Assembly: GCF_028280385.1 (NCBI RefSeq)
Contig: NZ_JANQLX010000003.1
Coordinates: 434,001-498,000 of the forward strand
Reading direction: 5' to 3'
Length of the DNA stretch: 64,000 nucleotides
DNA from: Allomuricauda sp.
GTDB taxonomy: Bacteria; Bacteroidota; Bacteroidia; Flavobacteriales; Flavobacteriaceae
A program made the translations under genes and the position numbers. The notes below the pieces were generated by a model, which was not told where the DNA came from, did not search any database, and saw only the letters and a program-made list of their open reading frames with translations. Within the stretch, counting starts at the first letter, position 1, and every line of letters begins with the position of its first letter. Below, one piece after another: positions 1-64,000 of this stretch.

Positions 1-26
1 AAGATCTTGCAAAAGGATAAGAATAA

Positions 27-1490
27 ATGAAATTGAGCAAGATGGCCATGAGAAATAACAGGAGAAAGAACGCATACTTGGCTCTAATATGTTTTGTAGC
101 CTCTTTGGGAGGTATCCTTTTTGGTTTTGATACTGCCGTGATTTCAGGAACAGTTTCTTTAGTAGAGACTCAGTTTGCCCTTGACAAAATCAATGTGGGT
201 TGGTTTGGCAGTTCAGCACTTTTGGGAGCTATTATTGGTTCCCTTTTTGCTGGGGTGCTTAGTGACAAATATGGCAGACGTCCTATTCTGATTCTTTCTG
301 CAATTCTATTTTTCTTGTCGGCGCTGGGATCCACTATTCCGCCATCCTTTGAGGTCCTGATACCCGCTCGAATTCTCGGGGGGATAGGTATTGGAATAGC
401 GTCCGTAGTTGCGCCATTATTTATTTCAGAATTTGCACCGGCGAACTTAAGAGGGCGCCTTGTCGCCTTATACCAACTATCTCTTGTCATTGGGATTCTC
501 TTGGCGTACTATTCCAATTGGTGGTTATTGGGATTCTCCCAGGCAAATAAAACATTCTTTGAGAATACAGAATTACTGTATCAAATTATGATATCAGAGG
601 TGTGGAGAGCGATGTTCGGTATGGAAATGATTCCAGCTGCTTTGTTCTTTTTTTTACTATTGATAGTCCCTGAAAGCCCCCGCTGGCTGGTTATGGACGC
701 AAAGGAAGATAAGGCGCTTAGAATACTTGAAAAAATACAAGGAAAGTTTGCTGCTGTGAAAGAGATAGAAAACATACAATATGTACTAAGCAAAAAGAAG
801 GGGACATTAAAAGAGCTTTTAAAACCAGGATTTAGGATTGCATTGATAGCTGGATTGGGTCTTTCCATTTTTGGTCAGTTTACAGGGGTAAATATCATAG
901 TGTATTATGGTCCTGATATTCTAGGTAATGCAGGTTTTAATTTCGACAATTCCCTGAAATTTCAGGCGGCCATTGGGGTCATCAATCTTATTTTCACCAT
1001 CCTGGCCATCTGGAAGATCGATAGTTGGGGTCGACGTCCCCTGTTGATCGGAGGAATGGCTTCGGTATGTTTGTCCTTGCTGATCGTTGCAGCGTTGTTT
1101 TCCAAACCCGAAGCCAATGGAATATTGATAGTGATCATGTTATGTGTGTACATGGCTAGCTTATCGTTTTCCATCAATGCAGTTATCTGGGTGCTGTTGG
1201 GGGAGATTTATCCTACCAGAATAAGAGGTAGGGCCATGTCGATTGCCACTTTTGCCAACTGGGGAACCAACTTCACAACCGCTTTTTTCTTTCCCTGGTT
1301 TGTTTCACAAATAGGAATGGGGGCCGGCTTTTTGGTCTTTGCGGGATTCTGCTTTATAGCCACCATTTTCTTTTACAAAACCATTCCCGAAACAAAAGGA
1401 AAGACACTCGAAGAAATTGAACAATATTGGACCAGATCAAAAAAGATTAAAAAGCAGGAAATAATCAATCTTAAAAATCGAAAATTTTGA
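27..1490 (+). CDS. Sugar porter family MFS transporter
   Basis: 487-aa ORF, 12-TM pattern, GGILFGFDTAVISG, SDKYGRRP, VPESPRWLV and PETKGKTLEEIE motifs of the sugar porter family. Confidence 0.93.
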   Translation: MKLSKMAMRNNRRKNAYLALICFVASLGGILFGFDTAVISGTVSLVETQFALDKINVGWFGSSALLGAIIGSLFAGVLSDKYGRRPILILSAILFFLSALGSTIPPSFEVLIPARILGGIGIGIASVVAPLFISEFAPANLRGRLVALYQLSLVIGILLAYYSNWWLLGFSQANKTFFENTELLYQIMISEVWRAMFGMEMIPAALFFFLLLIVPESPRWLVMDAKEDKALRILEKIQGKFAAVKEIENIQYVLSKKKGTLKELLKPGFRIALIAGLGLSIFGQFTGVNIIVYYGPDILGNAGFNFDNSLKFQAAIGVINLIFTILAIWKIDSWGRRPLLIGGMASVCLSLLIVAALFSKPEANGILIVIMLCVYMASLSFSINAVIWVLLGEIYPTRIRGRAMSIATFANWGTNFTTAFFFPWFVSQIGMGAGFLVFAGFCFIATIFFYKTIPETKGKTLEEIEQYWTRSKKIKKQEIINLKNRKF

Positions 1491-1789
1491 AAATTAATCT
1501 GGAAAACAAAAATGTGCTCATCACCGCAACTGGTGTTACCAGCGAAGGCTCTGGTACTTGCGAAGCTTTATCAGCGTGTGGTACTAACCAAATCATCAAC
1601 GATTTGAACCACAGAAAAGTAAACGAAGCCGTTGTGAAGTATCGCAACGCCATATCGGTAATTGGTGATGTAAGTGATAAGAAAGACGGGGAAATAAAGT
1701 TTTATGAGATCAGTAAAAACATAGAGTGCTTTATGGACCTGTGAACAACACGGGTATAGACTTGGCCGAAAAGCTTCCAATGAATTAAG
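1487..1789 (+). pseudogene. Decayed short-chain dehydrogenase/reductase (SDR) fragment
   Basis: Frame 1487-1744 reads LENKNVLITATGVTSEGSGTCEALSACGTNQIINDLN (degenerate Rossmann TGxxxGxG). After a frameshift near 1725 the next frame reads VLYGPVNNTGIDLAEKLPMN* (degenerate NNAG motif), then stop. Confidence 0.65.
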
Positions 1790-1797
1790 GAGACAGA

Positions 1798-2037
1798 GTT
1801 TTAACCCCTTTTGGATTGCTAGTCGTCTTAAAAGCATAAACCACCGGAATTGTCACTAAAGTGAAACTAAATAGCCATTGTAAAACCAAAAAAGAAAAAC
1901 CAATGTTGAAATTGTTGAGTCAGTTCGACTGTTAGTTAGTTTAGTTTGAGTCAGGGGCAGCCAGACTGCCCCTGTTTTAAGATTTCCTGAGGCGGAAAAA
2001 AGTGCTGATCGAACATCCTTTTTGTTTCAGGTGTCGG
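1798..2037. repeat. Dispersed imperfect repeat, copy A
   Basis: By eye similar along ~230 bp to 16515-16744 (ttttaacccc...tagtcgtcttaaa.g.ataaaccac.gg.att...tttaagatttcc...ttcaggt.tcgg). Confidence 0.7.
1952..1974. terminator. Perfect 9-bp hairpin inside repeat copy A
   Basis: CAGGGGCAG-CCAGA-CTGCCCCTG followed by TTTTAAGATTT. Confidence 0.4.
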
Positions 2038-2194
2038 ACTTGGTCTTAATAGCGAATTAAGTGTTTTTCTTACATATCAAATAAGAATAATTGATATCGT
2101 GTAAGTAATTGATTTACAAATATATACGCTTCAATGGCTATACGTTTCAAAAGGTAATTTTTTATAAGTTTGATGGGAACAATTTCCCTAACCT

Positions 2195-2746
2195 CTGAAA
2201 CAGAATAACACATATAAGCTCACCTCAAAGGAATACAAAGCGTTGTTTGATACGCTTTATGTATCGCTTTGTTTGTTCTCCAATCGCTATGTTGGAGACT
2301 TGGAACTTGCCAAGGATGTGGTTCAGGATGTGTTTATAAAGGTGTGGGATCAAAAAATTGAATTCAAAGGCCAAAGCGTCATCAGATCATACTTATATAC
2401 GGCGGTCAAAAATAGGTCTTTGGATGTCCTGAAAAGCCGATATCATAAATTGAAAAGTGATTTAACCGTGGAAGAGATACAGAGCATGGAAACTGATTCC
2501 TTTTTTAGTCGGGAGGTTCTTATCGAAGAAACTTCAAGACTTGTGGATGCAGCCGTGAATACCCTTCCTTCCCGGTGCAAGGAGATAATAAAGTTGAGCT
2601 TACTGGGGTACAAGAATGAGGAAATTTCCCAAGAGCTAACGATAACGCTAAATACGGTAAAGGCTCAAAAGAAAATAGCCTATCGCAAACTTCGTTCGCT
2701 TCTAAAGGAGCATTTTGCTTTGATAGTACACATTTTTCTGACGTGA
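2195..2746 (+). CDS. FecI-like ECF RNA polymerase sigma factor
   Basis: Supplied ORF begins at TTG 2243; the open frame with family-like sequence (LKQNNTYKLTSKEYKALFDTLY...) extends back to CTG 2195. Contains AKDVVQDVFIKVW and LPSRCKEIIKLSLLGYKNEEISQELTITLNTVKAQ sigma2/sigma4 regions. Confidence 0.85.
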   Translation: MKQNNTYKLTSKEYKALFDTLYVSLCLFSNRYVGDLELAKDVVQDVFIKVWDQKIEFKGQSVIRSYLYTAVKNRSLDVLKSRYHKLKSDLTVEEIQSMETDSFFSREVLIEETSRLVDAAVNTLPSRCKEIIKLSLLGYKNEEISQELTITLNTVKAQKKIAYRKLRSLLKEHFALIVHIFLT

Positions 2747-2954
2747 AATCCACCTGTTCGGTAATGAAATTCCACAACGGAAGTATCTCAAAATGTTACA
2801 GTTTCAAGGTGACTTTCCTAAAAGCGGGCATTTAGAGTAAGCCAAGGTTCAATTTTAGCCGTTTGAGTATCGCAAATAAAAAAAGATGACAAAACATTAA
2901 CCCCATTTTTAAGTTCAGTCGTCTTAGAATAGAATATTACAACAGATTTATTCG

Positions 2955-4148
2955 ATGCCAAGAGATTTAAGCAAAATAATGCAGTTGGCCAAAAGGCTGG
3001 CAAGTAGAATCGTAAAGGGAGAAAAGATTGATGAAATTGACACTTCGGATGTGTTGAATCCAGAAGAAAAGTCTTATGTGGTGGAAAAACTGACAAATCC
3101 TGATGAATGGTTAAAAAGAAACAGTCTTAACAAGAAAGTTAATGCTGATAAAACCAACGAGTGGCGTAAGCTAAAGAAGCACACCGAACCGCAAGGCAAA
3201 CTTCGCTATTTAAGTATTATTGGTAGGGTTGCAGCAATATTTGTGGGAGTTATTGGAATAGCGTACTTCTATTTCAACGGAAATCCTTTCGGTGAGCAAC
3301 CACAATTGGACATTAAGAAAGAATCGATTGTTTTAGAACTAGAGAAAGGTGCTTTTGAAGAATTGTCAGAAACTGAACAAAAACAAGTCCTAGATAGCAA
3401 AGGAAGAGTAGTAGGTGTTCAAGAGGCCAATGTTTTAAACTATTTCACTCCTGAAGAATCAACTGATGAAACTGAAAAAAGGGAGGAAGCTTTGGTCTAC
3501 CACGAGTTGACGGTTCCCTACGGTAAAACATTCCAAGTTGTCCTTTCCGATGGAACCAGGGTCCATCTTAATGCGGGATCTTCGTTGAGATATCCCATAA
3601 AATTCCTAAAAGGAAAAAAAAGGAAAGTATTCTTGCAAGGAGAGGCATTCTTTAATGTTGCCAAAGATGAGGACCATCCTTTTATCGCTAATGCCGAGGC
3701 TTTAAACATCCGAGTATTGGGTACTCAGTTTGTGATAACATCTTATCCTGAAGATCCTCGTATCAATACAGTTTTGGTTGAAGGTTCAGTAGGAATATTC
3801 AAAAACGGCAAGGAATTCAGTGAGGAACACCATACAAAGCTCGAGCCAGGATTCAAGGCCGCTTGGAACAAAACCGATGATGATATTTCCATTGAAAGAG
3901 TAAATGTAGATATCTATACTGCATGGATTGATGGGCGAATTGTTTTGAGCAAAATGCCCTTTAATGATATTCTGAAAAAGCTGGAAAGGAAATATGATGT
4001 TTCCATTGAAAACAACAATAAACTGCTGGGAGAGGAAATTTTTACGGCAAGTTTCGATGTGGAAACCATTGAGCAGGTGCTGACCTCATTCAGCAAAAAT
4101 TATCCCTTTGAATTTAGTGTTGAAAACAATCGGATAATCATTCATTAA
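2955..4148 (+). CDS. FecR family anti-sigma factor
   Basis: LTVPYGKTFQVVLSDGTRVHLNAGSSLRYPIKF and GEAFFNVAKDEDHPFIANAEALNIRVLGTQF; single TM near residue 95; directly downstream of ECF sigma. Confidence 0.93.
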   Translation: MPRDLSKIMQLAKRLASRIVKGEKIDEIDTSDVLNPEEKSYVVEKLTNPDEWLKRNSLNKKVNADKTNEWRKLKKHTEPQGKLRYLSIIGRVAAIFVGVIGIAYFYFNGNPFGEQPQLDIKKESIVLELEKGAFEELSETEQKQVLDSKGRVVGVQEANVLNYFTPEESTDETEKREEALVYHELTVPYGKTFQVVLSDGTRVHLNAGSSLRYPIKFLKGKKRKVFLQGEAFFNVAKDEDHPFIANAEALNIRVLGTQFVITSYPEDPRINTVLVEGSVGIFKNGKEFSEEHHTKLEPGFKAAWNKTDDDISIERVNVDIYTAWIDGRIVLSKMPFNDILKKLERKYDVSIENNNKLLGEEIFTASFDVETIEQVLTSFSKNYPFEFSVENNRIIIH

Positions 4149-4280
4149 CCATAAACAATCTTAAAGTATGAAGTAACACTATTCACACTTATAAAAAATC
4201 GGAAAATGCGGACACATCTCCCGATTTATAAAATAAGTGATTTAAACATTCTGTCAAACCACTAAACCTAGAACAAAGAT

Positions 4281-7200
4281 ATGAAAAACAGCAAAAGGTT
4301 AAAGGGGCTGACCCCTTTACATCTAAAGTTTGACCTGAAAATGAAACTTTCCATTTACCTTTTTATAATAACACTATTTCAGGTTCAGGCAAATTCCTAT
4401 TCTCAAAAGACCAGAATTAGCTTAGAACTCCACGATGTGGGAATAGAGAGGGTCCTTCAGGAAATAGAATCACTTTCAGAGTTTAAGTTCCTGTACAACC
4501 ATAATGAAGTCGATTACCAACAACAAGTTTCCGTAAGTTTTAAAAGGGAACGTATTTCCAAAATTTTGAATGAGCTATTTTCGGAAATACCTATTACCTA
4601 TGAAATTTGGGGAAAGCAAATTATACTGAAGCGGGAATCGCCAAAATCCCATCAGGGCTTTTCAAATGAACCAAAAAAGAAAGCTGTCCCCCAGCAGTCT
4701 ATATCAGGAAAGGTAACCGATAGGCAAGGTAACCCTTTGGCCGGTGCGACTGTTCTAATAAAAGGAACCACAAATGGCGTAATGACGGATTTTGACGGTA
4801 ACTTTGAAATACTTGTTTCATCTTCAGAAGCTACATTGGTCTTTTCCTACGTTGGCTATGAATCCCAAGAAATTGTTATTGGTAATGATGCTACAATAGA
4901 TGTAACACTGCTTCCAAGCTTGGAAGCCTTGGAAGAAGTGGTAGTGGTAGGCTTTGGAACACAAAAGAAAGTCAATCTATCGGGATCTGTTGATGTTGTG
5001 GATATGGAGATATTGGAAGATCGTCCTATAGCCAATGTATCGCAGGGGCTGCAGGGCACGATTGCCAATCTTAATATTACCTTCGCCAATGGCGCGCCTG
5101 GTGGTACGGCCGATATAAATATACGGGGGTTCACATCCTTAAATGGAGGTAGCCCTTTGATTTTGATAGATGGAATCCCGTCATCTTCAGCTGACCTTAC
5201 TAGGCTGAACCCGAATGATATTGCATCTATTTCGGTGTTAAAGGATGCCTCTTCCGCGGCCATTTATGGGGCAAGGGCGGCATTTGGTGTAGTACTGGTC
5301 ACTACCAAGGAAGGAGGAAAAAGTCAGATAACCTATTCCAACGCATTTATTTGGGGAAAACCCACGATTACACCGAACCCTGTTACTGATCCTTATATCT
5401 TTTCACGATTGCTCGATTTGTCGACAAGCAATACGCCATGGAACTTTGTAACGTTTAACGATGATACTTATGCTTGGGCCAGAGAACGTTCAGAAGACCC
5501 TACCGTACCCAATGTTAGGGTAGATCCCTTAAACCCGGACAGGTGGCAATATATGGGAAGCACCAACTGGAACGAATATTTCTTTAATAAATCTGCTTTT
5601 TCACAAAACCACAATGTGGCCATAAGTGGCAAAAGGGATTTTAAAACTGCGGAAGATGGCCTTAGCGAGGGAGGTGTAAGTTATTATTTATCGGGAAACC
5701 ACACAGTAGAAAATGGACTGAATCGATTGGCGGAAGACAAATGGGTGCGTGATGCTATTCGAAGCAAGGTAAAAATAACCCCGAATGACTGGATGGATTT
5801 TGAGAACAATACTTTTCTAACCTTTACGGAGAGAAACCTTCCGACATATGGCATTACCAATGTGTTCAACCTTAGACCTACGGATGTTGTCAAGAATCCG
5901 GACGGTACCTGGGCAAATACCGATGCGGGGCGCGCCGCTGCAAGAATGCTGGACGGGGGCAAATCCGAGGTAGTGCATACTGGTATCCAGACTACCAATA
6001 AATTAAACGTATACCTATTTGACAAAGCTCTCACCCTTACAGGTGAATATACCTATAAAAAAGATGCAAATAGAAGGCATTGGAATGGCACGAAATATAA
6101 AATAGGTTTTGGTCCCAACGATGTAAGGGAACAGGTAAATGAAGATTACGCTTTCGAAGCGCTTAGCGAAAATAAGTATAGTGTATTGAATATTTATGGC
6201 ACATATGCCAAAGAATTTGGGAAGCATAATTTTACAGCTTTGGCAGGTTATAACAAGGAAATAAACGAGTCCGAGTTCTTTTCTGCAAATAGGGATGATC
6301 TTATATCATCCGACCTTCCCAACATTGCCTTGGCCACTGGTGAACAAACCGTCCAATGGGGTTTTTCAGATTGGGCGTTGAACGGTATTTTCGGAAGATT
6401 GAACTATATCTATAATGATCGCTACATTTTAGAGTTGAATGGTCGCTATGATGGATCTTCCCGGTTTCCAAAAAATGACAGGTATGGTTTCTTTCCCTCA
6501 GTTTCGTTGGCCTGGATAGCCAGTGAAGATTTTGGGGAGTCGATCACGGGTGTCATGAACCATTTAAAGTTCAGGGCATCAAGAGGGTCTTTGGGGAACC
6601 AACTCGTTGACGATTATGGTTATATAAACTCATTGCCAACAGGACAATCAACATACCTGATAGATGGGGATTATCCTAAAGCGGTATTCGCTCCAGAGCT
6701 TGGTGTAGACCCAAACAATTATACATGGGAAAAAGTGGTGACGACCAATTTTGGGGTCGACCTTGGCTTTTTTGATAGTGCCCTTACCATTTCGTTCGAT
6801 AATTATGTAAGGAATACTATGGGGATGCTGGTACCAAGTCAAGAATTGCCCGGAGTTTTGGGTACAGATCCGCCAAGCCAGAATTCAGCAGATTTAAGCA
6901 CCAAAGGATGGGAATTTACCCTAGGGTACAAACATAATTCCCACATTGGGGGAAGCCCTTTTGAACTAGGGGCCTCATTCATATTGTCGGATAATGAGAC
7001 CACAATTACCAGATATGAAAATGATGGCCAGTTATTTTCACAATGGAGAGAAGGCGCAAAGGTTGGCGAAATATGGGGACTTGAAAGCGATGGCTTATTT
7101 GCGAACCAGGAAGAAATAGACAACCTGGATCAAACTGCACTTATTCCTTGGGGAGCCTTAACCATTGTACCTGGATGGCCCAAATACGTAGATCAAGATG

Positions 7201-7850
7201 GTGATGGTAAAATTTTATTGGGGAATTCTGCAAACGACCCCAAAGACCTAAAGCTGATCGGGAACGGAACTCCCAGATATCAAGTAGGGTTCAACCTAAA
7301 TCTTGCTTGGAAAGGATTTGATTTAAGTGGATTTATACAGGGCATTGGAAAAAGAGACTATTATCCTTTACGTTATCTTTTTTGGGGCCCCTACCAGCAA
7401 CCTTATGCAAATACGTACCCGCATCTGTTTGATTTTTATAGAGCTGAGGGAGACAGTGATGCCTTGCTGGAACAACATTCCCAATCATATATTGATGCTG
7501 GGTTGGCAGATGCCAATACTGATTCCGAATATCCGGTGTTGCAAAGTTGGTTGGCGGACGCCAACTATCGGGATGGTAATGGAAACCCTGCTGGACTTGC
7601 CATTCCACAGACCAAATACATGCAAAGTGCAGCATATTTAAGACTGAAGAACATTACGTTGGGATATTCCCTGCCAAAAAATTGGCTGGAAAAAATGCAC
7701 ATCGATCAACTTCGTTTTTTTGTCACCGGAGAAAATATTTACGAATGGTCCTCAATCAAAAGATTTGTTGATCCAGAGGCCTTGGAAAACGCAGGGTTTT
7801 CGTATCCGTTCCATAGAAAACTATCGGCAGGAATGAACATTACTTTTTAA
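4281..7850 (+). CDS. SusC/RagA-like TonB-dependent outer membrane receptor with N-terminal STN signalling domain
   Basis: STN-like segment (ISLELHDVGIERVLQEIESLSEFKFLYN), carboxypeptidase-like domain (ISGKVTDRQGNPLAGATVLIKGT), VVVGFGTQKKVNLSGSVDV TonB box/plug, beta-barrel C-terminus. Confidence 0.95.
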   Translation: MKNSKRLKGLTPLHLKFDLKMKLSIYLFIITLFQVQANSYSQKTRISLELHDVGIERVLQEIESLSEFKFLYNHNEVDYQQQVSVSFKRERISKILNELFSEIPITYEIWGKQIILKRESPKSHQGFSNEPKKKAVPQQSISGKVTDRQGNPLAGATVLIKGTTNGVMTDFDGNFEILVSSSEATLVFSYVGYESQEIVIGNDATIDVTLLPSLEALEEVVVVGFGTQKKVNLSGSVDVVDMEILEDRPIANVSQGLQGTIANLNITFANGAPGGTADINIRGFTSLNGGSPLILIDGIPSSSADLTRLNPNDIASISVLKDASSAAIYGARAAFGVVLVTTKEGGKSQITYSNAFIWGKPTITPNPVTDPYIFSRLLDLSTSNTPWNFVTFNDDTYAWARERSEDPTVPNVRVDPLNPDRWQYMGSTNWNEYFFNKSAFSQNHNVAISGKRDFKTAEDGLSEGGVSYYLSGNHTVENGLNRLAEDKWVRDAIRSKVKITPNDWMDFENNTFLTFTERNLPTYGITNVFNLRPTDVVKNPDGTWANTDAGRAAARMLDGGKSEVVHTGIQTTNKLNVYLFDKALTLTGEYTYKKDANRRHWNGTKYKIGFGPNDVREQVNEDYAFEALSENKYSVLNIYGTYAKEFGKHNFTALAGYNKEINESEFFSANRDDLISSDLPNIALATGEQTVQWGFSDWALNGIFGRLNYIYNDRYILELNGRYDGSSRFPKNDRYGFFPSVSLAWIASEDFGESITGVMNHLKFRASRGSLGNQLVDDYGYINSLPTGQSTYLIDGDYPKAVFAPELGVDPNNYTWEKVVTTNFGVDLGFFDSALTISFDNYVRNTMGMLVPSQELPGVLGTDPPSQNSADLSTKGWEFTLGYKHNSHIGGSPFELGASFILSDNETTITRYENDGQLFSQWREGAKVGEIWGLESDGLFANQEEIDNLDQTALIPWGALTIVPGWPKYVDQDGDGKILLGNSANDPKDLKLIGNGTPRYQVGFNLNLAWKGFDLSGFIQGIGKRDYYPLRYLFWGPYQQPYANTYPHLFDFYRAEGDSDALLEQHSQSYIDAGLADANTDSEYPVLQSWLADANYRDGNGNPAGLAIPQTKYMQSAAYLRLKNITLGYSLPKNWLEKMHIDQLRFFVTGENIYEWSSIKRFVDPEALENAGFSYPFHRKLSAGMNITF

Positions 7851-7877
7851 GAATAGGGCAATACAAAAAATAAAAAA

Positions 7878-9647
7878 ATGAGAAATATATATGCAATATT
7901 GATTTTAGCGCTGGCCATTGTAGGGTGTTCTGATGATTTTTTGGATACAAGCCCGGAATCCTCATTGGCAAAGGAAAACTTTTTTAATTCTGAATCCGAT
8001 CTACAGCTTTATATTAATGGATTACATTCCTTGCCAGGTGTAGGATTGTATTTGGGCGACCAAGGAACAGATGACATGGCAACAACTGGCGCTGTAGAGA
8101 TCAAGAATATGATGATTGGAAATCCCAGTGCTGAAAATATCAGTGCCGGTTGGACATGGACACGTCTTAGGAACATTAATTTTTTTCTGGAAAATTTTGA
8201 AAAGGCAGATGAGGATGAAAGTACAAAAAATCATTTTGAAGGGGTGGCCAGATACTACAGGGCTGAGTTTTACTTCAACAAGGTAAAACGGTTTTCAGAC
8301 GTGCCATGGTATTCAACCACATTAAGTCCTGGCGATGAAGAATTGTTTAAACCTAGGGACCAAAGAACTTTGGTTGTGGATAGCCTAATGAACGACATAC
8401 AATTTGCCTCCCAAAACATTCGTGAAGACGTGGCATATGGAAACATAAACAGATGGATGGCATTGTTTTTACAGGCTCGTATTGCACTGTACGAGGGTAC
8501 TTTTAGAAAATACCATCCTGAGCTTGGCCTAGAGGGGACAGCCAACACCTATTTGGAAATAGCTCATAATGCCGCAAAAGAATTAATGGATTCTGGAAAC
8601 TTCTCGCTGCACAATACCGGTAATCCAGAAAGCGATTATGGTACACTTTTTCAATCTGAGGATCTCTCTGGCATATCCGAAGCCATGTTGGTAAACGTGT
8701 ATGATGTGGATAAAAATAAGAACAGCGGTATTTGGCACGTCTTTGGCGATTATGAACAAAGCCCTTCCAAGGCATTGATCAATTCTTATTTGATGACGGA
8801 TGGTTCTCGTTTTACAGATCAACCAAACGCCGGAGCCATGACATACGTGGAAGAATTCCAAAATCGTGACCCTCGATTGTCACAAACCTTTGTTCCTCCT
8901 GGATATATATTGGCTGGAAGTGATTCTCCTTACGTTCAAGTGTTAAACAAAAACTTTACTGGATATCATCAACAAAAAGGATATAACAATACTACGGAAG
9001 ATGCAGGAGTCGATATTGCGGTATACAGGTATGCCGAAATGCTGTTGACCTTTGCGGAGGCAAAAGCCGAACTTGGATCCTTGACCCAAGCGGATCTTGA
9101 TATGTCGATTAACCTATTGCGGGCTAGAGCAGGCCTACCCAATATGGATTTGGCAACGGCCAATGCCGATATAGATCCCATTATGGAAGATGATTTTCCC
9201 AATGTTTCGGGATCGAATAGAGGAGTGATCTATGAAATAAGGAGGGAAAGAAGAGTAGAGTTTGCAGCGGAGTCTTTCCGGTTGAATGATGTTTCAAGAT
9301 GGAACATCGGAAAAATCTTGGAGAGAATTCCCGAAGGCATGCATTTTCCAGGGTTGGGTAAGTACGATATGACAGGTGATGGAGTTGAGGACATCAGCAT
9401 TATAGCCAGCACTGAAGATGTGCCATCCCCCAAAGAACAAAATGCATTGGGTGTGGAACTTATTTACTACAAGGCCGGATTTTTTGGCGATGTAGCCGCA
9501 AGTTTATTCTTGACCAACGGAACCTCCGGGAATATGGTTACTTCAACAACAACACAACGATTCGAAGAACCAAAGTTTTATTACAGGCCCATTCCTGCCC
9601 ACCAAGTCTCCTTAAACCCTCAGTTAAAACAAATAATGGGGTGGTAA
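7878..9647 (+). CDS. SusD/RagB-family nutrient-binding outer membrane lipoprotein
   Basis: Lipobox (LAIVGCSDDFLDTSPES), VDIAVYRYAEMLLTFAEAKAELG and IYEIRRERRVEFAAESFRLNDVSRW motifs; adjacent to SusC. Confidence 0.95.
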   Translation: MRNIYAILILALAIVGCSDDFLDTSPESSLAKENFFNSESDLQLYINGLHSLPGVGLYLGDQGTDDMATTGAVEIKNMMIGNPSAENISAGWTWTRLRNINFFLENFEKADEDESTKNHFEGVARYYRAEFYFNKVKRFSDVPWYSTTLSPGDEELFKPRDQRTLVVDSLMNDIQFASQNIREDVAYGNINRWMALFLQARIALYEGTFRKYHPELGLEGTANTYLEIAHNAAKELMDSGNFSLHNTGNPESDYGTLFQSEDLSGISEAMLVNVYDVDKNKNSGIWHVFGDYEQSPSKALINSYLMTDGSRFTDQPNAGAMTYVEEFQNRDPRLSQTFVPPGYILAGSDSPYVQVLNKNFTGYHQQKGYNNTTEDAGVDIAVYRYAEMLLTFAEAKAELGSLTQADLDMSINLLRARAGLPNMDLATANADIDPIMEDDFPNVSGSNRGVIYEIRRERRVEFAAESFRLNDVSRWNIGKILERIPEGMHFPGLGKYDMTGDGVEDISIIASTEDVPSPKEQNALGVELIYYKAGFFGDVAASLFLTNGTSGNMVTSTTTQRFEEPKFYYRPIPAHQVSLNPQLKQIMGW

Positions 9648-9669
9648 CCTTTTAAAAAAAGCATAGACA

Positions 9670-10518
9670 ATGAAACAATTAAAATATATCCTAGGTTTAG
9701 CCATCATCCTCTCCAATCTTGGTTGTGATGAGGAGGTAGTGTTATATGATTTTGAAAAATATAAGTTTGTGTCCTTTGTTGATATAGGCGATGAGATCCA
9801 AGAAACGTATTCCGAGGATAATGACAGCGGATATCCCATTTACTTGCGATATGACGGAAGCGTGCTTGAAGAGGATTTTACGGTAGAATTGGCCGTAAGA
9901 GGTAATAACCTGCAAGAAGGAACAAATTTTTCTGTAGATTCCAAAAAAGTGCTTTTTAAAGCCGGGGAGATTAGATCTGAACCCTTTTTAATCAATATTA
10001 TTGACGACTTGGTAAACAGTTCAGAAGACCGAAGTCTTGAAATTACTATTGAGAGTGTCAGCAATTCTAAGATTGACATAGGTGTCGGTATCGTAAATCA
10101 GTCCAATAAATTGTTTGTTCTAAATGTTCTGGACAATGAGTGTAGTGATACCACCGCAGTTTTCAACTCTTCAAACATCCTTAACTCGGCAGGAGATCAT
10201 ATTGTCTCAGGTAATGTAGAAGGTTCCGAGGTCACACTCAATGGAACTTTGATTAATTATGTAGCTTTTCCCAACGCAGAATTGGAAATTACCCTTACTC
10301 CGGTGATAGCAGGCGCAACTACAGGCTCGGCTTCATTTGTGGACTATCCTGCTGGGACCGATAATGATGGATATGTTTATCAGTTTCGCCAAAATGGTGA
10401 GGGAACTTATGATGTTTGTTTGGGTGAAATTTCAGTTGTGATAGACGTATACTATGAATCGGGAGGCGCTTGGGTATTTTGGTTTACATCCACAAATACA
10501 TACTCTCTTCAAGAATAG
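9670..10518 (+). CDS. Putative surface lipoprotein of the SusCD locus
   Basis: Signal peptide/lipobox (SNLGCDEE), beta-rich sequence, same operon as susCD. Confidence 0.6.
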   Translation: MKQLKYILGLAIILSNLGCDEEVVLYDFEKYKFVSFVDIGDEIQETYSEDNDSGYPIYLRYDGSVLEEDFTVELAVRGNNLQEGTNFSVDSKKVLFKAGEIRSEPFLINIIDDLVNSSEDRSLEITIESVSNSKIDIGVGIVNQSNKLFVLNVLDNECSDTTAVFNSSNILNSAGDHIVSGNVEGSEVTLNGTLINYVAFPNAELEITLTPVIAGATTGSASFVDYPAGTDNDGYVYQFRQNGEGTYDVCLGEISVVIDVYYESGGAWVFWFTSTNTYSLQE

Positions 10519-10550
10519 TTATTTGCTTTGAGTTAGTTTTTAGTACGTAA

Positions 10551-10585
10551 AAAGAGAAAGGAAAATCATTTCCTTTCTTTTTTTT
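10551..10585 (+). terminator. Intrinsic terminator-like hairpin
   Basis: aaagagaaaggaaa-atca-tttcctttcttttttttc. Confidence 0.5.
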
Positions 10586-10599
10586 CAAAAGTGATTAAA

Positions 10600-11691
10600 A
10601 TGAAATATTGGATACTTTCTTTTTCGACCATATTCCTTACTATATTAATGGGTTGTAGTTCTCGTACAAACGAACAGGGAACAACCAGTAAGAAACAACC
10701 GGAAAGCCAGGTTGCAAAAATCGCATTTAAGGGCTCCTTAAAGGTGCTAACGTTGAATGCATGGCATGAGGGAACTAAGGTTAGTGATGGTTTCAATGCC
10801 ATAGCCAAAGTCATTCATCGTTCAGAAGCTGACATCGTAATGCTCTGCGAAATCACAAACCATAATAATGTTGTATTCAGTGATCGGATAGTGAAAGAGC
10901 TAATGGATAGGGGTGAGAAATACTATTCCTTCAATTCTGGGAAATCCCCTATTATTTTATCAAAGTTTCCCATTGTATCAACACCGGCTTTAAACACTTC
11001 CTACCTTACAAAATGTAGGGTGCAAATTGATGAGAACCTGCAGATAGCCATCTATTCGGCCCATTTAGATTATACCCATTATGCATGTTATTTGCCCCGT
11101 GGTTATGATGGTATTACATGGAAGAAGTTGCCTGAACCTATTTTGGATACCAAAATAATATTGGAACAGAACAAAGCATCACAACGCGATGAGGCCATAG
11201 CACTTTTTGTGAACAATGCCCAAGAGGAAACCGAGAACGGAAACATTGTTTTATTGGGAGGGGATTTTAATGAACCTTCCCATTTGGATTGGGGAGAAGC
11301 TTCCAAAGACCTGTTCGACCACAACGGAACTGTGGTGCCCTGGCAAAACAGTAAAACCCTTGCGGAAAAAGGTTTTTTGGATACCTATAGAACCAAATAT
11401 CCCGATCCGGTTACGCACCCTGGGTTTACCTGGCTGGCGAACAACACCCACGTACCCTTGGACGAGTTGGTATGGACCCCCGAGGCGGACGACAGGGATC
11501 GAATAGATTTTATATACTATCGGCCACATGAAAGACTTGCACTGGAAGATGCAGTTGTTGTAGGGCCGGTCGGTTGCGTGGTCAATGGAGAGCGAGTAGT
11601 CATCAACCCTGGTCAGGACAAGTTTTTGGAAATGAATGGAATATGGCCTTCGGATCATAAAGGGGTCCTAGCAACTTTTAGGATTGACTAA
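10600..11691 (+). CDS. Endonuclease/exonuclease/phosphatase (EEP) family lipoprotein
   Basis: Lipobox MGCSS, KVLTLNAWHEG, LLGGDFNEPSH, IWPSDHKGVLATF EEP motifs; ATG at 10600 preferred to GTG at 10591. Confidence 0.85.
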   Translation: MKYWILSFSTIFLTILMGCSSRTNEQGTTSKKQPESQVAKIAFKGSLKVLTLNAWHEGTKVSDGFNAIAKVIHRSEADIVMLCEITNHNNVVFSDRIVKELMDRGEKYYSFNSGKSPIILSKFPIVSTPALNTSYLTKCRVQIDENLQIAIYSAHLDYTHYACYLPRGYDGITWKKLPEPILDTKIILEQNKASQRDEAIALFVNNAQEETENGNIVLLGGDFNEPSHLDWGEASKDLFDHNGTVVPWQNSKTLAEKGFLDTYRTKYPDPVTHPGFTWLANNTHVPLDELVWTPEADDRDRIDFIYYRPHERLALEDAVVVGPVGCVVNGERVVINPGQDKFLEMNGIWPSDHKGVLATFRID

Positions 11692-11718
11692 AGAATAAAA
11701 AAACGGCCCGATAACAAA

Positions 11719-12546
11719 ATGATGAATATGTTCAAACTCTTAAAAACCATTTATTGCGGAATACTCATTTTAACAATCATTTTGGCAATGGGTTGTAGCA
11801 TTAAGCAGAATCCGGGGAAAATTTCAAATACCTCGATTGTTTTACAGGGCCCGGCTTGGGCTTCTGTATGGCAGCAAAAGTCTGGGGAATACAAGGCTTT
11901 GTGTTTTCAGGCTTATAACTTGGCGCGTACGCGTTTGGATGCTCTATTGCAAAAGAAATACACGCAACCGTTGGCTATCGTCACGGATATAGATGAAACA
12001 GTATTGGATAATAGCCCCTATCAGGTGCATCAGGCCTTGAATAATGAAGAATATAGTGATGCCTCTTGGATGGAATGGACGGCAAGGATAGACTGCGATA
12101 CGATTCCGGGGGCATTATCTTTTCTTCGATATGCCAAAAGCAGGGGAGTGGATATCTTCTACATTACTAATCGACTTGAAGCTGAGCGGGAGGCAACTTT
12201 AAAAGATTTAGAACGATGGGGATTTCCCGATGCTACTGATAGTCACCTCACTATGAAAACAACCACCTCGGGCAAGGAACCCCGAAGGGCAAAAGTAGCC
12301 ATTACCCATGAAATACTTTTATTACTGGGAGATAACCTGAGCGACTTCAGCGAGATTTATGATAAAAAAACAATTGATAAACGTAACGACTTGGTTATTG
12401 ACAACTCAACCACATTTGGTAACAGGTTTATTGTATTACCCAATGCCATGTATGGTGATTGGGACGGGGCCATATACAAATACCAATATGATCTTCCTGC
12501 AAAAGAGAAGGAAAGAATAATTGTGGAGTCGCTAAAAAGATATTAA
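11719..12546 (+). CDS. 5'-nucleotidase, lipoprotein e(P4) family (HAD acid phosphatase)
   Basis: Lipobox AMGCS; IVTDIDETVLDNSPY, FYITNR, LLLGDNLSDF HAD motifs. Confidence 0.88.
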   Translation: MMNMFKLLKTIYCGILILTIILAMGCSIKQNPGKISNTSIVLQGPAWASVWQQKSGEYKALCFQAYNLARTRLDALLQKKYTQPLAIVTDIDETVLDNSPYQVHQALNNEEYSDASWMEWTARIDCDTIPGALSFLRYAKSRGVDIFYITNRLEAEREATLKDLERWGFPDATDSHLTMKTTTSGKEPRRAKVAITHEILLLLGDNLSDFSEIYDKKTIDKRNDLVIDNSTTFGNRFIVLPNAMYGDWDGAIYKYQYDLPAKEKERIIVESLKRY

Positions 12547-12850
12547 AAGTGATTTGGGCAAAGAGTACTTCAATAAAAGTGCTCGTTTTGAATATTCCAG
12601 ATTAATAAAAGTATTACCAGAAGCAGCTGTTAAAGAAATTTCATTAAAATTTCTATCCCATTTTTCGAGAGACTATTTCTTAAATAGTGCCTAGAGGTTC
12701 TCAATAGGGTTTGAAGAATTCACGGGAAAATTTATGGATTCTGGGATAACCATGAATAGGTCTATTGATTTGGAAAATAAGTTAAGTATTATGGAGGGGT
12801 TGTTTATTATAAATACCGGATTTTGTTGTTCCACTATATAAACTAAGTTT
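12547..12850 (+). pseudogene. Unidentified decayed coding remnant
   Basis: Two open stretches without usable start: KSDLGKEYFNKSARFEYSRLIKVLPEAAVKEISLKFLSHFSRDYFLNSA* and GFEEFTGKFMDSGITMNRSIDLENKLSIMEGLFIINTGFCCSTI*. Confidence 0.35.
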
Positions 12851-12866
12851 TAAAATTAGAACCACT

Positions 12867-14600
12867 TTGAAATATTTGGGAATTGATATCGGGGGAACAT
12901 GGATTAAAGCCACGATGGTAGACGAAACCTATTTTTCTCTTTTAGAGGAGGAAAAAAAAACGGATATCCATATAAAGAAGGTTAAAAGCCCTTTGCACAA
13001 ATGCGCAGCGGTAAAGGAACTAATCGAAGGTCTAAGAAAGCTAATTTTAAAGTTTGGGGCAATTCATGAACACATAGGCGGAGTAGGCATTTCTACCGCT
13101 GGAATAGTTGACTACAATGGCTCCAAAGTCGTAAAGGCAGCCCCCCATTTAAGTGTTTTGAAGACAGATAAGTGGAAAACTGAAATTGAAAAAGAACTAG
13201 GGTGCGTTGTTACCTTAATAAATGATGCTGATGCAACTACCATAGGGATTTCTGAATTAGGGCTGCTTAAAGGGAATCAAACAGTAGGTATTATGCCCAT
13301 CGGTACAGGGCTTGGTTTTTCTATTTGGAGGAATGGGAGACGATGGAGGCCTGGAAAGGTATTAAGCATACTTGGAAGTGTTAGAACCTCTAGCGGGGTC
13401 TATGATAATATTGCCAGCGCATCCATATTGGCAGCGAAAAACCCCGAAAATGACCTAATCAAAGTTTTGACCCAAGAATCATGTCAAAAAGCCATTGATG
13501 CTTACATGGATAACTTGGTAATGATTATTACTACCGCATTCACACTATATAATCTGGACAAGCTGATGATTTGTGGAGGTTTGGCCGATGCGGTTGCTGC
13601 CTGTAGTTATCCATTGGAAGATAAACTTAATTCAAAGCTGACTATAAGTCAAAGTGTATTGGGTAAAGTAATGAGTGCCAATGTTTTAAAGGAAGGGAAT
13701 AAACTACAACTTATTGGAGCTGTGTCATTGGCCAGGGGAGAATCCATTGCTCGGAGCAATCAAGTGGCGAAACAATATCGGTCGATTCAGACTGAAATTC
13801 CATATCAGCATAATATCCAGTTGCAGCATAGTACTACCCAAGAAATTGTAAGGTTATTGTGGAAAGCGGAGCAGGAGGCAGGAGAATTGTTGAAAAATAG
13901 TCTCCCTGCTATGGAAAAAGTCATTGAAGAAATTTCGGAAAGAATATTAAAAGGAGGTAGACTGATTTATGTCGGAGCTGGCACCAGTGGTAGAATTGCG
14001 GCAATGGATGCCGTTGAAATACCGTGTACTTATGGTTTTCCAGAAGATAGGATTCTGAGCTTGGTTTCAGGAGGTATAGCTGATGCGGCTATTGAAATTG
14101 AATCTAATTACGAAGAGGATGCCAGTGCTGTTCCTGAAATGTTGTTGATGAACATTACGGAAAACGACTCTGTTGTTGGAATTTCCGCTAGTGGTTCGGC
14201 ATACTATGTGCAGTCGGCATTGGCTTTTGCCAAAGAACGTGGAGCTTATTCTGTAATGATTCAAAGCGAATTGCCTAAAAACAAATTGCCGTTTTGTGAT
14301 GAGGTGGTTCCATTGAATTCGGGATATGAGGTGGTAGCAGGATCCACGCGAATGAAAGCCGGTACCGCCACAAAAAAGGTGTTGAACTTTTTGTCCTCGA
14401 CAATTATGATAAAACTTGGAAAAGTTTCTGGGCCTTATATGGTAGACGTTGCTTGTATCAATGCCAAACTGGTGGGTCGGGCAAAAAAAATTCTATGCGA
14501 CCTATATAATATCGAAGATGGGGAAGCTGCACAAAGACTTCATGATGCCGACATGGATCTTGGGAAGGTCATCCGAATTTTAAATGAGCGGGGATTATGA
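12867..14600 (+). CDS. Fusion protein: N-terminal ROK/ASKHA-type sugar kinase + C-terminal N-acetylmuramic acid 6-phosphate etherase (MurQ-like SIS domain)
   Basis: N-term YLGIDIGGTWIKA, INDADATTIG, PIGTGLGFSIWRNG; C-term LQHSTTQEIVRLLWKAEQEA, GGRLIYVGAGTSGRIAAMDAVEIPCTYG, VVAGSTRMKAGTATKKVLNFLSS; one uninterrupted frame, TTG start. Confidence 0.88.
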   Translation: MKYLGIDIGGTWIKATMVDETYFSLLEEEKKTDIHIKKVKSPLHKCAAVKELIEGLRKLILKFGAIHEHIGGVGISTAGIVDYNGSKVVKAAPHLSVLKTDKWKTEIEKELGCVVTLINDADATTIGISELGLLKGNQTVGIMPIGTGLGFSIWRNGRRWRPGKVLSILGSVRTSSGVYDNIASASILAAKNPENDLIKVLTQESCQKAIDAYMDNLVMIITTAFTLYNLDKLMICGGLADAVAACSYPLEDKLNSKLTISQSVLGKVMSANVLKEGNKLQLIGAVSLARGESIARSNQVAKQYRSIQTEIPYQHNIQLQHSTTQEIVRLLWKAEQEAGELLKNSLPAMEKVIEEISERILKGGRLIYVGAGTSGRIAAMDAVEIPCTYGFPEDRILSLVSGGIADAAIEIESNYEEDASAVPEMLLMNITENDSVVGISASGSAYYVQSALAFAKERGAYSVMIQSELPKNKLPFCDEVVPLNSGYEVVAGSTRMKAGTATKKVLNFLSSTIMIKLGKVSGPYMVDVACINAKLVGRAKKILCDLYNIEDGEAAQRLHDADMDLGKVIRILNERGL

Positions 14601-16381
14601 TACTGAAACCAATTGATTGGATAATCATAGGGGCGTTTTTTGTTTTTTCACTGATAATTGGTTTTATGGTTTCCAAGCAGGCAGGTAAAAATACCTCCGA
14701 GTTTTTTTTGTCTGGGCGCTCAATGCCTTGGTGGCTTTTGGGTATTTCAATGGTGGCCACCACATTTTCCGCCGACACTCCCAATTTGGTTGCCGACATA
14801 GTCAGAAAGAACGGTGTTTCTGGAAACTGGATTTGGTGGTCGTTCCTATTAACAGGTATGCTTACGGTCTTTTTGTATGCGAAACTATGGAGGCGTTCAA
14901 AAACATTAACAGATCTTGAGTTTTATGAAATAAGATATAGTGGGAAAGAAGCAGCCTTCCTAAGGGGCTTTAGGGCCTTGTACCTTGGTTTTTTTTTCAA
15001 TATTATAATAATGGCCACCGTTTGTCTTGCCGCCATTAAGTTAGGGAGTATTTTATTAAATATAAGTCCCGTACAGACCATGTTGATTGCATCGGCAGTA
15101 ACTGTTGTCTATAGTACACTTGGCGGATTAAAAGGAGTTCTGATTACCGATTTTTTTCAGTTTTTTATAGCCATGGCTGGTTCAATTTGGGCCACTGTTG
15201 TAATCATAGATCTTCCAGAAGTTGGCGGTTTGCAAAATTTGATCAATCATGATAACGTCAAGGGAAAATTGAATATTCTTCCAGATTTTTCAAATACGGA
15301 CCTGCTCCTTACGGTATTTATTATTCCAATTGCGGTGCAATGGTGGAGTGTCTGGTATCCTGGAGCAGAACCAGGGGGTGGCGGATATATTGCACAAAGG
15401 ATGTTATCGGCAAAAAACGAAAAGAATGCTGTTTGGGCAACTTTATTGTTTAACCTTGCCCATTATGCCATACGCCCGTGGCCGTGGATTCTCATCGCGT
15501 TGGCTTCTTTGGTCGTTTTTCCAAATGTATCGGATTTGGCACAAGCTTTTCCTAATATTGAAAATAGAATCATACAGGATGACATATCTTATTCCGCAAT
15601 GATCACCTTTCTTCCTTCGGGGCTTTTGGGCCTGGTAGTGGCATCTTTGATTGCTGCTTTCATGTCGACGATATCCACTCACTTGAACTGGGGATCTTCA
15701 TATATGGTAAATGATTTCTACCACAGGTTCATTAACCCTAACGCTTCTTCAAAGGAATTGGTCTTTATGGCTCGACTCTCAACAGTTATACTCATGGTAT
15801 TGGCGGCGATACTGGCCTTGTTTTTAAGCAATGCCTTACAAGCGTTTAACGTTCTGCTCCAAATTGGTGCGGGGACGGGTCTTCTTTTTATCTTAAGATG
15901 GTTTTGGTACCGTATAAATGCTTGGAGCGAGATCACCGCCATGATTGTGTCTTTTCTTCTTGCAGTTTATTTTCAATTCATTCACCCACAAATGCATTTC
16001 GGCGAACTTTCAACTTCGCTGCAACTTATACTTGGGGTGGTAATAACAACCATTGCATGGGTAAGCGTTACCTTATTAACTAAACCATCTGATGAAAATA
16101 CATTAAAATCATTTTACGGATTAACAAAGCCCGGAGGACCAGGTTGGAGAAAAATCGTTGATAAGATAAAGGACTCTTCCGACACTGATATTGATGAAAA
16201 ATGGGATGTTCCAATTGCCATACTTTGCATGGTTACAGGGAGTTTTATAGTCTTTGCGACACTATTTTCGATAGGATATTTTATTTATGGAAATCTAGTT
16301 CTGGGAGTACTACTTCTTTTGCTTGCTATTTTAAGTTCTGTGATACTCTATAGATTATGGGGAAAGCTTAAAATTAATTAG
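14597..16381 (+). CDS. Sodium:solute symporter family transporter (candidate MurNAc/amino-sugar importer)
   Basis: SSS fold (ADTPNLVADIVRKNGVSGNW, AAFMSTISTHLNWGSSYMVNDFY), ~13 TM; start overlaps upstream stop (ATGA). Confidence 0.9.
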   Translation: MILKPIDWIIIGAFFVFSLIIGFMVSKQAGKNTSEFFLSGRSMPWWLLGISMVATTFSADTPNLVADIVRKNGVSGNWIWWSFLLTGMLTVFLYAKLWRRSKTLTDLEFYEIRYSGKEAAFLRGFRALYLGFFFNIIIMATVCLAAIKLGSILLNISPVQTMLIASAVTVVYSTLGGLKGVLITDFFQFFIAMAGSIWATVVIIDLPEVGGLQNLINHDNVKGKLNILPDFSNTDLLLTVFIIPIAVQWWSVWYPGAEPGGGGYIAQRMLSAKNEKNAVWATLLFNLAHYAIRPWPWILIALASLVVFPNVSDLAQAFPNIENRIIQDDISYSAMITFLPSGLLGLVVASLIAAFMSTISTHLNWGSSYMVNDFYHRFINPNASSKELVFMARLSTVILMVLAAILALFLSNALQAFNVLLQIGAGTGLLFILRWFWYRINAWSEITAMIVSFLLAVYFQFIHPQMHFGELSTSLQLILGVVITTIAWVSVTLLTKPSDENTLKSFYGLTKPGGPGWRKIVDKIKDSSDTDIDEKWDVPIAILCMVTGSFIVFATLFSIGYFIYGNLVLGVLLLLLAILSSVILYRLWGKLKIN

Positions 16382-16514
16382 TTCTTCAGCGTTTTTCCTA
16401 GAACAAACAGGGACAGAAATAGAGAGCCAACACCTTTTTACTGGAATCCTCGATTAACTTATAAATTTATGGGAAAACCTTTGGTGAAACCGCACAATCA
16501 TTTATAGAGACCAT

Positions 16515-16744
16515 GTTTTAACCCCTATTTAATTTCTAGTCGTCTTAAATGTATAAACCACTGGGATTATCGCAAAGTGAAACCAAGTAACCATTATAAG
16601 ATGGAAACCGAAGGGTCTAAGATTAAAATTATAGAATTAGTTGGTTTAGTTCGAGTCAGTAGTAGTCTTTAACCTACCCTTGCTTTAAGATTTCCATAGG
16701 CAAGAAAAGTAGTGAAGGAACGCTTTTTTGATATCAGGTTTCGG
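16515..16744. repeat. Dispersed imperfect repeat, copy B
   Basis: Similar to 1798-2037, same orientation. Confidence 0.7.
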
Positions 16745-16880
16745 GGTACCTAAGATTCAATTTTACAGCCTGAACCATGTTTTTAATTTGGACTAAATGT
16801 CGAGGACAGTTCGAAGAAAGGTCGGATTTCCCTATTTGGTTATTCAATTTAAGACTCCCATTGCCCAGAAATTTTGAAAT

Positions 16881-18479
16881 ATGAAACCCGTTTTTAAAAA
16901 GTTTGTCCTTATTCTGCTCCTGATATTTAATTCAGGATTACATGTCCTTGGGCAACTCCCAGTTATTCCCTATCCATCAGAGGTTGAACATAAAAGTGAG
17001 AACTTTATAGCAAGCTCGATAAACTGCTTCACTTCAATTGAATGTATGAATGAGGCCTTGTTCTTGGTTGAAAAGTTACATAATGAGTTTGGTGTCGAAT
17101 CCCAAATTTCAACCAAAAAAAATACGTCCAACCTGAGATTAACTATTGAAAAAGATAAATTGTTAGAGCTCGGTGAAGAAGGATATGAACTGCAAATCTT
17201 TCGGGATATTATTGAGATCAAAGCACCAACAAGTACCGGTATTTTTTATGGGATACAATCACTTTTACAACTTATTCAGAAAAATAGTGAGAATTCATTC
17301 ATGGTATCAGGGGTAAAAATATTGGATAAACCTCGCTTTGCCTGGAGGGCATTTTTGTTGGATGAGGCCCGTCGGTTCAAAGGGATGGACATGGTTAAAG
17401 AACTGCTCGACGAAATGGCATTTCTAAAGATGAACACCTTTCATTGGCATCTTACCGATGATCAAGGCTGGCGAATTCAAATTAAGCAATACCCTAAACT
17501 AATTACGGTGGGTTCCAAGAGAAATGGATCCAAGGTAAGCCCGGGAGATAAAAGTGATGGTATGCCACATGAAGGGTATTATACCCAGGAGGAAATCAAG
17601 GAGATTGTTGATTATGCGGCCTCAAGGCATATAAAAATTATCCCTGAAATAGAAATGCCGGGACATGCCAGTGCTGCTATTGCTTCATATCCTTGGTTGG
17701 GAGCAAAAGGTGAACCTTTGGAGATTCCCGAGGCTTTGTTAGCAGTCTACCCGGACATCTACAATGTGGCAGACCCTGAGGTTCGGACCTTTCTTAAGAA
17801 TGTGGTGGATGAAGTTATTGCCTTGTTTCCATCGGGCATAGTCCATATAGGAGGCGATGAAGTAAAATATGGTCAATGGAAGGATTCAGGTCAAGCTAAT
17901 CAATTTATTAAGGAACATAATCTTAAGTCTCCAGCTGATCTGCATCTTTGGTTTACAAATAACATGTCTTCCTACATCAGTAAAAAAGGGTATCGTATGA
18001 TTGGTTGGAACGATATAACTGGAAACAAAATACATGACTATATAGATTCCCAGGATGTGCATTTAGGAAGAAAACTGGACCAGCAGACTATTGTACAGTT
18101 TTGGAAAGGAGATCCAAAGCTTATTGAGGAGACCGCTAAAAAAGGATATGACATAGTAAATTCCTATCATGTTTACACCTATTTAGACTACAGCCATGAA
18201 AGTATTGGTTTAGAGAAAGCCTACAGCTTTGAACCTGTTCCCGAAGAGCTTCCAATTTCTTATCATTCGAAAATTCTGGGATTGGGATGCCAGATGTGGA
18301 GCCAGGCTATTCCAACCCGTGAGAGTATGCACCTACAGATCTTTCCTAGAATTGCCGCCTATGCTGAAGTAGGATGGACCCAAAAAAAGAATAAGGATTA
18401 TACCCGGTTTAAGAGCTCCTTGTTATTACTTAAAAAAATATGGAAAAGACATGGAATCAATTATTACGGATTTGAGTAA
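16881..18479 (+). CDS. Beta-N-acetylhexosaminidase, GH20
   Basis: FAWRAFLLDEARRF, MNTFHWHLTDDQGWRI, IIPEIEMPGHASAAI, VHIGGDEV (catalytic D-E), signal peptide. Confidence 0.95.
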   Translation: MKPVFKKFVLILLLIFNSGLHVLGQLPVIPYPSEVEHKSENFIASSINCFTSIECMNEALFLVEKLHNEFGVESQISTKKNTSNLRLTIEKDKLLELGEEGYELQIFRDIIEIKAPTSTGIFYGIQSLLQLIQKNSENSFMVSGVKILDKPRFAWRAFLLDEARRFKGMDMVKELLDEMAFLKMNTFHWHLTDDQGWRIQIKQYPKLITVGSKRNGSKVSPGDKSDGMPHEGYYTQEEIKEIVDYAASRHIKIIPEIEMPGHASAAIASYPWLGAKGEPLEIPEALLAVYPDIYNVADPEVRTFLKNVVDEVIALFPSGIVHIGGDEVKYGQWKDSGQANQFIKEHNLKSPADLHLWFTNNMSSYISKKGYRMIGWNDITGNKIHDYIDSQDVHLGRKLDQQTIVQFWKGDPKLIEETAKKGYDIVNSYHVYTYLDYSHESIGLEKAYSFEPVPEELPISYHSKILGLGCQMWSQAIPTRESMHLQIFPRIAAYAEVGWTQKKNKDYTRFKSSLLLLKKIWKRHGINYYGFE

Positions 18480-18636
18480 TTCAACGCAGGTAATAACATC
18501 AAGACCACTATATTTTTTGAACAGGGTTATAAACTCTTTGAACGCCGTAAATAGAATTGGGGATGAACTGAATAATGAGTTGTTATAAATAGAGAAAAAA
18601 ATTCAAGCCAATATCGATTTTAAATAAACGAACAAA

Positions 18637-21207
18637 ATGAGAAAAAAAAGAATAATACCCATTTACTTAGGCATAATACTGATTTTATTGCTAATACTAT
18701 CTCAGCTATTTTCGGGCAGTTTGTTTTATGATTCCCCCAGAATCCATATCTATTGCGAAGAGGCCAACGATTTGTTCCAAGTGTTGGAAACATTGGAAGG
18801 GGTCGATCCAATTCGTTATGATTCATTGGAGGAGATGATGGATGGTGTGGATGAGGGAGAGGCTATTATGGTTTTAGCTGATAATTATCCGGAAGAACGA
18901 CTCCAATTGTCCGATGATTTTTTTAATCGAATAAGCGATAAGAACCTTCGGTTTTATTTGGAATTTACTGATGGCTTACCTGGGATTGCTGCCGGAACCC
19001 AGAACGTGACATCCAAATATAGAAGAGCCATTATAAATTCCTCTTTCTTCAAGAATGGACCCGATAGTTTGGATATCCTCGCGATTAACGGTCTGACCTA
19101 TATTCCAACAAAAATTCCTCAATCCCATATGATGACCAGTAGTGCAGCTGGAGCAGGTCAAATAACTAATGGGCTGAAAGATATTCCAACCGAGGTTTCC
19201 AAGTCAAATATGGTTGCCGGTCGCGCGGCTGACTTAGCCCATGCAGTCAAGGGACTTACGGATATTGCAACAAAAGTTACTGGATCTGATTTGGTGGTCG
19301 GCAGTGCAGCTGGTGCAGATCAAATAATTAATGGGCAGAAAGATATTCCAGTTGAGGTTTTCAAGTCAAATATGGTTGCCAGTCGAGGAACTGACTTAGC
19401 TCGTGCTGTTAAAGGATCGACAGATATTCCGACAAAAGTTCCTGAGTCTCAAATAGTGGCTGGTCGTGTTTCGGAATCAGATCATTCAATTAACGGAGTT
19501 AAGGTTTCTCAGCCTCTTATAGTGATTGGCCGTGTTGCGGGATTGGACCATGCAGTTTATGGGCTACCTGAAGAAACGGATCCCTTACTTTTCAAGGTGC
19601 CAGGATACTCGGGGTTGGTAGCCACAACCGGATTGAGTCATTTTATTAAAGGACGTTACGCTCCAGCAAGTGAGTGGCAGGGGGTTTGGAAGGGAATACT
19701 AGAGTATCTGTTGCCAGATAAGCGGATTGACAAATTTGAGTGGGAAGCAGAAGTTCAGACTTCCTATACAAAACAGCAAACATTGCCTCAGGATTACCAA
19801 AGAAAAAGTATTGAACGGGCAATCGCGTGGTACCACAATGCTAAAATGCTTATCCCTGATAACTATGATCAGGTAATACAGATGGCATTTGATAGCAAAA
19901 TAAATACAGGATTTATCTCCTGGAGCGACACTATATCTTCTGGTAATGGTAGTAATGGAGTTTTTGAGTGTATCTTTTCAAAAATTGATGAGACCGGAAA
20001 TCAGCCAATTGGTATTGTACGCCGGGGAGATTGTACCGCAGAAGCTGCTGGAGCCTTTGCGGCTGCTGGGAAGGCGCTTGGAGTGAAACAGAATTATGAG
20101 ATTGCCAATAATTTACTTGAATACTACCTAGAAAAGTCCCCAGCCACTAAGGGACAATATGGCGATACGAGTCATGGAGCTTATGGATTGGCAGCTTGGG
20201 GGATTGAAAATGATGCATGGTTCAAGGCCAATTACGGAGACGACAATGCTCGACTTTTATTGGGGGCTTTTATCGCCACAGCTATCACCGGGAAGAAAGA
20301 TTTGGATCCGAAATTGATGAGAATATTACTTGCCCAAGTAAGGACTACGGGTAAAAACGGTTTTAGGGGAGACCGGATAGACTTGCCTCAATTTGAAGCA
20401 AATGGGTGGCAGCATTTTTACGAAAGGGATATCGTTAATTTATCCCCACATATGGAGGCCTACCTTTGGGCCTGTTTTCTTTGGGCTTATCATAAAACAG
20501 GGGACCCTATTTTTCTGGAGCGTACCAAAAAAGCCATAAAAACCACTATGGACAACTATCCGCATGGCTGGAAGTGGATGAACGGTTTGGCGCAGGAAAG
20601 AGCAAGGATATTGTTGCCACTTGCGTGGCTGGTAAGGATTGAAAACACTCCGGAAAATAGGGAAATGTTGAATGTAGCTGTGGAAGGATTGTTGGACCTG
20701 CAAGATGAAAGCGGAGCAATTTGGGAAGAATTGGGAAATCTGGAAAAAGGGGTGTTCCCCCCAACCCGTAAAAATGAAGACTATGGTTTGCATGAAGCCT
20801 CACTAATAGCTAGAAATGGAGATCCAGTCAGTGATCTGCTCTATACTACCAATTTTGCTTTTCTTGGCTTGCATGAGGCCTGGTATAGTAGCAAGGACCC
20901 TCGTGTAAAAGAAGCTGCAGACAAGTTGGCAGAGTTCCTTTGCCGTATCCAAGTGAAATCGCCAAACCATCCTGAACTGAATGGAGGCTGGATGCGTGCC
21001 TTCGACTTTAGACGATTTGAACATTGGGGGTCTAATGCCGATGCTGGCTGGGGTGCTTGGGCTATCGAAACTGGTTGGACACAAGGTTGGATCACAACCA
21101 TACTTTCCCTAAGAGAAATGAACACTTCGGTCTGGGATCTTACCAAGAATTCTGAAGTAGGGGAACATCACCAGGCACTTAAGAAAGAAATGTTCTCAAA
21201 AGAATAA
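18637..21207 (+). CDS. Large exported/membrane-anchored protein with alpha/alpha-toroid-like C-terminal half; function unknown
   Basis: 856-aa ORF with N-terminal hydrophobic helix; C-terminal half has helical-hairpin repeats (HGAYGLAAWGIEND, NLSPHMEAYLWACFLWAYHKTGD, WGSNADAGWGAWAIETGWTQGW) reminiscent of six-hairpin glycosidases. Confidence 0.6.
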   Translation: MRKKRIIPIYLGIILILLLILSQLFSGSLFYDSPRIHIYCEEANDLFQVLETLEGVDPIRYDSLEEMMDGVDEGEAIMVLADNYPEERLQLSDDFFNRISDKNLRFYLEFTDGLPGIAAGTQNVTSKYRRAIINSSFFKNGPDSLDILAINGLTYIPTKIPQSHMMTSSAAGAGQITNGLKDIPTEVSKSNMVAGRAADLAHAVKGLTDIATKVTGSDLVVGSAAGADQIINGQKDIPVEVFKSNMVASRGTDLARAVKGSTDIPTKVPESQIVAGRVSESDHSINGVKVSQPLIVIGRVAGLDHAVYGLPEETDPLLFKVPGYSGLVATTGLSHFIKGRYAPASEWQGVWKGILEYLLPDKRIDKFEWEAEVQTSYTKQQTLPQDYQRKSIERAIAWYHNAKMLIPDNYDQVIQMAFDSKINTGFISWSDTISSGNGSNGVFECIFSKIDETGNQPIGIVRRGDCTAEAAGAFAAAGKALGVKQNYEIANNLLEYYLEKSPATKGQYGDTSHGAYGLAAWGIENDAWFKANYGDDNARLLLGAFIATAITGKKDLDPKLMRILLAQVRTTGKNGFRGDRIDLPQFEANGWQHFYERDIVNLSPHMEAYLWACFLWAYHKTGDPIFLERTKKAIKTTMDNYPHGWKWMNGLAQERARILLPLAWLVRIENTPENREMLNVAVEGLLDLQDESGAIWEELGNLEKGVFPPTRKNEDYGLHEASLIARNGDPVSDLLYTTNFAFLGLHEAWYSSKDPRVKEAADKLAEFLCRIQVKSPNHPELNGGWMRAFDFRRFEHWGSNADAGWGAWAIETGWTQGWITTILSLREMNTSVWDLTKNSEVGEHHQALKKEMFSKE
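19087..19557 (+). repeat. In-frame tandem repeat: five 81-bp (27-aa) units plus one shortened unit
   Basis: NGLTYIPTKIPQSHMMTSSAAGAGQIT / NGLKDIPTEVSKSNMVAGRAADLAHAV / KGLTDIATKVTGSDLVVGSAAGADQII / NGQKDIPVEVFKSNMVASRGTDLARAV / KGSTDIPTKVPESQIVAGRVSESDHSI / NGVKVSQPLIVIGRVAGLDHAV; units 1/3 and 2/4 most alike. Confidence 0.93.
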
Positions 21208-21276
21208 GTTTGATTACCCTTGGTAAAATAGTTTTAAGGAGCACTGACGGGCAAAAACATAATGACTGACCTGCGG

Positions 21277-21996
21277 TCATAAAATCCCTCTTTGTTTTAT
21301 GCGCTTCATGAACTGTTCCTTAAGGCGTTTGCTGACGGTCAGCTTATGAGTGGCTATTGAAACCCTGTTTCCTTCAATCGCGCTAATTTTATTGAGGTTG
21401 ACCAAGTGTGATCGGTGAATGCGTACGAATTTGTCATTTGGAAAAATGGTCTCTACATTGGTCATGGTCTGCAATGCCAAGACCATATCATTTTGAGTGT
21501 GTATTTTTACATATTCACCGTAACTTTCCACAAACAGTACTTCATCAAAAACCACTTTTACCATTTTTCGATTGGTCTTTACAAAAACATATTCAGCGGG
21601 TTTTTCATCACTTGGCGATGGTTCCTCTTTTTTAAATGAAATCAGTTCGATAGCTTTTTCTATGGCATGGAAAAACCTCTGGAATGAGATGGGTTTCACT
21701 AAATAATCAATCACATCCAAATTGTAACCTTCCAAAGCATATTCGGAATAAGCAGTGGTGAATATGGTGACAGGGGGATGTTTTAGCAATTTTATAAGGT
21801 CAATACCCGTAAGATCATCCATTTGGATGTCGGAAAACAAAATATCCACTTTTTTGTTTTCGATGATTTTTTTGGCTTCCAACGCATGCCCCACCATTCC
21901 CACAACCTCTAGGTTCCCAATTTTGTCGCAGTAGGCATTGAGAAGCTCCCGGGCCGGTTCTTCGTCATCTACAATAACTACTCGGTATGATTTCAT
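21277..21996 (-). CDS. LytTR-family response regulator
   Basis: VVIVDDEEPARELL receiver, LFSDIQMDDLTGIDL, C-terminal LytTR (FVKTNRKMVKVVFDEVLFVESYGEYVKIHT). Confidence 0.93.
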   Translation of the reverse strand: MKSYRVVIVDDEEPARELLNAYCDKIGNLEVVGMVGHALEAKKIIENKKVDILFSDIQMDDLTGIDLIKLLKHPPVTIFTTAYSEYALEGYNLDVIDYLVKPISFQRFFHAIEKAIELISFKKEEPSPSDEKPAEYVFVKTNRKMVKVVFDEVLFVESYGEYVKIHTQNDMVLALQTMTNVETIFPNDKFVRIHRSHLVNLNKISAIEGNRVSIATHKLTVSKRLKEQFMKRIKQRGIL

Positions 21997-22001
21997 GTTT
22001 T

Positions 22002-23030
22002 CTATTTTTTTCGTTCCAAAGGTATCTTCAGCTTTAGATGGTAAACATCGCCATCATTGTTCTCAGTTATTGAATAGTTGTTGCCATAAAGTAATGAAAG
22101 GCGCTTTTTTATGTTTTTCAATCCAAGGCCGCCCACTTTTGCGGTAACCTTTTGAGACAATTGTTTTACGGAATTCGAAATTGAAAATTGCAAAAACTTG
22201 TCTTCTATGACCTTGGCATCAATATGAATGAACCCTTTTGGATTACTCACCGCATCAGAGTGCTTGCAGGCATTTTCGACCAAATTGATGAGAATAAGCG
22301 GCGCAACCAGATGATATCCTTTGTTCCCTTCCCACAAGAAGCGAATGTTGGACTGAGTCGAATTTTTCATTCTATGAATTTCCAATAAACTTTCAACTGC
22401 ATCAATCTCTTTGTTCAGTTCCACTGAGGTATTGTTACCATCGTATACCATAAACCTCAAAATTGAAGAAAGCTTTTCGATCATGGGGGCTGTTTTTTCG
22501 TTGCCCGTCTGCACATAGGAATAAATATTGTTCAAGGTATTGAACAAAAAGTGTGGATTGATCTGGGAGCGCAGAAAATCAAGCTCAGTTTGTAGTTTTT
22601 GCATTCTAAGGTGTTCTTCTCTTTCTTGTCTCAAATGCCATTCGCGAACGTAATAAAACATGCTTGAGACAATCATAACTAGAACAAAGGACAAGGAATT
22701 ATAACCATACGAGATAAAGTACGACTCTTCCATTGGGTAACTAAAGGGAAGATTATAGTCGATTACCATATATACTATATTGAGCGCAGTCACGGTGCAT
22801 AGGGTAAGAATGGCGTAGAGAACATATCGTTTCTCAAAGAGCAAGGGCAAGAGCTTGTGATAGTGAAGATAAACTGCTATTACGGTTATTAGGGTAAAGT
22901 TCAAGCCATAGGCCAAGGCGGGTACAAAACCGATTGTTTCCACATCGTAAATTACGCTCATTGCCAAATAGATTAACCAAAGTACAATCTGGCCAATCCC
23001 GCTATTTCGTATGAATTCCTTTCGATTCAA
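22002..23030 (-). CDS. LytS/YehU-type sensor histidine kinase
   Basis: LRSQINPHFLFNTLNNIYSYV (His_kinase family) and GLGLKNIKKRLSLLYG; adjacent to LytTR regulator. Confidence 0.92.
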   Translation of the reverse strand: MNRKEFIRNSGIGQIVLWLIYLAMSVIYDVETIGFVPALAYGLNFTLITVIAVYLHYHKLLPLLFEKRYVLYAILTLCTVTALNIVYMVIDYNLPFSYPMEESYFISYGYNSLSFVLVMIVSSMFYYVREWHLRQEREEHLRMQKLQTELDFLRSQINPHFLFNTLNNIYSYVQTGNEKTAPMIEKLSSILRFMVYDGNNTSVELNKEIDAVESLLEIHRMKNSTQSNIRFLWEGNKGYHLVAPLILINLVENACKHSDAVSNPKGFIHIDAKVIEDKFLQFSISNSVKQLSQKVTAKVGGLGLKNIKKRLSLLYGNNYSITENNDGDVYHLKLKIPLERKK

Positions 23031-23296
23031 TGTATTGATCTATTTCAAAAACAAGTATACAAACCAATCCGTAAGCCAGCATACAAATCCCTTCTACCGG
23101 CCACAAAAATGTTATGGGCGACCGGATACATCCTATAAACGGGATTTTGAACCAAACAATCCGTTCAAGGGATAAAAAAACACTTTCATTGGGAGAATCC
23201 TTTCACTTGTTGAAATTACTCTTTTAAGGTAAAGTCCTGCCTTAAGTTTGAAAGCAATTAAAATACAATGTAATGCACATTTGTTCAAATATCTTT

Positions 23297-24490
23297 ATGA
23301 AATCAATATGCGCTTTAATGGTGTTCCACATCATTTGTTTTGTCTCATGTTCGAAGAGTGACGATTCAATTATTCTGTTAGGTCAGTCCGATAAGCCTGG
23401 GGCTCTGGTATCCTATCAAAAAACAGGAAGGCTAACCGTTGAAAACATCATTAAAAATGGTTCAAATGTGGGGGACATTTCCCCATACGCCAATCATAAT
23501 GTAATCCTCTATAGAGTAGTCTACAACACCAATCATTTAGGGCAACTTATAGAGGTTTCGGGTTTAGTAATGATTCCAGAAAACGTTCAAAATCATCTTG
23601 AAATTGTTCAACATCACCATGGTACCATTATTCCAGGGGACAACGACGAAGTGCCATCAGCATACACTGGGGGCTATACAGACAGTAATGCTGAATCTAG
23701 TTTCATTGGTGCGGTAATGGCATCCAACGGTTATGTGGTTTCGCTGCCTGATTATGTCGGCTATGGCGCTACCCGTCATCTGGAACATCCATATACAGTG
23801 CACCACGAGCTTGCAGGGGTCTCCATAGACATGTTGAGGGCCACCAAAAAATTGATGAATGAACTATCATTGGATTTTTCGGGCAATGTTTTCTTGACAG
23901 GTTGGAGTGAAGGCGGTGGTGCCGCCTTGGCCACCCATAAATATTTACAGTTGGTCGATGTTGATGAGTTTACAATAAAAGGAAGTTCCCTTTTGGCCGG
24001 ACCTTATGATTATTACACCTTTTTTAAGCAAATAATTGCAAATGGTACTTTGAAGAATGAGAACTTATCCATTTATAGCTGGGCCACATATTCCATAAAT
24101 CTGTATTCGCAAGAACTGAAACGCAGCAGGAACGACATTTGGGCCTATACGGTATCCAATCAGTTGGAAGCCCTGGATGTACCTTCTGATAGGCCTATCG
24201 ATATCTTTCAAACTGATTTTATTAATGGCATTGTAAATGAAACCGATACTAAATTCACTATGGCCCTAAAGGCAAATAGTCTTTTGAATGGATGGAAGCC
24301 TGCAGGGCATTTATTCCTTCATTCTGGTACCGAGGACAGAATCGTGCCCCATTATAACAGTACCAACGCCCACAAACACTTTAGCCAATTAAATGGGAGT
24401 TCAACACTATATGAATACCAAGGCGGTGACCACTATACACCATTGTACAAATATGTGACCACAACCATAAACGATTTTAATGCCTTATAA
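23297..24490 (+). CDS. Secreted alpha/beta-hydrolase (lipase-like) lipoprotein
   Basis: Lipobox CFVSCSKSDD; GWSEGGGAAL nucleophile elbow (G-x-S-x-G), PDYVGYGATRH; SGTEDRIVPHYNS. Confidence 0.8.
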   Translation: MKSICALMVFHIICFVSCSKSDDSIILLGQSDKPGALVSYQKTGRLTVENIIKNGSNVGDISPYANHNVILYRVVYNTNHLGQLIEVSGLVMIPENVQNHLEIVQHHHGTIIPGDNDEVPSAYTGGYTDSNAESSFIGAVMASNGYVVSLPDYVGYGATRHLEHPYTVHHELAGVSIDMLRATKKLMNELSLDFSGNVFLTGWSEGGGAALATHKYLQLVDVDEFTIKGSSLLAGPYDYYTFFKQIIANGTLKNENLSIYSWATYSINLYSQELKRSRNDIWAYTVSNQLEALDVPSDRPIDIFQTDFINGIVNETDTKFTMALKANSLLNGWKPAGHLFLHSGTEDRIVPHYNSTNAHKHFSQLNGSSTLYEYQGGDHYTPLYKYVTTTINDFNAL

Positions 24491-25676
24491 TATGAAGCGG
24501 GAAGAATTTATAAAAATGTGTGGATTATTGGGAATTTCATTGCCCTTTCAATCTGTAATGGCAGCATGCACTTCGGGCGATGATGAAAATACAGCGAATA
24601 TCAGTACTAAAGTAATTATCATCGGAGCTGGAGCGGCCGGAATGACAGCAGGATATTTGTTGGCGCAACAAGGTATCGATTTTGAAATATTGGAAGCTAC
24701 CTCTGCTCCTGGGGGGCGTATGAGGCATAACACCTCATTTACGGACTTTCCCATTTCGCTAGGTGGGGAATGGTTGCATGTTGAACGGGGGATCCTTGAT
24801 GAAATCGTGAACGATAGTTCCATGGCCATAGATTTGGAAACTATTGCATATGATGCCAATGTGGATTATGGAATTGATGCCAGCACGGGCGAACAGTTAA
24901 CATTGGGGGAAGTTGGCTTCACCATTGATCAAAAATTTGTGGGTTCAAGTTGGTTCGGTTTTTTTGAAGAATACATCTATCCTTCGGTAAAATCAAGAAT
25001 TAAGTACAATAATCCAATAACCACTATTGATTATTCGAAGGACCGCGTGGTTGTAACTAATAAAAATGGAACTCAATTCACAGGCGACAAAATAATTGTT
25101 ACTATTCCCGTAAAGATACTTCAAAACGGAGGGATTGATTTCATTCCGGCCCTGCCACAGTCCAAGCAAGAGGCAATCAATAGTGCACGAATTTGGAATG
25201 GTTGTAAAGCATTTATTGAGTTTTCAGAAAAGTTTTATCCTGCCTTTACGGCATACGAAACTTTTCCTGAAACTGCAGGTCAAAAATTGTATTATGATGC
25301 CGCCTATGGACAAAACACCACTAAAAATGTTTTAGGGCTTTTCGCAGTGGGTATTGAGGCCGATAGCTATAATCAAATTTCTGACGACAATGCGTTACGC
25401 GATTTTATGTTGGAAGAATTGGATATCGTTTTCGGTCCAAATCTAGCCTCATCGAACTACATAAAACACACCTTTCAAAATTGGAATGCCGAACCGTATG
25501 CCAATGGAGCTTATATCGTAGACCATGAAAACTGGAGGTTGGTCAGGACTCTTGGGGAATCGGTAAACAACAAGCTGTTTTTTGCCGGGGATGGCTATAC
25601 CACTGGAGAGGATTGGAGCAGTGTACATGCCGCTGGTCGTTCCGCCCTAAGGGCAGTACAAGAAATTATGGGCTGA
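24480..25676 (+). CDS. FAD-dependent amine oxidase (flavin monoamine oxidase family)
   Basis: VIIIGAGAAGMTAGYLLAQQGIDFEILEATSAPGGRM; C-terminal LFFAGDGYTTGEDWSSVHAAGRSALRA. Confidence 0.9.
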   Translation: MPYNMKREEFIKMCGLLGISLPFQSVMAACTSGDDENTANISTKVIIIGAGAAGMTAGYLLAQQGIDFEILEATSAPGGRMRHNTSFTDFPISLGGEWLHVERGILDEIVNDSSMAIDLETIAYDANVDYGIDASTGEQLTLGEVGFTIDQKFVGSSWFGFFEEYIYPSVKSRIKYNNPITTIDYSKDRVVVTNKNGTQFTGDKIIVTIPVKILQNGGIDFIPALPQSKQEAINSARIWNGCKAFIEFSEKFYPAFTAYETFPETAGQKLYYDAAYGQNTTKNVLGLFAVGIEADSYNQISDDNALRDFMLEELDIVFGPNLASSNYIKHTFQNWNAEPYANGAYIVDHENWRLVRTLGESVNNKLFFAGDGYTTGEDWSSVHAAGRSALRAVQEIMG

Positions 25677-25987
25677 AACGGAATGCCTCTTTGACCTAAT
25701 CTCATAAGCTCGTAAAAATCATAGCGAGAATTTAAAACACGGTTAAATAAGGTTGTATCATCTGTTAATAAGGAATTTAACTATTCCAAAGTTCTGAGCT
25801 GCTCATCGCGACTATAATTTTTTTGGGTAAGATCTTAGCTTAGGGGCCAAACCACTAATCTATGACAACTTGGCCCAGTCTTTTTGGTTTTTTTGTATTT
25901 TCTAGTTGTACCCTATTTGTGCAATAGGAAATATTATACAATTTTTCTCTTTATTTACTTCAAATACTTAGCTGAGTGAGCCATTGT

Positions 25988-27238
25988 TTATTTTAAGATT
26001 TGCTTGCTCAGATTTTGCATGTCCTCACTGATTTTTTCCTCAATTACCCTGGCATAAATCTGTGTTGTAGCAATCTTGGTATGACCCAATAATTTGGAAA
26101 CGGTTTCAATAGGCACCCCGTTGCTAAGTGTCACTGTAGTGGCGAAAGTGTGCCTGGCCATATGAAAGGTCAGATTTTTTGAAACCCTGCAGAGATTTGC
26201 TATTTCTTTTAAATAACTGTTTAGTTTTTGGTTGGACATATATGGCATTAAATAACCAGTAACCCTGGTGCGTTGATGGTTTTCATATTTATTGAGCAGT
26301 GATTCTGCTGCTTGAAGCAAAGGTATTTTTATAGGGACTCCTGTTTTCTTCCTTTTTGTCATTATCCAACGATTCCCGTCAATACCAACCACAATATCTT
26401 CCCGAGTGAGTTTCATAATATCCACGTAGGACATTCCCGTGTAACAACTGAAAATAAATAGGTCTTTTACAGCTACAAGACGTTCAATGGGGGAAGTTAG
26501 TTCTTCAATTCGCTGCAGTTCTTCCTTGCTGAGGAATTCCCGTTCTTTCTTTTCAATTTTCATTTTAAAATTAATAAATGGATCCCGGGGAATCCATTCC
26601 ATGTTATAGGCAAGCGTAATCATTTTTCTGAGTCGCTGGATATGTTTCATAGCTGCATTGTTCCCAATAGTTCCCTGAAAAGCTCTCGACCTATACGACC
26701 TTAAAAAGCTTTCAAAACCTAATACAAAAGCATAATCTAAATTTTGAAGCTGGATATTGGAAACTTTATACTTTTCTTCCAAATAAGCTGAAACATACTT
26801 CTGGGTAGTTTTGTAATGTCCAACAGTACATTTCGCTAGCTTATGTGCCATATTCTGATTGTGGTATTCAAAAATATCACTTAGAAAAAAGTGCTTTTTA
26901 TCCTCTCCTAAGTATCTGGCCTTAATAAGTTCTGCTGTTATTACTTTGCCTTCCGATTTTAGGTCTCGAAAGCTTTGAATAATTTCTGCTTTTATTTCGT
27001 CAAGGTATAAATTCAATTCCCTGGCCTCTTTTCCTTTGCCTCTTACTTTTTGAGCCTTGGCATTCCAAGAATCCAAATTTACCTTTCGCTTAAGGCTGAT
27101 ATTTACCTTTTTGCCATTTACAGTAATTCTTACGTAGATGTTTGATTGATTGTTTTGCGCTCTTTTGGCATAGACCCAAAAAAGGATAGAAAATGTTTGT
27201 GTAGTGCGCATAGTTGTCGTCTTTACAATGTTGAACAT
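25988..27238 (-). CDS. Tyrosine recombinase / site-specific integrase (Bacteroidota type)
   Basis: FIFSCYTGMSYVDIMKLTREDI, FHMARHTFATTVTLSNGVPIETVSKLLGHTKIATTQIYARV (R..HxxR..Y); Arm-DNA-binding N-terminus. Confidence 0.95.
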   Translation of the reverse strand: MFNIVKTTTMRTTQTFSILFWVYAKRAQNNQSNIYVRITVNGKKVNISLKRKVNLDSWNAKAQKVRGKGKEARELNLYLDEIKAEIIQSFRDLKSEGKVITAELIKARYLGEDKKHFFLSDIFEYHNQNMAHKLAKCTVGHYKTTQKYVSAYLEEKYKVSNIQLQNLDYAFVLGFESFLRSYRSRAFQGTIGNNAAMKHIQRLRKMITLAYNMEWIPRDPFINFKMKIEKKEREFLSKEELQRIEELTSPIERLVAVKDLFIFSCYTGMSYVDIMKLTREDIVVGIDGNRWIMTKRKKTGVPIKIPLLQAAESLLNKYENHQRTRVTGYLMPYMSNQKLNSYLKEIANLCRVSKNLTFHMARHTFATTVTLSNGVPIETVSKLLGHTKIATTQIYARVIEEKISEDMQNLSKQILK

Positions 27239-27387
27239 TAATTGAGACGAAAGTCAAATCAACTATACAAGATGTTGTTGAAGATCAAGAGTTGGACAAT
27301 GTGTTGACGATTAAAAAAACACGTTGACGCTTTGTGAACATTTAAATTTAAAAAAATCGTTTTTAAACGTACCCCCTAAAATCAACA

Positions 27388-27418
27388 AACCTCGCTAAAT
27401 CATAGGATTAGCGAGGTT
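27388..27418. terminator. Bidirectional hairpin between tRNA-Asp and integrase
   Basis: AACCTCGCTAA-atcatagga-TTAGCGAGGTT followed by T-run on + strand. Confidence 0.6.
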
Positions 27419-27444
27419 TTGTTTTAATTTGTTTTTTTAAAAAG

Positions 27445-27518
27445 CGGTCTGGACGGGACTCGAACCCGCGACCCCCTGCGTGACAGGCAGGTATTCTAAC
27501 CAACTGAACTACCAGACC
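27445..27518 (-). tRNA. tRNA-Asp (GTC)
   Basis: Reverse complement GGTCTGGTAGTTCAGTTGGTTAGAATACCTGCCTGTCACGCAGGGGGTCGCGGGTTCGAGTCCCGTCCAGACCG; 7-bp acceptor stem, anticodon loop CTGTCAC, TTCGAGT T-loop, discriminator G. Confidence 0.96.
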
Positions 27519-27641
27519 AATGATTTTGTCCTTTCAGACCCTGGCAACAGCCAGATTCAAATCTTGTTCGTGCTTTTTGAGAAGCGAGTGCAAATATACA
27601 TTCTCCATTTTGATTCAACAAAACATTTTTTAAAAAATGGA

Positions 27642-28571
27642 CTAAACAAATTTCTGCCGCTCTACCATAAAGGTATTCAGTATTTGGGAGAAGTTTGAAC
27701 GCACATCCGCGGGGACATATTTAATCTTATACTGGGCACATTTTAACTTTAGATCTTCCTGGAATTGCACAACTTTTTGCTGATAGGCATCCTTGATATT
27801 TTCCGCATATAGATCAATGTGCGTCCCGGTCTCCACATCCACAAATCGCTTGGGTGCATTGTCAAAATCAAACTTCAGTTCGTGTTGAAAATCCATCAGA
27901 TGGAACAGGACCACCGCATGCTTATTGTACTTGAGATGGCGAAGTGCCTCAAATAACTTTGCTTCTTCGGTCTCCGTTTGGAACATATCGGTAAAAAGAA
28001 AAATTAGGCTTCTACGATGTATTTTTTCCGCAATTTGGTGTAAATAGGTAAAGGTTTTTGTGCTTTGTGAAGCATGTTCCGATTCAACCACACCATTGAG
28101 TTTGGAATACAACATTTGAAAATGCCGCTCACTACTTTTTTCATTGGCATGGAAATTATAGCTGTCCGAATAAATGCTCAGTCCAACCGCATCCCGTTGC
28201 CTTTTTAGCATTTGCATAAGTGAGGCAATGGCCAAAACCCCGAAACCAATTTTGTTCAAATTTCCGATGCCGAATGACGATACCTTGGGATAATACATGG
28301 AAGAGGAATTATCCAAGATCATGTGGCATCTCAGATTGGTTTCGTCCTCATATCGTTTCGTATATAATCTATCGGTCTTTGCATACAGTTTCCAATCAAT
28401 ATGCTTGGTGCTTTCCCCTGGATTGTAGATTTTGTGCTCTGCAAATTCTGCGGAAAACCCATGAAACGGACTTTTGTGGATACCACTGATAAAGCCCTCC
28501 ACAATTTGGTTGGCCAGCAACTCAAGGTTTTGGAAAAGTTGTGCTTTATGTAATTCTGATCGGATGTCCAT
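27642..28571 (-). CDS. DUF58 domain-containing protein (vWA-like)
   Basis: FAEHKIYNPGESTKHIDWKLYAKTDRLYTKRYEDETNLRCHMILDNSSSMYY. Confidence 0.9.
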   Translation of the reverse strand: MDIRSELHKAQLFQNLELLANQIVEGFISGIHKSPFHGFSAEFAEHKIYNPGESTKHIDWKLYAKTDRLYTKRYEDETNLRCHMILDNSSSMYYPKVSSFGIGNLNKIGFGVLAIASLMQMLKRQRDAVGLSIYSDSYNFHANEKSSERHFQMLYSKLNGVVESEHASQSTKTFTYLHQIAEKIHRRSLIFLFTDMFQTETEEAKLFEALRHLKYNKHAVVLFHLMDFQHELKFDFDNAPKRFVDVETGTHIDLYAENIKDAYQQKVVQFQEDLKLKCAQYKIKYVPADVRSNFSQILNTFMVERQKFV

Positions 28572-28600
28572 AATTGGAAAGTTGGATCAAGATAAAACAA

Positions 28601-28628
28601 AAAAGGTTTGGCAATTGCCAAACCTTTT
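28601..28628 (-). terminator. Palindromic terminator after trxA
   Basis: AAAAGGTTTGGCAATTGCCAAACCTTTT perfect palindrome. Confidence 0.7.
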
Positions 28629-28650
28629 CTAAAATCCGAAAGGAAATGTT

Positions 28651-28968
28651 TTATAATACAGCTTCAATTGCATCAGTGTACACCTTCTTTGGGGAAACCC
28701 CAACTTGGCGATTTACAATCTCACCATTTTTGAAGACCAATACGGTAGGGATGTTTCGTACTCCGTATTTGGCGGCATACTGCTGATTGGCATCAACGTC
28801 TACCTTGCCAACCACGGCTTTGCCCTCATATTCCTGACTCACTTCTTCGATGATGGGTCCAACCATTCTACAAGGCCCGCACCAAGCAGCCCAAAAATCC
28901 ACAACAACGGGTTTGTCGCTCTTTAGTACTACATCATCAAAAGTTGCATCTGTTATTTCTAGTGCCAT
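28651..28968 (-). CDS. trxA: Thioredoxin
   Basis: VVVDFWAAWCGPCRMVGPIIEE; start trimmed to MALEITDATF. Confidence 0.95.
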   Translation of the reverse strand: MALEITDATFDDVVLKSDKPVVVDFWAAWCGPCRMVGPIIEEVSQEYEGKAVVGKVDVDANQQYAAKYGVRNIPTVLVFKNGEIVNRQVGVSPKKVYTDAIEAVL

Positions 28969-29072
28969 TTTATTTATTTTAATATTCGCAAATTTAGTCA
29001 AATAATGCCCACTTTCCTTACCTGGAACATATTCATTTTCATTATTGCGCCATCAACATAAACTATGGTTCC

Positions 29073-32000
29073 CTAGTTCAATTTGTAATGTATCTCATTC
29101 TCTTCCAGGGCAGAAAGAAGTTCGGTGTTGATTTTGACCTTTTGTTTTCTGCTGGATAAATTCAACTTGATTTCCTCCTGCATTTCGTATACCACAAAAT
29201 TGAGGGGATGGTCTCCTTTGTATGCTCTCAAGGTATCTTTTAATGTTTGGATCCGCTTTTCCTGTAATCTGTCAATGTCCAATTTAATGGTGAGTTTTTT
29301 CGCATAGGATTCCATCACATCCTGAAGCTGTTTGAACTCATTGAACTGCAATCTGGGATCGCCCTTTTTGCCTGTTTCCCGATTGACCCAACCTTCACGA
29401 ACAAAGGCTTTGACATGCACAAAGGAATTGATCATAAGGAAGTGGCGGAATTTAAGGTATTCCTCTCCAAAAATTCTAAACTCATGGGAGTCGGTATAAT
29501 CTTCAAGTGTGAAAAGCCCCCAGCCCTTTCCGTTTTTGGAAATCCTGTGCTGCACATCCGTAATAACCCCTGCAACTGTCAATTCCCGGTTTACATAGGG
29601 TTCCAATTCCGAAAATGCTGAGACACTGCAATTGCAGAAAGCATTGATTTCCTTTTTAAAATCATCCAAGGGATGGCCGGAGATGTAAATCCCTACAACC
29701 TCCTTTTCCCGTCGGAGTTTTTCCATGGTGCCCCAATCTTCACAAGGCGGAACCACAGGTTCGGGAATCTGCACTTCACTGGATTCGCCAAACAGGCTTA
29801 CCTGGGATGAATTTTCGTTCTCTTGGAATTTGGCACCATATTTTATGGCTTTTTCAAGGAAGGTGATCCCATCTCCCTCATGATGAAAATATTGTGCCCT
29901 ATGTGTATCGGCAAAAGAATCAAAACCTCCTGCCAGGGCCAGGTTTTCGAATGATTTTTTGTTGGCGGCTCTTAGATCTACACGTTTGGCCACATCAAAA
30001 ACAGATTTGTATGGACCATCCTTTTTCCGGTTCTCCACGATGGTCTCAACCGCCGAGCGCCCAACTCCCTTGATGGCCCCCATTCCAAATCGCACGGCAT
30101 TGTCCTTGTTCACTGCAAACTTGTAATAAGATTCGTTGACATCCGGGCCCAAAACCTCCAAGCCCATCCGCTTACATTCCTCCATAAAAAAGGTGACCTG
30201 CTTAATGTCGTTCATATTGTTGGAAAGTACAGCGGCCATATATTCCGCGGGATAATGCGCTTTTAGATATGCGGTTTGGTAAGCGATAAACGCATAACAG
30301 GTAGAGTGACTTTTGTTGAACGCATAGGAGGCAAATGCTTCCCAATCTTTCCAAATTTTCTCCAAAACATCTCTCGGGTGCCCATTCTTTTCGCCTCCAT
30401 CCAAGAATTGGGGCTTTAATTTTTGAAGTAAGGCGAAGATTTTTTTACCCATGGCCTTACGTAGCACATCCGCATCACCTTTGGAGAATCCCGCCAACTT
30501 TTGCGAAAGTAGCATCACCTGCTCTTGGTACACGGTAATCCCATAGGTTTCCTTAAGGTATTCTTCCATATCCGGAAGGTCGTAGGTGATTTCTTCCTCC
30601 CCGTGCTTTCTGGCGATAAAGCTCGGTATATATTCCATGGGTCCTGGGCGATACAGGGCATTCATGGCAATGAGGTCATCAAAAACCGTAGGTTTCAGGT
30701 TTTTCATGTGTTTCTGCATACCGGGGGATTCGTATTGGAATATCCCTACAGTATCTCCCCGTTGGAAAAGCTCATAGGTCTTTTCGTCATCCAAGGGAAA
30801 CTCATCGGGCACAAGTTCTGTTCCTGTACGCGCCTTTACAATTTTCACGGTGTCCTTGATCAAAGTAAGCGTCTTCAATCCCAAGAAATCCATTTTGAGC
30901 AAACCGGCACTTTCCACCACCGAGTTGTCAAACTGCGTCACATACAAATCCGAATCCTTGGCAGTTGCCACGGGAACAAAATTGGTAATGTCATCTGGGG
31001 TAATGATCACCCCACAGGCATGGATCCCCGTATTCCTCAAAGAGCCTTCCAGTACCCGGGCCATTTGAACCGTCTGCCCCTCTAGATCGTCCCCTTCCGA
31101 AATATTTAGGAGTTCATGTACCTTTTCCAGTTCGTCCGATCTGAACTTTTTCTTGAGCTCCGCTTCTTCCACCCCAAAAATCTTTTTGAGTTTGGACATG
31201 TTGGGAATGAGCTTGGCTATCCGGTCGGCATCGTTCAAGGGTAAGTCCAGTACCCGTGCCGTATCCCTGATGGAAGATTTGGCTGCCATGGTACCATAAG
31301 TGATGATTTGCGCCACTTGACTGGCCCCATATTTATCGATCACATAATCCATGACCTTACCGCGACCTTCATCGTCAAAATCAATGTCGATATCGGGCAT
31401 GGAAACCCGGTCCGGATTTAGGAATCGCTCAAAAAGCAAATCGTATTTCAGGGGATCAATATTGGTGATTCCCAAGCAATAGGCCACCACGGAACCTGCT
31501 GCAGATCCTCTTCCGGGCCCAACAGAAACTCCCATGTTACGCGCCTCCCTGATAAAGTCTTCCACAATAAGAAAATAACCCGGGTAACCGGAATTTTCAA
31601 TGGTGCCCAATTCAAAATCGATGCGCTCCGTTATTTCATCCGTTATTTCACCATATCGTTTTGAGGCTCCTTGATAGGTGATATGTCGCAAATAGGCATT
31701 TTCACCCCGTTTGCCCCCATCTTGTTTGTCTTCCTCCACCATAAATTCCGATGGGATATCAAACTTGGGAAGAAGTACATCGCGGGCCAAATCAAAGGGC
31801 TCCACTTTATCCACAATTTCCTGAATGTTCAAGATGGCCTCCGGGATATCCTTGAACAGGGTCTTCATATCATCAGAGGACTTGAAGTAATACTCCTGAT
31901 TTGGTAATCCATAGCGATAGCCACGACCCCTTCCTATGGGAGTAGCCTGTTTTTCGCCATCCTTCACGCAAAGTAAGATATCGTGGGCCTCCGCATCCTT

Positions 32001-33458
32001 CTTATCGCAATAATACGTGTTGTTCGTGGCCACTAGTTTTACCTGATGCTTTTTGGCCAATTGGATCAAAACCTGGTTTACCCTTTCTTCGTCCTCTTGC
32101 CCATGTCTCATGATCTCCATATAAAGATCATTGCCAAATTGTTCTTTCCACCAAAGGAGGGCTTCCTCGGCCTGTTTTTCGCCAACGTTCAGGATCTTGT
32201 TGGGTACTTCCCCATATAAGTTTCCGGTAAGGGCTATGACATCTTCCTTATGCTGCTCGATAATGTTTCGGTCTATCCGGGGCACATAGTAAAAACCATC
32301 CGTGTAGGCCACGGAAGACATCTTGGCCAAGTTGTGATAGCCATTTTTGTTTTTGGCCAACAGGACTATTTGATAACCGTGATCCTTGACATTTTTATTG
32401 GTGTGATCTTCGCACACATGGAATTCGCAACCGACAATTGGGGTAATTTCCCGCTCAAAAGGGGTTTCTCCTTGTTCAGTAAGTTCTGTATTTCGTTGTC
32501 TGACCCCTTTGTTATGGGCCATTATTTCTTTAACGAAGTGAAAGGCGCCCATCATGTTGGCATGGTCGGTAAGAGCTACTGCGGGCATATTGTGTTCCGC
32601 TGCAGCGCCCACCAGGCTCTTAATATTAATGGTGGATTGTAGTACCGAAAATTGCGAATGGTTGTGCAGATGGGCAAATGGAGCATCTGCTAGATCAGCA
32701 ACATTTTGTTTTATTTCATCCTCGGAAATACCACCGGTATCTTTGGCCCAGAGAGCATCTGCAATTTCTTTGGAAGCTTTTTTAAGGTTGAGGTGTTTGA
32801 GCCCGATCAGCTGTACCTCACTTGGATTTTGCTCGGAGAATCGGTTGAAGTAATCGGTGGGGACATCCAGCTTCTCCAATGTGAAATGCTGCTTTCTGAT
32901 GAGCTCCAGGAAACAACGCGTGGTTGCTTCCACATCTGCGGTAGCATTGTGGGCTTCGGCAAATGGTTCTCCAAACAAGTGTTGGTGCAGCTCGGTTAGC
33001 GTGGGCAATTTAAATTTGCCGCCCCGTCCTCCCGGAATTTTACATAATTCCGCCGTCTCTTCGGTGCAGGTGTCCAGTACGGGTAACTTTGTCAATGGAC
33101 TGTCCACTCCCATACGATGGAATTCGCATCCCATGATGTTCACATCGAAATCGACGTTCTGGCCAACTACGAATTTGGCCTTGGACAGTGCTTCGTTGAA
33201 CCTCTCCAAGGTTTCGGAAAGGGACACGCCTTTCTGCTCTGCCAAAGCCGTGGATATACCGTGGACCTGCTCTGATTCGTAGGGGATGTTAAAACCATCT
33301 GGCTTTATCAACATATCCTGATGTTCAACCAAATTACCCATTTCGTCGTGCAATTGCCAGGCAATCTGAACACAACGGGGCCAATTGTCGGTATCCGTAA
33401 TGGGAGCATCCCATCGTTTTGGCAATCCTGTGGTTTCGGTGTCAAAAATCAAATACAT
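29073..33458 (-). CDS. dnaE: DNA polymerase III alpha subunit with N-terminal DnaQ-like 3'-5' exonuclease domain
   Basis: N-term MYLIFDTETTGLPKRW (ExoI DxE) ... HNATADVEATTRCFLELIR (ExoIII); PHP FAHLHNHSQFSVLQS; polymerase SVGPGRGSAAGSVVAYCLGITNIDPL, MPDIDIDFDDEGRGKVMDYV. Confidence 0.96.
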   Translation of the reverse strand: MYLIFDTETTGLPKRWDAPITDTDNWPRCVQIAWQLHDEMGNLVEHQDMLIKPDGFNIPYESEQVHGISTALAEQKGVSLSETLERFNEALSKAKFVVGQNVDFDVNIMGCEFHRMGVDSPLTKLPVLDTCTEETAELCKIPGGRGGKFKLPTLTELHQHLFGEPFAEAHNATADVEATTRCFLELIRKQHFTLEKLDVPTDYFNRFSEQNPSEVQLIGLKHLNLKKASKEIADALWAKDTGGISEDEIKQNVADLADAPFAHLHNHSQFSVLQSTINIKSLVGAAAEHNMPAVALTDHANMMGAFHFVKEIMAHNKGVRQRNTELTEQGETPFEREITPIVGCEFHVCEDHTNKNVKDHGYQIVLLAKNKNGYHNLAKMSSVAYTDGFYYVPRIDRNIIEQHKEDVIALTGNLYGEVPNKILNVGEKQAEEALLWWKEQFGNDLYMEIMRHGQEDEERVNQVLIQLAKKHQVKLVATNNTYYCDKKDAEAHDILLCVKDGEKQATPIGRGRGYRYGLPNQEYYFKSSDDMKTLFKDIPEAILNIQEIVDKVEPFDLARDVLLPKFDIPSEFMVEEDKQDGGKRGENAYLRHITYQGASKRYGEITDEITERIDFELGTIENSGYPGYFLIVEDFIREARNMGVSVGPGRGSAAGSVVAYCLGITNIDPLKYDLLFERFLNPDRVSMPDIDIDFDDEGRGKVMDYVIDKYGASQVAQIITYGTMAAKSSIRDTARVLDLPLNDADRIAKLIPNMSKLKKIFGVEEAELKKKFRSDELEKVHELLNISEGDDLEGQTVQMARVLEGSLRNTGIHACGVIITPDDITNFVPVATAKDSDLYVTQFDNSVVESAGLLKMDFLGLKTLTLIKDTVKIVKARTGTELVPDEFPLDDEKTYELFQRGDTVGIFQYESPGMQKHMKNLKPTVFDDLIAMNALYRPGPMEYIPSFIARKHGEEEITYDLPDMEEYLKETYGITVYQEQVMLLSQKLAGFSKGDADVLRKAMGKKIFALLQKLKPQFLDGGEKNGHPRDVLEKIWKDWEAFASYAFNKSHSTCYAFIAYQTAYLKAHYPAEYMAAVLSNNMNDIKQVTFFMEECKRMGLEVLGPDVNESYYKFAVNKDNAVRFGMGAIKGVGRSAVETIVENRKKDGPYKSVFDVAKRVDLRAANKKSFENLALAGGFDSFADTHRAQYFHHEGDGITFLEKAIKYGAKFQENENSSQVSLFGESSEVQIPEPVVPPCEDWGTMEKLRREKEVVGIYISGHPLDDFKKEINAFCNCSVSAFSELEPYVNRELTVAGVITDVQHRISKNGKGWGLFTLEDYTDSHEFRIFGEEYLKFRHFLMINSFVHVKAFVREGWVNRETGKKGDPRLQFNEFKQLQDVMESYAKKLTIKLDIDRLQEKRIQTLKDTLRAYKGDHPLNFVVYEMQEEIKLNLSSRKQKVKINTELLSALEENEIHYKLN

Positions 33459-33594
33459 AAGCGGTCTCCTGCAAAAAATAAATGATTAAAAATATACAAA
33501 CACTTCGCCTTTTTAAAAAGTAGTTTTAAGGAGTTATCAACCTTCCCGCCATCCAGCTCATTTTAAGTATATTTAGGGCGATAACCCGCCTAAG

Positions 33595-35019
33595 ATGAGA
33601 CCCATAAAACCGAAACAACTATTTCACTTTTTTGCAATTTTCCTGTTGTGGTTTGCCACTTCCTGCAAACAGGAATCCAAGGAAAAGGAAATACCGCCTC
33701 CCAATTTTATAATTGTTTTTGCTGATGATTTAGGATATGGAGACCTAAGCTGTTACGGAAACCCCACCATTTATACGCCGCATTTGGACCAAATGGCCCA
33801 TGAAGGCCAAAAATGGACCAATTTCTATGTGGGGGCCAGCGTTTGTACCCCTAGCAGAGCGGCCCTGCTTACTGGGAGATTGCCTGCAAGGAACGGGATG
33901 GCAAGTGACAAGGAACGCGTGCTCTTTCCAGACTCAAAAAACGGCTTGCCATCAGCAGAGATTACCCTGGCCGAACAGTTAAAACAAGTGGGCTATGCAA
34001 CCGCTGCCATTGGAAAATGGCATTTGGGACATCATGAGCAATATCTTCCAACGCATCATGGATTTGATTATTATTTCGGAATTCCCTATTCCAATGACAT
34101 GGATTTTGTGGGGGAATATCCCAATGGGGACTACTGGAGCCAGCAAAGCGATTCCATAAAAACCGAGCACTTTAATGTACCCTTGCTCCGGGGCACAGAG
34201 GTTGTTGAAAGGCCAGCTAATCAGCATACCATAACCAAGCGGTATAGCGAGGAAACGGTTTCCTTTATCAAGCAGCACAAAGACAAGCCCTTTTTTATAT
34301 ACTTAGCGCATAATCTACCGCATATTCCATTGTTTGCTTCCAAGGAGGCCTTGGGCAAAAGCAAGCGCGGTCTGTATGGCGATGTGGTACAGGAAATAGA
34401 CCATGGTGTGGGGCAGATTTTGGAGACACTAAAAGCAGAAGGATTGGCTGAAAATACTATTGTGGTTTTTACTTCGGACAATGGCCCCTGGCTTCCCTTC
34501 AAAACCAATGGCGGTAGTGCAGGTTTGCTTAAGGGAGGTAAAGGAACCACTTGGGAAGGTGGTATGCGGGAACCCGGAATTTTCTGGGGTCCTGGTCTTG
34601 TGAAACCTGGGGTGGTTACGGATTTGGGATCTACCATGGACCTGTTCGCAACTTTTAGTGCCATGGCCGGGCTTGGGATTCCCCAAGACAGGGCTATGGA
34701 TAGCCATGACCTAGGGCCAACTTTGTTGAACCTGGAACCAAGTCCTCGCAAACACCTTATGTATTATCGTGGAACGGAACTATATGCAGCTCGCATGGGA
34801 GCTTTTAAAGCGCATTTTATCACTCAAGGGGAATATAGACAATTTGGGGAGCGGCAAGACCATGAAATCCCATTGTTGTACAATTTGGACCATGACCCTT
34901 CGGAACAATATAATATTGCACTGGAACACCCAAAAGTAATAGCGCAAATCCAGAAAATAGTCACAGAGCACAAGTCTGGGATGGTCTTGGGAAAAGACCA
35001 ATTGGCCGAAAGGGAATAG
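33595..35019 (+). CDS. Sulfatase (formylglycine-dependent arylsulfatase family) lipoprotein
   Basis: [36 protein letters not shown] (C-x-P-S-R), [11 protein letters not shown]. Confidence 0.95.
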
Positions 35020-35160
35020 AAAGTTGCTTAGGGCATTGTGCATTAAAAGAAATCAAGTATATTTGCACCCGCTTTCACCGAGAAGCAGATAAAAAAGTTT
35101 CCCGCTTTTGCAGGAACAGTATTAATAACAAGGGTCGGGCACCCTACAAATTAATGTGAT

Positions 35161-35757
35161 ATGCCAGTACGTATTAGACTTCAAAGACACGGTAAAAAAG
35201 GTAAACCTTTCTATTGGGTTGTAGCCGCCGATTCAAGATCAAAAAGAGACGGTAAATTTTTGGAAAAATTGGGAACCTATAACCCCAATACCAATCCAGC
35301 TACCATTGATATCAATGTAGACAACTCTGTGAAGTGGTTGCAAAATGGAGCACAACCTACAGATACCGCCAGAGCCATTCTTTCTTACAAAGGTGTTATG
35401 TTAAAGCACCATTTGTTGGGAGGGGTTCGCAAAGGAGCTTTGACCGAGGAACAAGTGGAGGAAAAATTCAATGCCTGGCTGGAGGAAAAGGAGAAAGGAA
35501 TCCAAGCTAAACGCGATGGATTGGACAAAGCCAAAGCAGAGGCTAGGGCAAAAGCTTTGGAAGCTGAAAAAGAAGTAAATGAAAAGAGAGTTGCTGCGGC
35601 CCTGCCAGAAGTAGAAGAGGAAGCTCCTGCTGAGGAAGCGGAAGCCGCTGTTGAAGCCACTGAGGCCGCTGCTGAGGAAACCCCAGCTGTTGAAGAGCCT
35701 GCGGCAGAAGCCGAGGAAGCACCTGCTGCTGAGGCCGAAGCCAAAGAAGAGGAGTAA
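35161..35757 (+). CDS. rpsP: 30S ribosomal protein S16 with Ala/Glu-rich C-terminal extension
   Basis: MPVRIRLQRHGKKGKPFYWVVAADSRSKRDGKFLEKLGTYNP; ~100-aa low-complexity tail. Confidence 0.97.
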   Translation: MPVRIRLQRHGKKGKPFYWVVAADSRSKRDGKFLEKLGTYNPNTNPATIDINVDNSVKWLQNGAQPTDTARAILSYKGVMLKHHLLGGVRKGALTEEQVEEKFNAWLEEKEKGIQAKRDGLDKAKAEARAKALEAEKEVNEKRVAAALPEVEEEAPAEEAEAAVEATEAAAEETPAVEEPAAEAEEAPAAEAEAKEEE

Positions 35758-35769
35758 TCCCAATACGCG

Positions 35770-36303
35770 ATGCGCAAGGAAGATTGCTTCTACCTGGGCA
35801 AAATCGTTTCAAAATACAGTTTTAAGGGTGAGGTATTGGTCAAACTCGATACCGATGAGCCCGAAATCTACGAAAACATGGAATCAGTATTTGTTTCATT
35901 GGGAAGCAATCTGGTTCCATTTTTTATTGACCGTTGTCGGTTGCACAAATCCGCCTTACTTCGCATCGATTTTGAGGAAGTAAAGGATGAGGTTTCTGCG
36001 GACAAGATCATGGGGTCCGAACTGTACCTTCCTTTGGAAATGCTGCCCCCATTGACCGGGAACAAATTTTACTTCCACGAAGTCATCGGTTTCACGCTAA
36101 TGGATGAGGTCCATGGCAATATTGGACAGGTCAAGGCAGTGAACGATAGTGCTTCCCAAGAACTCTTCGAAGCCGAAAAAGACGGGAAGGAACTATTGAT
36201 TCCCATTAGTGATGATATCATTACTAAAGTGGATCGGGAATCAAAGATTATCCATGTTAAAACTCCAGAAGGGTTGGTAGACCTTTATCTTGGAGATGTA
36301 TGA
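35770..36303 (+). CDS. rimM: Ribosome maturation factor RimM
   Basis: CFYLGKIVSKYSFKGEVLVKLDTDEPE; follows rpsP; C-terminal PRC-like barrel. Confidence 0.93.
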   Translation: MRKEDCFYLGKIVSKYSFKGEVLVKLDTDEPEIYENMESVFVSLGSNLVPFFIDRCRLHKSALLRIDFEEVKDEVSADKIMGSELYLPLEMLPPLTGNKFYFHEVIGFTLMDEVHGNIGQVKAVNDSASQELFEAEKDGKELLIPISDDIITKVDRESKIIHVKTPEGLVDLYLGDV

Positions 36304-36329
36304 TGATTGTTGGCTTTTGATTTCATTGC

Positions 36330-36407
36330 GTCACCCTGAATTTATTTCAGGGTCCCAAGTTTAAAGGACCATATCATTTTGTGATTCTGAATCAAGTTCA
36401 GAATGAC
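36330..36407. repeat. REPIN-like element: two inverted copies of a REP hairpin
   Basis: GTCACCCTGAATTTATTTCAGGGTCC ... GTGATTCTGAATCAAGTTCAGAATGAC; each arm is itself a hairpin and the two arms are inverted relative to each other. Confidence 0.8.
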
Positions 36408-36422
36408 AAACAATAGATAAAG

Positions 36423-36452
36423 AAAAAGGGAACCAAAGGCTCCCTTTTTTGG
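36423..36452. terminator. Terminator hairpin between rimM and OMP gene
   Basis: aaaaagggaacc-aaa-ggctccctttttt. Confidence 0.6.
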
Positions 36453-36472
36453 TGACATATTAGGATAAAGAT

Positions 36473-37063
36473 TTACTTCTTCCACTTACCACCGCCCACA
36501 TAGAAACCTAAGGAGATTCCGATATAAGAGTTTTTTACTTCCAATTTATTATCGTCTCCATCTGCAAATTCAGATGTACCGATAAGATTATAGGTTGCCG
36601 CCAATCGCAGTTTGCCTAGTTCAAAACCAGCGCGTACAAGTCCTCCGAATTTCCCTTCAATATCGAACTTTTCATCTGTAACTTGAGGATCAAAATCGAG
36701 GTTGGCCAATGTGCTATAACCAATACCCCCTCCAATAAAAGGTGCAAATGGTGAACTTCCAGAGTGAAAGTAATAATCAAAGGTTCCAAAGTATGATGTG
36801 CTGGCTGAAAGACTTGCCTCTATTTCGGCAACATCCTCCACTGCGGCTACATTTTTGGCCATTGCTGCGGATTCAATACGCAGACCAATGTTCATATTGT
36901 CCGCAATGTTGTATTTAGGTTCCAAGGCGATGATAATTCCGCCTCCGCCGTCAGGAATGGCGTACCCAAGGTCGAGCCCCGCTCTAAACTTGTTTTGTTC
37001 TTGCGCATGGGTAAATTGTGCAATGCCCAAAATGGCAATTGCCAAGAAAAAGTTTTTTTTCAT
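36473..37063 (-). CDS. Outer membrane beta-barrel protein
   Basis: Signal peptide, alternating beta strands, GLDLGYAIPDGGGGIIIALEPKYNIADNMNIGLRIE, terminal aromatic-rich strand. Confidence 0.85.
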   Translation of the reverse strand: MKKNFFLAIAILGIAQFTHAQEQNKFRAGLDLGYAIPDGGGGIIIALEPKYNIADNMNIGLRIESAAMAKNVAAVEDVAEIEASLSASTSYFGTFDYYFHSGSSPFAPFIGGGIGYSTLANLDFDPQVTDEKFDIEGKFGGLVRAGFELGKLRLAATYNLIGTSEFADGDDNKLEVKNSYIGISLGFYVGGGKWKK

Positions 37064-37247
37064 GATAAATGTTTAAAATTTGGTTTTGTAAATTTTTTAC
37101 AAGCTCTAAGTGCAAAAAGTACTGACTCAATGGGAGTTCAAACCTTTGTAATTGATGGATGCCCGGTTTGAACTGACAAAAGCATGAGTGGGATTGACAG
37201 ATTTTTTACTGTATCCCTCTAATTCCTTCCATAGTATATTTGTGCTT

Positions 37248-37958
37248 ATGGGACCCTTCAAGTTCAAACAATTTGCAGTGCACCAAGACCGCTGCGCCAT
37301 GAAAATTGGCACGGATGGGGTGTTATTGGGAGCGTGGGCGTCCGTTGACCACCATCCACAATCCATTCTGGACATAGGGTCTGGAACTGGATTGATTGCA
37401 TTGCAATTGGCACAGCGCTCTGCTGCCGAACTTGTTGATGCCATTGAACTGGATGGGAATGCCTATGAGCAATGTGTTGAAAATTTTGAGGCATCCCCAT
37501 GGTCCGACCGGCTATTTTGCTACCATGCCGGATTGGATGAATTTGTGGAAGAAATGGATGCGGAATACGACCTCATTGTATCCAATCCCCCTTTTTATTC
37601 CGAAGAAATGCCCAGCGGAAGCACGGCCAGGGACATGGCAAGACAGGAAAGTTCGCTCCCATTCCATGAATTGGTGGCAGGGGTTTCCAAATTGCTATCC
37701 CAAAAAGGTCTTTTTTCCGTTGTTGTTCCCTATAAGGCAGAGGAAGAATTTAAAGGGCTGGCCAAGGAAGTGGGGCTTTTTCCAAAACGGCTCCTTAGAG
37801 TTAAGGGTACGGCAGCTGGGCCGGTAAAACGAAGTTTGTTGGAATTTTCGTTTCAGGAAAGTGACCCGGAAGAAAATACACTGACGATTGAACGGGAACG
37901 TCATCAATATACACAGGAGTACATTCAGCTCACCCAGCCCTTTTATTTAAAAATGTAA
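37248..37958 (+). CDS. tRNA1(Val) (adenine(37)-N6)-methyltransferase-like
   Basis: FKFKQFAVHQDRCAMKIGTDGVLLGAW, ILDIGSGTGLIALQLAQ, YDLIVSNPPFY (NPPF N6-adenine MTase motif). Confidence 0.9.
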   Translation: MGPFKFKQFAVHQDRCAMKIGTDGVLLGAWASVDHHPQSILDIGSGTGLIALQLAQRSAAELVDAIELDGNAYEQCVENFEASPWSDRLFCYHAGLDEFVEEMDAEYDLIVSNPPFYSEEMPSGSTARDMARQESSLPFHELVAGVSKLLSQKGLFSVVVPYKAEEEFKGLAKEVGLFPKRLLRVKGTAAGPVKRSLLEFSFQESDPEENTLTIERERHQYTQEYIQLTQPFYLKM

Positions 37959-38013
37959 CATTTAGCGAAGGGAAAGTTGGATTTCGTTAGTACATTTGAT
38001 AAAATTTTTTTGA

Positions 38014-39192
38014 ATGAAACCTGACTTGTTTGAAGCCCCAGACTATTACAATCTAGACGATCTACTTTCCGAGGAGCATAAATTGGTTCGCGATGCCGCC
38101 CGTCAATGGGTGAAGCGCGACATATCGCCCATTATTGAAGAATATGCGCAAAAGGCGGAATTTCCAAAAGAGATTATTGGAGGATTGGCGGAAATAGGGG
38201 CTTTTGGTCCGTATATCCCGGAAGAGTACGGAGGGGCGGGACTCGATCAAATCAGCTATGGCTTGATCATGCAGGAGATAGAAAGAGGGGACAGCGGGGT
38301 TCGTTCCACGGCATCGGTCCAATCCTCTTTGGTAATGTACCCCATCTTTGCGTACGGCACCGAAGCACAACGTCAAAAATATTTGCCAAAATTGGCCACG
38401 GGCGAGTGGATGGGCTGTTTTGGACTTACTGAGCCCAATCATGGGTCCAATCCAGGGGGAATGGAGACCAAATTCAAGGATATGGGAGACCATTTTGTAT
38501 TGAATGGAGCCAAACTTTGGATTTCCAATTCGCCATTTGCAGATGTGGCAGTGGTATGGGCAAAAAATGAAGAGGGACGAATTCATGGCTTGATTGTGGA
38601 ACGGGGCATGGAAGGATTTTCGACCCCTGAAACGCATAATAAATGGTCGCTAAGGGCCTCCGCCACCGGCGAACTAATTTTTGATAACGTAAAGGTGCCC
38701 AAGGAAAACCTACTGCCCGGTAAAAATGGTCTGGGTGCGCCGTTGGGCTGTTTGGATTCCGCCCGTTACGGAATTGCATGGGGTGCCATTGGGGCAGCCA
38801 TGGATTGTTATGACACGGCACTTCGCTATGCCAAAGAGCGGGTTCAATTTGGAAAGCCCATTGCTGCCTATCAATTACAACAGAAGAAGCTGGCCGAAAT
38901 GATCACTGAGATCACAAAGGCGCAGTTGTTGGCATTCCGGTTGGGGCAACTCAAAAATGAAGGGCGGGCCAATACGGCACAGATTTCCATGGCTAAACGG
39001 AATAATGTGGATATGGCCATTAAGATTGCAAGGGAAGCCAGGCAAGTATTGGGTGGAATGGGCATTACCGGGGAATACAGCATTATGCGTCACATGATGA
39101 ACCTCGAAAGTGTGATTACCTATGAAGGTACCCATGACATCCACTTACTGATTACTGGTGCGGATATCACCGGATATCCAGCTTTCAAATAG
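38014..39192 (+). CDS. Acyl-CoA dehydrogenase (glutaryl-CoA dehydrogenase-like)
   Basis: MGCFGLTEPNHGSNPGGMET, VLGGMGITGEYSIMRHMMNLESVITYEGTHDIH. Confidence 0.93.
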   Translation: MKPDLFEAPDYYNLDDLLSEEHKLVRDAARQWVKRDISPIIEEYAQKAEFPKEIIGGLAEIGAFGPYIPEEYGGAGLDQISYGLIMQEIERGDSGVRSTASVQSSLVMYPIFAYGTEAQRQKYLPKLATGEWMGCFGLTEPNHGSNPGGMETKFKDMGDHFVLNGAKLWISNSPFADVAVVWAKNEEGRIHGLIVERGMEGFSTPETHNKWSLRASATGELIFDNVKVPKENLLPGKNGLGAPLGCLDSARYGIAWGAIGAAMDCYDTALRYAKERVQFGKPIAAYQLQQKKLAEMITEITKAQLLAFRLGQLKNEGRANTAQISMAKRNNVDMAIKIAREARQVLGGMGITGEYSIMRHMMNLESVITYEGTHDIHLLITGADITGYPAFK

Positions 39193-39267
39193 TACCCGAG
39201 TTTAAGTTACATTAAACAGGCCCTAAATTTTGACTAACTTGACAAGCAAGTTGTATCAAACTTCATT

Positions 39268-40632
39268 ATGGAATTGCTTGAACGGCAAAAGGCATTTTTT
39301 TTAGCAGAGCATACTAGGGACTTTTCTTTTAGAAAGAAGGCGCTAAGGCGATTGAAAAAAGAAATCATTGCCCGTGAAGATGCTATAGCGGATGCCATTT
39401 ATGCCGATTTTAAAAAGCCGAGATTTGAAACCTTTATTGCGGAAACCCAATTTGTTCTGGCTGAAATCAATGTGCAGCTCAATAATCTTGATTTTTGGGC
39501 CAAACCGGAAAAGGTAGCGGGAAATTGGGCCAATTTTCCATCCAAAAATTACATTTATCGGGAGCCGCTGGGTCAAGTGTTGGTCATTGCTCCATGGAAC
39601 TATCCGTTTCAATTGACCATGGCCCCAATGATCGGTGCCCTTGCCGCTGGAAACACTGTTGTGGTGAAACCTTCAGAACTTACACCGAATACCTCAAGCA
39701 TCGTTGCGGAGATAATAGAAAATGTTTTTGACCCCGGACATGTGACCGCTGTACAAGGGGGTATTGAGGTGTCCCAGGAATTGTTGTCCAAGCCTTGGAA
39801 CCATATTTTCTTTACGGGCAGCACCCAGGTAGGAAGGATTGTTTATCAAAGTGCCGCTAAACATCTTACACCGGTAACCCTGGAGTTAGGGGGCAAAAAC
39901 CCCTGTGTTGTAGACAAAAATGTGGATGTAAATCTGGCCGCCAAACGTATTGTATGGGGCAAGGCCCTTAATGCTGGACAAACCTGTATTGCCCCCGATT
40001 ATCTTTTGGTGCATCAATCCATAAAAGACAAATTTGTGGCTGCGCTAATACGTAACATTCAGAAAAGTTATGGGGAAAACCAATCAGCTTCCAAGGATCT
40101 GGCGAGAATTGTAAGTCAGAAGCACTATAAACGATTAAGGTCATTTTTGGAAGGGCAACAAATCTTGTATGGTGGGAATTCTGTGGACGAAGATTTTTTT
40201 ATAGGTTTGACCTTGTTGGATGAGCCCAGTTTGGAAAGCCCCATAATGCAAGAAGAGATTTTTGGACCTATCCTACCTATTTTATCTTATTCCAATGAGG
40301 CTGACATTGCCCAGATTATCGGTCGATATGAAAAACCCTTGGCCGCGTACGTGTTTTCTGGGAAAAGGGCTTTTCAAAAATGGTGCATGACCCAATTTGG
40401 GTTTGGGGGAGGTGTGATCAATGATTCTGTATTGCAGATTGCCAACAAAAATCTACCATTTGGCGGAGTGGGCCACAGTGGGATCGGGGCTTATCATGGA
40501 AAGGCTTCCTTCGACCTGTTTTCCCATAAAAAGGGCATTGTGAAAAGGGGAAATTGGATAGATCCCCCTTTGCGCTATGCACCCTATAACTTACCGGATA
40601 GGATTGCCAAGTGGGTTAAGCATTTGTTTTAG
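39268..40632 (+). CDS. Aldehyde dehydrogenase
   Basis: LGQVLVIAPWNYPFQLTMAPMIGALAAGNTVVVKPSELTP, VTLELGGKNP, NAGQTCIAPDY catalytic Cys. Confidence 0.95.
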   Translation: MELLERQKAFFLAEHTRDFSFRKKALRRLKKEIIAREDAIADAIYADFKKPRFETFIAETQFVLAEINVQLNNLDFWAKPEKVAGNWANFPSKNYIYREPLGQVLVIAPWNYPFQLTMAPMIGALAAGNTVVVKPSELTPNTSSIVAEIIENVFDPGHVTAVQGGIEVSQELLSKPWNHIFFTGSTQVGRIVYQSAAKHLTPVTLELGGKNPCVVDKNVDVNLAAKRIVWGKALNAGQTCIAPDYLLVHQSIKDKFVAALIRNIQKSYGENQSASKDLARIVSQKHYKRLRSFLEGQQILYGGNSVDEDFFIGLTLLDEPSLESPIMQEEIFGPILPILSYSNEADIAQIIGRYEKPLAAYVFSGKRAFQKWCMTQFGFGGGVINDSVLQIANKNLPFGGVGHSGIGAYHGKASFDLFSHKKGIVKRGNWIDPPLRYAPYNLPDRIAKWVKHLF

Positions 40633-40648
40633 GGGTATTGGCTGCTGC

Positions 40649-40918
40649 CTAAAAATGCTGTCTTTGATTTAGTATGCGAAGTATCAACACCTGATGATCC
40701 CTTATGATATAGTGAATTGAATAGTTGAAAGTTTTGAATAGGATGGCGCGGATTTCACGATACTTTGCCTGAAATGAATCAGGAGTTTTCTTTAAAAATC
40801 CAATTTGTTCCGAAAAATCGGCCAAAAATTCCCGCTCCAATCCTTTTGTCCTATAAAAGCATTCGGCTACTGCCAGTTGTATTTGGGCTTCTTTGGCAAT
40901 TTGGACATTATAGTCCAT
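40649..40918 (-). CDS. Type II toxin, RelE/ParE family
   Basis: 89-aa RelE/ParE-like (YREIRAILFKTFNYSIHYIIRDHQVLILRILNQRQ); overlaps upstream small ORF by 11 nt. Confidence 0.75.
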   Translation of the reverse strand: MDYNVQIAKEAQIQLAVAECFYRTKGLEREFLADFSEQIGFLKKTPDSFQAKYREIRAILFKTFNYSIHYIIRDHQVLILRILNQRQHF

Positions 40919-41153
40919 ATTTCTTTTCTATATCTTGGATGGGGTCAAATTGAACTTCATTATTTTCGAGTCTTTTCAGCATATCATCCATCATGGTCCT
41001 ATATGCTTCCGAGGGAGATTCTAACCTTCTAGCTGTTTCTTCTAAGGAATATTTCATAAAACTTTTTAAGGAATGCTTCTGCTTTTTAGCTTCTTCTTCC
41101 AGGATATGTAGAATATGTTGGTCTACATCGATGAGTTTTCTGATTTTTCCCAA
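40908..41153 (-). CDS. Putative cognate antitoxin
   Basis: 81-aa ORF immediately upstream and overlapping the RelE/ParE ORF; RHH-like N-terminus (IDVDQHILHILEEEAKKQKHSLKSFMKYSLEE). Confidence 0.65.
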   Translation of the reverse strand: MGKIRKLIDVDQHILHILEEEAKKQKHSLKSFMKYSLEETARRLESPSEAYRTMMDDMLKRLENNEVQFDPIQDIEKKYGL

Positions 41154-41168
41154 AGTATATATATAAAG

Positions 41169-44100
41169 TTATTCTTTTACAGTTTTTGGTTTCAGCAATT
41201 TTTTGCTTGTTTTCATTTCTGCATAGCGGGGGTCTGGAACATAATCCTGTTTTTGCATTTTAATCACCTCAATGCTCAAAAAACCAAATTCTTCCACCAC
41301 CTTCCCGTAAAAACGGTAAATCCCCTTTCCCCTAAAGTAGTATTTGGCCGCAACGGGAGGAAACAAAACCGTATCGAAAACCTCACCATGCTGATCTACC
41401 AAAGTGGCAAAATGCATCCGTTTTCCAGTATGTGTATGGGTATTTTTTATGGTCACCAAATAACCGTAAATGTCTATATACTTGTTGAGGTATCGATGCA
41501 GGTCTTGTTGCCCATTGGTGTTTTTTGGAGGTTCGGCCAATAGCTCAAAAGGACTGCACAAGCAGAACCCCAATAGTTCCAATTGGTCAAATGCGGTTTC
41601 CAGATGGGTGGTGTACAGTTTGGGAATCCTAAATTTTTGATGTCGCGGTGGAAACAGTTTGGGATGTTCCAAACGGTCATTTTTGGAAAGCATCAAATGG
41701 GCCTTCCAAAGTAATGTATGCTTGTTGACCCTGGTAAATCTAAAGGCATCGATACGGATAAGAATGGAAAGTTGTTCCACGGAAATGATTACCCGGTCCA
41801 AAAAATCCTCCAAGGAAAGGAAGTTGCCATTTGATCTTCGCTCCTTGATGATGCGCTCCATGACCCTGCTTTCCAGATCTCGGAGATAGACCATTCCCAG
41901 ATAAATATGGGCGCCATAGATGCAAGTGGCCGCATGGCTGTTGTTTACACAGGGAGCGTGGATGGTGGCACCGATCATTCGGGCATCGTGTATATAAAAT
42001 TCTGAACGGTAGAACCCGCCCCCGTTATTGAGCACGGCCACCAAATATTCCAGGGGATAATAGGCGCGCAGAAAAAGACTCTGGTAACTCTCCACGGCAT
42101 AGGAGGCGGAATGCCCTTTTGCAAAGGCATAGCCCGCAAAGCTGGCCACTTGGTTCCAAATCTCAAAAATTAGGGTGTCCGGATAGTTCCTTTTTCTACA
42201 GTTGGAAATGAACTTGTCCTTCACCTTTTGGAATTCCTCCCTTGAGCGGAACTTTCCGCTCATTCCCCTGCGCAGTACGTCGGCTTCCCCCAGGTCGAGG
42301 CCTGCAAAATGGTGGGCCACTTTGATCACATCTTCTTGATACACCATTACGCCGTAGGTGTCCGGCATAATATCCAGCATCACCGGATGCGCTTTTTCTT
42401 CTGCCCGACCTTTGTTTCGATGGCGAAGGATGTACTCCCTCATCATACCACTTTTGGCCACTCCGGGACGGATAATGGAACTGGCCGCCACCAACCCCAG
42501 ATAATTGTCCACCTCCAGTTTTTTGAGCAGCATCCGCATGGCGGGCGATTCCACATAAAAACAGCCCATGCACTGTGCGGTCTTGATCAGGTTGTTTATG
42601 GTAACATCCTTTTTAAAGCCTTGGATGTCGTGAATGTCAATTTGCTTGTGTTTTTCAGGCTGGTTATAGGCGATGATTTCTAGGGCCTCCTTGATTTTTC
42701 CGAGTCCACGTTGGCCTAAAATGTCAAATTTATAGAGTCCCACATCCTCTGCAATCACCATATCGTAATGGGTGGTAGGGAAGCCTTTGGGAGGTAAATG
42801 GGTGGCGGAAAACCAGTGAAGGGACTTTTCGCTGATTAAAATACCCCCTGCATGGATACTCAGATAATTGGGTTTGTCCTTGAGGAGTTTTCCATATTTC
42901 AGCACAAGTTTGGACATGCTGTCCAGTTTGTCTGGGTTATACTGTCCAGTGACCAAAAAATCGATTTCTTGTTTTGGTAGGCCAAAGACCTTTCCAAGTT
43001 CCCGGATGACCCCACGTTCCTTAAAGGTAACATAGGTGCCCAGCAGTGCCACATGTTCAAAGCGTTTAAAAATGTACTCGGTCATGGCTGGCCTGTCCCG
43101 CCAGGAGAAGTCTATGTCAAAATCCGGGGGATTGGCACGATAAAGATTGATGAACCGTTCAAAATAGAGGTCCAGTTCCATGGGATCCACATCGGTAATA
43201 CGGAGAAGGTAGGCCACAATACTATTGGCACCACTGCCACGCCCCACATAATAAAACCCCCTCTTGCGTGCCTCGGAAACAATATCCCAATTAATAAGGA
43301 AATAAGAGACAAACCCCATTTTTTTGATGAGGGAGAGTTCTTTGTCCAAGCGGTTTTGGATAGATGCGTCCACTTCCTTATAGCGATAGGGGAGGCCTTC
43401 ATAGCACAATTTTTCGATGAGTTTCCCATCTTCTTCCACGCTTCCCAGATAGGAGTTAAGGTTTTGGGGTTTTCGTCCCTTGGAAAAATCGAAATGGATG
43501 TCACATTGATTAAGCAGTTTTTCGGTATTCTCCAGAATAAAGGGATGTTCGGAAAATGCTGCGGCCAAATTTTGGACAGGGAACATTTTTTCCCCTTCAT
43601 CGGCTTCTTCCTCTTGGGGCAGTTTGCTCAGAAGAACATTATTGTCGATGGCCCGCAACAAACGATGGGCATTAAAATCGGCCTTGTTCCGAAAAGTGAC
43701 CGGTTGCTGTACTACCAATTTCTTCTTAAGCTTGGCAAACTTGGAAAATGGCAATCGTCTTAGATCTTGAATGGAGATGCCTATAAATTCATGCGCTTTG
43801 AAATCTTCCAGCTCGTTCAATAGGGCTTGTTCAAAGGGGTAGATAACAAATGCATTTTGAAAAGCAGGGGCCCTGAACGGAATTTCCAGCTCTTCATGAA
43901 GGTGGTGGGATAAAAAACGGTTGAGTTCCAAATACCCTTCATTGTTTTGGGCAATTCCCAAGAAGCAGGGTTTTACGCCATTTCTGAAATCAATTCCCAA
44001 AATGGGAGTGATGCCATATTCAGGGGCCTTTCTTACAAAATTGAGTCCTGCGGAAGTATTGTTGATGTCCGTGAGCACCAAACGGGTCACATGGTTTTGT

Positions 44101-44177
44101 TGGGCCAATTCCAAGAGTTCCAGCTCCGAGAAAGTGCCATATCGCATGCTGTAATATGTGTGGCAGTTTAGGTACAA
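41169..44177 (-). CDS. dnaE2: Second DNA polymerase III alpha subunit (DnaE2-like, TLS-associated)
   Basis: PHP N-term MYLNCHTYYSMRYGTFSELELLELAQ, YVGRGSGANSIVAYLLRITDVDP, NPPDFDIDFSWRDRPAMTEYIF; downstream of dinB. Confidence 0.88.
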   Translation of the reverse strand: MYLNCHTYYSMRYGTFSELELLELAQQNHVTRLVLTDINNTSAGLNFVRKAPEYGITPILGIDFRNGVKPCFLGIAQNNEGYLELNRFLSHHLHEELEIPFRAPAFQNAFVIYPFEQALLNELEDFKAHEFIGISIQDLRRLPFSKFAKLKKKLVVQQPVTFRNKADFNAHRLLRAIDNNVLLSKLPQEEEADEGEKMFPVQNLAAAFSEHPFILENTEKLLNQCDIHFDFSKGRKPQNLNSYLGSVEEDGKLIEKLCYEGLPYRYKEVDASIQNRLDKELSLIKKMGFVSYFLINWDIVSEARKRGFYYVGRGSGANSIVAYLLRITDVDPMELDLYFERFINLYRANPPDFDIDFSWRDRPAMTEYIFKRFEHVALLGTYVTFKERGVIRELGKVFGLPKQEIDFLVTGQYNPDKLDSMSKLVLKYGKLLKDKPNYLSIHAGGILISEKSLHWFSATHLPPKGFPTTHYDMVIAEDVGLYKFDILGQRGLGKIKEALEIIAYNQPEKHKQIDIHDIQGFKKDVTINNLIKTAQCMGCFYVESPAMRMLLKKLEVDNYLGLVAASSIIRPGVAKSGMMREYILRHRNKGRAEEKAHPVMLDIMPDTYGVMVYQEDVIKVAHHFAGLDLGEADVLRRGMSGKFRSREEFQKVKDKFISNCRKRNYPDTLIFEIWNQVASFAGYAFAKGHSASYAVESYQSLFLRAYYPLEYLVAVLNNGGGFYRSEFYIHDARMIGATIHAPCVNNSHAATCIYGAHIYLGMVYLRDLESRVMERIIKERRSNGNFLSLEDFLDRVIISVEQLSILIRIDAFRFTRVNKHTLLWKAHLMLSKNDRLEHPKLFPPRHQKFRIPKLYTTHLETAFDQLELLGFCLCSPFELLAEPPKNTNGQQDLHRYLNKYIDIYGYLVTIKNTHTHTGKRMHFATLVDQHGEVFDTVLFPPVAAKYYFRGKGIYRFYGKVVEEFGFLSIEVIKMQKQDYVPDPRYAEMKTSKKLLKPKTVKE

Positions 44178-44420
44178 TTATTGGTTTTCGGTTTTCGGTT
44201 TTCAGTTATTGGTTTTCGGTTTTCAGTTATTGGTTGTCGGTTATCAGTTATTGGTTGTCGGTTATCGGTTATCGGTTATCGGTTATTGGTTGTCAGTTTT
44301 CGGTTATTGGTTTTCAGTTATCAGTTATCGGTTATTGGTTGTTAGTTTTCGGTTATTGGGTTTCAGTTATCAGTTATCGGTTATTGGTTGTTAGTTTTCG
44401 GTTATTGGGTTTCGGTTTTG
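44178..44420. repeat. Degenerate heptamer minisatellite between dnaE2 and dinB
   Basis: ~35 tandem copies of GGTTNTC/AGTTATC-type 7-mers; 49-bp higher-order unit ttcagttatcagttatcggttattggttgttagttttcggttattgggt begins at 44313 and 44362. Confidence 0.92.
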
Positions 44421-44433
44421 AATTTTTCATTTT

Positions 44434-45648
44434 TCATTGTTTCCTGTGTGCTAATACTACCGGAGGTTCCCCATTAAAGGGATTGTGCATGCTGCCAATG
44501 GTTTTGGCTCCCATGGCCGAGGCCCGTAGAACACTCCGGCTTCCAAACCTCTTTCGAACATAGTCCATGGCTTGGTACAGGTTCAAGGCTTCTTCGGTAT
44601 CTTCAAAAAGGTTGATTTGATAGTTTCCCGATACCAAATGGCTAAATCGAATTCCTATTAGGCGGACCAGCATCCGTTTGTTGTACAGGGTGTTGAACAA
44701 CTCCAAAATTTTAGGGATAAGGATATGGTCTGCACTGGTATAAGGGATGCGTAGTTGCTTGGAATAGGTGTTAAAATCAGAATAACGGATTTTTACGGCG
44801 ATACAGGCGGTGAGTTTATCTCCCCTGCGCAATTGAAAGGCAAGGTTTTCGGTCATGGCGAGTAGGATACCCTTGAGTTTGGCGACATCAATGGTGTCCC
44901 GGTCAAAAGTGCGTTCGGTGGAAATGGATTTTCTATCGTGAAAGGGAATCACAGGGGTATTGTCCATCCCGTTGGCCCGCTTCCAGATGACCCTTCCGTT
45001 TGCGCCCAGTACTCGTTGCATAATGTCCATGGGCATTTCCTGTACGGTCTTCACTTTGCGGATGCCCAGATTTCTTAGGGTCTGATAGGTCTTGTCGCCC
45101 ACCATGGGGATTTTTTTAATGGATAAGGGGGCCAAAAAAGGCTTTTCCAATCCAAAATCTATTTTGAGCTGGTTATTGGGCTTGGCCTCATTGGTGGCCA
45201 CTTTTGAAACCACCTTGTTTACGGAAAGTCCGAAGGAGATGGGCAGACCGGTTTCCTTGATGATTTTTTGACGCATTTCCGAGGCATATTTATAACAGCC
45301 AAAAAAACGGTCCATTCCAGAAAGGTCGGCATAGAACTCATCAATGCTCGATTTCTCGAAGAGGGGCACGTGTTCCTTAATGATTTCCGTGACCACATCG
45401 GAATACTTGCTGTAGGTGCCTGCATTGCCCCGGATAACGACTGCTTCCGGACAGAGCTCCTTGGCCATTTTCATAGGCATGCCAGAATGAACGCCAAATC
45501 CACGGGTTTCATAACTGCATGCGGCCACCACGCCCCGATCGCTGGTGCCACCCACCAACAAGGGTTTGTTTTTGAGCTCCGTATTTATAATACGTTCCAC
45601 GGACACATAGAAAGTGTCCAGATCCATGTGTAAAATGGTCTTTTTCAT
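44434..45648 (-). CDS. dinB: Y-family DNA polymerase IV
   Basis: ILHMDLDTFYVSVERI, VVAACSYETRGFGVHSGMPM, FEKSSIDEFYADLSGMDRF. Confidence 0.95.
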   Translation of the reverse strand: MKKTILHMDLDTFYVSVERIINTELKNKPLLVGGTSDRGVVAACSYETRGFGVHSGMPMKMAKELCPEAVVIRGNAGTYSKYSDVVTEIIKEHVPLFEKSSIDEFYADLSGMDRFFGCYKYASEMRQKIIKETGLPISFGLSVNKVVSKVATNEAKPNNQLKIDFGLEKPFLAPLSIKKIPMVGDKTYQTLRNLGIRKVKTVQEMPMDIMQRVLGANGRVIWKRANGMDNTPVIPFHDRKSISTERTFDRDTIDVAKLKGILLAMTENLAFQLRRGDKLTACIAVKIRYSDFNTYSKQLRIPYTSADHILIPKILELFNTLYNKRMLVRLIGIRFSHLVSGNYQINLFEDTEEALNLYQAMDYVRKRFGSRSVLRASAMGAKTIGSMHNPFNGEPPVVLAHRKQ

Positions 45649-45675
45649 TGTTTAGCTGAGGGAAAGCTAAATTAT

Positions 45676-45706
45676 GGAAATATTCCTAAAAAATGGAAAT
45701 AATCCA
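45676..45706. promoter_or_regulatory. Candidate repressor operators upstream of dinB
   Basis: Two similar inverted-repeat sites GGAAATATTCC (45676) and TGGAAATAATCCA (45694), 18 bp apart. Confidence 0.3.
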
Positions 45707-45777
45707 ATAAAAGAACTGTGAATCATCTGAGGAAAGGGCAAATGTTGTCAGGTAAAATCAGGAAAACTGCTGTTTCT

Positions 45778-46059
45778 TCACTTGAAAAGGTCGGAATGAC
45801 TCCCGATACACACCAATTTTATCACATTGGGAGATTCAATTTGGATCCAGATAATTAGCAGGTCGGGTTTTATGTGGTATTCCCAATTGTCACTGTACCG
45901 ACCCGTGAGCCTATGGGGTTTCATTTTGGATGGAATGCCATTGACCCCTTTGGATTGAAGTATTTTGAGTATGGCTGCGGTAAGTCTGAAGTCTTTTTCG
46001 TTTTTCTTTACCTTTTTTAGATCCTTTTCAAACCGGGTCGTAGGTATTAATTGATACAT
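45778..46059 (-). CDS. Type II toxin, YafQ/RelE-like mRNA interferase
   Basis: MYQLIPTTRFEKDLKKVKKNEKDFRL...GIPSKMKPHRLTGRYSDNWEYHIKPDLLIIWIQ (YafQ-like); start trimmed to MYQL. Confidence 0.85.
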   Translation of the reverse strand: MYQLIPTTRFEKDLKKVKKNEKDFRLTAAILKILQSKGVNGIPSKMKPHRLTGRYSDNWEYHIKPDLLIIWIQIESPNVIKLVCIGSHSDLFK

Positions 46060-46069
46060 GCGTTGTTGG

Positions 46070-46283
46070 TTAAAGTTCATTTAGGAACTTGTCCAAATCA
46101 TCAATGGGTGTTAGATTTTCATTGGTTCCTGCTTCCTCAATGGCAGATTTGGTTGTTCCCTACATCATTATACAGTAGGAATTCAATATAATTATTGAGG
46201 CTTCTTCTCTGCGCTTTGGCCTTGGCCCTAACGAGCTCTATCAACTCTTCGTCAAAACGGAGTGCAACTTGTTTTGTTTTCAT
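46070..46283 (-). pseudogene. Frameshifted antitoxin of the YafQ-like module
   Basis: MKTKQVALRFDEELIELVRAKAKAQRRSLNNYIEFLLYNDVGN then frame change to TKSAIEEAGTNENLTPIDDLDKFLNEL*; span is 214 nt (not a multiple of 3). Confidence 0.75.
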
Positions 46284-46472
46284 ACTGGGTCAGAAAATAC
46301 AAATCAGAAATATAAGATATCAGTTTGATATGCAAATGATATCATAATGATATAAAAAAGAAACAAATATCCCCTCTGATAAATGCCCATTTCGCCAACT
46401 CAAACCTCTAGAATTCCACCCAGAATAAGCTTGAGGTCCAATTTGTCAAAAATCCTTCCTATCTTTGCCGCG

Positions 46473-46569
46473 TTGTGTTGGATTTCAATCCGTAACAGGA
46501 CTGAGATCAGGTTGAGGTATCAAAGTGATGCCCGCCAATGAAAGGCTTTCCATATGGAAGGCTTTTTTT
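46473..46569 (+). ncRNA. Candidate ~100-nt small RNA
   Basis: TATCTTTG -7-like element at 46460-46467 downstream of TTTG; ends in 11-bp hairpin AAAGGCTTTCC-ATAT-GGAAGGCTTTT + T7 with G-U pairs that favour the + strand; no ORF. Confidence 0.35.
46541..46569 (+). terminator. Intrinsic terminator
   Basis: AAAGGCTTTCC ATAT GGAAGGCTTTTTTT. Confidence 0.7.
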
Positions 46570-46623
46570 GTAGATGGAATTTTAAAATATACCTGAACTG
46601 ATTCCGACAACAAGAAGGAACCA

Positions 46624-47592
46624 CTAAGGAAATTGCAAATCGGTTATATGGTGAACCAGGGAAGCTGCTAGTTTGGCCGTTTGTCCGTCCACATCAAATT
46701 TAGGGTTCATCTCGGCCAAATCCACACTGATCAATTTCCCGGAAGTAATTATGGTCTTCAGGCATTCCAAAACAATCTGTGGACTAAAGCCCATGGGAGA
46801 GGGGGCGCTTACCCCTGGAGCGTAGGCCGATGAAAAACCATCCAAATCGACGGTTACATAGACTTTGTCCACCGTCTTGATAAAAGCATTGACCCAAATA
46901 TTGATCTCATCCAAAAAATGAATCTGGAAGGTGTCGGAAAGCACATAGGTAACATCCAGTTCCTTTGCCGTTTGAAAAAGATTGCGATCGTTGGCATCCT
47001 TTCGGATACCCAAACAGAGGTATTTAAAGTCAGTGCCCTCCTGCTCACATTCCAAGGCTATCTGATAAAAAGGGGTGCCGGAATTGTTGGTTTGGATGTT
47101 TTGGCGCAGGTCAAAATGCGCATCAAAATTGATGATTCCAATACTTTGCCCTTCTCTTTTGGAATCCAGGTGTTTTTTTATTCCGTGATAATGTCCGTAG
47201 GCCACATCGTGCCCCCCGCCAAGAACAATGGGAAACTGCCTTTTGTCCAGCAACATGGCCACCGCTGCTGCCAAATCGGTTTGGGCCGCTTCCATGTTTT
47301 CATCCAGACAGATGACGTTGCCGGCATCGTACAATTGAACCGTACTTGGCAGATGGTTTGGCATTTTTCCCAAACTACTTTTGATGGCATTGGGACCATC
47401 CACGGCGCCAATCCTGCCCTGGTTACGTTTTACGCCTTCGTGGCAGGCATATCCCAATAAACAGATGGATTTTTTAGGGGGCTCTGGAATTTCATCCAAA
47501 GGAACACACTTTACCTTTTCATGAAGGTATAGGCTTTTGTTACTCGTGCGCCCTTGCCAAAGCTCTGTATTGGGCTGGGAATAATTTTTCAT
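46624..47592 (-). CDS. hutG: Formimidoylglutamase (arginase/agmatinase family)
   Basis: VLGGGHDVAYGHY, IINFDAHFDLR, VYVTVDLDGFSSAYAPGVSAPSPMG; linked to hutU. Confidence 0.93.
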   Translation of the reverse strand: MKNYSQPNTELWQGRTSNKSLYLHEKVKCVPLDEIPEPPKKSICLLGYACHEGVKRNQGRIGAVDGPNAIKSSLGKMPNHLPSTVQLYDAGNVICLDENMEAAQTDLAAAVAMLLDKRQFPIVLGGGHDVAYGHYHGIKKHLDSKREGQSIGIINFDAHFDLRQNIQTNNSGTPFYQIALECEQEGTDFKYLCLGIRKDANDRNLFQTAKELDVTYVLSDTFQIHFLDEINIWVNAFIKTVDKVYVTVDLDGFSSAYAPGVSAPSPMGFSPQIVLECLKTIITSGKLISVDLAEMNPKFDVDGQTAKLAASLVHHITDLQFP

Positions 47593-47596
47593 TGCA

Positions 47597-49636
47597 TCAG
47601 AAAAGATGGTCCAAAATATCGGTTTCCACCAAGTTAGGCAAAGTTACCTTTAATTCCGGGGTTCTCTCCATTTCCCGTTTTATGGCAAAAAGGGCTTCCT
47701 TGTTACGTGCCCAACTTCTTCGGGAAATACCATTGTTCACATCGTAAAACAGCATATTTTTAAGTCGGCGCGAAGCTGCTGCCGAACCGTCCAGGACCAT
47801 TCCAAAACCACCGTTGATCACTTCGCCCCAGCCAACCCCACCTCCATTGTGGATGGAAACCCAAGTGGCCCCCCGAAAACTATCGCCAATAACATTATGG
47901 ATGGCCATATCAGCAGTGAATTTACTGCCATCATAAATATTGCTGGTTTCCCTAAAGGGCGAATCCGTTCCGCTCACATCGTGATGATCTCTGCCCAAAA
48001 CCACTGGAGCGGAAATTTCCCCTTTTTCAATAGCCTGGTTAAAGGCTTCGGCAATTCTGGCCCTTCCTTCTGCATCGGCATACAGAATTCTGGCCTGCGA
48101 ACCTACCACTAGCTGGTTCTGTTCCGCTTCCTCTATCCACTTGATATTGTCCTGCATCTGTTGTTGGATTTCAGTAGGGGCTTCTGCTTTTATTTCCTTC
48201 ATCACCTGAAGGGCAATGTAATCGGTTTTTTGTAAGTCCATGGGGCTTCCAGAAGTACAGACCCATCTGAAGGGCCCAAAACCATAATCAAAGCACATGG
48301 GTCCCAAAATGTCCTGGACATAACTTGGGTACCTAAAATCGATTTGGTTAGCCGCCATGACATCACCTCCGGCCCGAGAAACTTCAAGCAGAAAGGCGTT
48401 GCCATAGTCGAAGAAATAGGTGCCTTTTGCTGTGTGTTTATTGATGGCATTGATTTGTCTGCGGAGGGAGTCCTGTACTTTTTCCTTAAATACGGATGGA
48501 TTTTCCGCCATCATTGTATTGGCCTCATCAAAAGACAGGCCTACGGGATAGTAACCTCCTGCCCATGGATTGTGCAATGAAGTTTGATCAGATCCCAAAT
48601 GAACAAAAATATCCTCCTCCAAAAACTCCTCCCACACTTCCACTATGTTACCTATATAGGCCAAGGACACCACTTCGTTATTGGCAATGGCTTTTTTGGT
48701 CCGCTCCACAAGTTCAGTAATGTTGGACCATAGTTCGTCCACCCAACCTTGTTGGTGACGTTTTTTGGCGGCTTCAGGATTTACTTCGGCACAAACGGTA
48801 ATGCATCCAGCAATGTTTCCGGCCTTGGGCTGGGCCCCGCTCATGCCCCCCAATCCGGCAGTCAAAAACACTTTCCCTTCCGGAGTTTCGTTTTTGTTCA
48901 ACACCTTTCGGAAAGCATTCATTACTGTAATGGCGGTACCGTGAACAATTCCTTGGGGACCAATGTACATATAGGAACCTGCTGTCATCTGCCCATATTG
49001 GGTAACTCCAAGTGCATTGAATTTTTCCCAATCATCCGGTTGGGAATAATTGGGAATCATCATGCCGTTGGTCACCACTACGCGCGGGGCTTCTTTTGAA
49101 GAAGGGAACAATCCCATGGGGTGGCCAGAGTACATGTGCAAGGTTTGTTCCTCGGTCATTTCCGCCAAGTACTTCATCGTCAACAAATATTGCGCCCAGT
49201 TCTGAAATACAGCTCCATTACCACCGTAAGTGATTAATTCTTCTGGATGCTGTGCCACGGCAGGGTCCAAATTGTTCTGGATCATAAGCATTATAGCGGC
49301 TGCTTGTTCTGATTTTGCCGGATAATCGGATATAGGCCTGGCATAAATTTTATATGTGGGCTTAAACCGGTACATATAGATTCGACCATAGGATTTTAGT
49401 TCTTCCGCAAATTCAGGAGCCAATTCCCTGTGCCAGGTTTCTGGAAAATACCGCAAGGCATTTTGGACCGCCAACTTTTTTTCCTCCGCAGATAGAATAT
49501 CCTTTCTTTTTGGGGCTGGATTTCCGCTCTTTGGATAGGGGCGGGGAGCGGGTAATTCTGCAGGAATACCTTGTAAGATTGAGGTTTTAAATGCTTGGAT
49601 TTCCATATTAATTTCTTTCAAAAACTTGTTTTCCAT
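47597..49636 (-). CDS. hutU: Urocanate hydratase
   Basis: GNGAVFQNWAQYLLTMKYLAEMTEEQTLHMYSGHPMGLFPS, GPFRWVCTSG, HNGGGVGWGEVINGGFGMVLDG; true start likely at MEIQAFK (49606). Confidence 0.95.
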   Translation of the reverse strand: MENKFLKEINMEIQAFKTSILQGIPAELPAPRPYPKSGNPAPKRKDILSAEEKKLAVQNALRYFPETWHRELAPEFAEELKSYGRIYMYRFKPTYKIYARPISDYPAKSEQAAAIMLMIQNNLDPAVAQHPEELITYGGNGAVFQNWAQYLLTMKYLAEMTEEQTLHMYSGHPMGLFPSSKEAPRVVVTNGMMIPNYSQPDDWEKFNALGVTQYGQMTAGSYMYIGPQGIVHGTAITVMNAFRKVLNKNETPEGKVFLTAGLGGMSGAQPKAGNIAGCITVCAEVNPEAAKKRHQQGWVDELWSNITELVERTKKAIANNEVVSLAYIGNIVEVWEEFLEEDIFVHLGSDQTSLHNPWAGGYYPVGLSFDEANTMMAENPSVFKEKVQDSLRRQINAINKHTAKGTYFFDYGNAFLLEVSRAGGDVMAANQIDFRYPSYVQDILGPMCFDYGFGPFRWVCTSGSPMDLQKTDYIALQVMKEIKAEAPTEIQQQMQDNIKWIEEAEQNQLVVGSQARILYADAEGRARIAEAFNQAIEKGEISAPVVLGRDHHDVSGTDSPFRETSNIYDGSKFTADMAIHNVIGDSFRGATWVSIHNGGGVGWGEVINGGFGMVLDGSAAASRRLKNMLFYDVNNGISRRSWARNKEALFAIKREMERTPELKVTLPNLVETDILDHLF

Positions 49637-50849
49637 TTTTCCAAACTGAATCCGGTTGCAACTGTCCTTGGTGATAGGTGATATCTTGGTAGTTTTCCGT
49701 TGGGAATGTTATGAAGTCCGCTAGATTACCGGGCTTAAGGGTGCCCCGGTCGTTTAATTCCAAGGCGGCTGCGGCCCTAAAGGTCATCCCAGACAGGACC
49801 TCGGTATTGGAAAGTTTCTCAAAGGTTCCCAAAATACTGGCCTGGGTTAGAAGGTCGCCCATAGGGGCCGATCCCGGATTATGGTCGCTGGCTATGGCCA
49901 ATGCACCTCCGGCATCCAAAATTCTACGTGCCGGGGTAAAATCGCAGCCAAGACCCAACGATGCACCGGGTAAAGCCGTGGCAATAACATTGCTGTGGGC
50001 CAACAGCTCAATTTCCTTGGCAGTGCTTGCTTCCAAATGATCTGCACTTACGGCGCCAAACCGAACCGCCACTTCACTGCCTCCGGTTGTAAACTGATCG
50101 GCGTGTACGGTAATGGAGAAGCCCATGTTTTCGGCCTCGGTAAAATATGGAGCTACTTCCTTTGGCGAAAAAGCACTTTCTTCTACAAAAGCATCAATTC
50201 GAGAGGCCAGATTTTCCGCTTTTAAAATGGGAAATAGCAATGCTACGATCTCATCGAGATAATCTCCCTCACCAGTCCAATCCTTGGGTTTCATATGGGC
50301 TGCCAAACAAGTTGGAATCAAATCCATTTGAATGTTTTTATTGGCCATTTTGATGGCCCTTAGCATTTTAAGCTCCTCATCCACAGATAGACCATATCCG
50401 CTTTTTACCTCCATGGTGGTGATGCCCTTGCGGAGATGCTCTTTGCTTCTTTGGACGATTCCATCTTCCAGCATGGATTGCGACGCCTTGCGGGTCTGGG
50501 TCACGGTATCCCAAATACCACCGCCCGCCTTTGCAATTTCAAGATAGGAGACCCCTGCATTGCGCATGGCATAGTCCCTGGCCCGGGATCCCCCAAAACA
50601 AATATGGGTGTGGGCGTCAATGAATCCGGGAAGACAAACCGCTTTTTCCTTGATGGGATGGACTTCCACATCCGGGGACTTTAAATCTTCAAAAACACCG
50701 ATTTTCTGGATTTTTCCTTCGAAAACCAAGATGCCCCCATTGGAGATTATGGGCAATTGATCATCATGAAGTGCTCCCTTGAGAGGAAGCCCGGTCATGG
50801 GAAGTAATTGTGTAAAGGGGCCAATAAGTTTGGTTTTGCTCATGGTCAA
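49608..50849 (-). CDS. hutI: Imidazolonepropionase
   Basis: CLPGFIDAHTHICFGGSRARDYAMRNAGVSYLEIAKAGGGIWDTVTQTR, ALAIASDHNPGSAP. Confidence 0.95.
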   Translation of the reverse strand: MTMSKTKLIGPFTQLLPMTGLPLKGALHDDQLPIISNGGILVFEGKIQKIGVFEDLKSPDVEVHPIKEKAVCLPGFIDAHTHICFGGSRARDYAMRNAGVSYLEIAKAGGGIWDTVTQTRKASQSMLEDGIVQRSKEHLRKGITTMEVKSGYGLSVDEELKMLRAIKMANKNIQMDLIPTCLAAHMKPKDWTGEGDYLDEIVALLFPILKAENLASRIDAFVEESAFSPKEVAPYFTEAENMGFSITVHADQFTTGGSEVAVRFGAVSADHLEASTAKEIELLAHSNVIATALPGASLGLGCDFTPARRILDAGGALAIASDHNPGSAPMGDLLTQASILGTFEKLSNTEVLSGMTFRAAAALELNDRGTLKPGNLADFITFPTENYQDITYHQGQLQPDSVWKNGKQVFERN

Positions 50850-52423
50850 TAGGTTTCAAATTCTTCTTGGTGGGGGGTGTTCCATGTGAGGTTCATGGTG
50901 GCCATTACGCGTTCCACATGGGTGATGATATCCCCTTTTTGTATGATTTCGATTCCAACTTCGATGTCATCTGAAAAAACACGGTCATGTTCCGCAAAAG
51001 ATACCTTTTTTCTCAAGTATTTATGGATTTCATCCAAAACGATACCAGATTTAAGAGGTTTTCTAAACTCGAATGCCTGGGCAGCGGTGAGCAGTTCAAT
51101 AGCCAATATTTTTTCAACATTTTCTATGATCTGAAGGGCCTTTCGTCCACTTATGGACCCCATGCTCACATGATCTTCCTGTCCCAGGGAGGTTGGAATG
51201 CTATCCGCGCTGGCGGGGAAGCACAAGCTTTTGTTCTCACTGGCCAATGCCGCAGAAGTATATTGGAGGATCATATACCCGGAATTGATTCCTGTATCTT
51301 CCATCAACAATTTTGGAACGCCTGGACTGTTGCCCTCAAGGGCCAAGTAAATTCTTCGGTCGGAAATATTTCCAATTTCGGAGGCCGCCAAAGCAGCATA
51401 GTCCAAGGCCATGGCCAAGGGTTGCCCGTGAAAATTCCCGCCGCTTATGGCCAACTCGTTGTCAATGATCACAGGATTATCGGTGACCGAATTGAGCTCT
51501 ATCTCCAACAATTCCTTTAAATGCAACCATGCATTTCTCGATGCTCCATGGACTTGGGGGATACAACGTAGGGAATAGGGGTCTTGAACCCGTTCGCAAT
51601 CGATATGATCCTCCAATATTTCGGAACCTTGCAGAAGGGTTCGAATTCTTCCGGCCACATGTTGGTTGCCCTTAAAGGGGCGGACTTCGTGCAATTTGTG
51701 GTGGAACGGTCTAATGGAGCCTTGAAGACCTTCCAACATCATGGCGCCAATAATATCGGCATGGCGCAGCGCATATTGTAATTTTTGTACCACCACAACG
51801 GCATGGGCCGCAATAAATTGGGTTCCATTGATCAGAGCCAAACCTTCTTTAGGACCTAGTTCCAATGGCTTGATCCCGGTTTTTTTGAGCATGGATGCCG
51901 TAGGCATGGTCTCGCCTTTAAATTCCACTTTGCCCAAACCTATGAGAGGCAAAAACAGATGGGAAAGGGGGGCTAGATCTCCAGAGGCCCCCACGGATCC
52001 TTGTGTGGGAACAACAGGAATGGCATCGTTCTCCAAATGCCATAGCATTCGTTCTATGGTGGTCTTGGCAATACCGGAAAACCCCTTGGCCAGGGCATGG
52101 ATTTTAAGAATAAGCATCAATTTGGCCAATTTTTTGGCAATAGGCTGGCCCACTCCAACACTGTGACTCTGCAAAATATTGGATTGGAGGATTTTTGTGT
52201 CCTCCTTGGATATTTTGGTGTTGCACAAAGGACCAAAGCCGGTATTGATACCGTAAACGATGTCTCCCTTTGCCACAATATCCTGTACCCATTGGTGGCT
52301 CAGCTCAATTTTTTTAAAACATTCTGGTGTGACCAATCCTTGGATGTTTCCATCAGCGATGCCCAAAGCGATACTTGCGGTAAGGTGATCTTCGCCAAAA
52401 TGGAATGTTTTGGGTATATACAT
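50846..52423 (-). CDS. hutH: Histidine ammonia-lyase
   Basis: YGINTGFGPLCNTKI, GSVGASGDLAPLSHL (MIO Ala-Ser-Gly), KNGTQF-like LINGTQFIAAH. Confidence 0.95.
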   Translation of the reverse strand: MYIPKTFHFGEDHLTASIALGIADGNIQGLVTPECFKKIELSHQWVQDIVAKGDIVYGINTGFGPLCNTKISKEDTKILQSNILQSHSVGVGQPIAKKLAKLMLILKIHALAKGFSGIAKTTIERMLWHLENDAIPVVPTQGSVGASGDLAPLSHLFLPLIGLGKVEFKGETMPTASMLKKTGIKPLELGPKEGLALINGTQFIAAHAVVVVQKLQYALRHADIIGAMMLEGLQGSIRPFHHKLHEVRPFKGNQHVAGRIRTLLQGSEILEDHIDCERVQDPYSLRCIPQVHGASRNAWLHLKELLEIELNSVTDNPVIIDNELAISGGNFHGQPLAMALDYAALAASEIGNISDRRIYLALEGNSPGVPKLLMEDTGINSGYMILQYTSAALASENKSLCFPASADSIPTSLGQEDHVSMGSISGRKALQIIENVEKILAIELLTAAQAFEFRKPLKSGIVLDEIHKYLRKKVSFAEHDRVFSDDIEVGIEIIQKGDIITHVERVMATMNLTWNTPHQEEFETY

Positions 52424-52501
52424 TGGGATTTGTTTTAAAATTTAAAATTACATTCTCTTTGTAATAATTACCAATACTTATTTTTGTAATATTTAATAAG
52501 T

Positions 52502-53389
52502 ATGAATTATCAAATAGAACTTAGACATTTCCATTATTTTTTGGCTGTAGCGGAAGAGCTGCACTTTAGGAAAGCTGCGGAAAAGTTGTTTATCTCCCAA
52601 CCGGGATTAAGTACCCAAATCAAGCAAATGGAGGAAATTTTGCAGACCCAACTTTTCATACGCGACAAGAAAAAGGTGCAATTAACACAAGCAGGTCAAT
52701 TTTTAAAGGGCGAAGTTGAGTTTGTGCTCAATCACCTGGAGCAGACCAAAAGACAAATGCGGCTTATTGGCCAGGGTCATTTGGGGGAGGTACGCATTGG
52801 ATTTTTGGGCTCGGCCATGCAGAATGTTGTACCCAATTTATTGCTGGAACTAAAACATAAATTCCCGAGGATCCATACCAGTCTGGAGGAACTATCCAAT
52901 AGGGCGCAGATCAATGCAATATTGCATGACAGATTGGACCTGGGTTTTGTTCGGTTGGCAAGAGTCCCCGGCGGATTGGAAATCAAACCGGTGTTCGAGG
53001 ATACTTTTTCCCTGGTGCTTCCAGAAGATCATCCATTGGATTCGACAAATTTCAAAGGGATGAAACAAGTTTCGGAAGACGATTTTATCCTGTTTTCACA
53101 AGACTACAGCCCGCTGTATTACGATACCGTTATCAGCATTTGTGAGGATGCGGGATTTCAGCCAAAAGTGTCGCATAAATCCGTACATGCACAGACCATT
53201 TTTAAACTGGTGGAAAACAAATTGGGCATTGCCATTGTTCCAACAGCACTTCAGGATGGCTTTCAGATGAAAGTCAAATTTATTGAACTGGGCAGCCTAA
53301 AACAACGTGCCGTGCTTTCCATGGTTTGGAAATCGGACAATAGAAATCCGGCATTAAAAAATTGTAAGGATTTGTTACTGAAAATGTAA
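52502..53389 (+). CDS. LysR-family transcriptional regulator, divergent from hutHIUG
   Basis: ELRHFHYFLAVAEELHFRKAAEKLFISQPGLSTQIKQMEEILQTQLFIRDKK. Confidence 0.93.
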   Translation: MNYQIELRHFHYFLAVAEELHFRKAAEKLFISQPGLSTQIKQMEEILQTQLFIRDKKKVQLTQAGQFLKGEVEFVLNHLEQTKRQMRLIGQGHLGEVRIGFLGSAMQNVVPNLLLELKHKFPRIHTSLEELSNRAQINAILHDRLDLGFVRLARVPGGLEIKPVFEDTFSLVLPEDHPLDSTNFKGMKQVSEDDFILFSQDYSPLYYDTVISICEDAGFQPKVSHKSVHAQTIFKLVENKLGIAIVPTALQDGFQMKVKFIELGSLKQRAVLSMVWKSDNRNPALKNCKDLLLKM

Positions 53390-53435
53390 TGGTGACGCAC
53401 CAAGCATTTATCTTTGAAATTATATTTCCATTCGT

Positions 53436-53990
53436 ATGATTTTTGAATTGATACAAAACCGGAGAAGTGTTTTTCCCGCCCAATACAATGATCGTCCCAT
53501 TGAGCGTGCCAATATTGAAAAAATATTGGAGGCGGCCAATTGGGCCCCTACCCATAGGAAAACCGAACCGTGGCGGTTCAAGGTATTTTTGGGTGATAAA
53601 AAGAAGGAGTTGGGGGAGTTTCTCTCAGAAAAATATCAGCAAATTGACTCCAAACCGAAGCAAGTAAAAATTAAAAAATTGCTTGACAATCCAGTTAGGT
53701 CCGGTGCAGTGATCGCTATATGTATGCAGCGGGATCCGCTGGAAAGTGTACCGGAATGGGAAGAACTGGCGGCCACGGCCATGGCGGTTCAAAATATGTG
53801 GCTCTGTTGCGCCGAATTGGGAATTGGGTGCTACTGGAGTTCACCGGGACTGATCCAATTTATGCATGAGTTTGTCGATTTAAATGAAGGTGAAAAATGC
53901 CTTGGCTTTTTCTATATGGGGTATTACGATGGAGAAGTTGCCTCCGGGGAACGTGGACCCATTGGGGAGAAAGTGGAATGGTTAGAATGA
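53436..53990 (+). CDS. Nitroreductase family protein
   Basis: ELIQNRRSVFPAQYNDRPIERANIEKILEAANWAPTHRKTEPWRFKVF. Confidence 0.92.
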   Translation: MIFELIQNRRSVFPAQYNDRPIERANIEKILEAANWAPTHRKTEPWRFKVFLGDKKKELGEFLSEKYQQIDSKPKQVKIKKLLDNPVRSGAVIAICMQRDPLESVPEWEELAATAMAVQNMWLCCAELGIGCYWSSPGLIQFMHEFVDLNEGEKCLGFFYMGYYDGEVASGERGPIGEKVEWLE

Positions 53991-54515
53991 AAAAATAGAC
54001 CCTGAATGTTTCACGGCCACTATTATAAAGAAAACCAGATAGGCCGCTGTAATCACAAACTTTAAGAAGGTACCCGTCAAAAAACCGATAAAGGAACCGA
54101 AGGCCGCTTTCATGGCCGTCTTTTGATCGGCCTTGTTCATCAATTCGCCTACCAGGGCACCCACAAAAGGCCAGATTATTATTCCGAAGGGTCCAAATAC
54201 CGGAAAGAATATGGCCACTAGCAATCCTATGATACTACCCCACATACCTGCCTTGCTGCCACCAAATTTTTTGGTGCCTGCCGCCGGTATAACATAGTCC
54301 ATTACCGTAATGCCCAGGGCGAGGATCAAAGTCCCGCCCAAGATCCACCAGTTGTCTGGGACGGCCTTGGTAAGATAGAGCAGCAATAGTCCAACCCAAC
54401 TTAAGGGAGGTCCGGGCAGCACGGGCAAAAAGCTTCCGAGAATGCCCACCACCATAAAAACAAATCCCACTACAAGCAGTACAATGTCCATATTGTCCTT
54501 TTGGTTATGAGACAA
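53982..54515 (-). CDS. DUF456 domain-containing membrane protein
   Basis: GSFLPVLPGPPLSWVGLLLLYLT, GGSKAGMWGSIIGLLVAIFFPVFGPFGIIIWPFVGALVGEL. Confidence 0.9.
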   Translation of the reverse strand: MSHNQKDNMDIVLLVVGFVFMVVGILGSFLPVLPGPPLSWVGLLLLYLTKAVPDNWWILGGTLILALGITVMDYVIPAAGTKKFGGSKAGMWGSIIGLLVAIFFPVFGPFGIIIWPFVGALVGELMNKADQKTAMKAAFGSFIGFLTGTFLKFVITAAYLVFFIIVAVKHSGSIFSF

Positions 54516-54562
54516 ATTTAAGCTGTAAATGTTACAGGAAAAGGATTAAAATTCATTATTTC

Positions 54563-54630
54563 AACTAAAAAATTAGTTTAAACTAAATATTTAGTTATAT
54601 TTGTTGTGGTATTCAACTAAATTCTTAGTT
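54563..54630. promoter_or_regulatory. Array of AACTAA-N4-TTAGTT operator-like palindromes upstream of blaI
   Basis: AACTAAAAAATTAGTT (54563-54578), TTAGTTTAAACTAA (54573-54586), AACTAAATATTTAGTT (54581-54596, perfect), AACTAAATTCTTAGTT (54615-54630). Confidence 0.75.
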
Positions 54631-54633
54631 TAA

Positions 54634-54996
54634 ATGAAGCAGTTAACCAAAGCGGAGGAGGAGATCATGCAACAGTTGTGGCAATTGGGCAAGGCCAACG
54701 TGGCTGCCATCCTTCAAGAATTTCCAGAACCCAAACCTGCGTACAATACAGTTTCGACCATTATTCGCATTTTGGAGGACAAAGGTTTTGTAGACCATGA
54801 AAAAGTGGGTAAGGGCCATGTATATTTTCCATTGGTAATAAAAGAGGAATACAGCAACCAGACCTTGTCAAAATTGGTAGATGGTTATTTTCAAGGGTCG
54901 TTTAAGAGCATGGTATCCTTTTTTATGAAAAAGAACGATATCAGCTTGAGCGAACTGGAGGAAGTAATGCGTAAAATTAAAAATGAGGAACAATGA
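54634..54996 (+). CDS. BlaI/MecI/CopY-family transcriptional repressor
   Basis: LTKAEEEIMQQLWQLGKANVAAILQEFPEPKPAYNTVSTIIRILEDKGFVDHEKVGKGHVYFPL. Confidence 0.94.
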   Translation: MKQLTKAEEEIMQQLWQLGKANVAAILQEFPEPKPAYNTVSTIIRILEDKGFVDHEKVGKGHVYFPLVIKEEYSNQTLSKLVDGYFQGSFKSMVSFFMKKNDISLSELEEVMRKIKNEEQ

Positions 54997-56504
54997 TCAC
55001 CTATCTTTTGGAATGTATGACCATCCAATTGGTCTTTTTACTGGTCTATGACCTTCTCCTAAAAAAAGAGACCTTCTTTCAGTGGAACAGGATGTATTTG
55101 TTGGGCGTTTTTGTGCTGTCCATGGTTCTGCCCTTGATAAAAATCAAAGCCCTGACCATGGCGGTACCAGAAACAATAAGCCAGTACCAGCAATATTTTT
55201 TGCAGTTGGATGAGGTTGTTTTGTATGCTTCCCAGTCGGATGAAACCCGCTGGTCCGCAATCCCTTGGAATTTGGTGTTGCCCATTTTGGGGTCGTCAAT
55301 AATGTTGCTTTGGTTCATCTTTAAATTGATACGTATTTATCAACTTAGAAAAAGGGGAACGGCATTTAAGCAAGAGCACTATGTCAAGATTGTCATCCCC
55401 AAAAGCCAACAAGCTTTTTCCTTTTTTAAGAACATTTTCTTGGGGAGTGATATCCCAAAGGAAAAGCAAAGGACCATTCTTGAGCACGAGTTGGTGCATG
55501 TGCGTCAATGGCACTCACTGGATCTAATGTTCTTTGAGATCTCTCGCTTGGTACTCTGGTTTAATCCCATGGTGTATCTGTACCAAAATAGGGTGGCCGA
55601 GTTACACGAGTTCATTGCGGATTCCCAATCTGGGAGCTCCGATAAAAAAAGGCAATACGAGATGTTGCTTTCCGAAGTATTCCATAGCCAGAATGTTAGT
55701 CTCGTCAATCAATTTTTTAAACAATCATTAATCAAAAAACGAATAGTCATGTTAACAAAACAAAAATCAAAAGCAATTTATCAACTGAAATATGTAGTAC
55801 TGGTTCCACTATTGATGGGGATGCTACTTTATTCTTCCTGTGATAATGAAGAAAAACTCCAGGCTTATGATCAGGAGATGGTTGTTGGGGATGTGAACAA
55901 CCTTTCCGGGGTACAACAAGATGCACTGTACCATAAACTTGAAGCCCTTTCAGCTGGTGGTAATGAGTGGGAATTTAAATTGAAGGATGAGGATTCATTC
56001 ATACTTTATCAGGGAGCGACCAATGGGTCGACCATCGTGTTTAAAAATAAAGAGAAGGTCATTCCGGCGACCATGACCATCGTTTCCCCAGACATTAATG
56101 CAGGTATCGTTTCGACGGACCTCAATGCTGAGGCCGTTTATGGCACAGATTCTTATGGGGTTCAAGTGCCCTTTGCGGTTATTGAGGAGGTGCCGATCTA
56201 CCCCGGCTGTGAAAATAGCTTGGATAAAAGGGCGTGTTTTATGGAAAACATAACCGAGCACATCCGAAAGCATTTCAGATATCCGGAGGAAGCACAGGAA
56301 AAAGGAATCCAGGGTAGGGTGAACATTATTTTTCGAATCAACACGGATGGAGAGGTTGTTGGGATACGGCAACGGGGACCCCATAAGTTATTGGAAGACG
56401 AAGCGGTTCGGATTATTTCCAAATTACCAACAATGGTTCCAGGAAAGCAGAAAGGAAAATTGGTCACTGTGCCGTTTAGCATTCCCATTACCTTCAAATT
56501 GTAA
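54993..56504 (+). CDS. M56 (BlaR1-like) peptidase with C-terminal TonB-like domain
   Basis: EHELVHVRQWHSLDLMFFEISRLVLWFNPMVYL (HExxH-like HELVH); C-term YPEEAQEKGIQGRVNIIFRINTDGEVVGI TonB_C. Confidence 0.92.
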   Translation: MITYLLECMTIQLVFLLVYDLLLKKETFFQWNRMYLLGVFVLSMVLPLIKIKALTMAVPETISQYQQYFLQLDEVVLYASQSDETRWSAIPWNLVLPILGSSIMLLWFIFKLIRIYQLRKRGTAFKQEHYVKIVIPKSQQAFSFFKNIFLGSDIPKEKQRTILEHELVHVRQWHSLDLMFFEISRLVLWFNPMVYLYQNRVAELHEFIADSQSGSSDKKRQYEMLLSEVFHSQNVSLVNQFFKQSLIKKRIVMLTKQKSKAIYQLKYVVLVPLLMGMLLYSSCDNEEKLQAYDQEMVVGDVNNLSGVQQDALYHKLEALSAGGNEWEFKLKDEDSFILYQGATNGSTIVFKNKEKVIPATMTIVSPDINAGIVSTDLNAEAVYGTDSYGVQVPFAVIEEVPIYPGCENSLDKRACFMENITEHIRKHFRYPEEAQEKGIQGRVNIIFRINTDGEVVGIRQRGPHKLLEDEAVRIISKLPTMVPGKQKGKLVTVPFSIPITFKL

Positions 56505-56525
56505 AACTTTACAACATTGCAAACC

Positions 56526-56553
56526 AAAGGCCTGAAGTTTTTTCAGGCCTTTT
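56526..56553. terminator. Terminator after M56 gene
   Basis: AAAGGCCTGAA gttttt TTCAGGCCTTTT. Confidence 0.7.
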
Positions 56554-56608
56554 CCCGTTTATGGGTCTTGACAAAAAGTTGTAATTTCAGCCAAATTCTA
56601 GGGGTACT

Positions 56609-57091
56609 ATGCGAAAGCTTTTCATGATCTTGGGCTTAGGGTTGGCCGCAATCTCCTGCGATCTATTCAAATCGATGGAGGATAGGACCGAAGACATGGT
56701 GCATGAGAAAATGTCGACCATAGACTTGAACGAGGTGGATGGATACCCCTATTTTGAGGCGTGTGATGAAAATGCTTCCAAAGCAGTGCAAAGAGAGTGT
56801 TTTCAGACCGTGATGCTCTCTTATTTTTCCAAAGCACTTGACGATTTGCAATTTCAGGTCAACAAGGATCTTAACGATACCATTTATGTGGATTTCATAA
56901 TTGATGAACATGGATTTATCACAGTCAGGGAAGTTGAGGAAAATTCCAAGGTGCTCGGGGAAATTGAAAATTTCAATGAATTGGTCACAGAGCGACTCAA
57001 TGAGATTACCACAGTGAGCCCAGCACATAAGAGAGGAATTGATGTGGGGATGCGCATTCGTTTACCCCTGGTATTGAACACCCAAAACTGA
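56609..57091 (+). CDS. Hypothetical lipoprotein, TonB_C-like fold possible
   Basis: Lipobox AAISCDLF; IYVDFIIDEHGFITVREVE. Confidence 0.55.
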   Translation: MRKLFMILGLGLAAISCDLFKSMEDRTEDMVHEKMSTIDLNEVDGYPYFEACDENASKAVQRECFQTVMLSYFSKALDDLQFQVNKDLNDTIYVDFIIDEHGFITVREVEENSKVLGEIENFNELVTERLNEITTVSPAHKRGIDVGMRIRLPLVLNTQN

Positions 57092-57095
57092 TTAG

Positions 57096-57647
57096 GTGGC
57101 AGAAAAGATTATTTTAGGAATAGACCCTGGTACCACGGTAATGGGATTTGGCATTATTAAGGTGGCCAATAAAAAAATGCAGTTTGTTCAAATGAACGAA
57201 CTAATGCTCAAAAAATACAATGATCCCTACACCAAGCTGAAGCTCATCTTTGAACGTACATTGGAATTGATAGACACCTATCACCCGGATGAGATTGCCA
57301 TAGAAGCGCCATTTTATGGCAAAAATGTACAGTCCATGCTAAAATTGGGAAGGGCCCAGGGTGTGGCCATGGCCGCTGGATTATCCAGACAGATTCCCAT
57401 CACGGAATATATGCCCAAAAAAATTAAAATGGCCATTACCGGAAACGGAAATGCCAGTAAGGAGCAGGTGGCCAAAATGCTTCAAAGTTTGTTGCAGCTC
57501 AAATCCTTGCCCAAAAACTTGGATAGCACCGATGGCCTTGCAGCCGCCGTTTGCCATTTTTACAATGAAGGAAGGGTGGAAGTTGGTAAGCACTATACCG
57601 GTTGGGAAGCTTTTGTGAAACAAAATCCAAATAAAATCAAGAATTAA
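57096..57647 (+). CDS. ruvC: Holliday junction resolvase RuvC
   Basis: ILGIDPGTTVMGFGII, IAIEAPFYGKNVQSMLKLGRAQGVAMAAGL. Confidence 0.96.
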   Translation: MAEKIILGIDPGTTVMGFGIIKVANKKMQFVQMNELMLKKYNDPYTKLKLIFERTLELIDTYHPDEIAIEAPFYGKNVQSMLKLGRAQGVAMAAGLSRQIPITEYMPKKIKMAITGNGNASKEQVAKMLQSLLQLKSLPKNLDSTDGLAAAVCHFYNEGRVEVGKHYTGWEAFVKQNPNKIKN

Positions 57648-57692
57648 TAATTTTTAGATTATTAATGTGCCAATTGGTATCAAAACAATAGC

Positions 57693-58829
57693 ATGTCTGG
57701 CATTTACATCCATATTCCTTTTTGCAAACAAGCTTGCCATTATTGCGATTTTCATTTTTCCACACAATTGGGAAAAAAGGCAACTATGGTGCAGGCCCTT
57801 CTTAGAGAAATTGGACTGCGAAAAGATGAACTCCAGGATGCGGTGGTGGAAACCATTTATTTTGGCGGGGGAACCCCTTCAATTTTAACCCCTGCAGAAA
57901 TTGACGAAATCATCAAAAAGATATATGCGCATTACCATTTGGCTAAATCACCGGAAATTACCTTGGAGGCTAATCCAGATGATTTGTCCGGGGAGCGGAT
58001 TTTGCAATGGGCCAAAAGTCCGGTGAACCGTTTGAGCATTGGAATCCAATCTTTTTTTAATGAAGATTTGCAGTTGATGAACCGGGCACATAATGCCATG
58101 GAAGCGGAAGAATGTATCCAAACCGCCAAAGCCTATTTTGAGAATATTACCATCGACCTGATCTATGGCATTCCCGGCATGAACAATGCCCGTTGGAAAT
58201 CAAATATCGCAAAAGCACTTTCATTTAATTTGCCCCATATCTCCAGTTATGCCTTGACGGTAGAACCCAAAACTGCGCTGAAAAAGTTCATTGAAAAGGG
58301 TAAAGTTCCACCTATTGATGATCGGCAAGCGCAGGAGCAATTTCAAATACTCGTGCAGACATTGGAAAGTAAGGGCTATGTTAATTATGAAATATCCAAT
58401 TTTGGTAAGCCGGGATATTTTTCCAAAAACAATACAGCCTATTGGCAAGGGAAAAAGTACTTGGGCATTGGCCCTTCTGCACATTCCTTTGATGGCACTC
58501 ACCGAAGCTGGAACATTGGGAACAATATAAAATATATTAAGGCAATAGAACAGGGAGTGCTGCCGTCCGAGACCGAAGTCTTGTCCATTTCGGATAGATA
58601 CAATGAATATGTCATGACAGGTTTGAGAACCATTTGGGGAGTTTCCCAAGAAAAAATCGAGTCCGAGTTTGGACCTGCCTATTTGGCCCATGCCCAAAAG
58701 CGCGCCAAACGGTTTTTGGAAACGGGTCTATTGATTTCGAAAGATGGAAAATGGACAGCAACCCCCAAAGGGAAGTTTTTGGTGGATGGGATGGCATCCG
58801 ATCTATTTATAGTTAACTTGGAAACATGA
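57693..58829 (+). CDS. hemW: Radical SAM coproporphyrinogen oxidase-like / heme chaperone HemW
   Basis: GIYIHIPFCKQACHYCDFHFST (CxxxCxxC), YFGGGTPSIL, RLSIGIQSF. Confidence 0.94.
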   Translation: MSGIYIHIPFCKQACHYCDFHFSTQLGKKATMVQALLREIGLRKDELQDAVVETIYFGGGTPSILTPAEIDEIIKKIYAHYHLAKSPEITLEANPDDLSGERILQWAKSPVNRLSIGIQSFFNEDLQLMNRAHNAMEAEECIQTAKAYFENITIDLIYGIPGMNNARWKSNIAKALSFNLPHISSYALTVEPKTALKKFIEKGKVPPIDDRQAQEQFQILVQTLESKGYVNYEISNFGKPGYFSKNNTAYWQGKKYLGIGPSAHSFDGTHRSWNIGNNIKYIKAIEQGVLPSETEVLSISDRYNEYVMTGLRTIWGVSQEKIESEFGPAYLAHAQKRAKRFLETGLLISKDGKWTATPKGKFLVDGMASDLFIVNLET

Positions 58830-59578
58830 TTGCAAACCTGAAGCATAAAACAGGAGAATATCAGGTGGATTTGGCTAAACCCCTGGATATTTCCATAGCC
58901 ATGCAAGGGGGTGGGGACAATATCAATGCATGGTATCTGGATTCCCCCAAAATAGCGCCGCATAAAGAAGGGGATTTTGTTGGGAAAGTTAGCTTGGGAG
59001 CCTCTACAAACTTCAATGATATCTGGTTCAATCCACACTCCCATGTAACGCATACCGAATGTCTGGGTCATATTACCGAAGACAAATACTCCATTAACCA
59101 GGAGCTTAAAAAGTTCTTTTTTTTGACGGAAGTAATTACCGTTGCACCAGAAAAACAGGGTACAGATTCTGTGATATCGGCAAAGCAATTAAGGTACGCT
59201 TTGGGCAACAAAAAGCCAGAGGCGGTTGTCATTCGGACCATTCCCAATATGGCAAGCAAAAAACAACGAAAATACTCCAATACCAATCCGCCTTATATGC
59301 TAAAGGAGGCCATGGACTTTTTGGTCTCCAATGAGGTGCTGCACATACTGGTGGATTTGCCATCAGTAGATAAAGAAAAAGATGGAGGGGCCTTGCAATC
59401 CCATAGGGCTTTTTGGAATATGGATGGCATACCAAGAAGGAATGCGACGATTACCGAGTTTGTATTTGTTGAAAACAAGATAAAGGATGGTAGGTACCTG
59501 CTGAACCTGCAGGTAGCCCCCTTTGAAAATGATGCCAGCCCAAGCCGTCCCGTCTTGTTCAAAATATTGGAAGAATGA
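58826..59578 (+). CDS. Cyclase family protein (kynurenine formamidase-like)
   Basis: DIWFNPHSHVTHTECLGHI metal-binding HxxHxD-like motif; overlaps hemW stop. Confidence 0.85.
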   Translation: MIANLKHKTGEYQVDLAKPLDISIAMQGGGDNINAWYLDSPKIAPHKEGDFVGKVSLGASTNFNDIWFNPHSHVTHTECLGHITEDKYSINQELKKFFFLTEVITVAPEKQGTDSVISAKQLRYALGNKKPEAVVIRTIPNMASKKQRKYSNTNPPYMLKEAMDFLVSNEVLHILVDLPSVDKEKDGGALQSHRAFWNMDGIPRRNATITEFVFVENKIKDGRYLLNLQVAPFENDASPSRPVLFKILEE

Positions 59579-59937
59579 AGACAGTGATAAAACTGGAAGA
59601 ACTGGCACTTTTATTTTTTGGGTTCTATCTTTATATGTTCATGGAGCTGCCCTGGTGGTGGTTTTTTGCCCTGTTGCTGACGCCAGATATTGGCATGTTG
59701 GGATACCTGGTCAATAATAAAGTGGGAGCGTTCACCTATAATTTGTTACACCATAGGGGTTTGGCCATATTGTTGTATCTGATTGGTGTGAGCATCGTTA
59801 ATTGCAACATTTGCGAACTCATAGGGGTGATTATGTTTTCGCATATTGCCTTGGACAGGGCTTTGGGGTATGGCTTAAAATATGAAAAGGGATTTAAGTT
59901 CACCCATCTAGGGGAAATAGGAAAAAAAGATGGATGA
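59575..59937 (+). CDS. DUF4260 family membrane protein
   Basis: PDIGMLGYLVNNKVGAFTYNLLHHRGLAI and HIALDRALGYGLKY. Confidence 0.85.
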   Translation: MKTVIKLEELALLFFGFYLYMFMELPWWWFFALLLTPDIGMLGYLVNNKVGAFTYNLLHHRGLAILLYLIGVSIVNCNICELIGVIMFSHIALDRALGYGLKYEKGFKFTHLGEIGKKDG

Positions 59938-60553
59938 TATTTTAGAAGTTTTACTGGGTCTGGTCCTTGGGGCCATACTAATGTATTGGTTGTTTTCCTT
60001 GTTTAGAAGGAAGAAGAACAAAGATTTGACAAAACAGCAATCAACGGTATTGTTGGATAAGATCAGGAGTGTGTGCAAATTGGTTTCAGTGGAAGGGGAT
60101 TTTGCTGAGATCTACAACTATGAAAATACCAAGGAAGGCTTCTTTAGTTTATTGAGCAGTAAGAAAAAAGCCTTGATCATCGTGAAGGCCAAGGCGCAAA
60201 TAGGATATGATCTGGCCAAGCTTGACCTAAGGGCAGATGAGCACAAGAAGAAGATCGTGCTTACCAACTTTCCGGAGCCCGAGGTGTTGTCCATTGAACC
60301 GGAACTGCAGTATTACGATGTAAAGAATGGCTTGTTCAATAGTTTTTCATCTGATGACCTTACCCAGGTTAATCAGCAGGCCAAGGAACACATCAGACAA
60401 AAGATTCCGGAGAGCGGTCTTATGGACACTGCCCGGAAAGAAGCATTACAAGCCGTGCTTTTGGTGGAAAAGATTGTGGAGACCATAGGATGGACCTTGG
60501 ACTACTCCGCATTGGAATTAACAAATAGGGAAAAACATTTTTTGGAAGAATAG
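59930..60553 (+). CDS. DUF4230 domain-containing protein
   Basis: SVCKLVSVEGDFAEIYNYEN, ALIIVKAKAQIGYDLAKLDL, KIVLTNFPEPEVLSIEPELQYYDVKNGLFN. Confidence 0.85.
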   Translation: MDDILEVLLGLVLGAILMYWLFSLFRRKKNKDLTKQQSTVLLDKIRSVCKLVSVEGDFAEIYNYENTKEGFFSLLSSKKKALIIVKAKAQIGYDLAKLDLRADEHKKKIVLTNFPEPEVLSIEPELQYYDVKNGLFNSFSSDDLTQVNQQAKEHIRQKIPESGLMDTARKEALQAVLLVEKIVETIGWTLDYSALELTNREKHFLEE

Positions 60554-60560
60554 AACCATT

Positions 60561-60959
60561 ATGAAAACCAGTATTATTACCTTGCTCCTGCTTTTTTGTA
60601 CAAGCACTTATTCGCAAACCAACGACACCATGAAGACTTTTGACCCGGCATTTGCCCATACCGTATATTTTTGGTTCAAGGAACCCAACAATTCTGCAGA
60701 TCATGATCTTTTTGAAGCTTCGCTGAAGAAATTTCTGGACCGTTCCCAATATGCGAAGACCAACTTTATAGGTACTCCTCCCGTGGCAACGCGTGAGGTT
60801 GTGGATGGTTCCTTCACCTATTCCCTGATCGTTACCTTTGAATCTGCCGAGGCGCAGGAAGGCTATCAAAAGGAACAGCCACATTTGGATTTTATTGAAG
60901 AGTGCAAACACCTATGGGAAAAGGTCATTGTATATGATTCATACGGACTTAAGGAATGA
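60561..60959 (+). CDS. Dabb (stress-responsive A/B barrel) family protein, exported
   Basis: Signal peptide; FAHTVYFWFKEPNNSADHDLFEASLKKFLD. Confidence 0.75.
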   Translation: MKTSIITLLLLFCTSTYSQTNDTMKTFDPAFAHTVYFWFKEPNNSADHDLFEASLKKFLDRSQYAKTNFIGTPPVATREVVDGSFTYSLIVTFESAEAQEGYQKEQPHLDFIEECKHLWEKVIVYDSYGLKE

Positions 60960-61315
60960 ACGTAGAACAATTCAGGGAATGCTGTTTGGCCAAAAAGGGG
61001 GTAACGGAGGAATTCCCCTTTGATGCCGACACCTTGGTGTTCAAGGTCATGGGGAAGATGTTTGCCCTAGTGGCCCTTGAACGAATGCCCCCTCAGTGCA
61101 ACCTTAAATGCGATCCCGAACGGGCTGTGGTTTTGCGCGAAGAGCATGATGGCACTATCATTCCAGGCTACCATATGAGCAAAAAACATTGGAATACCCT
61201 GCTCATGGAACAGCTCCCCTCAAAGTTGATCCAGGAATTGTTGGACCATTCCTATAACTTGGTGGTTGCCGGTCTCAGTAGGAAGCTAAAACAGGAATTG
61301 GAGGCCTTGGACTAA
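60956..61315 (+). CDS. MmcQ/YjbR family protein
   Basis: FRECCLAKKGVTEEFPFDADTLVFKVMGKMFALVAL, LKCDPERAVVLREEH. Confidence 0.93.
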   Translation: MNVEQFRECCLAKKGVTEEFPFDADTLVFKVMGKMFALVALERMPPQCNLKCDPERAVVLREEHDGTIIPGYHMSKKHWNTLLMEQLPSKLIQELLDHSYNLVVAGLSRKLKQELEALD

Positions 61316-61428
61316 AATTATTCATCGACACATATCTACAATTCATCGATAGTTTTTTTATATTTATCCTAATTGTAGTCTTTTTCTGATTGATGTTCCT
61401 CAAATTTGCGTACTAAATAAAGTAGATC

Positions 61429-61827
61429 ATGAATGTGCTGTTCATAGAAGATGATATGATTGAAACCATGAAGTTGCAACGTGCAATTGCAAAGTTTCAG
61501 ACCAAGCACAAGATTATTGAGGCAAAAAATGGGGAAGAAGCCTTGGAAATCTTGAAAGCTGGGAATTTACCAGATATCATATTACTGGATCTAAACATGC
61601 CACGGATGAGTGGGACAGAATTTCTTGCCGTCCTAAAGCAAGATCCCAAACTCAAATATTTGCCAACTATCATTTTGACCACATCCGAAAATCGAGTGGA
61701 TCTTTTGAAATGTTTCGAAATTGGCATAGCCGGATACATCATAAAGCCTTTAAAATATGAGGATTACGAATCCAAATTGAAAAAGGTTTTTGATTACTGG
61801 GAAATCAGTGAATTGATCAAAGGCTAA
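61429..61827 (+). CDS. Single-domain response regulator
   Basis: NVLFIEDDMIETMKLQRAI, DIILLDLNMPRMSGTEFLAVLKQD, IILTTSENRVDLLKCFEIGIAGYIIKPL. Confidence 0.94.
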   Translation: MNVLFIEDDMIETMKLQRAIAKFQTKHKIIEAKNGEEALEILKAGNLPDIILLDLNMPRMSGTEFLAVLKQDPKLKYLPTIILTTSENRVDLLKCFEIGIAGYIIKPLKYEDYESKLKKVFDYWEISELIKG

Positions 61828-61905
61828 CAAAAAACCCGTTTTCACAACATATTTTTTATAAAAAGGTAGTACTATTCCTACTTTTAGTTCATAATATTCT
61901 TTATT

Positions 61906-62448
61906 GTGAAAGGAATTGTATTCACCGAATTTTTGGAAATGGTAGAGTCCCATTATGGACTTGAGACCGTAGATTCCATTATTGAAAATAGCGACCTTCC
62001 CTCTGGCGGGGCATACACTTCAGTAGGTACTTACGACTTCAATGAGATGGTCAGTCTCATTACCGCACTTAGCGGGGAAACAAATTTGCCCGCGGATAAA
62101 CTCTTGTATTCATTCGGGCTTTATCTCTTTGGGGGATTGGTGAAAACCCATCCTGAGGTGGTCTCCAGTTACAGAAATCCAATTGGGCTGCTTCAGAGCA
62201 TTGAAGACCATATCCATATCCACGTTAGGAAGCTTTATCCCGATGCGGAACTTCCAGAATTCAAGATTCTTTCCAAAACCGATTCTTCCCTTGAAATGAT
62301 CTATAGGTCAACACGCGGACTATATGCGTTGGCCCATGGGTTGATCGACAAGACCTTTGAACATTTCGGGAAAAAAGTAAATGTGGAGTATAAACTATTA
62401 AATGAAAACGGCACAGAAGTCAAATTCACGATCATCCAAAACGGATAA
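61906..62448 (+). CDS. H-NOX (heme NO-binding) domain protein
   Basis: GIVFTEFLEMVESHYGLETVDSIIENSDLPSGGAYTSVGTYDFNEMVSLI; H in IEDHIHIHVRKLYPDAELPEF, Y-x-S-x-R (YRSTR); GTG start. Confidence 0.9.
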   Translation: MKGIVFTEFLEMVESHYGLETVDSIIENSDLPSGGAYTSVGTYDFNEMVSLITALSGETNLPADKLLYSFGLYLFGGLVKTHPEVVSSYRNPIGLLQSIEDHIHIHVRKLYPDAELPEFKILSKTDSSLEMIYRSTRGLYALAHGLIDKTFEHFGKKVNVEYKLLNENGTEVKFTIIQNG

Positions 62449-64000
62449 GCCGGAGGTTTCCGTACTAAAGCGTGCCTTGGAAAGGGAAAAGAAAGCCCGG
62501 AAGGCCGCAGAAAGTCTGTTGGAGACCAAGGCCAAGGAACTCTATGACGCTTCCCTTCACCTAAAGGAAGCCAATGGACGTTTGGAAAGCTTGCTCAATA
62601 AAAAGGGCAACAGGATTGATAGTGCCTTTGTAAATATCATTGATCCCTATGTGGTCATGGACATGATGACCAATGTGATCAACATGAACGCCTCGGCCAA
62701 GGAATTTCTGGGATATGACCATACCAAGGAAGAGGTTCAGCTTTCCACTCTGGTGCATCCGGATTATTGGGAATATACAGCGGAGTCCTTTCAAACCTTA
62801 TTGCAAGTAGGGATCTTAAAGAATTATTCGGCCAAAATAGTCACCAAAAAGGGCGATGAGAAATTTGTGAATATCAACGCCAGCCTTATTTATGATGAAA
62901 ATGGTGTTCCCATTGCAGCCCAGGGTGTCATTCGGGATATCACACAAGAAATGGAGATCCAAAAGCTTTTGGAGGATCAAAAAAAACAACAGGACATTAT
63001 TGTTGAAAACTCCTCTTTGGGCATTTTGTTGATCGTGGATGAAAAGATCATAAAAGCCAATAAATCCTTTGTGGAATTATTGGGCTACTCCGAAGTGGAA
63101 TTGAAAAAACTTTCCATGAACGATATCTCAACCCTGGAGGATAGTGATCTATACGATGATCTGTTGCGAAAGAGCTTGGAAGATGACACCAAAAAATTCT
63201 CCATTGTCAGGAAGTTCCGCAAGAAAAACGGCAAAACCCTTTATGGCAAAACATCCATGAGCTCAGTTTTGGACGCAAAAGGGAAGATTCAATACAGCGT
63301 GGCCATGATCGAGGACATTACCAAGGACAAGATTGCGGATGAAAAACTAAGAGCTTCCGAGGAACGTATGGCCACCTTGATCACAAACCTTCAAACCGGG
63401 ATTCTCTTTGAAGACCAAAACCGAAAAATTGCATTGACAAATCAAAAGTTCTGTGACCTTTTTGGTATTCCGGTCTCACCTGATTCGTTAAGGGGCGTGA
63501 ATTGTGAAGATGCCATCCACAAATACAAGCACCTGTTTTCCGAGCCAGAGGTGGCTTTGGCCAGAATCAACCATGTCATAGACAAAAAAGAGGTGGTCAT
63601 GGCAGATGAGATGGAGTTGTTGGATGGCCGCACCTTTGAACGGGATTATATCCCCCTATTCAACAATGGGGAATATCAGGGCCATTTATGGAGCTATAAC
63701 GACGTAACCCTAAGAAAAAACTATCGTAGAAACCTAGAGATCCAAAAAGAGAAATACGGGAGCATCATTGCCAATATGAACCTGGGATTAGTGGAAGTGG
63801 ACAACGATGAGAACATCCTGATGGTCAACCAGAGTTTCAGCGAAATGATCGGGATGCCCGTAGACCAACTGATTGGAAAAAATGCGAAGGATGTCATCCA
63901 TATTTTGGGGGATGATTGGGAGAAGGTACAATCCCATAACAAAAAAAGAAAAAAGGGAATTTCAGATTCCTACGAAGTGGCTGTTGAAGTGGCCAACGGT
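62402..64000 (+). CDS. Multi-PAS sensor kinase (partial, runs off window)
   Basis: Open frame from ATG 62402 (MKTAQKSNSRSSKTDKPEVSVLKRALEREKKARKAAESLLETKAKELYD) through several PAS repeats (GVIRDITQEMEIQ, VAMIEDITKDKIADEKLRASEERM); overlaps H-NOX gene; not in ORF list because no stop in window. Confidence 0.85.
   Translation, partial: MKTAQKSNSRSSKTDKPEVSVLKRALEREKKARKAAESLLETKAKELYDASLHLKEANGRLESLLNKKGNRIDSAFVNIIDPYVVMDMMTNVINMNASAKEFLGYDHTKEEVQLSTLVHPDYWEYTAESFQTLLQVGILKNYSAKIVTKKGDEKFVNINASLIYDENGVPIAAQGVIRDITQEMEIQKLLEDQKKQQDIIVENSSLGILLIVDEKIIKANKSFVELLGYSEVELKKLSMNDISTLEDSDLYDDLLRKSLEDDTKKFSIVRKFRKKNGKTLYGKTSMSSVLDAKGKIQYSVAMIEDITKDKIADEKLRASEERMATLITNLQTGILFEDQNRKIALTNQKFCDLFGIPVSPDSLRGVNCEDAIHKYKHLFSEPEVALARINHVIDKKEVVMADEMELLDGRTFERDYIPLFNNGEYQGHLWSYNDVTLRKNYRRNLEIQKEKYGSIIANMNLGLVEVDNDENILMVNQSFSEMIGMPVDQLIGKNAKDVIHILGDDWEKVQSHNKKRKKGISDSYEVAVEVANG

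What the first reader, a model, noticed from the sequence alone, without database searches (positions are those of the whole stretch)
12867..14600. Single ORF fusing a ROK-type sugar kinase to a MurQ etherase
One uninterrupted 577-aa frame has a sugar-kinase ATPase domain (DIGGT, NDAD, PIGTG) followed by a full MurQ-like SIS domain. The MurQ half keeps VGAGTSGR and Glu residues at the expected catalytic positions (DAVEIPCT; IESNYEEDA). MurNAc catabolism needs kinase then etherase; in Tannerella forsythia these are separate proteins (MurK, MurQ). The zinc-binding CxCGxxGCxE motif of many ROK kinases is not visible, so the kinase half may be a divergent specificity group. A bifunctional MurNAc kinase/etherase is my inference.
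Basis: partly seen in the sequence, partly recalled or inferred. Interest (0 to 1): 0.75.

Follow-up and report, generated by a model that had tools for sequence, protein, structure and literature searches.

The report
Sugar kinase fused to MurQ-like etherase
One bacterial gene joins a sugar-phosphorylating enzyme to an enzyme resembling the one that strips lactate from the cell-wall sugar MurNAc; the fusion is real, has a single origin in Bacteroidota, and sits in glycan-degradation gene clusters, but its exact substrate is unproven.

Summary
12867-14600 (+) is one 577-aa frame: a ROK-type kinase half (Pfam ROK 7e-19) and a complete MurQ-like SIS half (NCBIfam 1.4e-72). It is not a frameshift artefact: 11 other Bacteroidota genomes carry the same single-frame architecture (10 intact, 1 decayed). 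The MurQ halves form one 100%-supported clade outside 62 ordinary MurQs.

It is not simply a housekeeping MurNAc enzyme. The same genome has a stand-alone MurQ and a separate MurK-like (BadF) kinase. The fusion is accessory: absent from 36 same-genus genomes and embedded in a SusC/SusD locus. Its relatives sit beside N-acetylhexosaminidases (GH20 or GH89; 5 of 12 loci within 1.5 kb, against 1 of 59 ordinary MurQ loci) or beside an orphan protein family (window 18637-21207) seen so far only in fusion-bearing genomes.

Most likely it is a bifunctional kinase/etherase for MurNAc or a related 3-O-substituted N-acetylhexosamine. Kinase motifs and the first MurQ glutamate are kept; the second is kept only if a local two-residue shift is accepted, and several residues invariant in MurQ are changed. 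The zinc motif and the ROK substrate glutamate are lost. MurNAc as the substrate is unproven.

The parts
12867..14600 (+). ROK kinase - MurQ-like etherase fusion, 577 aa
12867..13760 (+). kinase half (residues 1-298): DIGGTW, catalytic Asp in NDAD (13221-13232), GTGLGF, NGRRW, ICGGLA; ROK substrate Glu replaced by Ile168, zinc His by Ser171, zinc Cys motif absent
13770..14597 (+). MurQ-like SIS half (residues 302-577): GAGTSGR 13974-13994, Glu384 (= E. coli Glu83) 14016-14018, EED motif with probable second Glu417 14115-14117
14597..16381 (+). sodium:solute symporter, overlaps the fusion stop by 4 bp (ATGA); 77% identical to the symporter beside the Flaviramulus fusion
16881..18479 (+). GH20 beta-N-acetylhexosaminidase, 65% identical to one next to an orphan-family copy in the Flaviramulus genome
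18637..21207 (+). 856-aa orphan protein with an N-terminal hydrophobic segment; homologues found only in fusion-bearing genomes, adjacent to the fusion in two of them
4281..7850 (+). SusC-type outer-membrane transporter of the same locus
7878..9647 (+). SusD-like lipoprotein of the same locus
2955..4148 (+). homologue of a protein beside SusC in the Flaviramulus locus (41.8%); FecR-type anti-sigma factor by sequence reading
2243..2746 (+). homologue of small regulators in the other loci (about 30%); ECF sigma factor by sequence reading
24480..25676 (+). flavin amine oxidase, 56% identical to one near the Flaviramulus fusion; membership of the system uncertain

Best explanation
The gene encodes a bifunctional cytoplasmic enzyme. 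The ROK-type half phosphorylates an imported N-acetylhexosamine, probably at O6. The MurQ-like half then removes the substituent on C3 by beta-elimination and water addition, giving GlcNAc-6-phosphate, plus D-lactate if the sugar is MurNAc. It works inside a glycan-use locus in which SusC/SusD import oligosaccharides, a GH20 enzyme (GH89 in other loci) and possibly the orphan protein trim them, and the sodium symporter carries the monomer inward. Shown: the fusion, its conservation, the domain identities and the neighbourhood. Inferred: both activities, their order, the division of labour with the neighbours, and MurNAc or a close 3-O-substituted analogue as substrate.
For: Both domains are detected by sequence and by fold (ROK 3vgk/5nck; MurQ 4lzj at 35% identity). 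Eleven more genomes carry the same architecture, and the MurQ halves form one clade. The 11 intact copies keep NDA[D/E], GTGLG, the Glu83 equivalent and the EEDAS motif. The one decayed copy (L142) has changed the TSGR and EED letters, as expected if they matter. Profile-profile alignment places E417-D418 on MurQ Glu114-Asp115. The ROK substrate Glu is replaced by Ile/Leu; in T. forsythia MurK, loss of the bulky residue at this place makes room for the lactyl group (PMC10465942). The symporter gene overlaps the fusion gene by 4 bp, and in T. forsythia murT (sodium symporter superfamily), murK and murQ form an operon (PMC5790795). A NagB-type gene elsewhere in the genome can take the product on after deacetylation.
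Against: The genome already has MurQ and a MurK-like kinase. Residues invariant in 63 MurQs are changed (P86C, T144A, P145Y/K, Q201T), and the TIGR00274 equivalog cut-off is not reached. Asn precedes the catalytic Asp, whereas MurK has Thr there and PMC10465942 argues that Asn would strain the lactyl group. GH89 acts on alpha-linked GlcNAc, a linkage not found in peptidoglycan (own knowledge). The AlphaFold model is unreliable in the etherase active site.
Confidence: 0.6

Rival explanations
1. The kinase half makes GlcNAc-6-phosphate from GlcNAc released by GH20/GH89, and the SIS half dehydrates it or otherwise processes it, as NagS of Streptomyces does, rather than cleaving a lactyl ether.
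For: GH20 and GH89 release plain GlcNAc and their genes are neighbours. NagS is a SIS enzyme related to MurQ that eliminates the C3 oxygen of GlcNAc-6P (PMC12680351).
Against: NagS needs His53 and Arg64; by motif spacing the fusion has Thr373 and Glu384 there, as MurQ does. The paper limits true NagS to Streptomycetaceae.
Confidence: 0.15
2. The SIS half is a sensor: it binds a phosphosugar and regulates the fused kinase, as the glucokinase regulatory protein regulates glucokinase, and has no lyase activity.
For: The half matches GKRP SIS models in Pfam (3e-10), and glucokinase is the partner of GKRP.
Against: The match to MurQ is far stronger (1.4e-72). The catalytic Glu and EED letters are kept in all 11 intact copies.
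Confidence: 0.1
3. The SIS half eliminates a different C3 substituent, for example a glycosyl group or a non-lactate ether, from a phosphorylated HexNAc derivative of a non-peptidoglycan polysaccharide.
For: Changed pocket residues next to a kept elimination apparatus; GH89 in several loci; separate housekeeping MurQ.
Against: No direct evidence; no polysaccharide identified.
Confidence: 0.1
4. Sequencing or assembly artefact joining two genes.
For: None found (no call supports it).
Against: Same junction in 11 more genomes.
Confidence: 0.01

Closest known systems
Tannerella forsythia MurT-MurK-MurQ operon (PMC5790795, PMC10465942)
   Same: Sodium-type symporter, MurNAc kinase and MurQ etherase encoded together in a member of Bacteroidota; same proposed reaction order.
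   Different: Separate proteins; MurK is a BadF-type kinase of another family; described as an ortholog of E. coli MurQ. The fusion has a ROK kinase and a divergent MurQ half.
[quoted passage not shown] PDB 4lzj, 1nri, 4s12)
   Same: Full-length match, GAGTSGR, Glu83, GSTRMKAGTA.
   Different: Below the equivalog cut-off, separate clade, invariant pocket residues changed, two-residue shift at the Glu114 loop, fused kinase.
ROK kinases (S. griseus glucokinase 3vgk, F. nucleatum NanK 5nck, NagK 7p7w)
   Same: ASKHA fold, DIGGT, catalytic Asp, GTG loop.
   Different: No zinc site, substrate Glu replaced by Ile/Leu, invariant NGR[RK]W stretch, fused SIS half.
NagS GlcNAc-6P dehydratase (PMC12680351)
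   Same: MurQ-related SIS enzyme eliminating at C3 of an amino-sugar phosphate.
   Different: His53/Arg64 of NagS not present at the equivalent spacing.
Thermomicrobium roseum murQ plus BadF kinase gene pair (NC_011961)
   Same: Etherase and kinase genes side by side, overlapping by 11 bp.
   Different: Two proteins, opposite order, non-homologous kinase.

Membership tests
MurQ etherase | Full-length MurQ subfamily match (NF003915) | tested here: met
   244 bits against cut-off 168, residues 305-569
MurQ etherase | Equivalog-level match (TIGR00274) | tested here: not met
   202 bits against cut-off 302
MurQ etherase | Catalytic Glu83 | tested here: met
   Glu384, invariant in all 12 fusions
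MurQ etherase | Catalytic Glu114 | tested here: inconclusive
   E417 in gapped profile alignment, Tyr/Phe in ungapped alignment; the letter is kept in all 11 intact fusions
MurQ etherase | Other residues invariant in 63 MurQs (P86, T144, P145, Q201) | tested here: not met
   C, A, Y/K, T in the first three fusions aligned
MurQ etherase | MurNAc-6P to GlcNAc-6P plus D-lactate | not testable with these tools
   needs enzyme assay
ROK kinase | Pfam ROK above gathering score | tested here: met
   68.9 against 22.9 bits
ROK kinase | Phosphate loops and catalytic Asp | tested here: met
   DIGG[TS]W, NDA[D/E], GTGLG in all 12
ROK kinase | Zinc-binding CxCGxxGCxE motif | tested here: not met
   absent in all 12; not universal in ROK proteins (own knowledge)
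MurK (BadF-type MurNAc kinase) | BadF/MurK homology | tested here: not met
   No PF01869 match in the fusion; a separate MurK-like protein of the genome matches PDB 8oqw at 2e-45
NagS dehydratase | His53 and Arg64 | tested here: inconclusive
   Thr373 and Glu384 by motif spacing (numbering from PMC12680351); no NagS sequence was aligned

The most novel reading that the evidence does not exclude
A kinase-lyase fusion that activates a HexNAc by phosphorylation and then removes a C3 substituent other than D-lactate by beta-elimination, giving a non-hydrolytic route for cleaving 3-O-substituted amino sugars from a non-peptidoglycan polysaccharide, served by GH89/GH20 and a new orphan family of likely glycan-active enzyme.
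Probability: 0.12. Interest if true: 0.8.

Novelty: new variant of a known kind. Interest (0 to 1): 0.5.

Why it matters
If the MurNAc reading is right, the kinase and etherase steps of muramic acid use are done by one protein with a kinase family (ROK) not known for MurNAc, a second independent solution to MurK. If not, it marks an unrecognised lactyl-ether or 3-O-substituted amino sugar in polysaccharides eaten by Bacteroidota. Either way the locus points to an orphan protein family tied to it.

Tried and rejected
Frameshift artefact: rejected by 11 other genomes. Search of plasmids with the fusion: only ordinary MurQ, no place covering 80% of the query. IMG/VR viral contigs: nothing. AlphaFold of the orphan protein without alignment: pLDDT 38, not used. 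Orphan protein against Pfam and PDB profiles: nothing. A Paludibacteraceae hit of the GTDB scan (L110) proved to be an unrelated ATPase-type protein. Paper searches for a described kinase-MurQ fusion found none in the open library, which lacks most subscription papers. Promoter and terminator scans were not above chance. G+C of the locus gave no clear transfer signal.

Full report
What is there. Window 12867-14600 (+) is one frame of 577 aa with a TTG start that lines up with the ATG of the two closest homologues. Residues 3-161 match Pfam ROK (68.9 bits; cut-off 22.9), and residues 305-569 match the MurQ subfamily NF003915 (244 bits; cut-off 168) but not the equivalog TIGR00274 (202; cut-off 302). 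The best solved relatives by sequence are MurQ of Haemophilus influenzae, HI0754 (1nri, 4lzj; about 3e-41). Foldseek of the model gives ROK kinases first and MurQ 4lzj at 35% local identity.

How common it is. In the own genome the whole fusion occurs once. A stand-alone MurQ lies on another contig (38% identity to the etherase half) next to a DeoR regulator and a NagB/PIG-L protein. A BadF-type kinase, closest among solved proteins to 1zbs and to the MurNAc kinase K1058 of Tannerella forsythia, lies elsewhere. None of 36 same-genus genomes has the fusion. The kinase half found one more fusion in 400 genomes of the family, none in 396 drawn across the phylum, one more in 395 of the class, and then 10 of 120 genomes of that last genome's family (one of these, G1219, only as fragments on small contigs). 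A scan of GTDB contigs named two carriers: a Marinilabiliaceae MAG (L096) and an uncultured Flaviramulus (L097, the same contig as). With the window this gives 12 loci with a single-frame fusion, of which one (L142) is decayed. A truncated kinase start next to a GH89 gene and a homologous AraC regulator remains in a further genome (L093).

Evolution. The MurQ halves of the 11 intact fusions form one clade with 100% SH-aLRT support against 62 ordinary MurQs, so one fusion event suffices. The window protein is 70% identical to that of the Marinilabiliaceae MAG but only 54% to that of Flaviramulus, a member of its own family. With the absence from the genus this suggests lateral transfer (inference).

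Active sites. In the kinase, DIGG[TS]W, the Asp of NDA[D/E] and GTGLG are kept in all 12 copies, the zinc motif is missing in all, and the ROK substrate Glu/His stretch (GEIGH) is replaced by [I/L]-[L/F/M]-G-[S/C]. In T. forsythia MurK the small residues at this place make room for the lactyl ether, while a Thr replaces the Asn before the catalytic Asp (PMC10465942); the fusion keeps Asn, so this evidence cuts both ways. In the etherase half Glu384 sits on E. coli Glu83 in every alignment. For Glu114 the result depends on method: MAFFT with a Bacteroidota MurQ and HHalign with 63 MurQs place E417-D418 on Glu114-Asp115 with a compensated two-residue shift, while ungapped HMMER and larger MAFFT alignments put Tyr/Phe there. 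E416, E417 and D418 are invariant in the 11 intact copies. Residues P86, T144, P145 and Q201, invariant in 63 MurQs, are changed. That E. coli Glu83 and Glu114 are catalytic is from my knowledge of Hadi et al. 2008; the paper was not available here.

Neighbourhood. The fusion stop overlaps the start of a sodium:solute symporter (14597-16381). Then follow GH20 (16881-18479) and an 856-aa orphan protein (18637-21207). SusC, SusD and two regulator genes lie upstream. The symporter is 77% identical to that beside the Flaviramulus fusion. The GH20 and orphan protein recur together beside SusCD in the same Flaviramulus genome (65% and 65-66%). The orphan family is directly upstream of the fusion in two genomes of family f65 (L120, L138); it occurs in 3 of 4 fusion genomes searched for it and in none of 216 other genomes of the class. 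Other fusion loci carry two GH20 genes (L140, L141) or GH89 (L096, L144, L145). Within 1.5 kb a GH20 or GH89 gene lies beside 5 of 12 fusions and 1 of 59 ordinary MurQ genes (Fisher p = 0.0003; the rows are related, so this is not a strict probability).

Reading. The most economical explanation is a pathway-specific bifunctional enzyme: an imported N-acetylhexosamine is phosphorylated by the ROK half and its C3 substituent is eliminated by the MurQ-like half. MurNAc is the obvious candidate, by analogy with the T. forsythia murT-murK-murQ operon (PMC5790795). The separate MurQ and kinase, the altered pocket and the GH89 neighbours leave room for another 3-O-substituted amino sugar, for NagS-like dehydration of GlcNAc-6P (PMC12680351), or for a GKRP-like sensor. 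I put about 0.6 on the bifunctional kinase/etherase reading and about 0.4 on MurNAc itself as the main substrate.

Novelty. Both domains are known; the combination, the ROK kinase in this role and the link with hexosaminidase loci were not found described in the open papers searched. InterPro architectures could not be searched, so an annotated but unpublished record of the fusion is possible. I rate it a new variant of a known kind.

Noticed in passing
18637-21207; L120:9923-12055; L128:3-2108; L129:260-2419; L138:6816-9029: Orphan protein family with no Pfam, NCBIfam or PDB match, 38-66% identical to the window copy, with many invariant Trp/Asp/Glu/His; possibly an undescribed glycan-active enzyme tied to the fusion.
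   Followed up: partly
19100-19460: 162-bp tandem repeat (about 2 copies) that inserts a repeated stretch of roughly 130 residues into the orphan protein; homologues lack it.
   Followed up: partly
24480-25676: Flavin amine oxidase 56% identical to one near the Flaviramulus fusion, though genes of other kinds lie between.
   Followed up: partly
L142:9128-10768: Decayed fusion copy: GTIGR for GTSGR, EKD for EED, part of the SIS half missing.
   Followed up: partly
L143:1056-3143: Methanol methyltransferase MtaB and a B12-binding corrinoid protein immediately upstream of a fusion gene.
   Followed up: no
L115:6479-13714: Sphingopyxis plasmid cluster with TonB receptor, sodium symporter, divergent MurQ, FAD-linked oxidase, a SIS protein and nagA: looks like a mobile MurNAc-use cluster.
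   Followed up: no
10591-12546: Endonuclease/exonuclease/phosphatase-family protein (GTG start) and an e(P4)-type acid phosphatase lie between SusD and the fusion but are not seen in the other fusion loci.
   Followed up: partly
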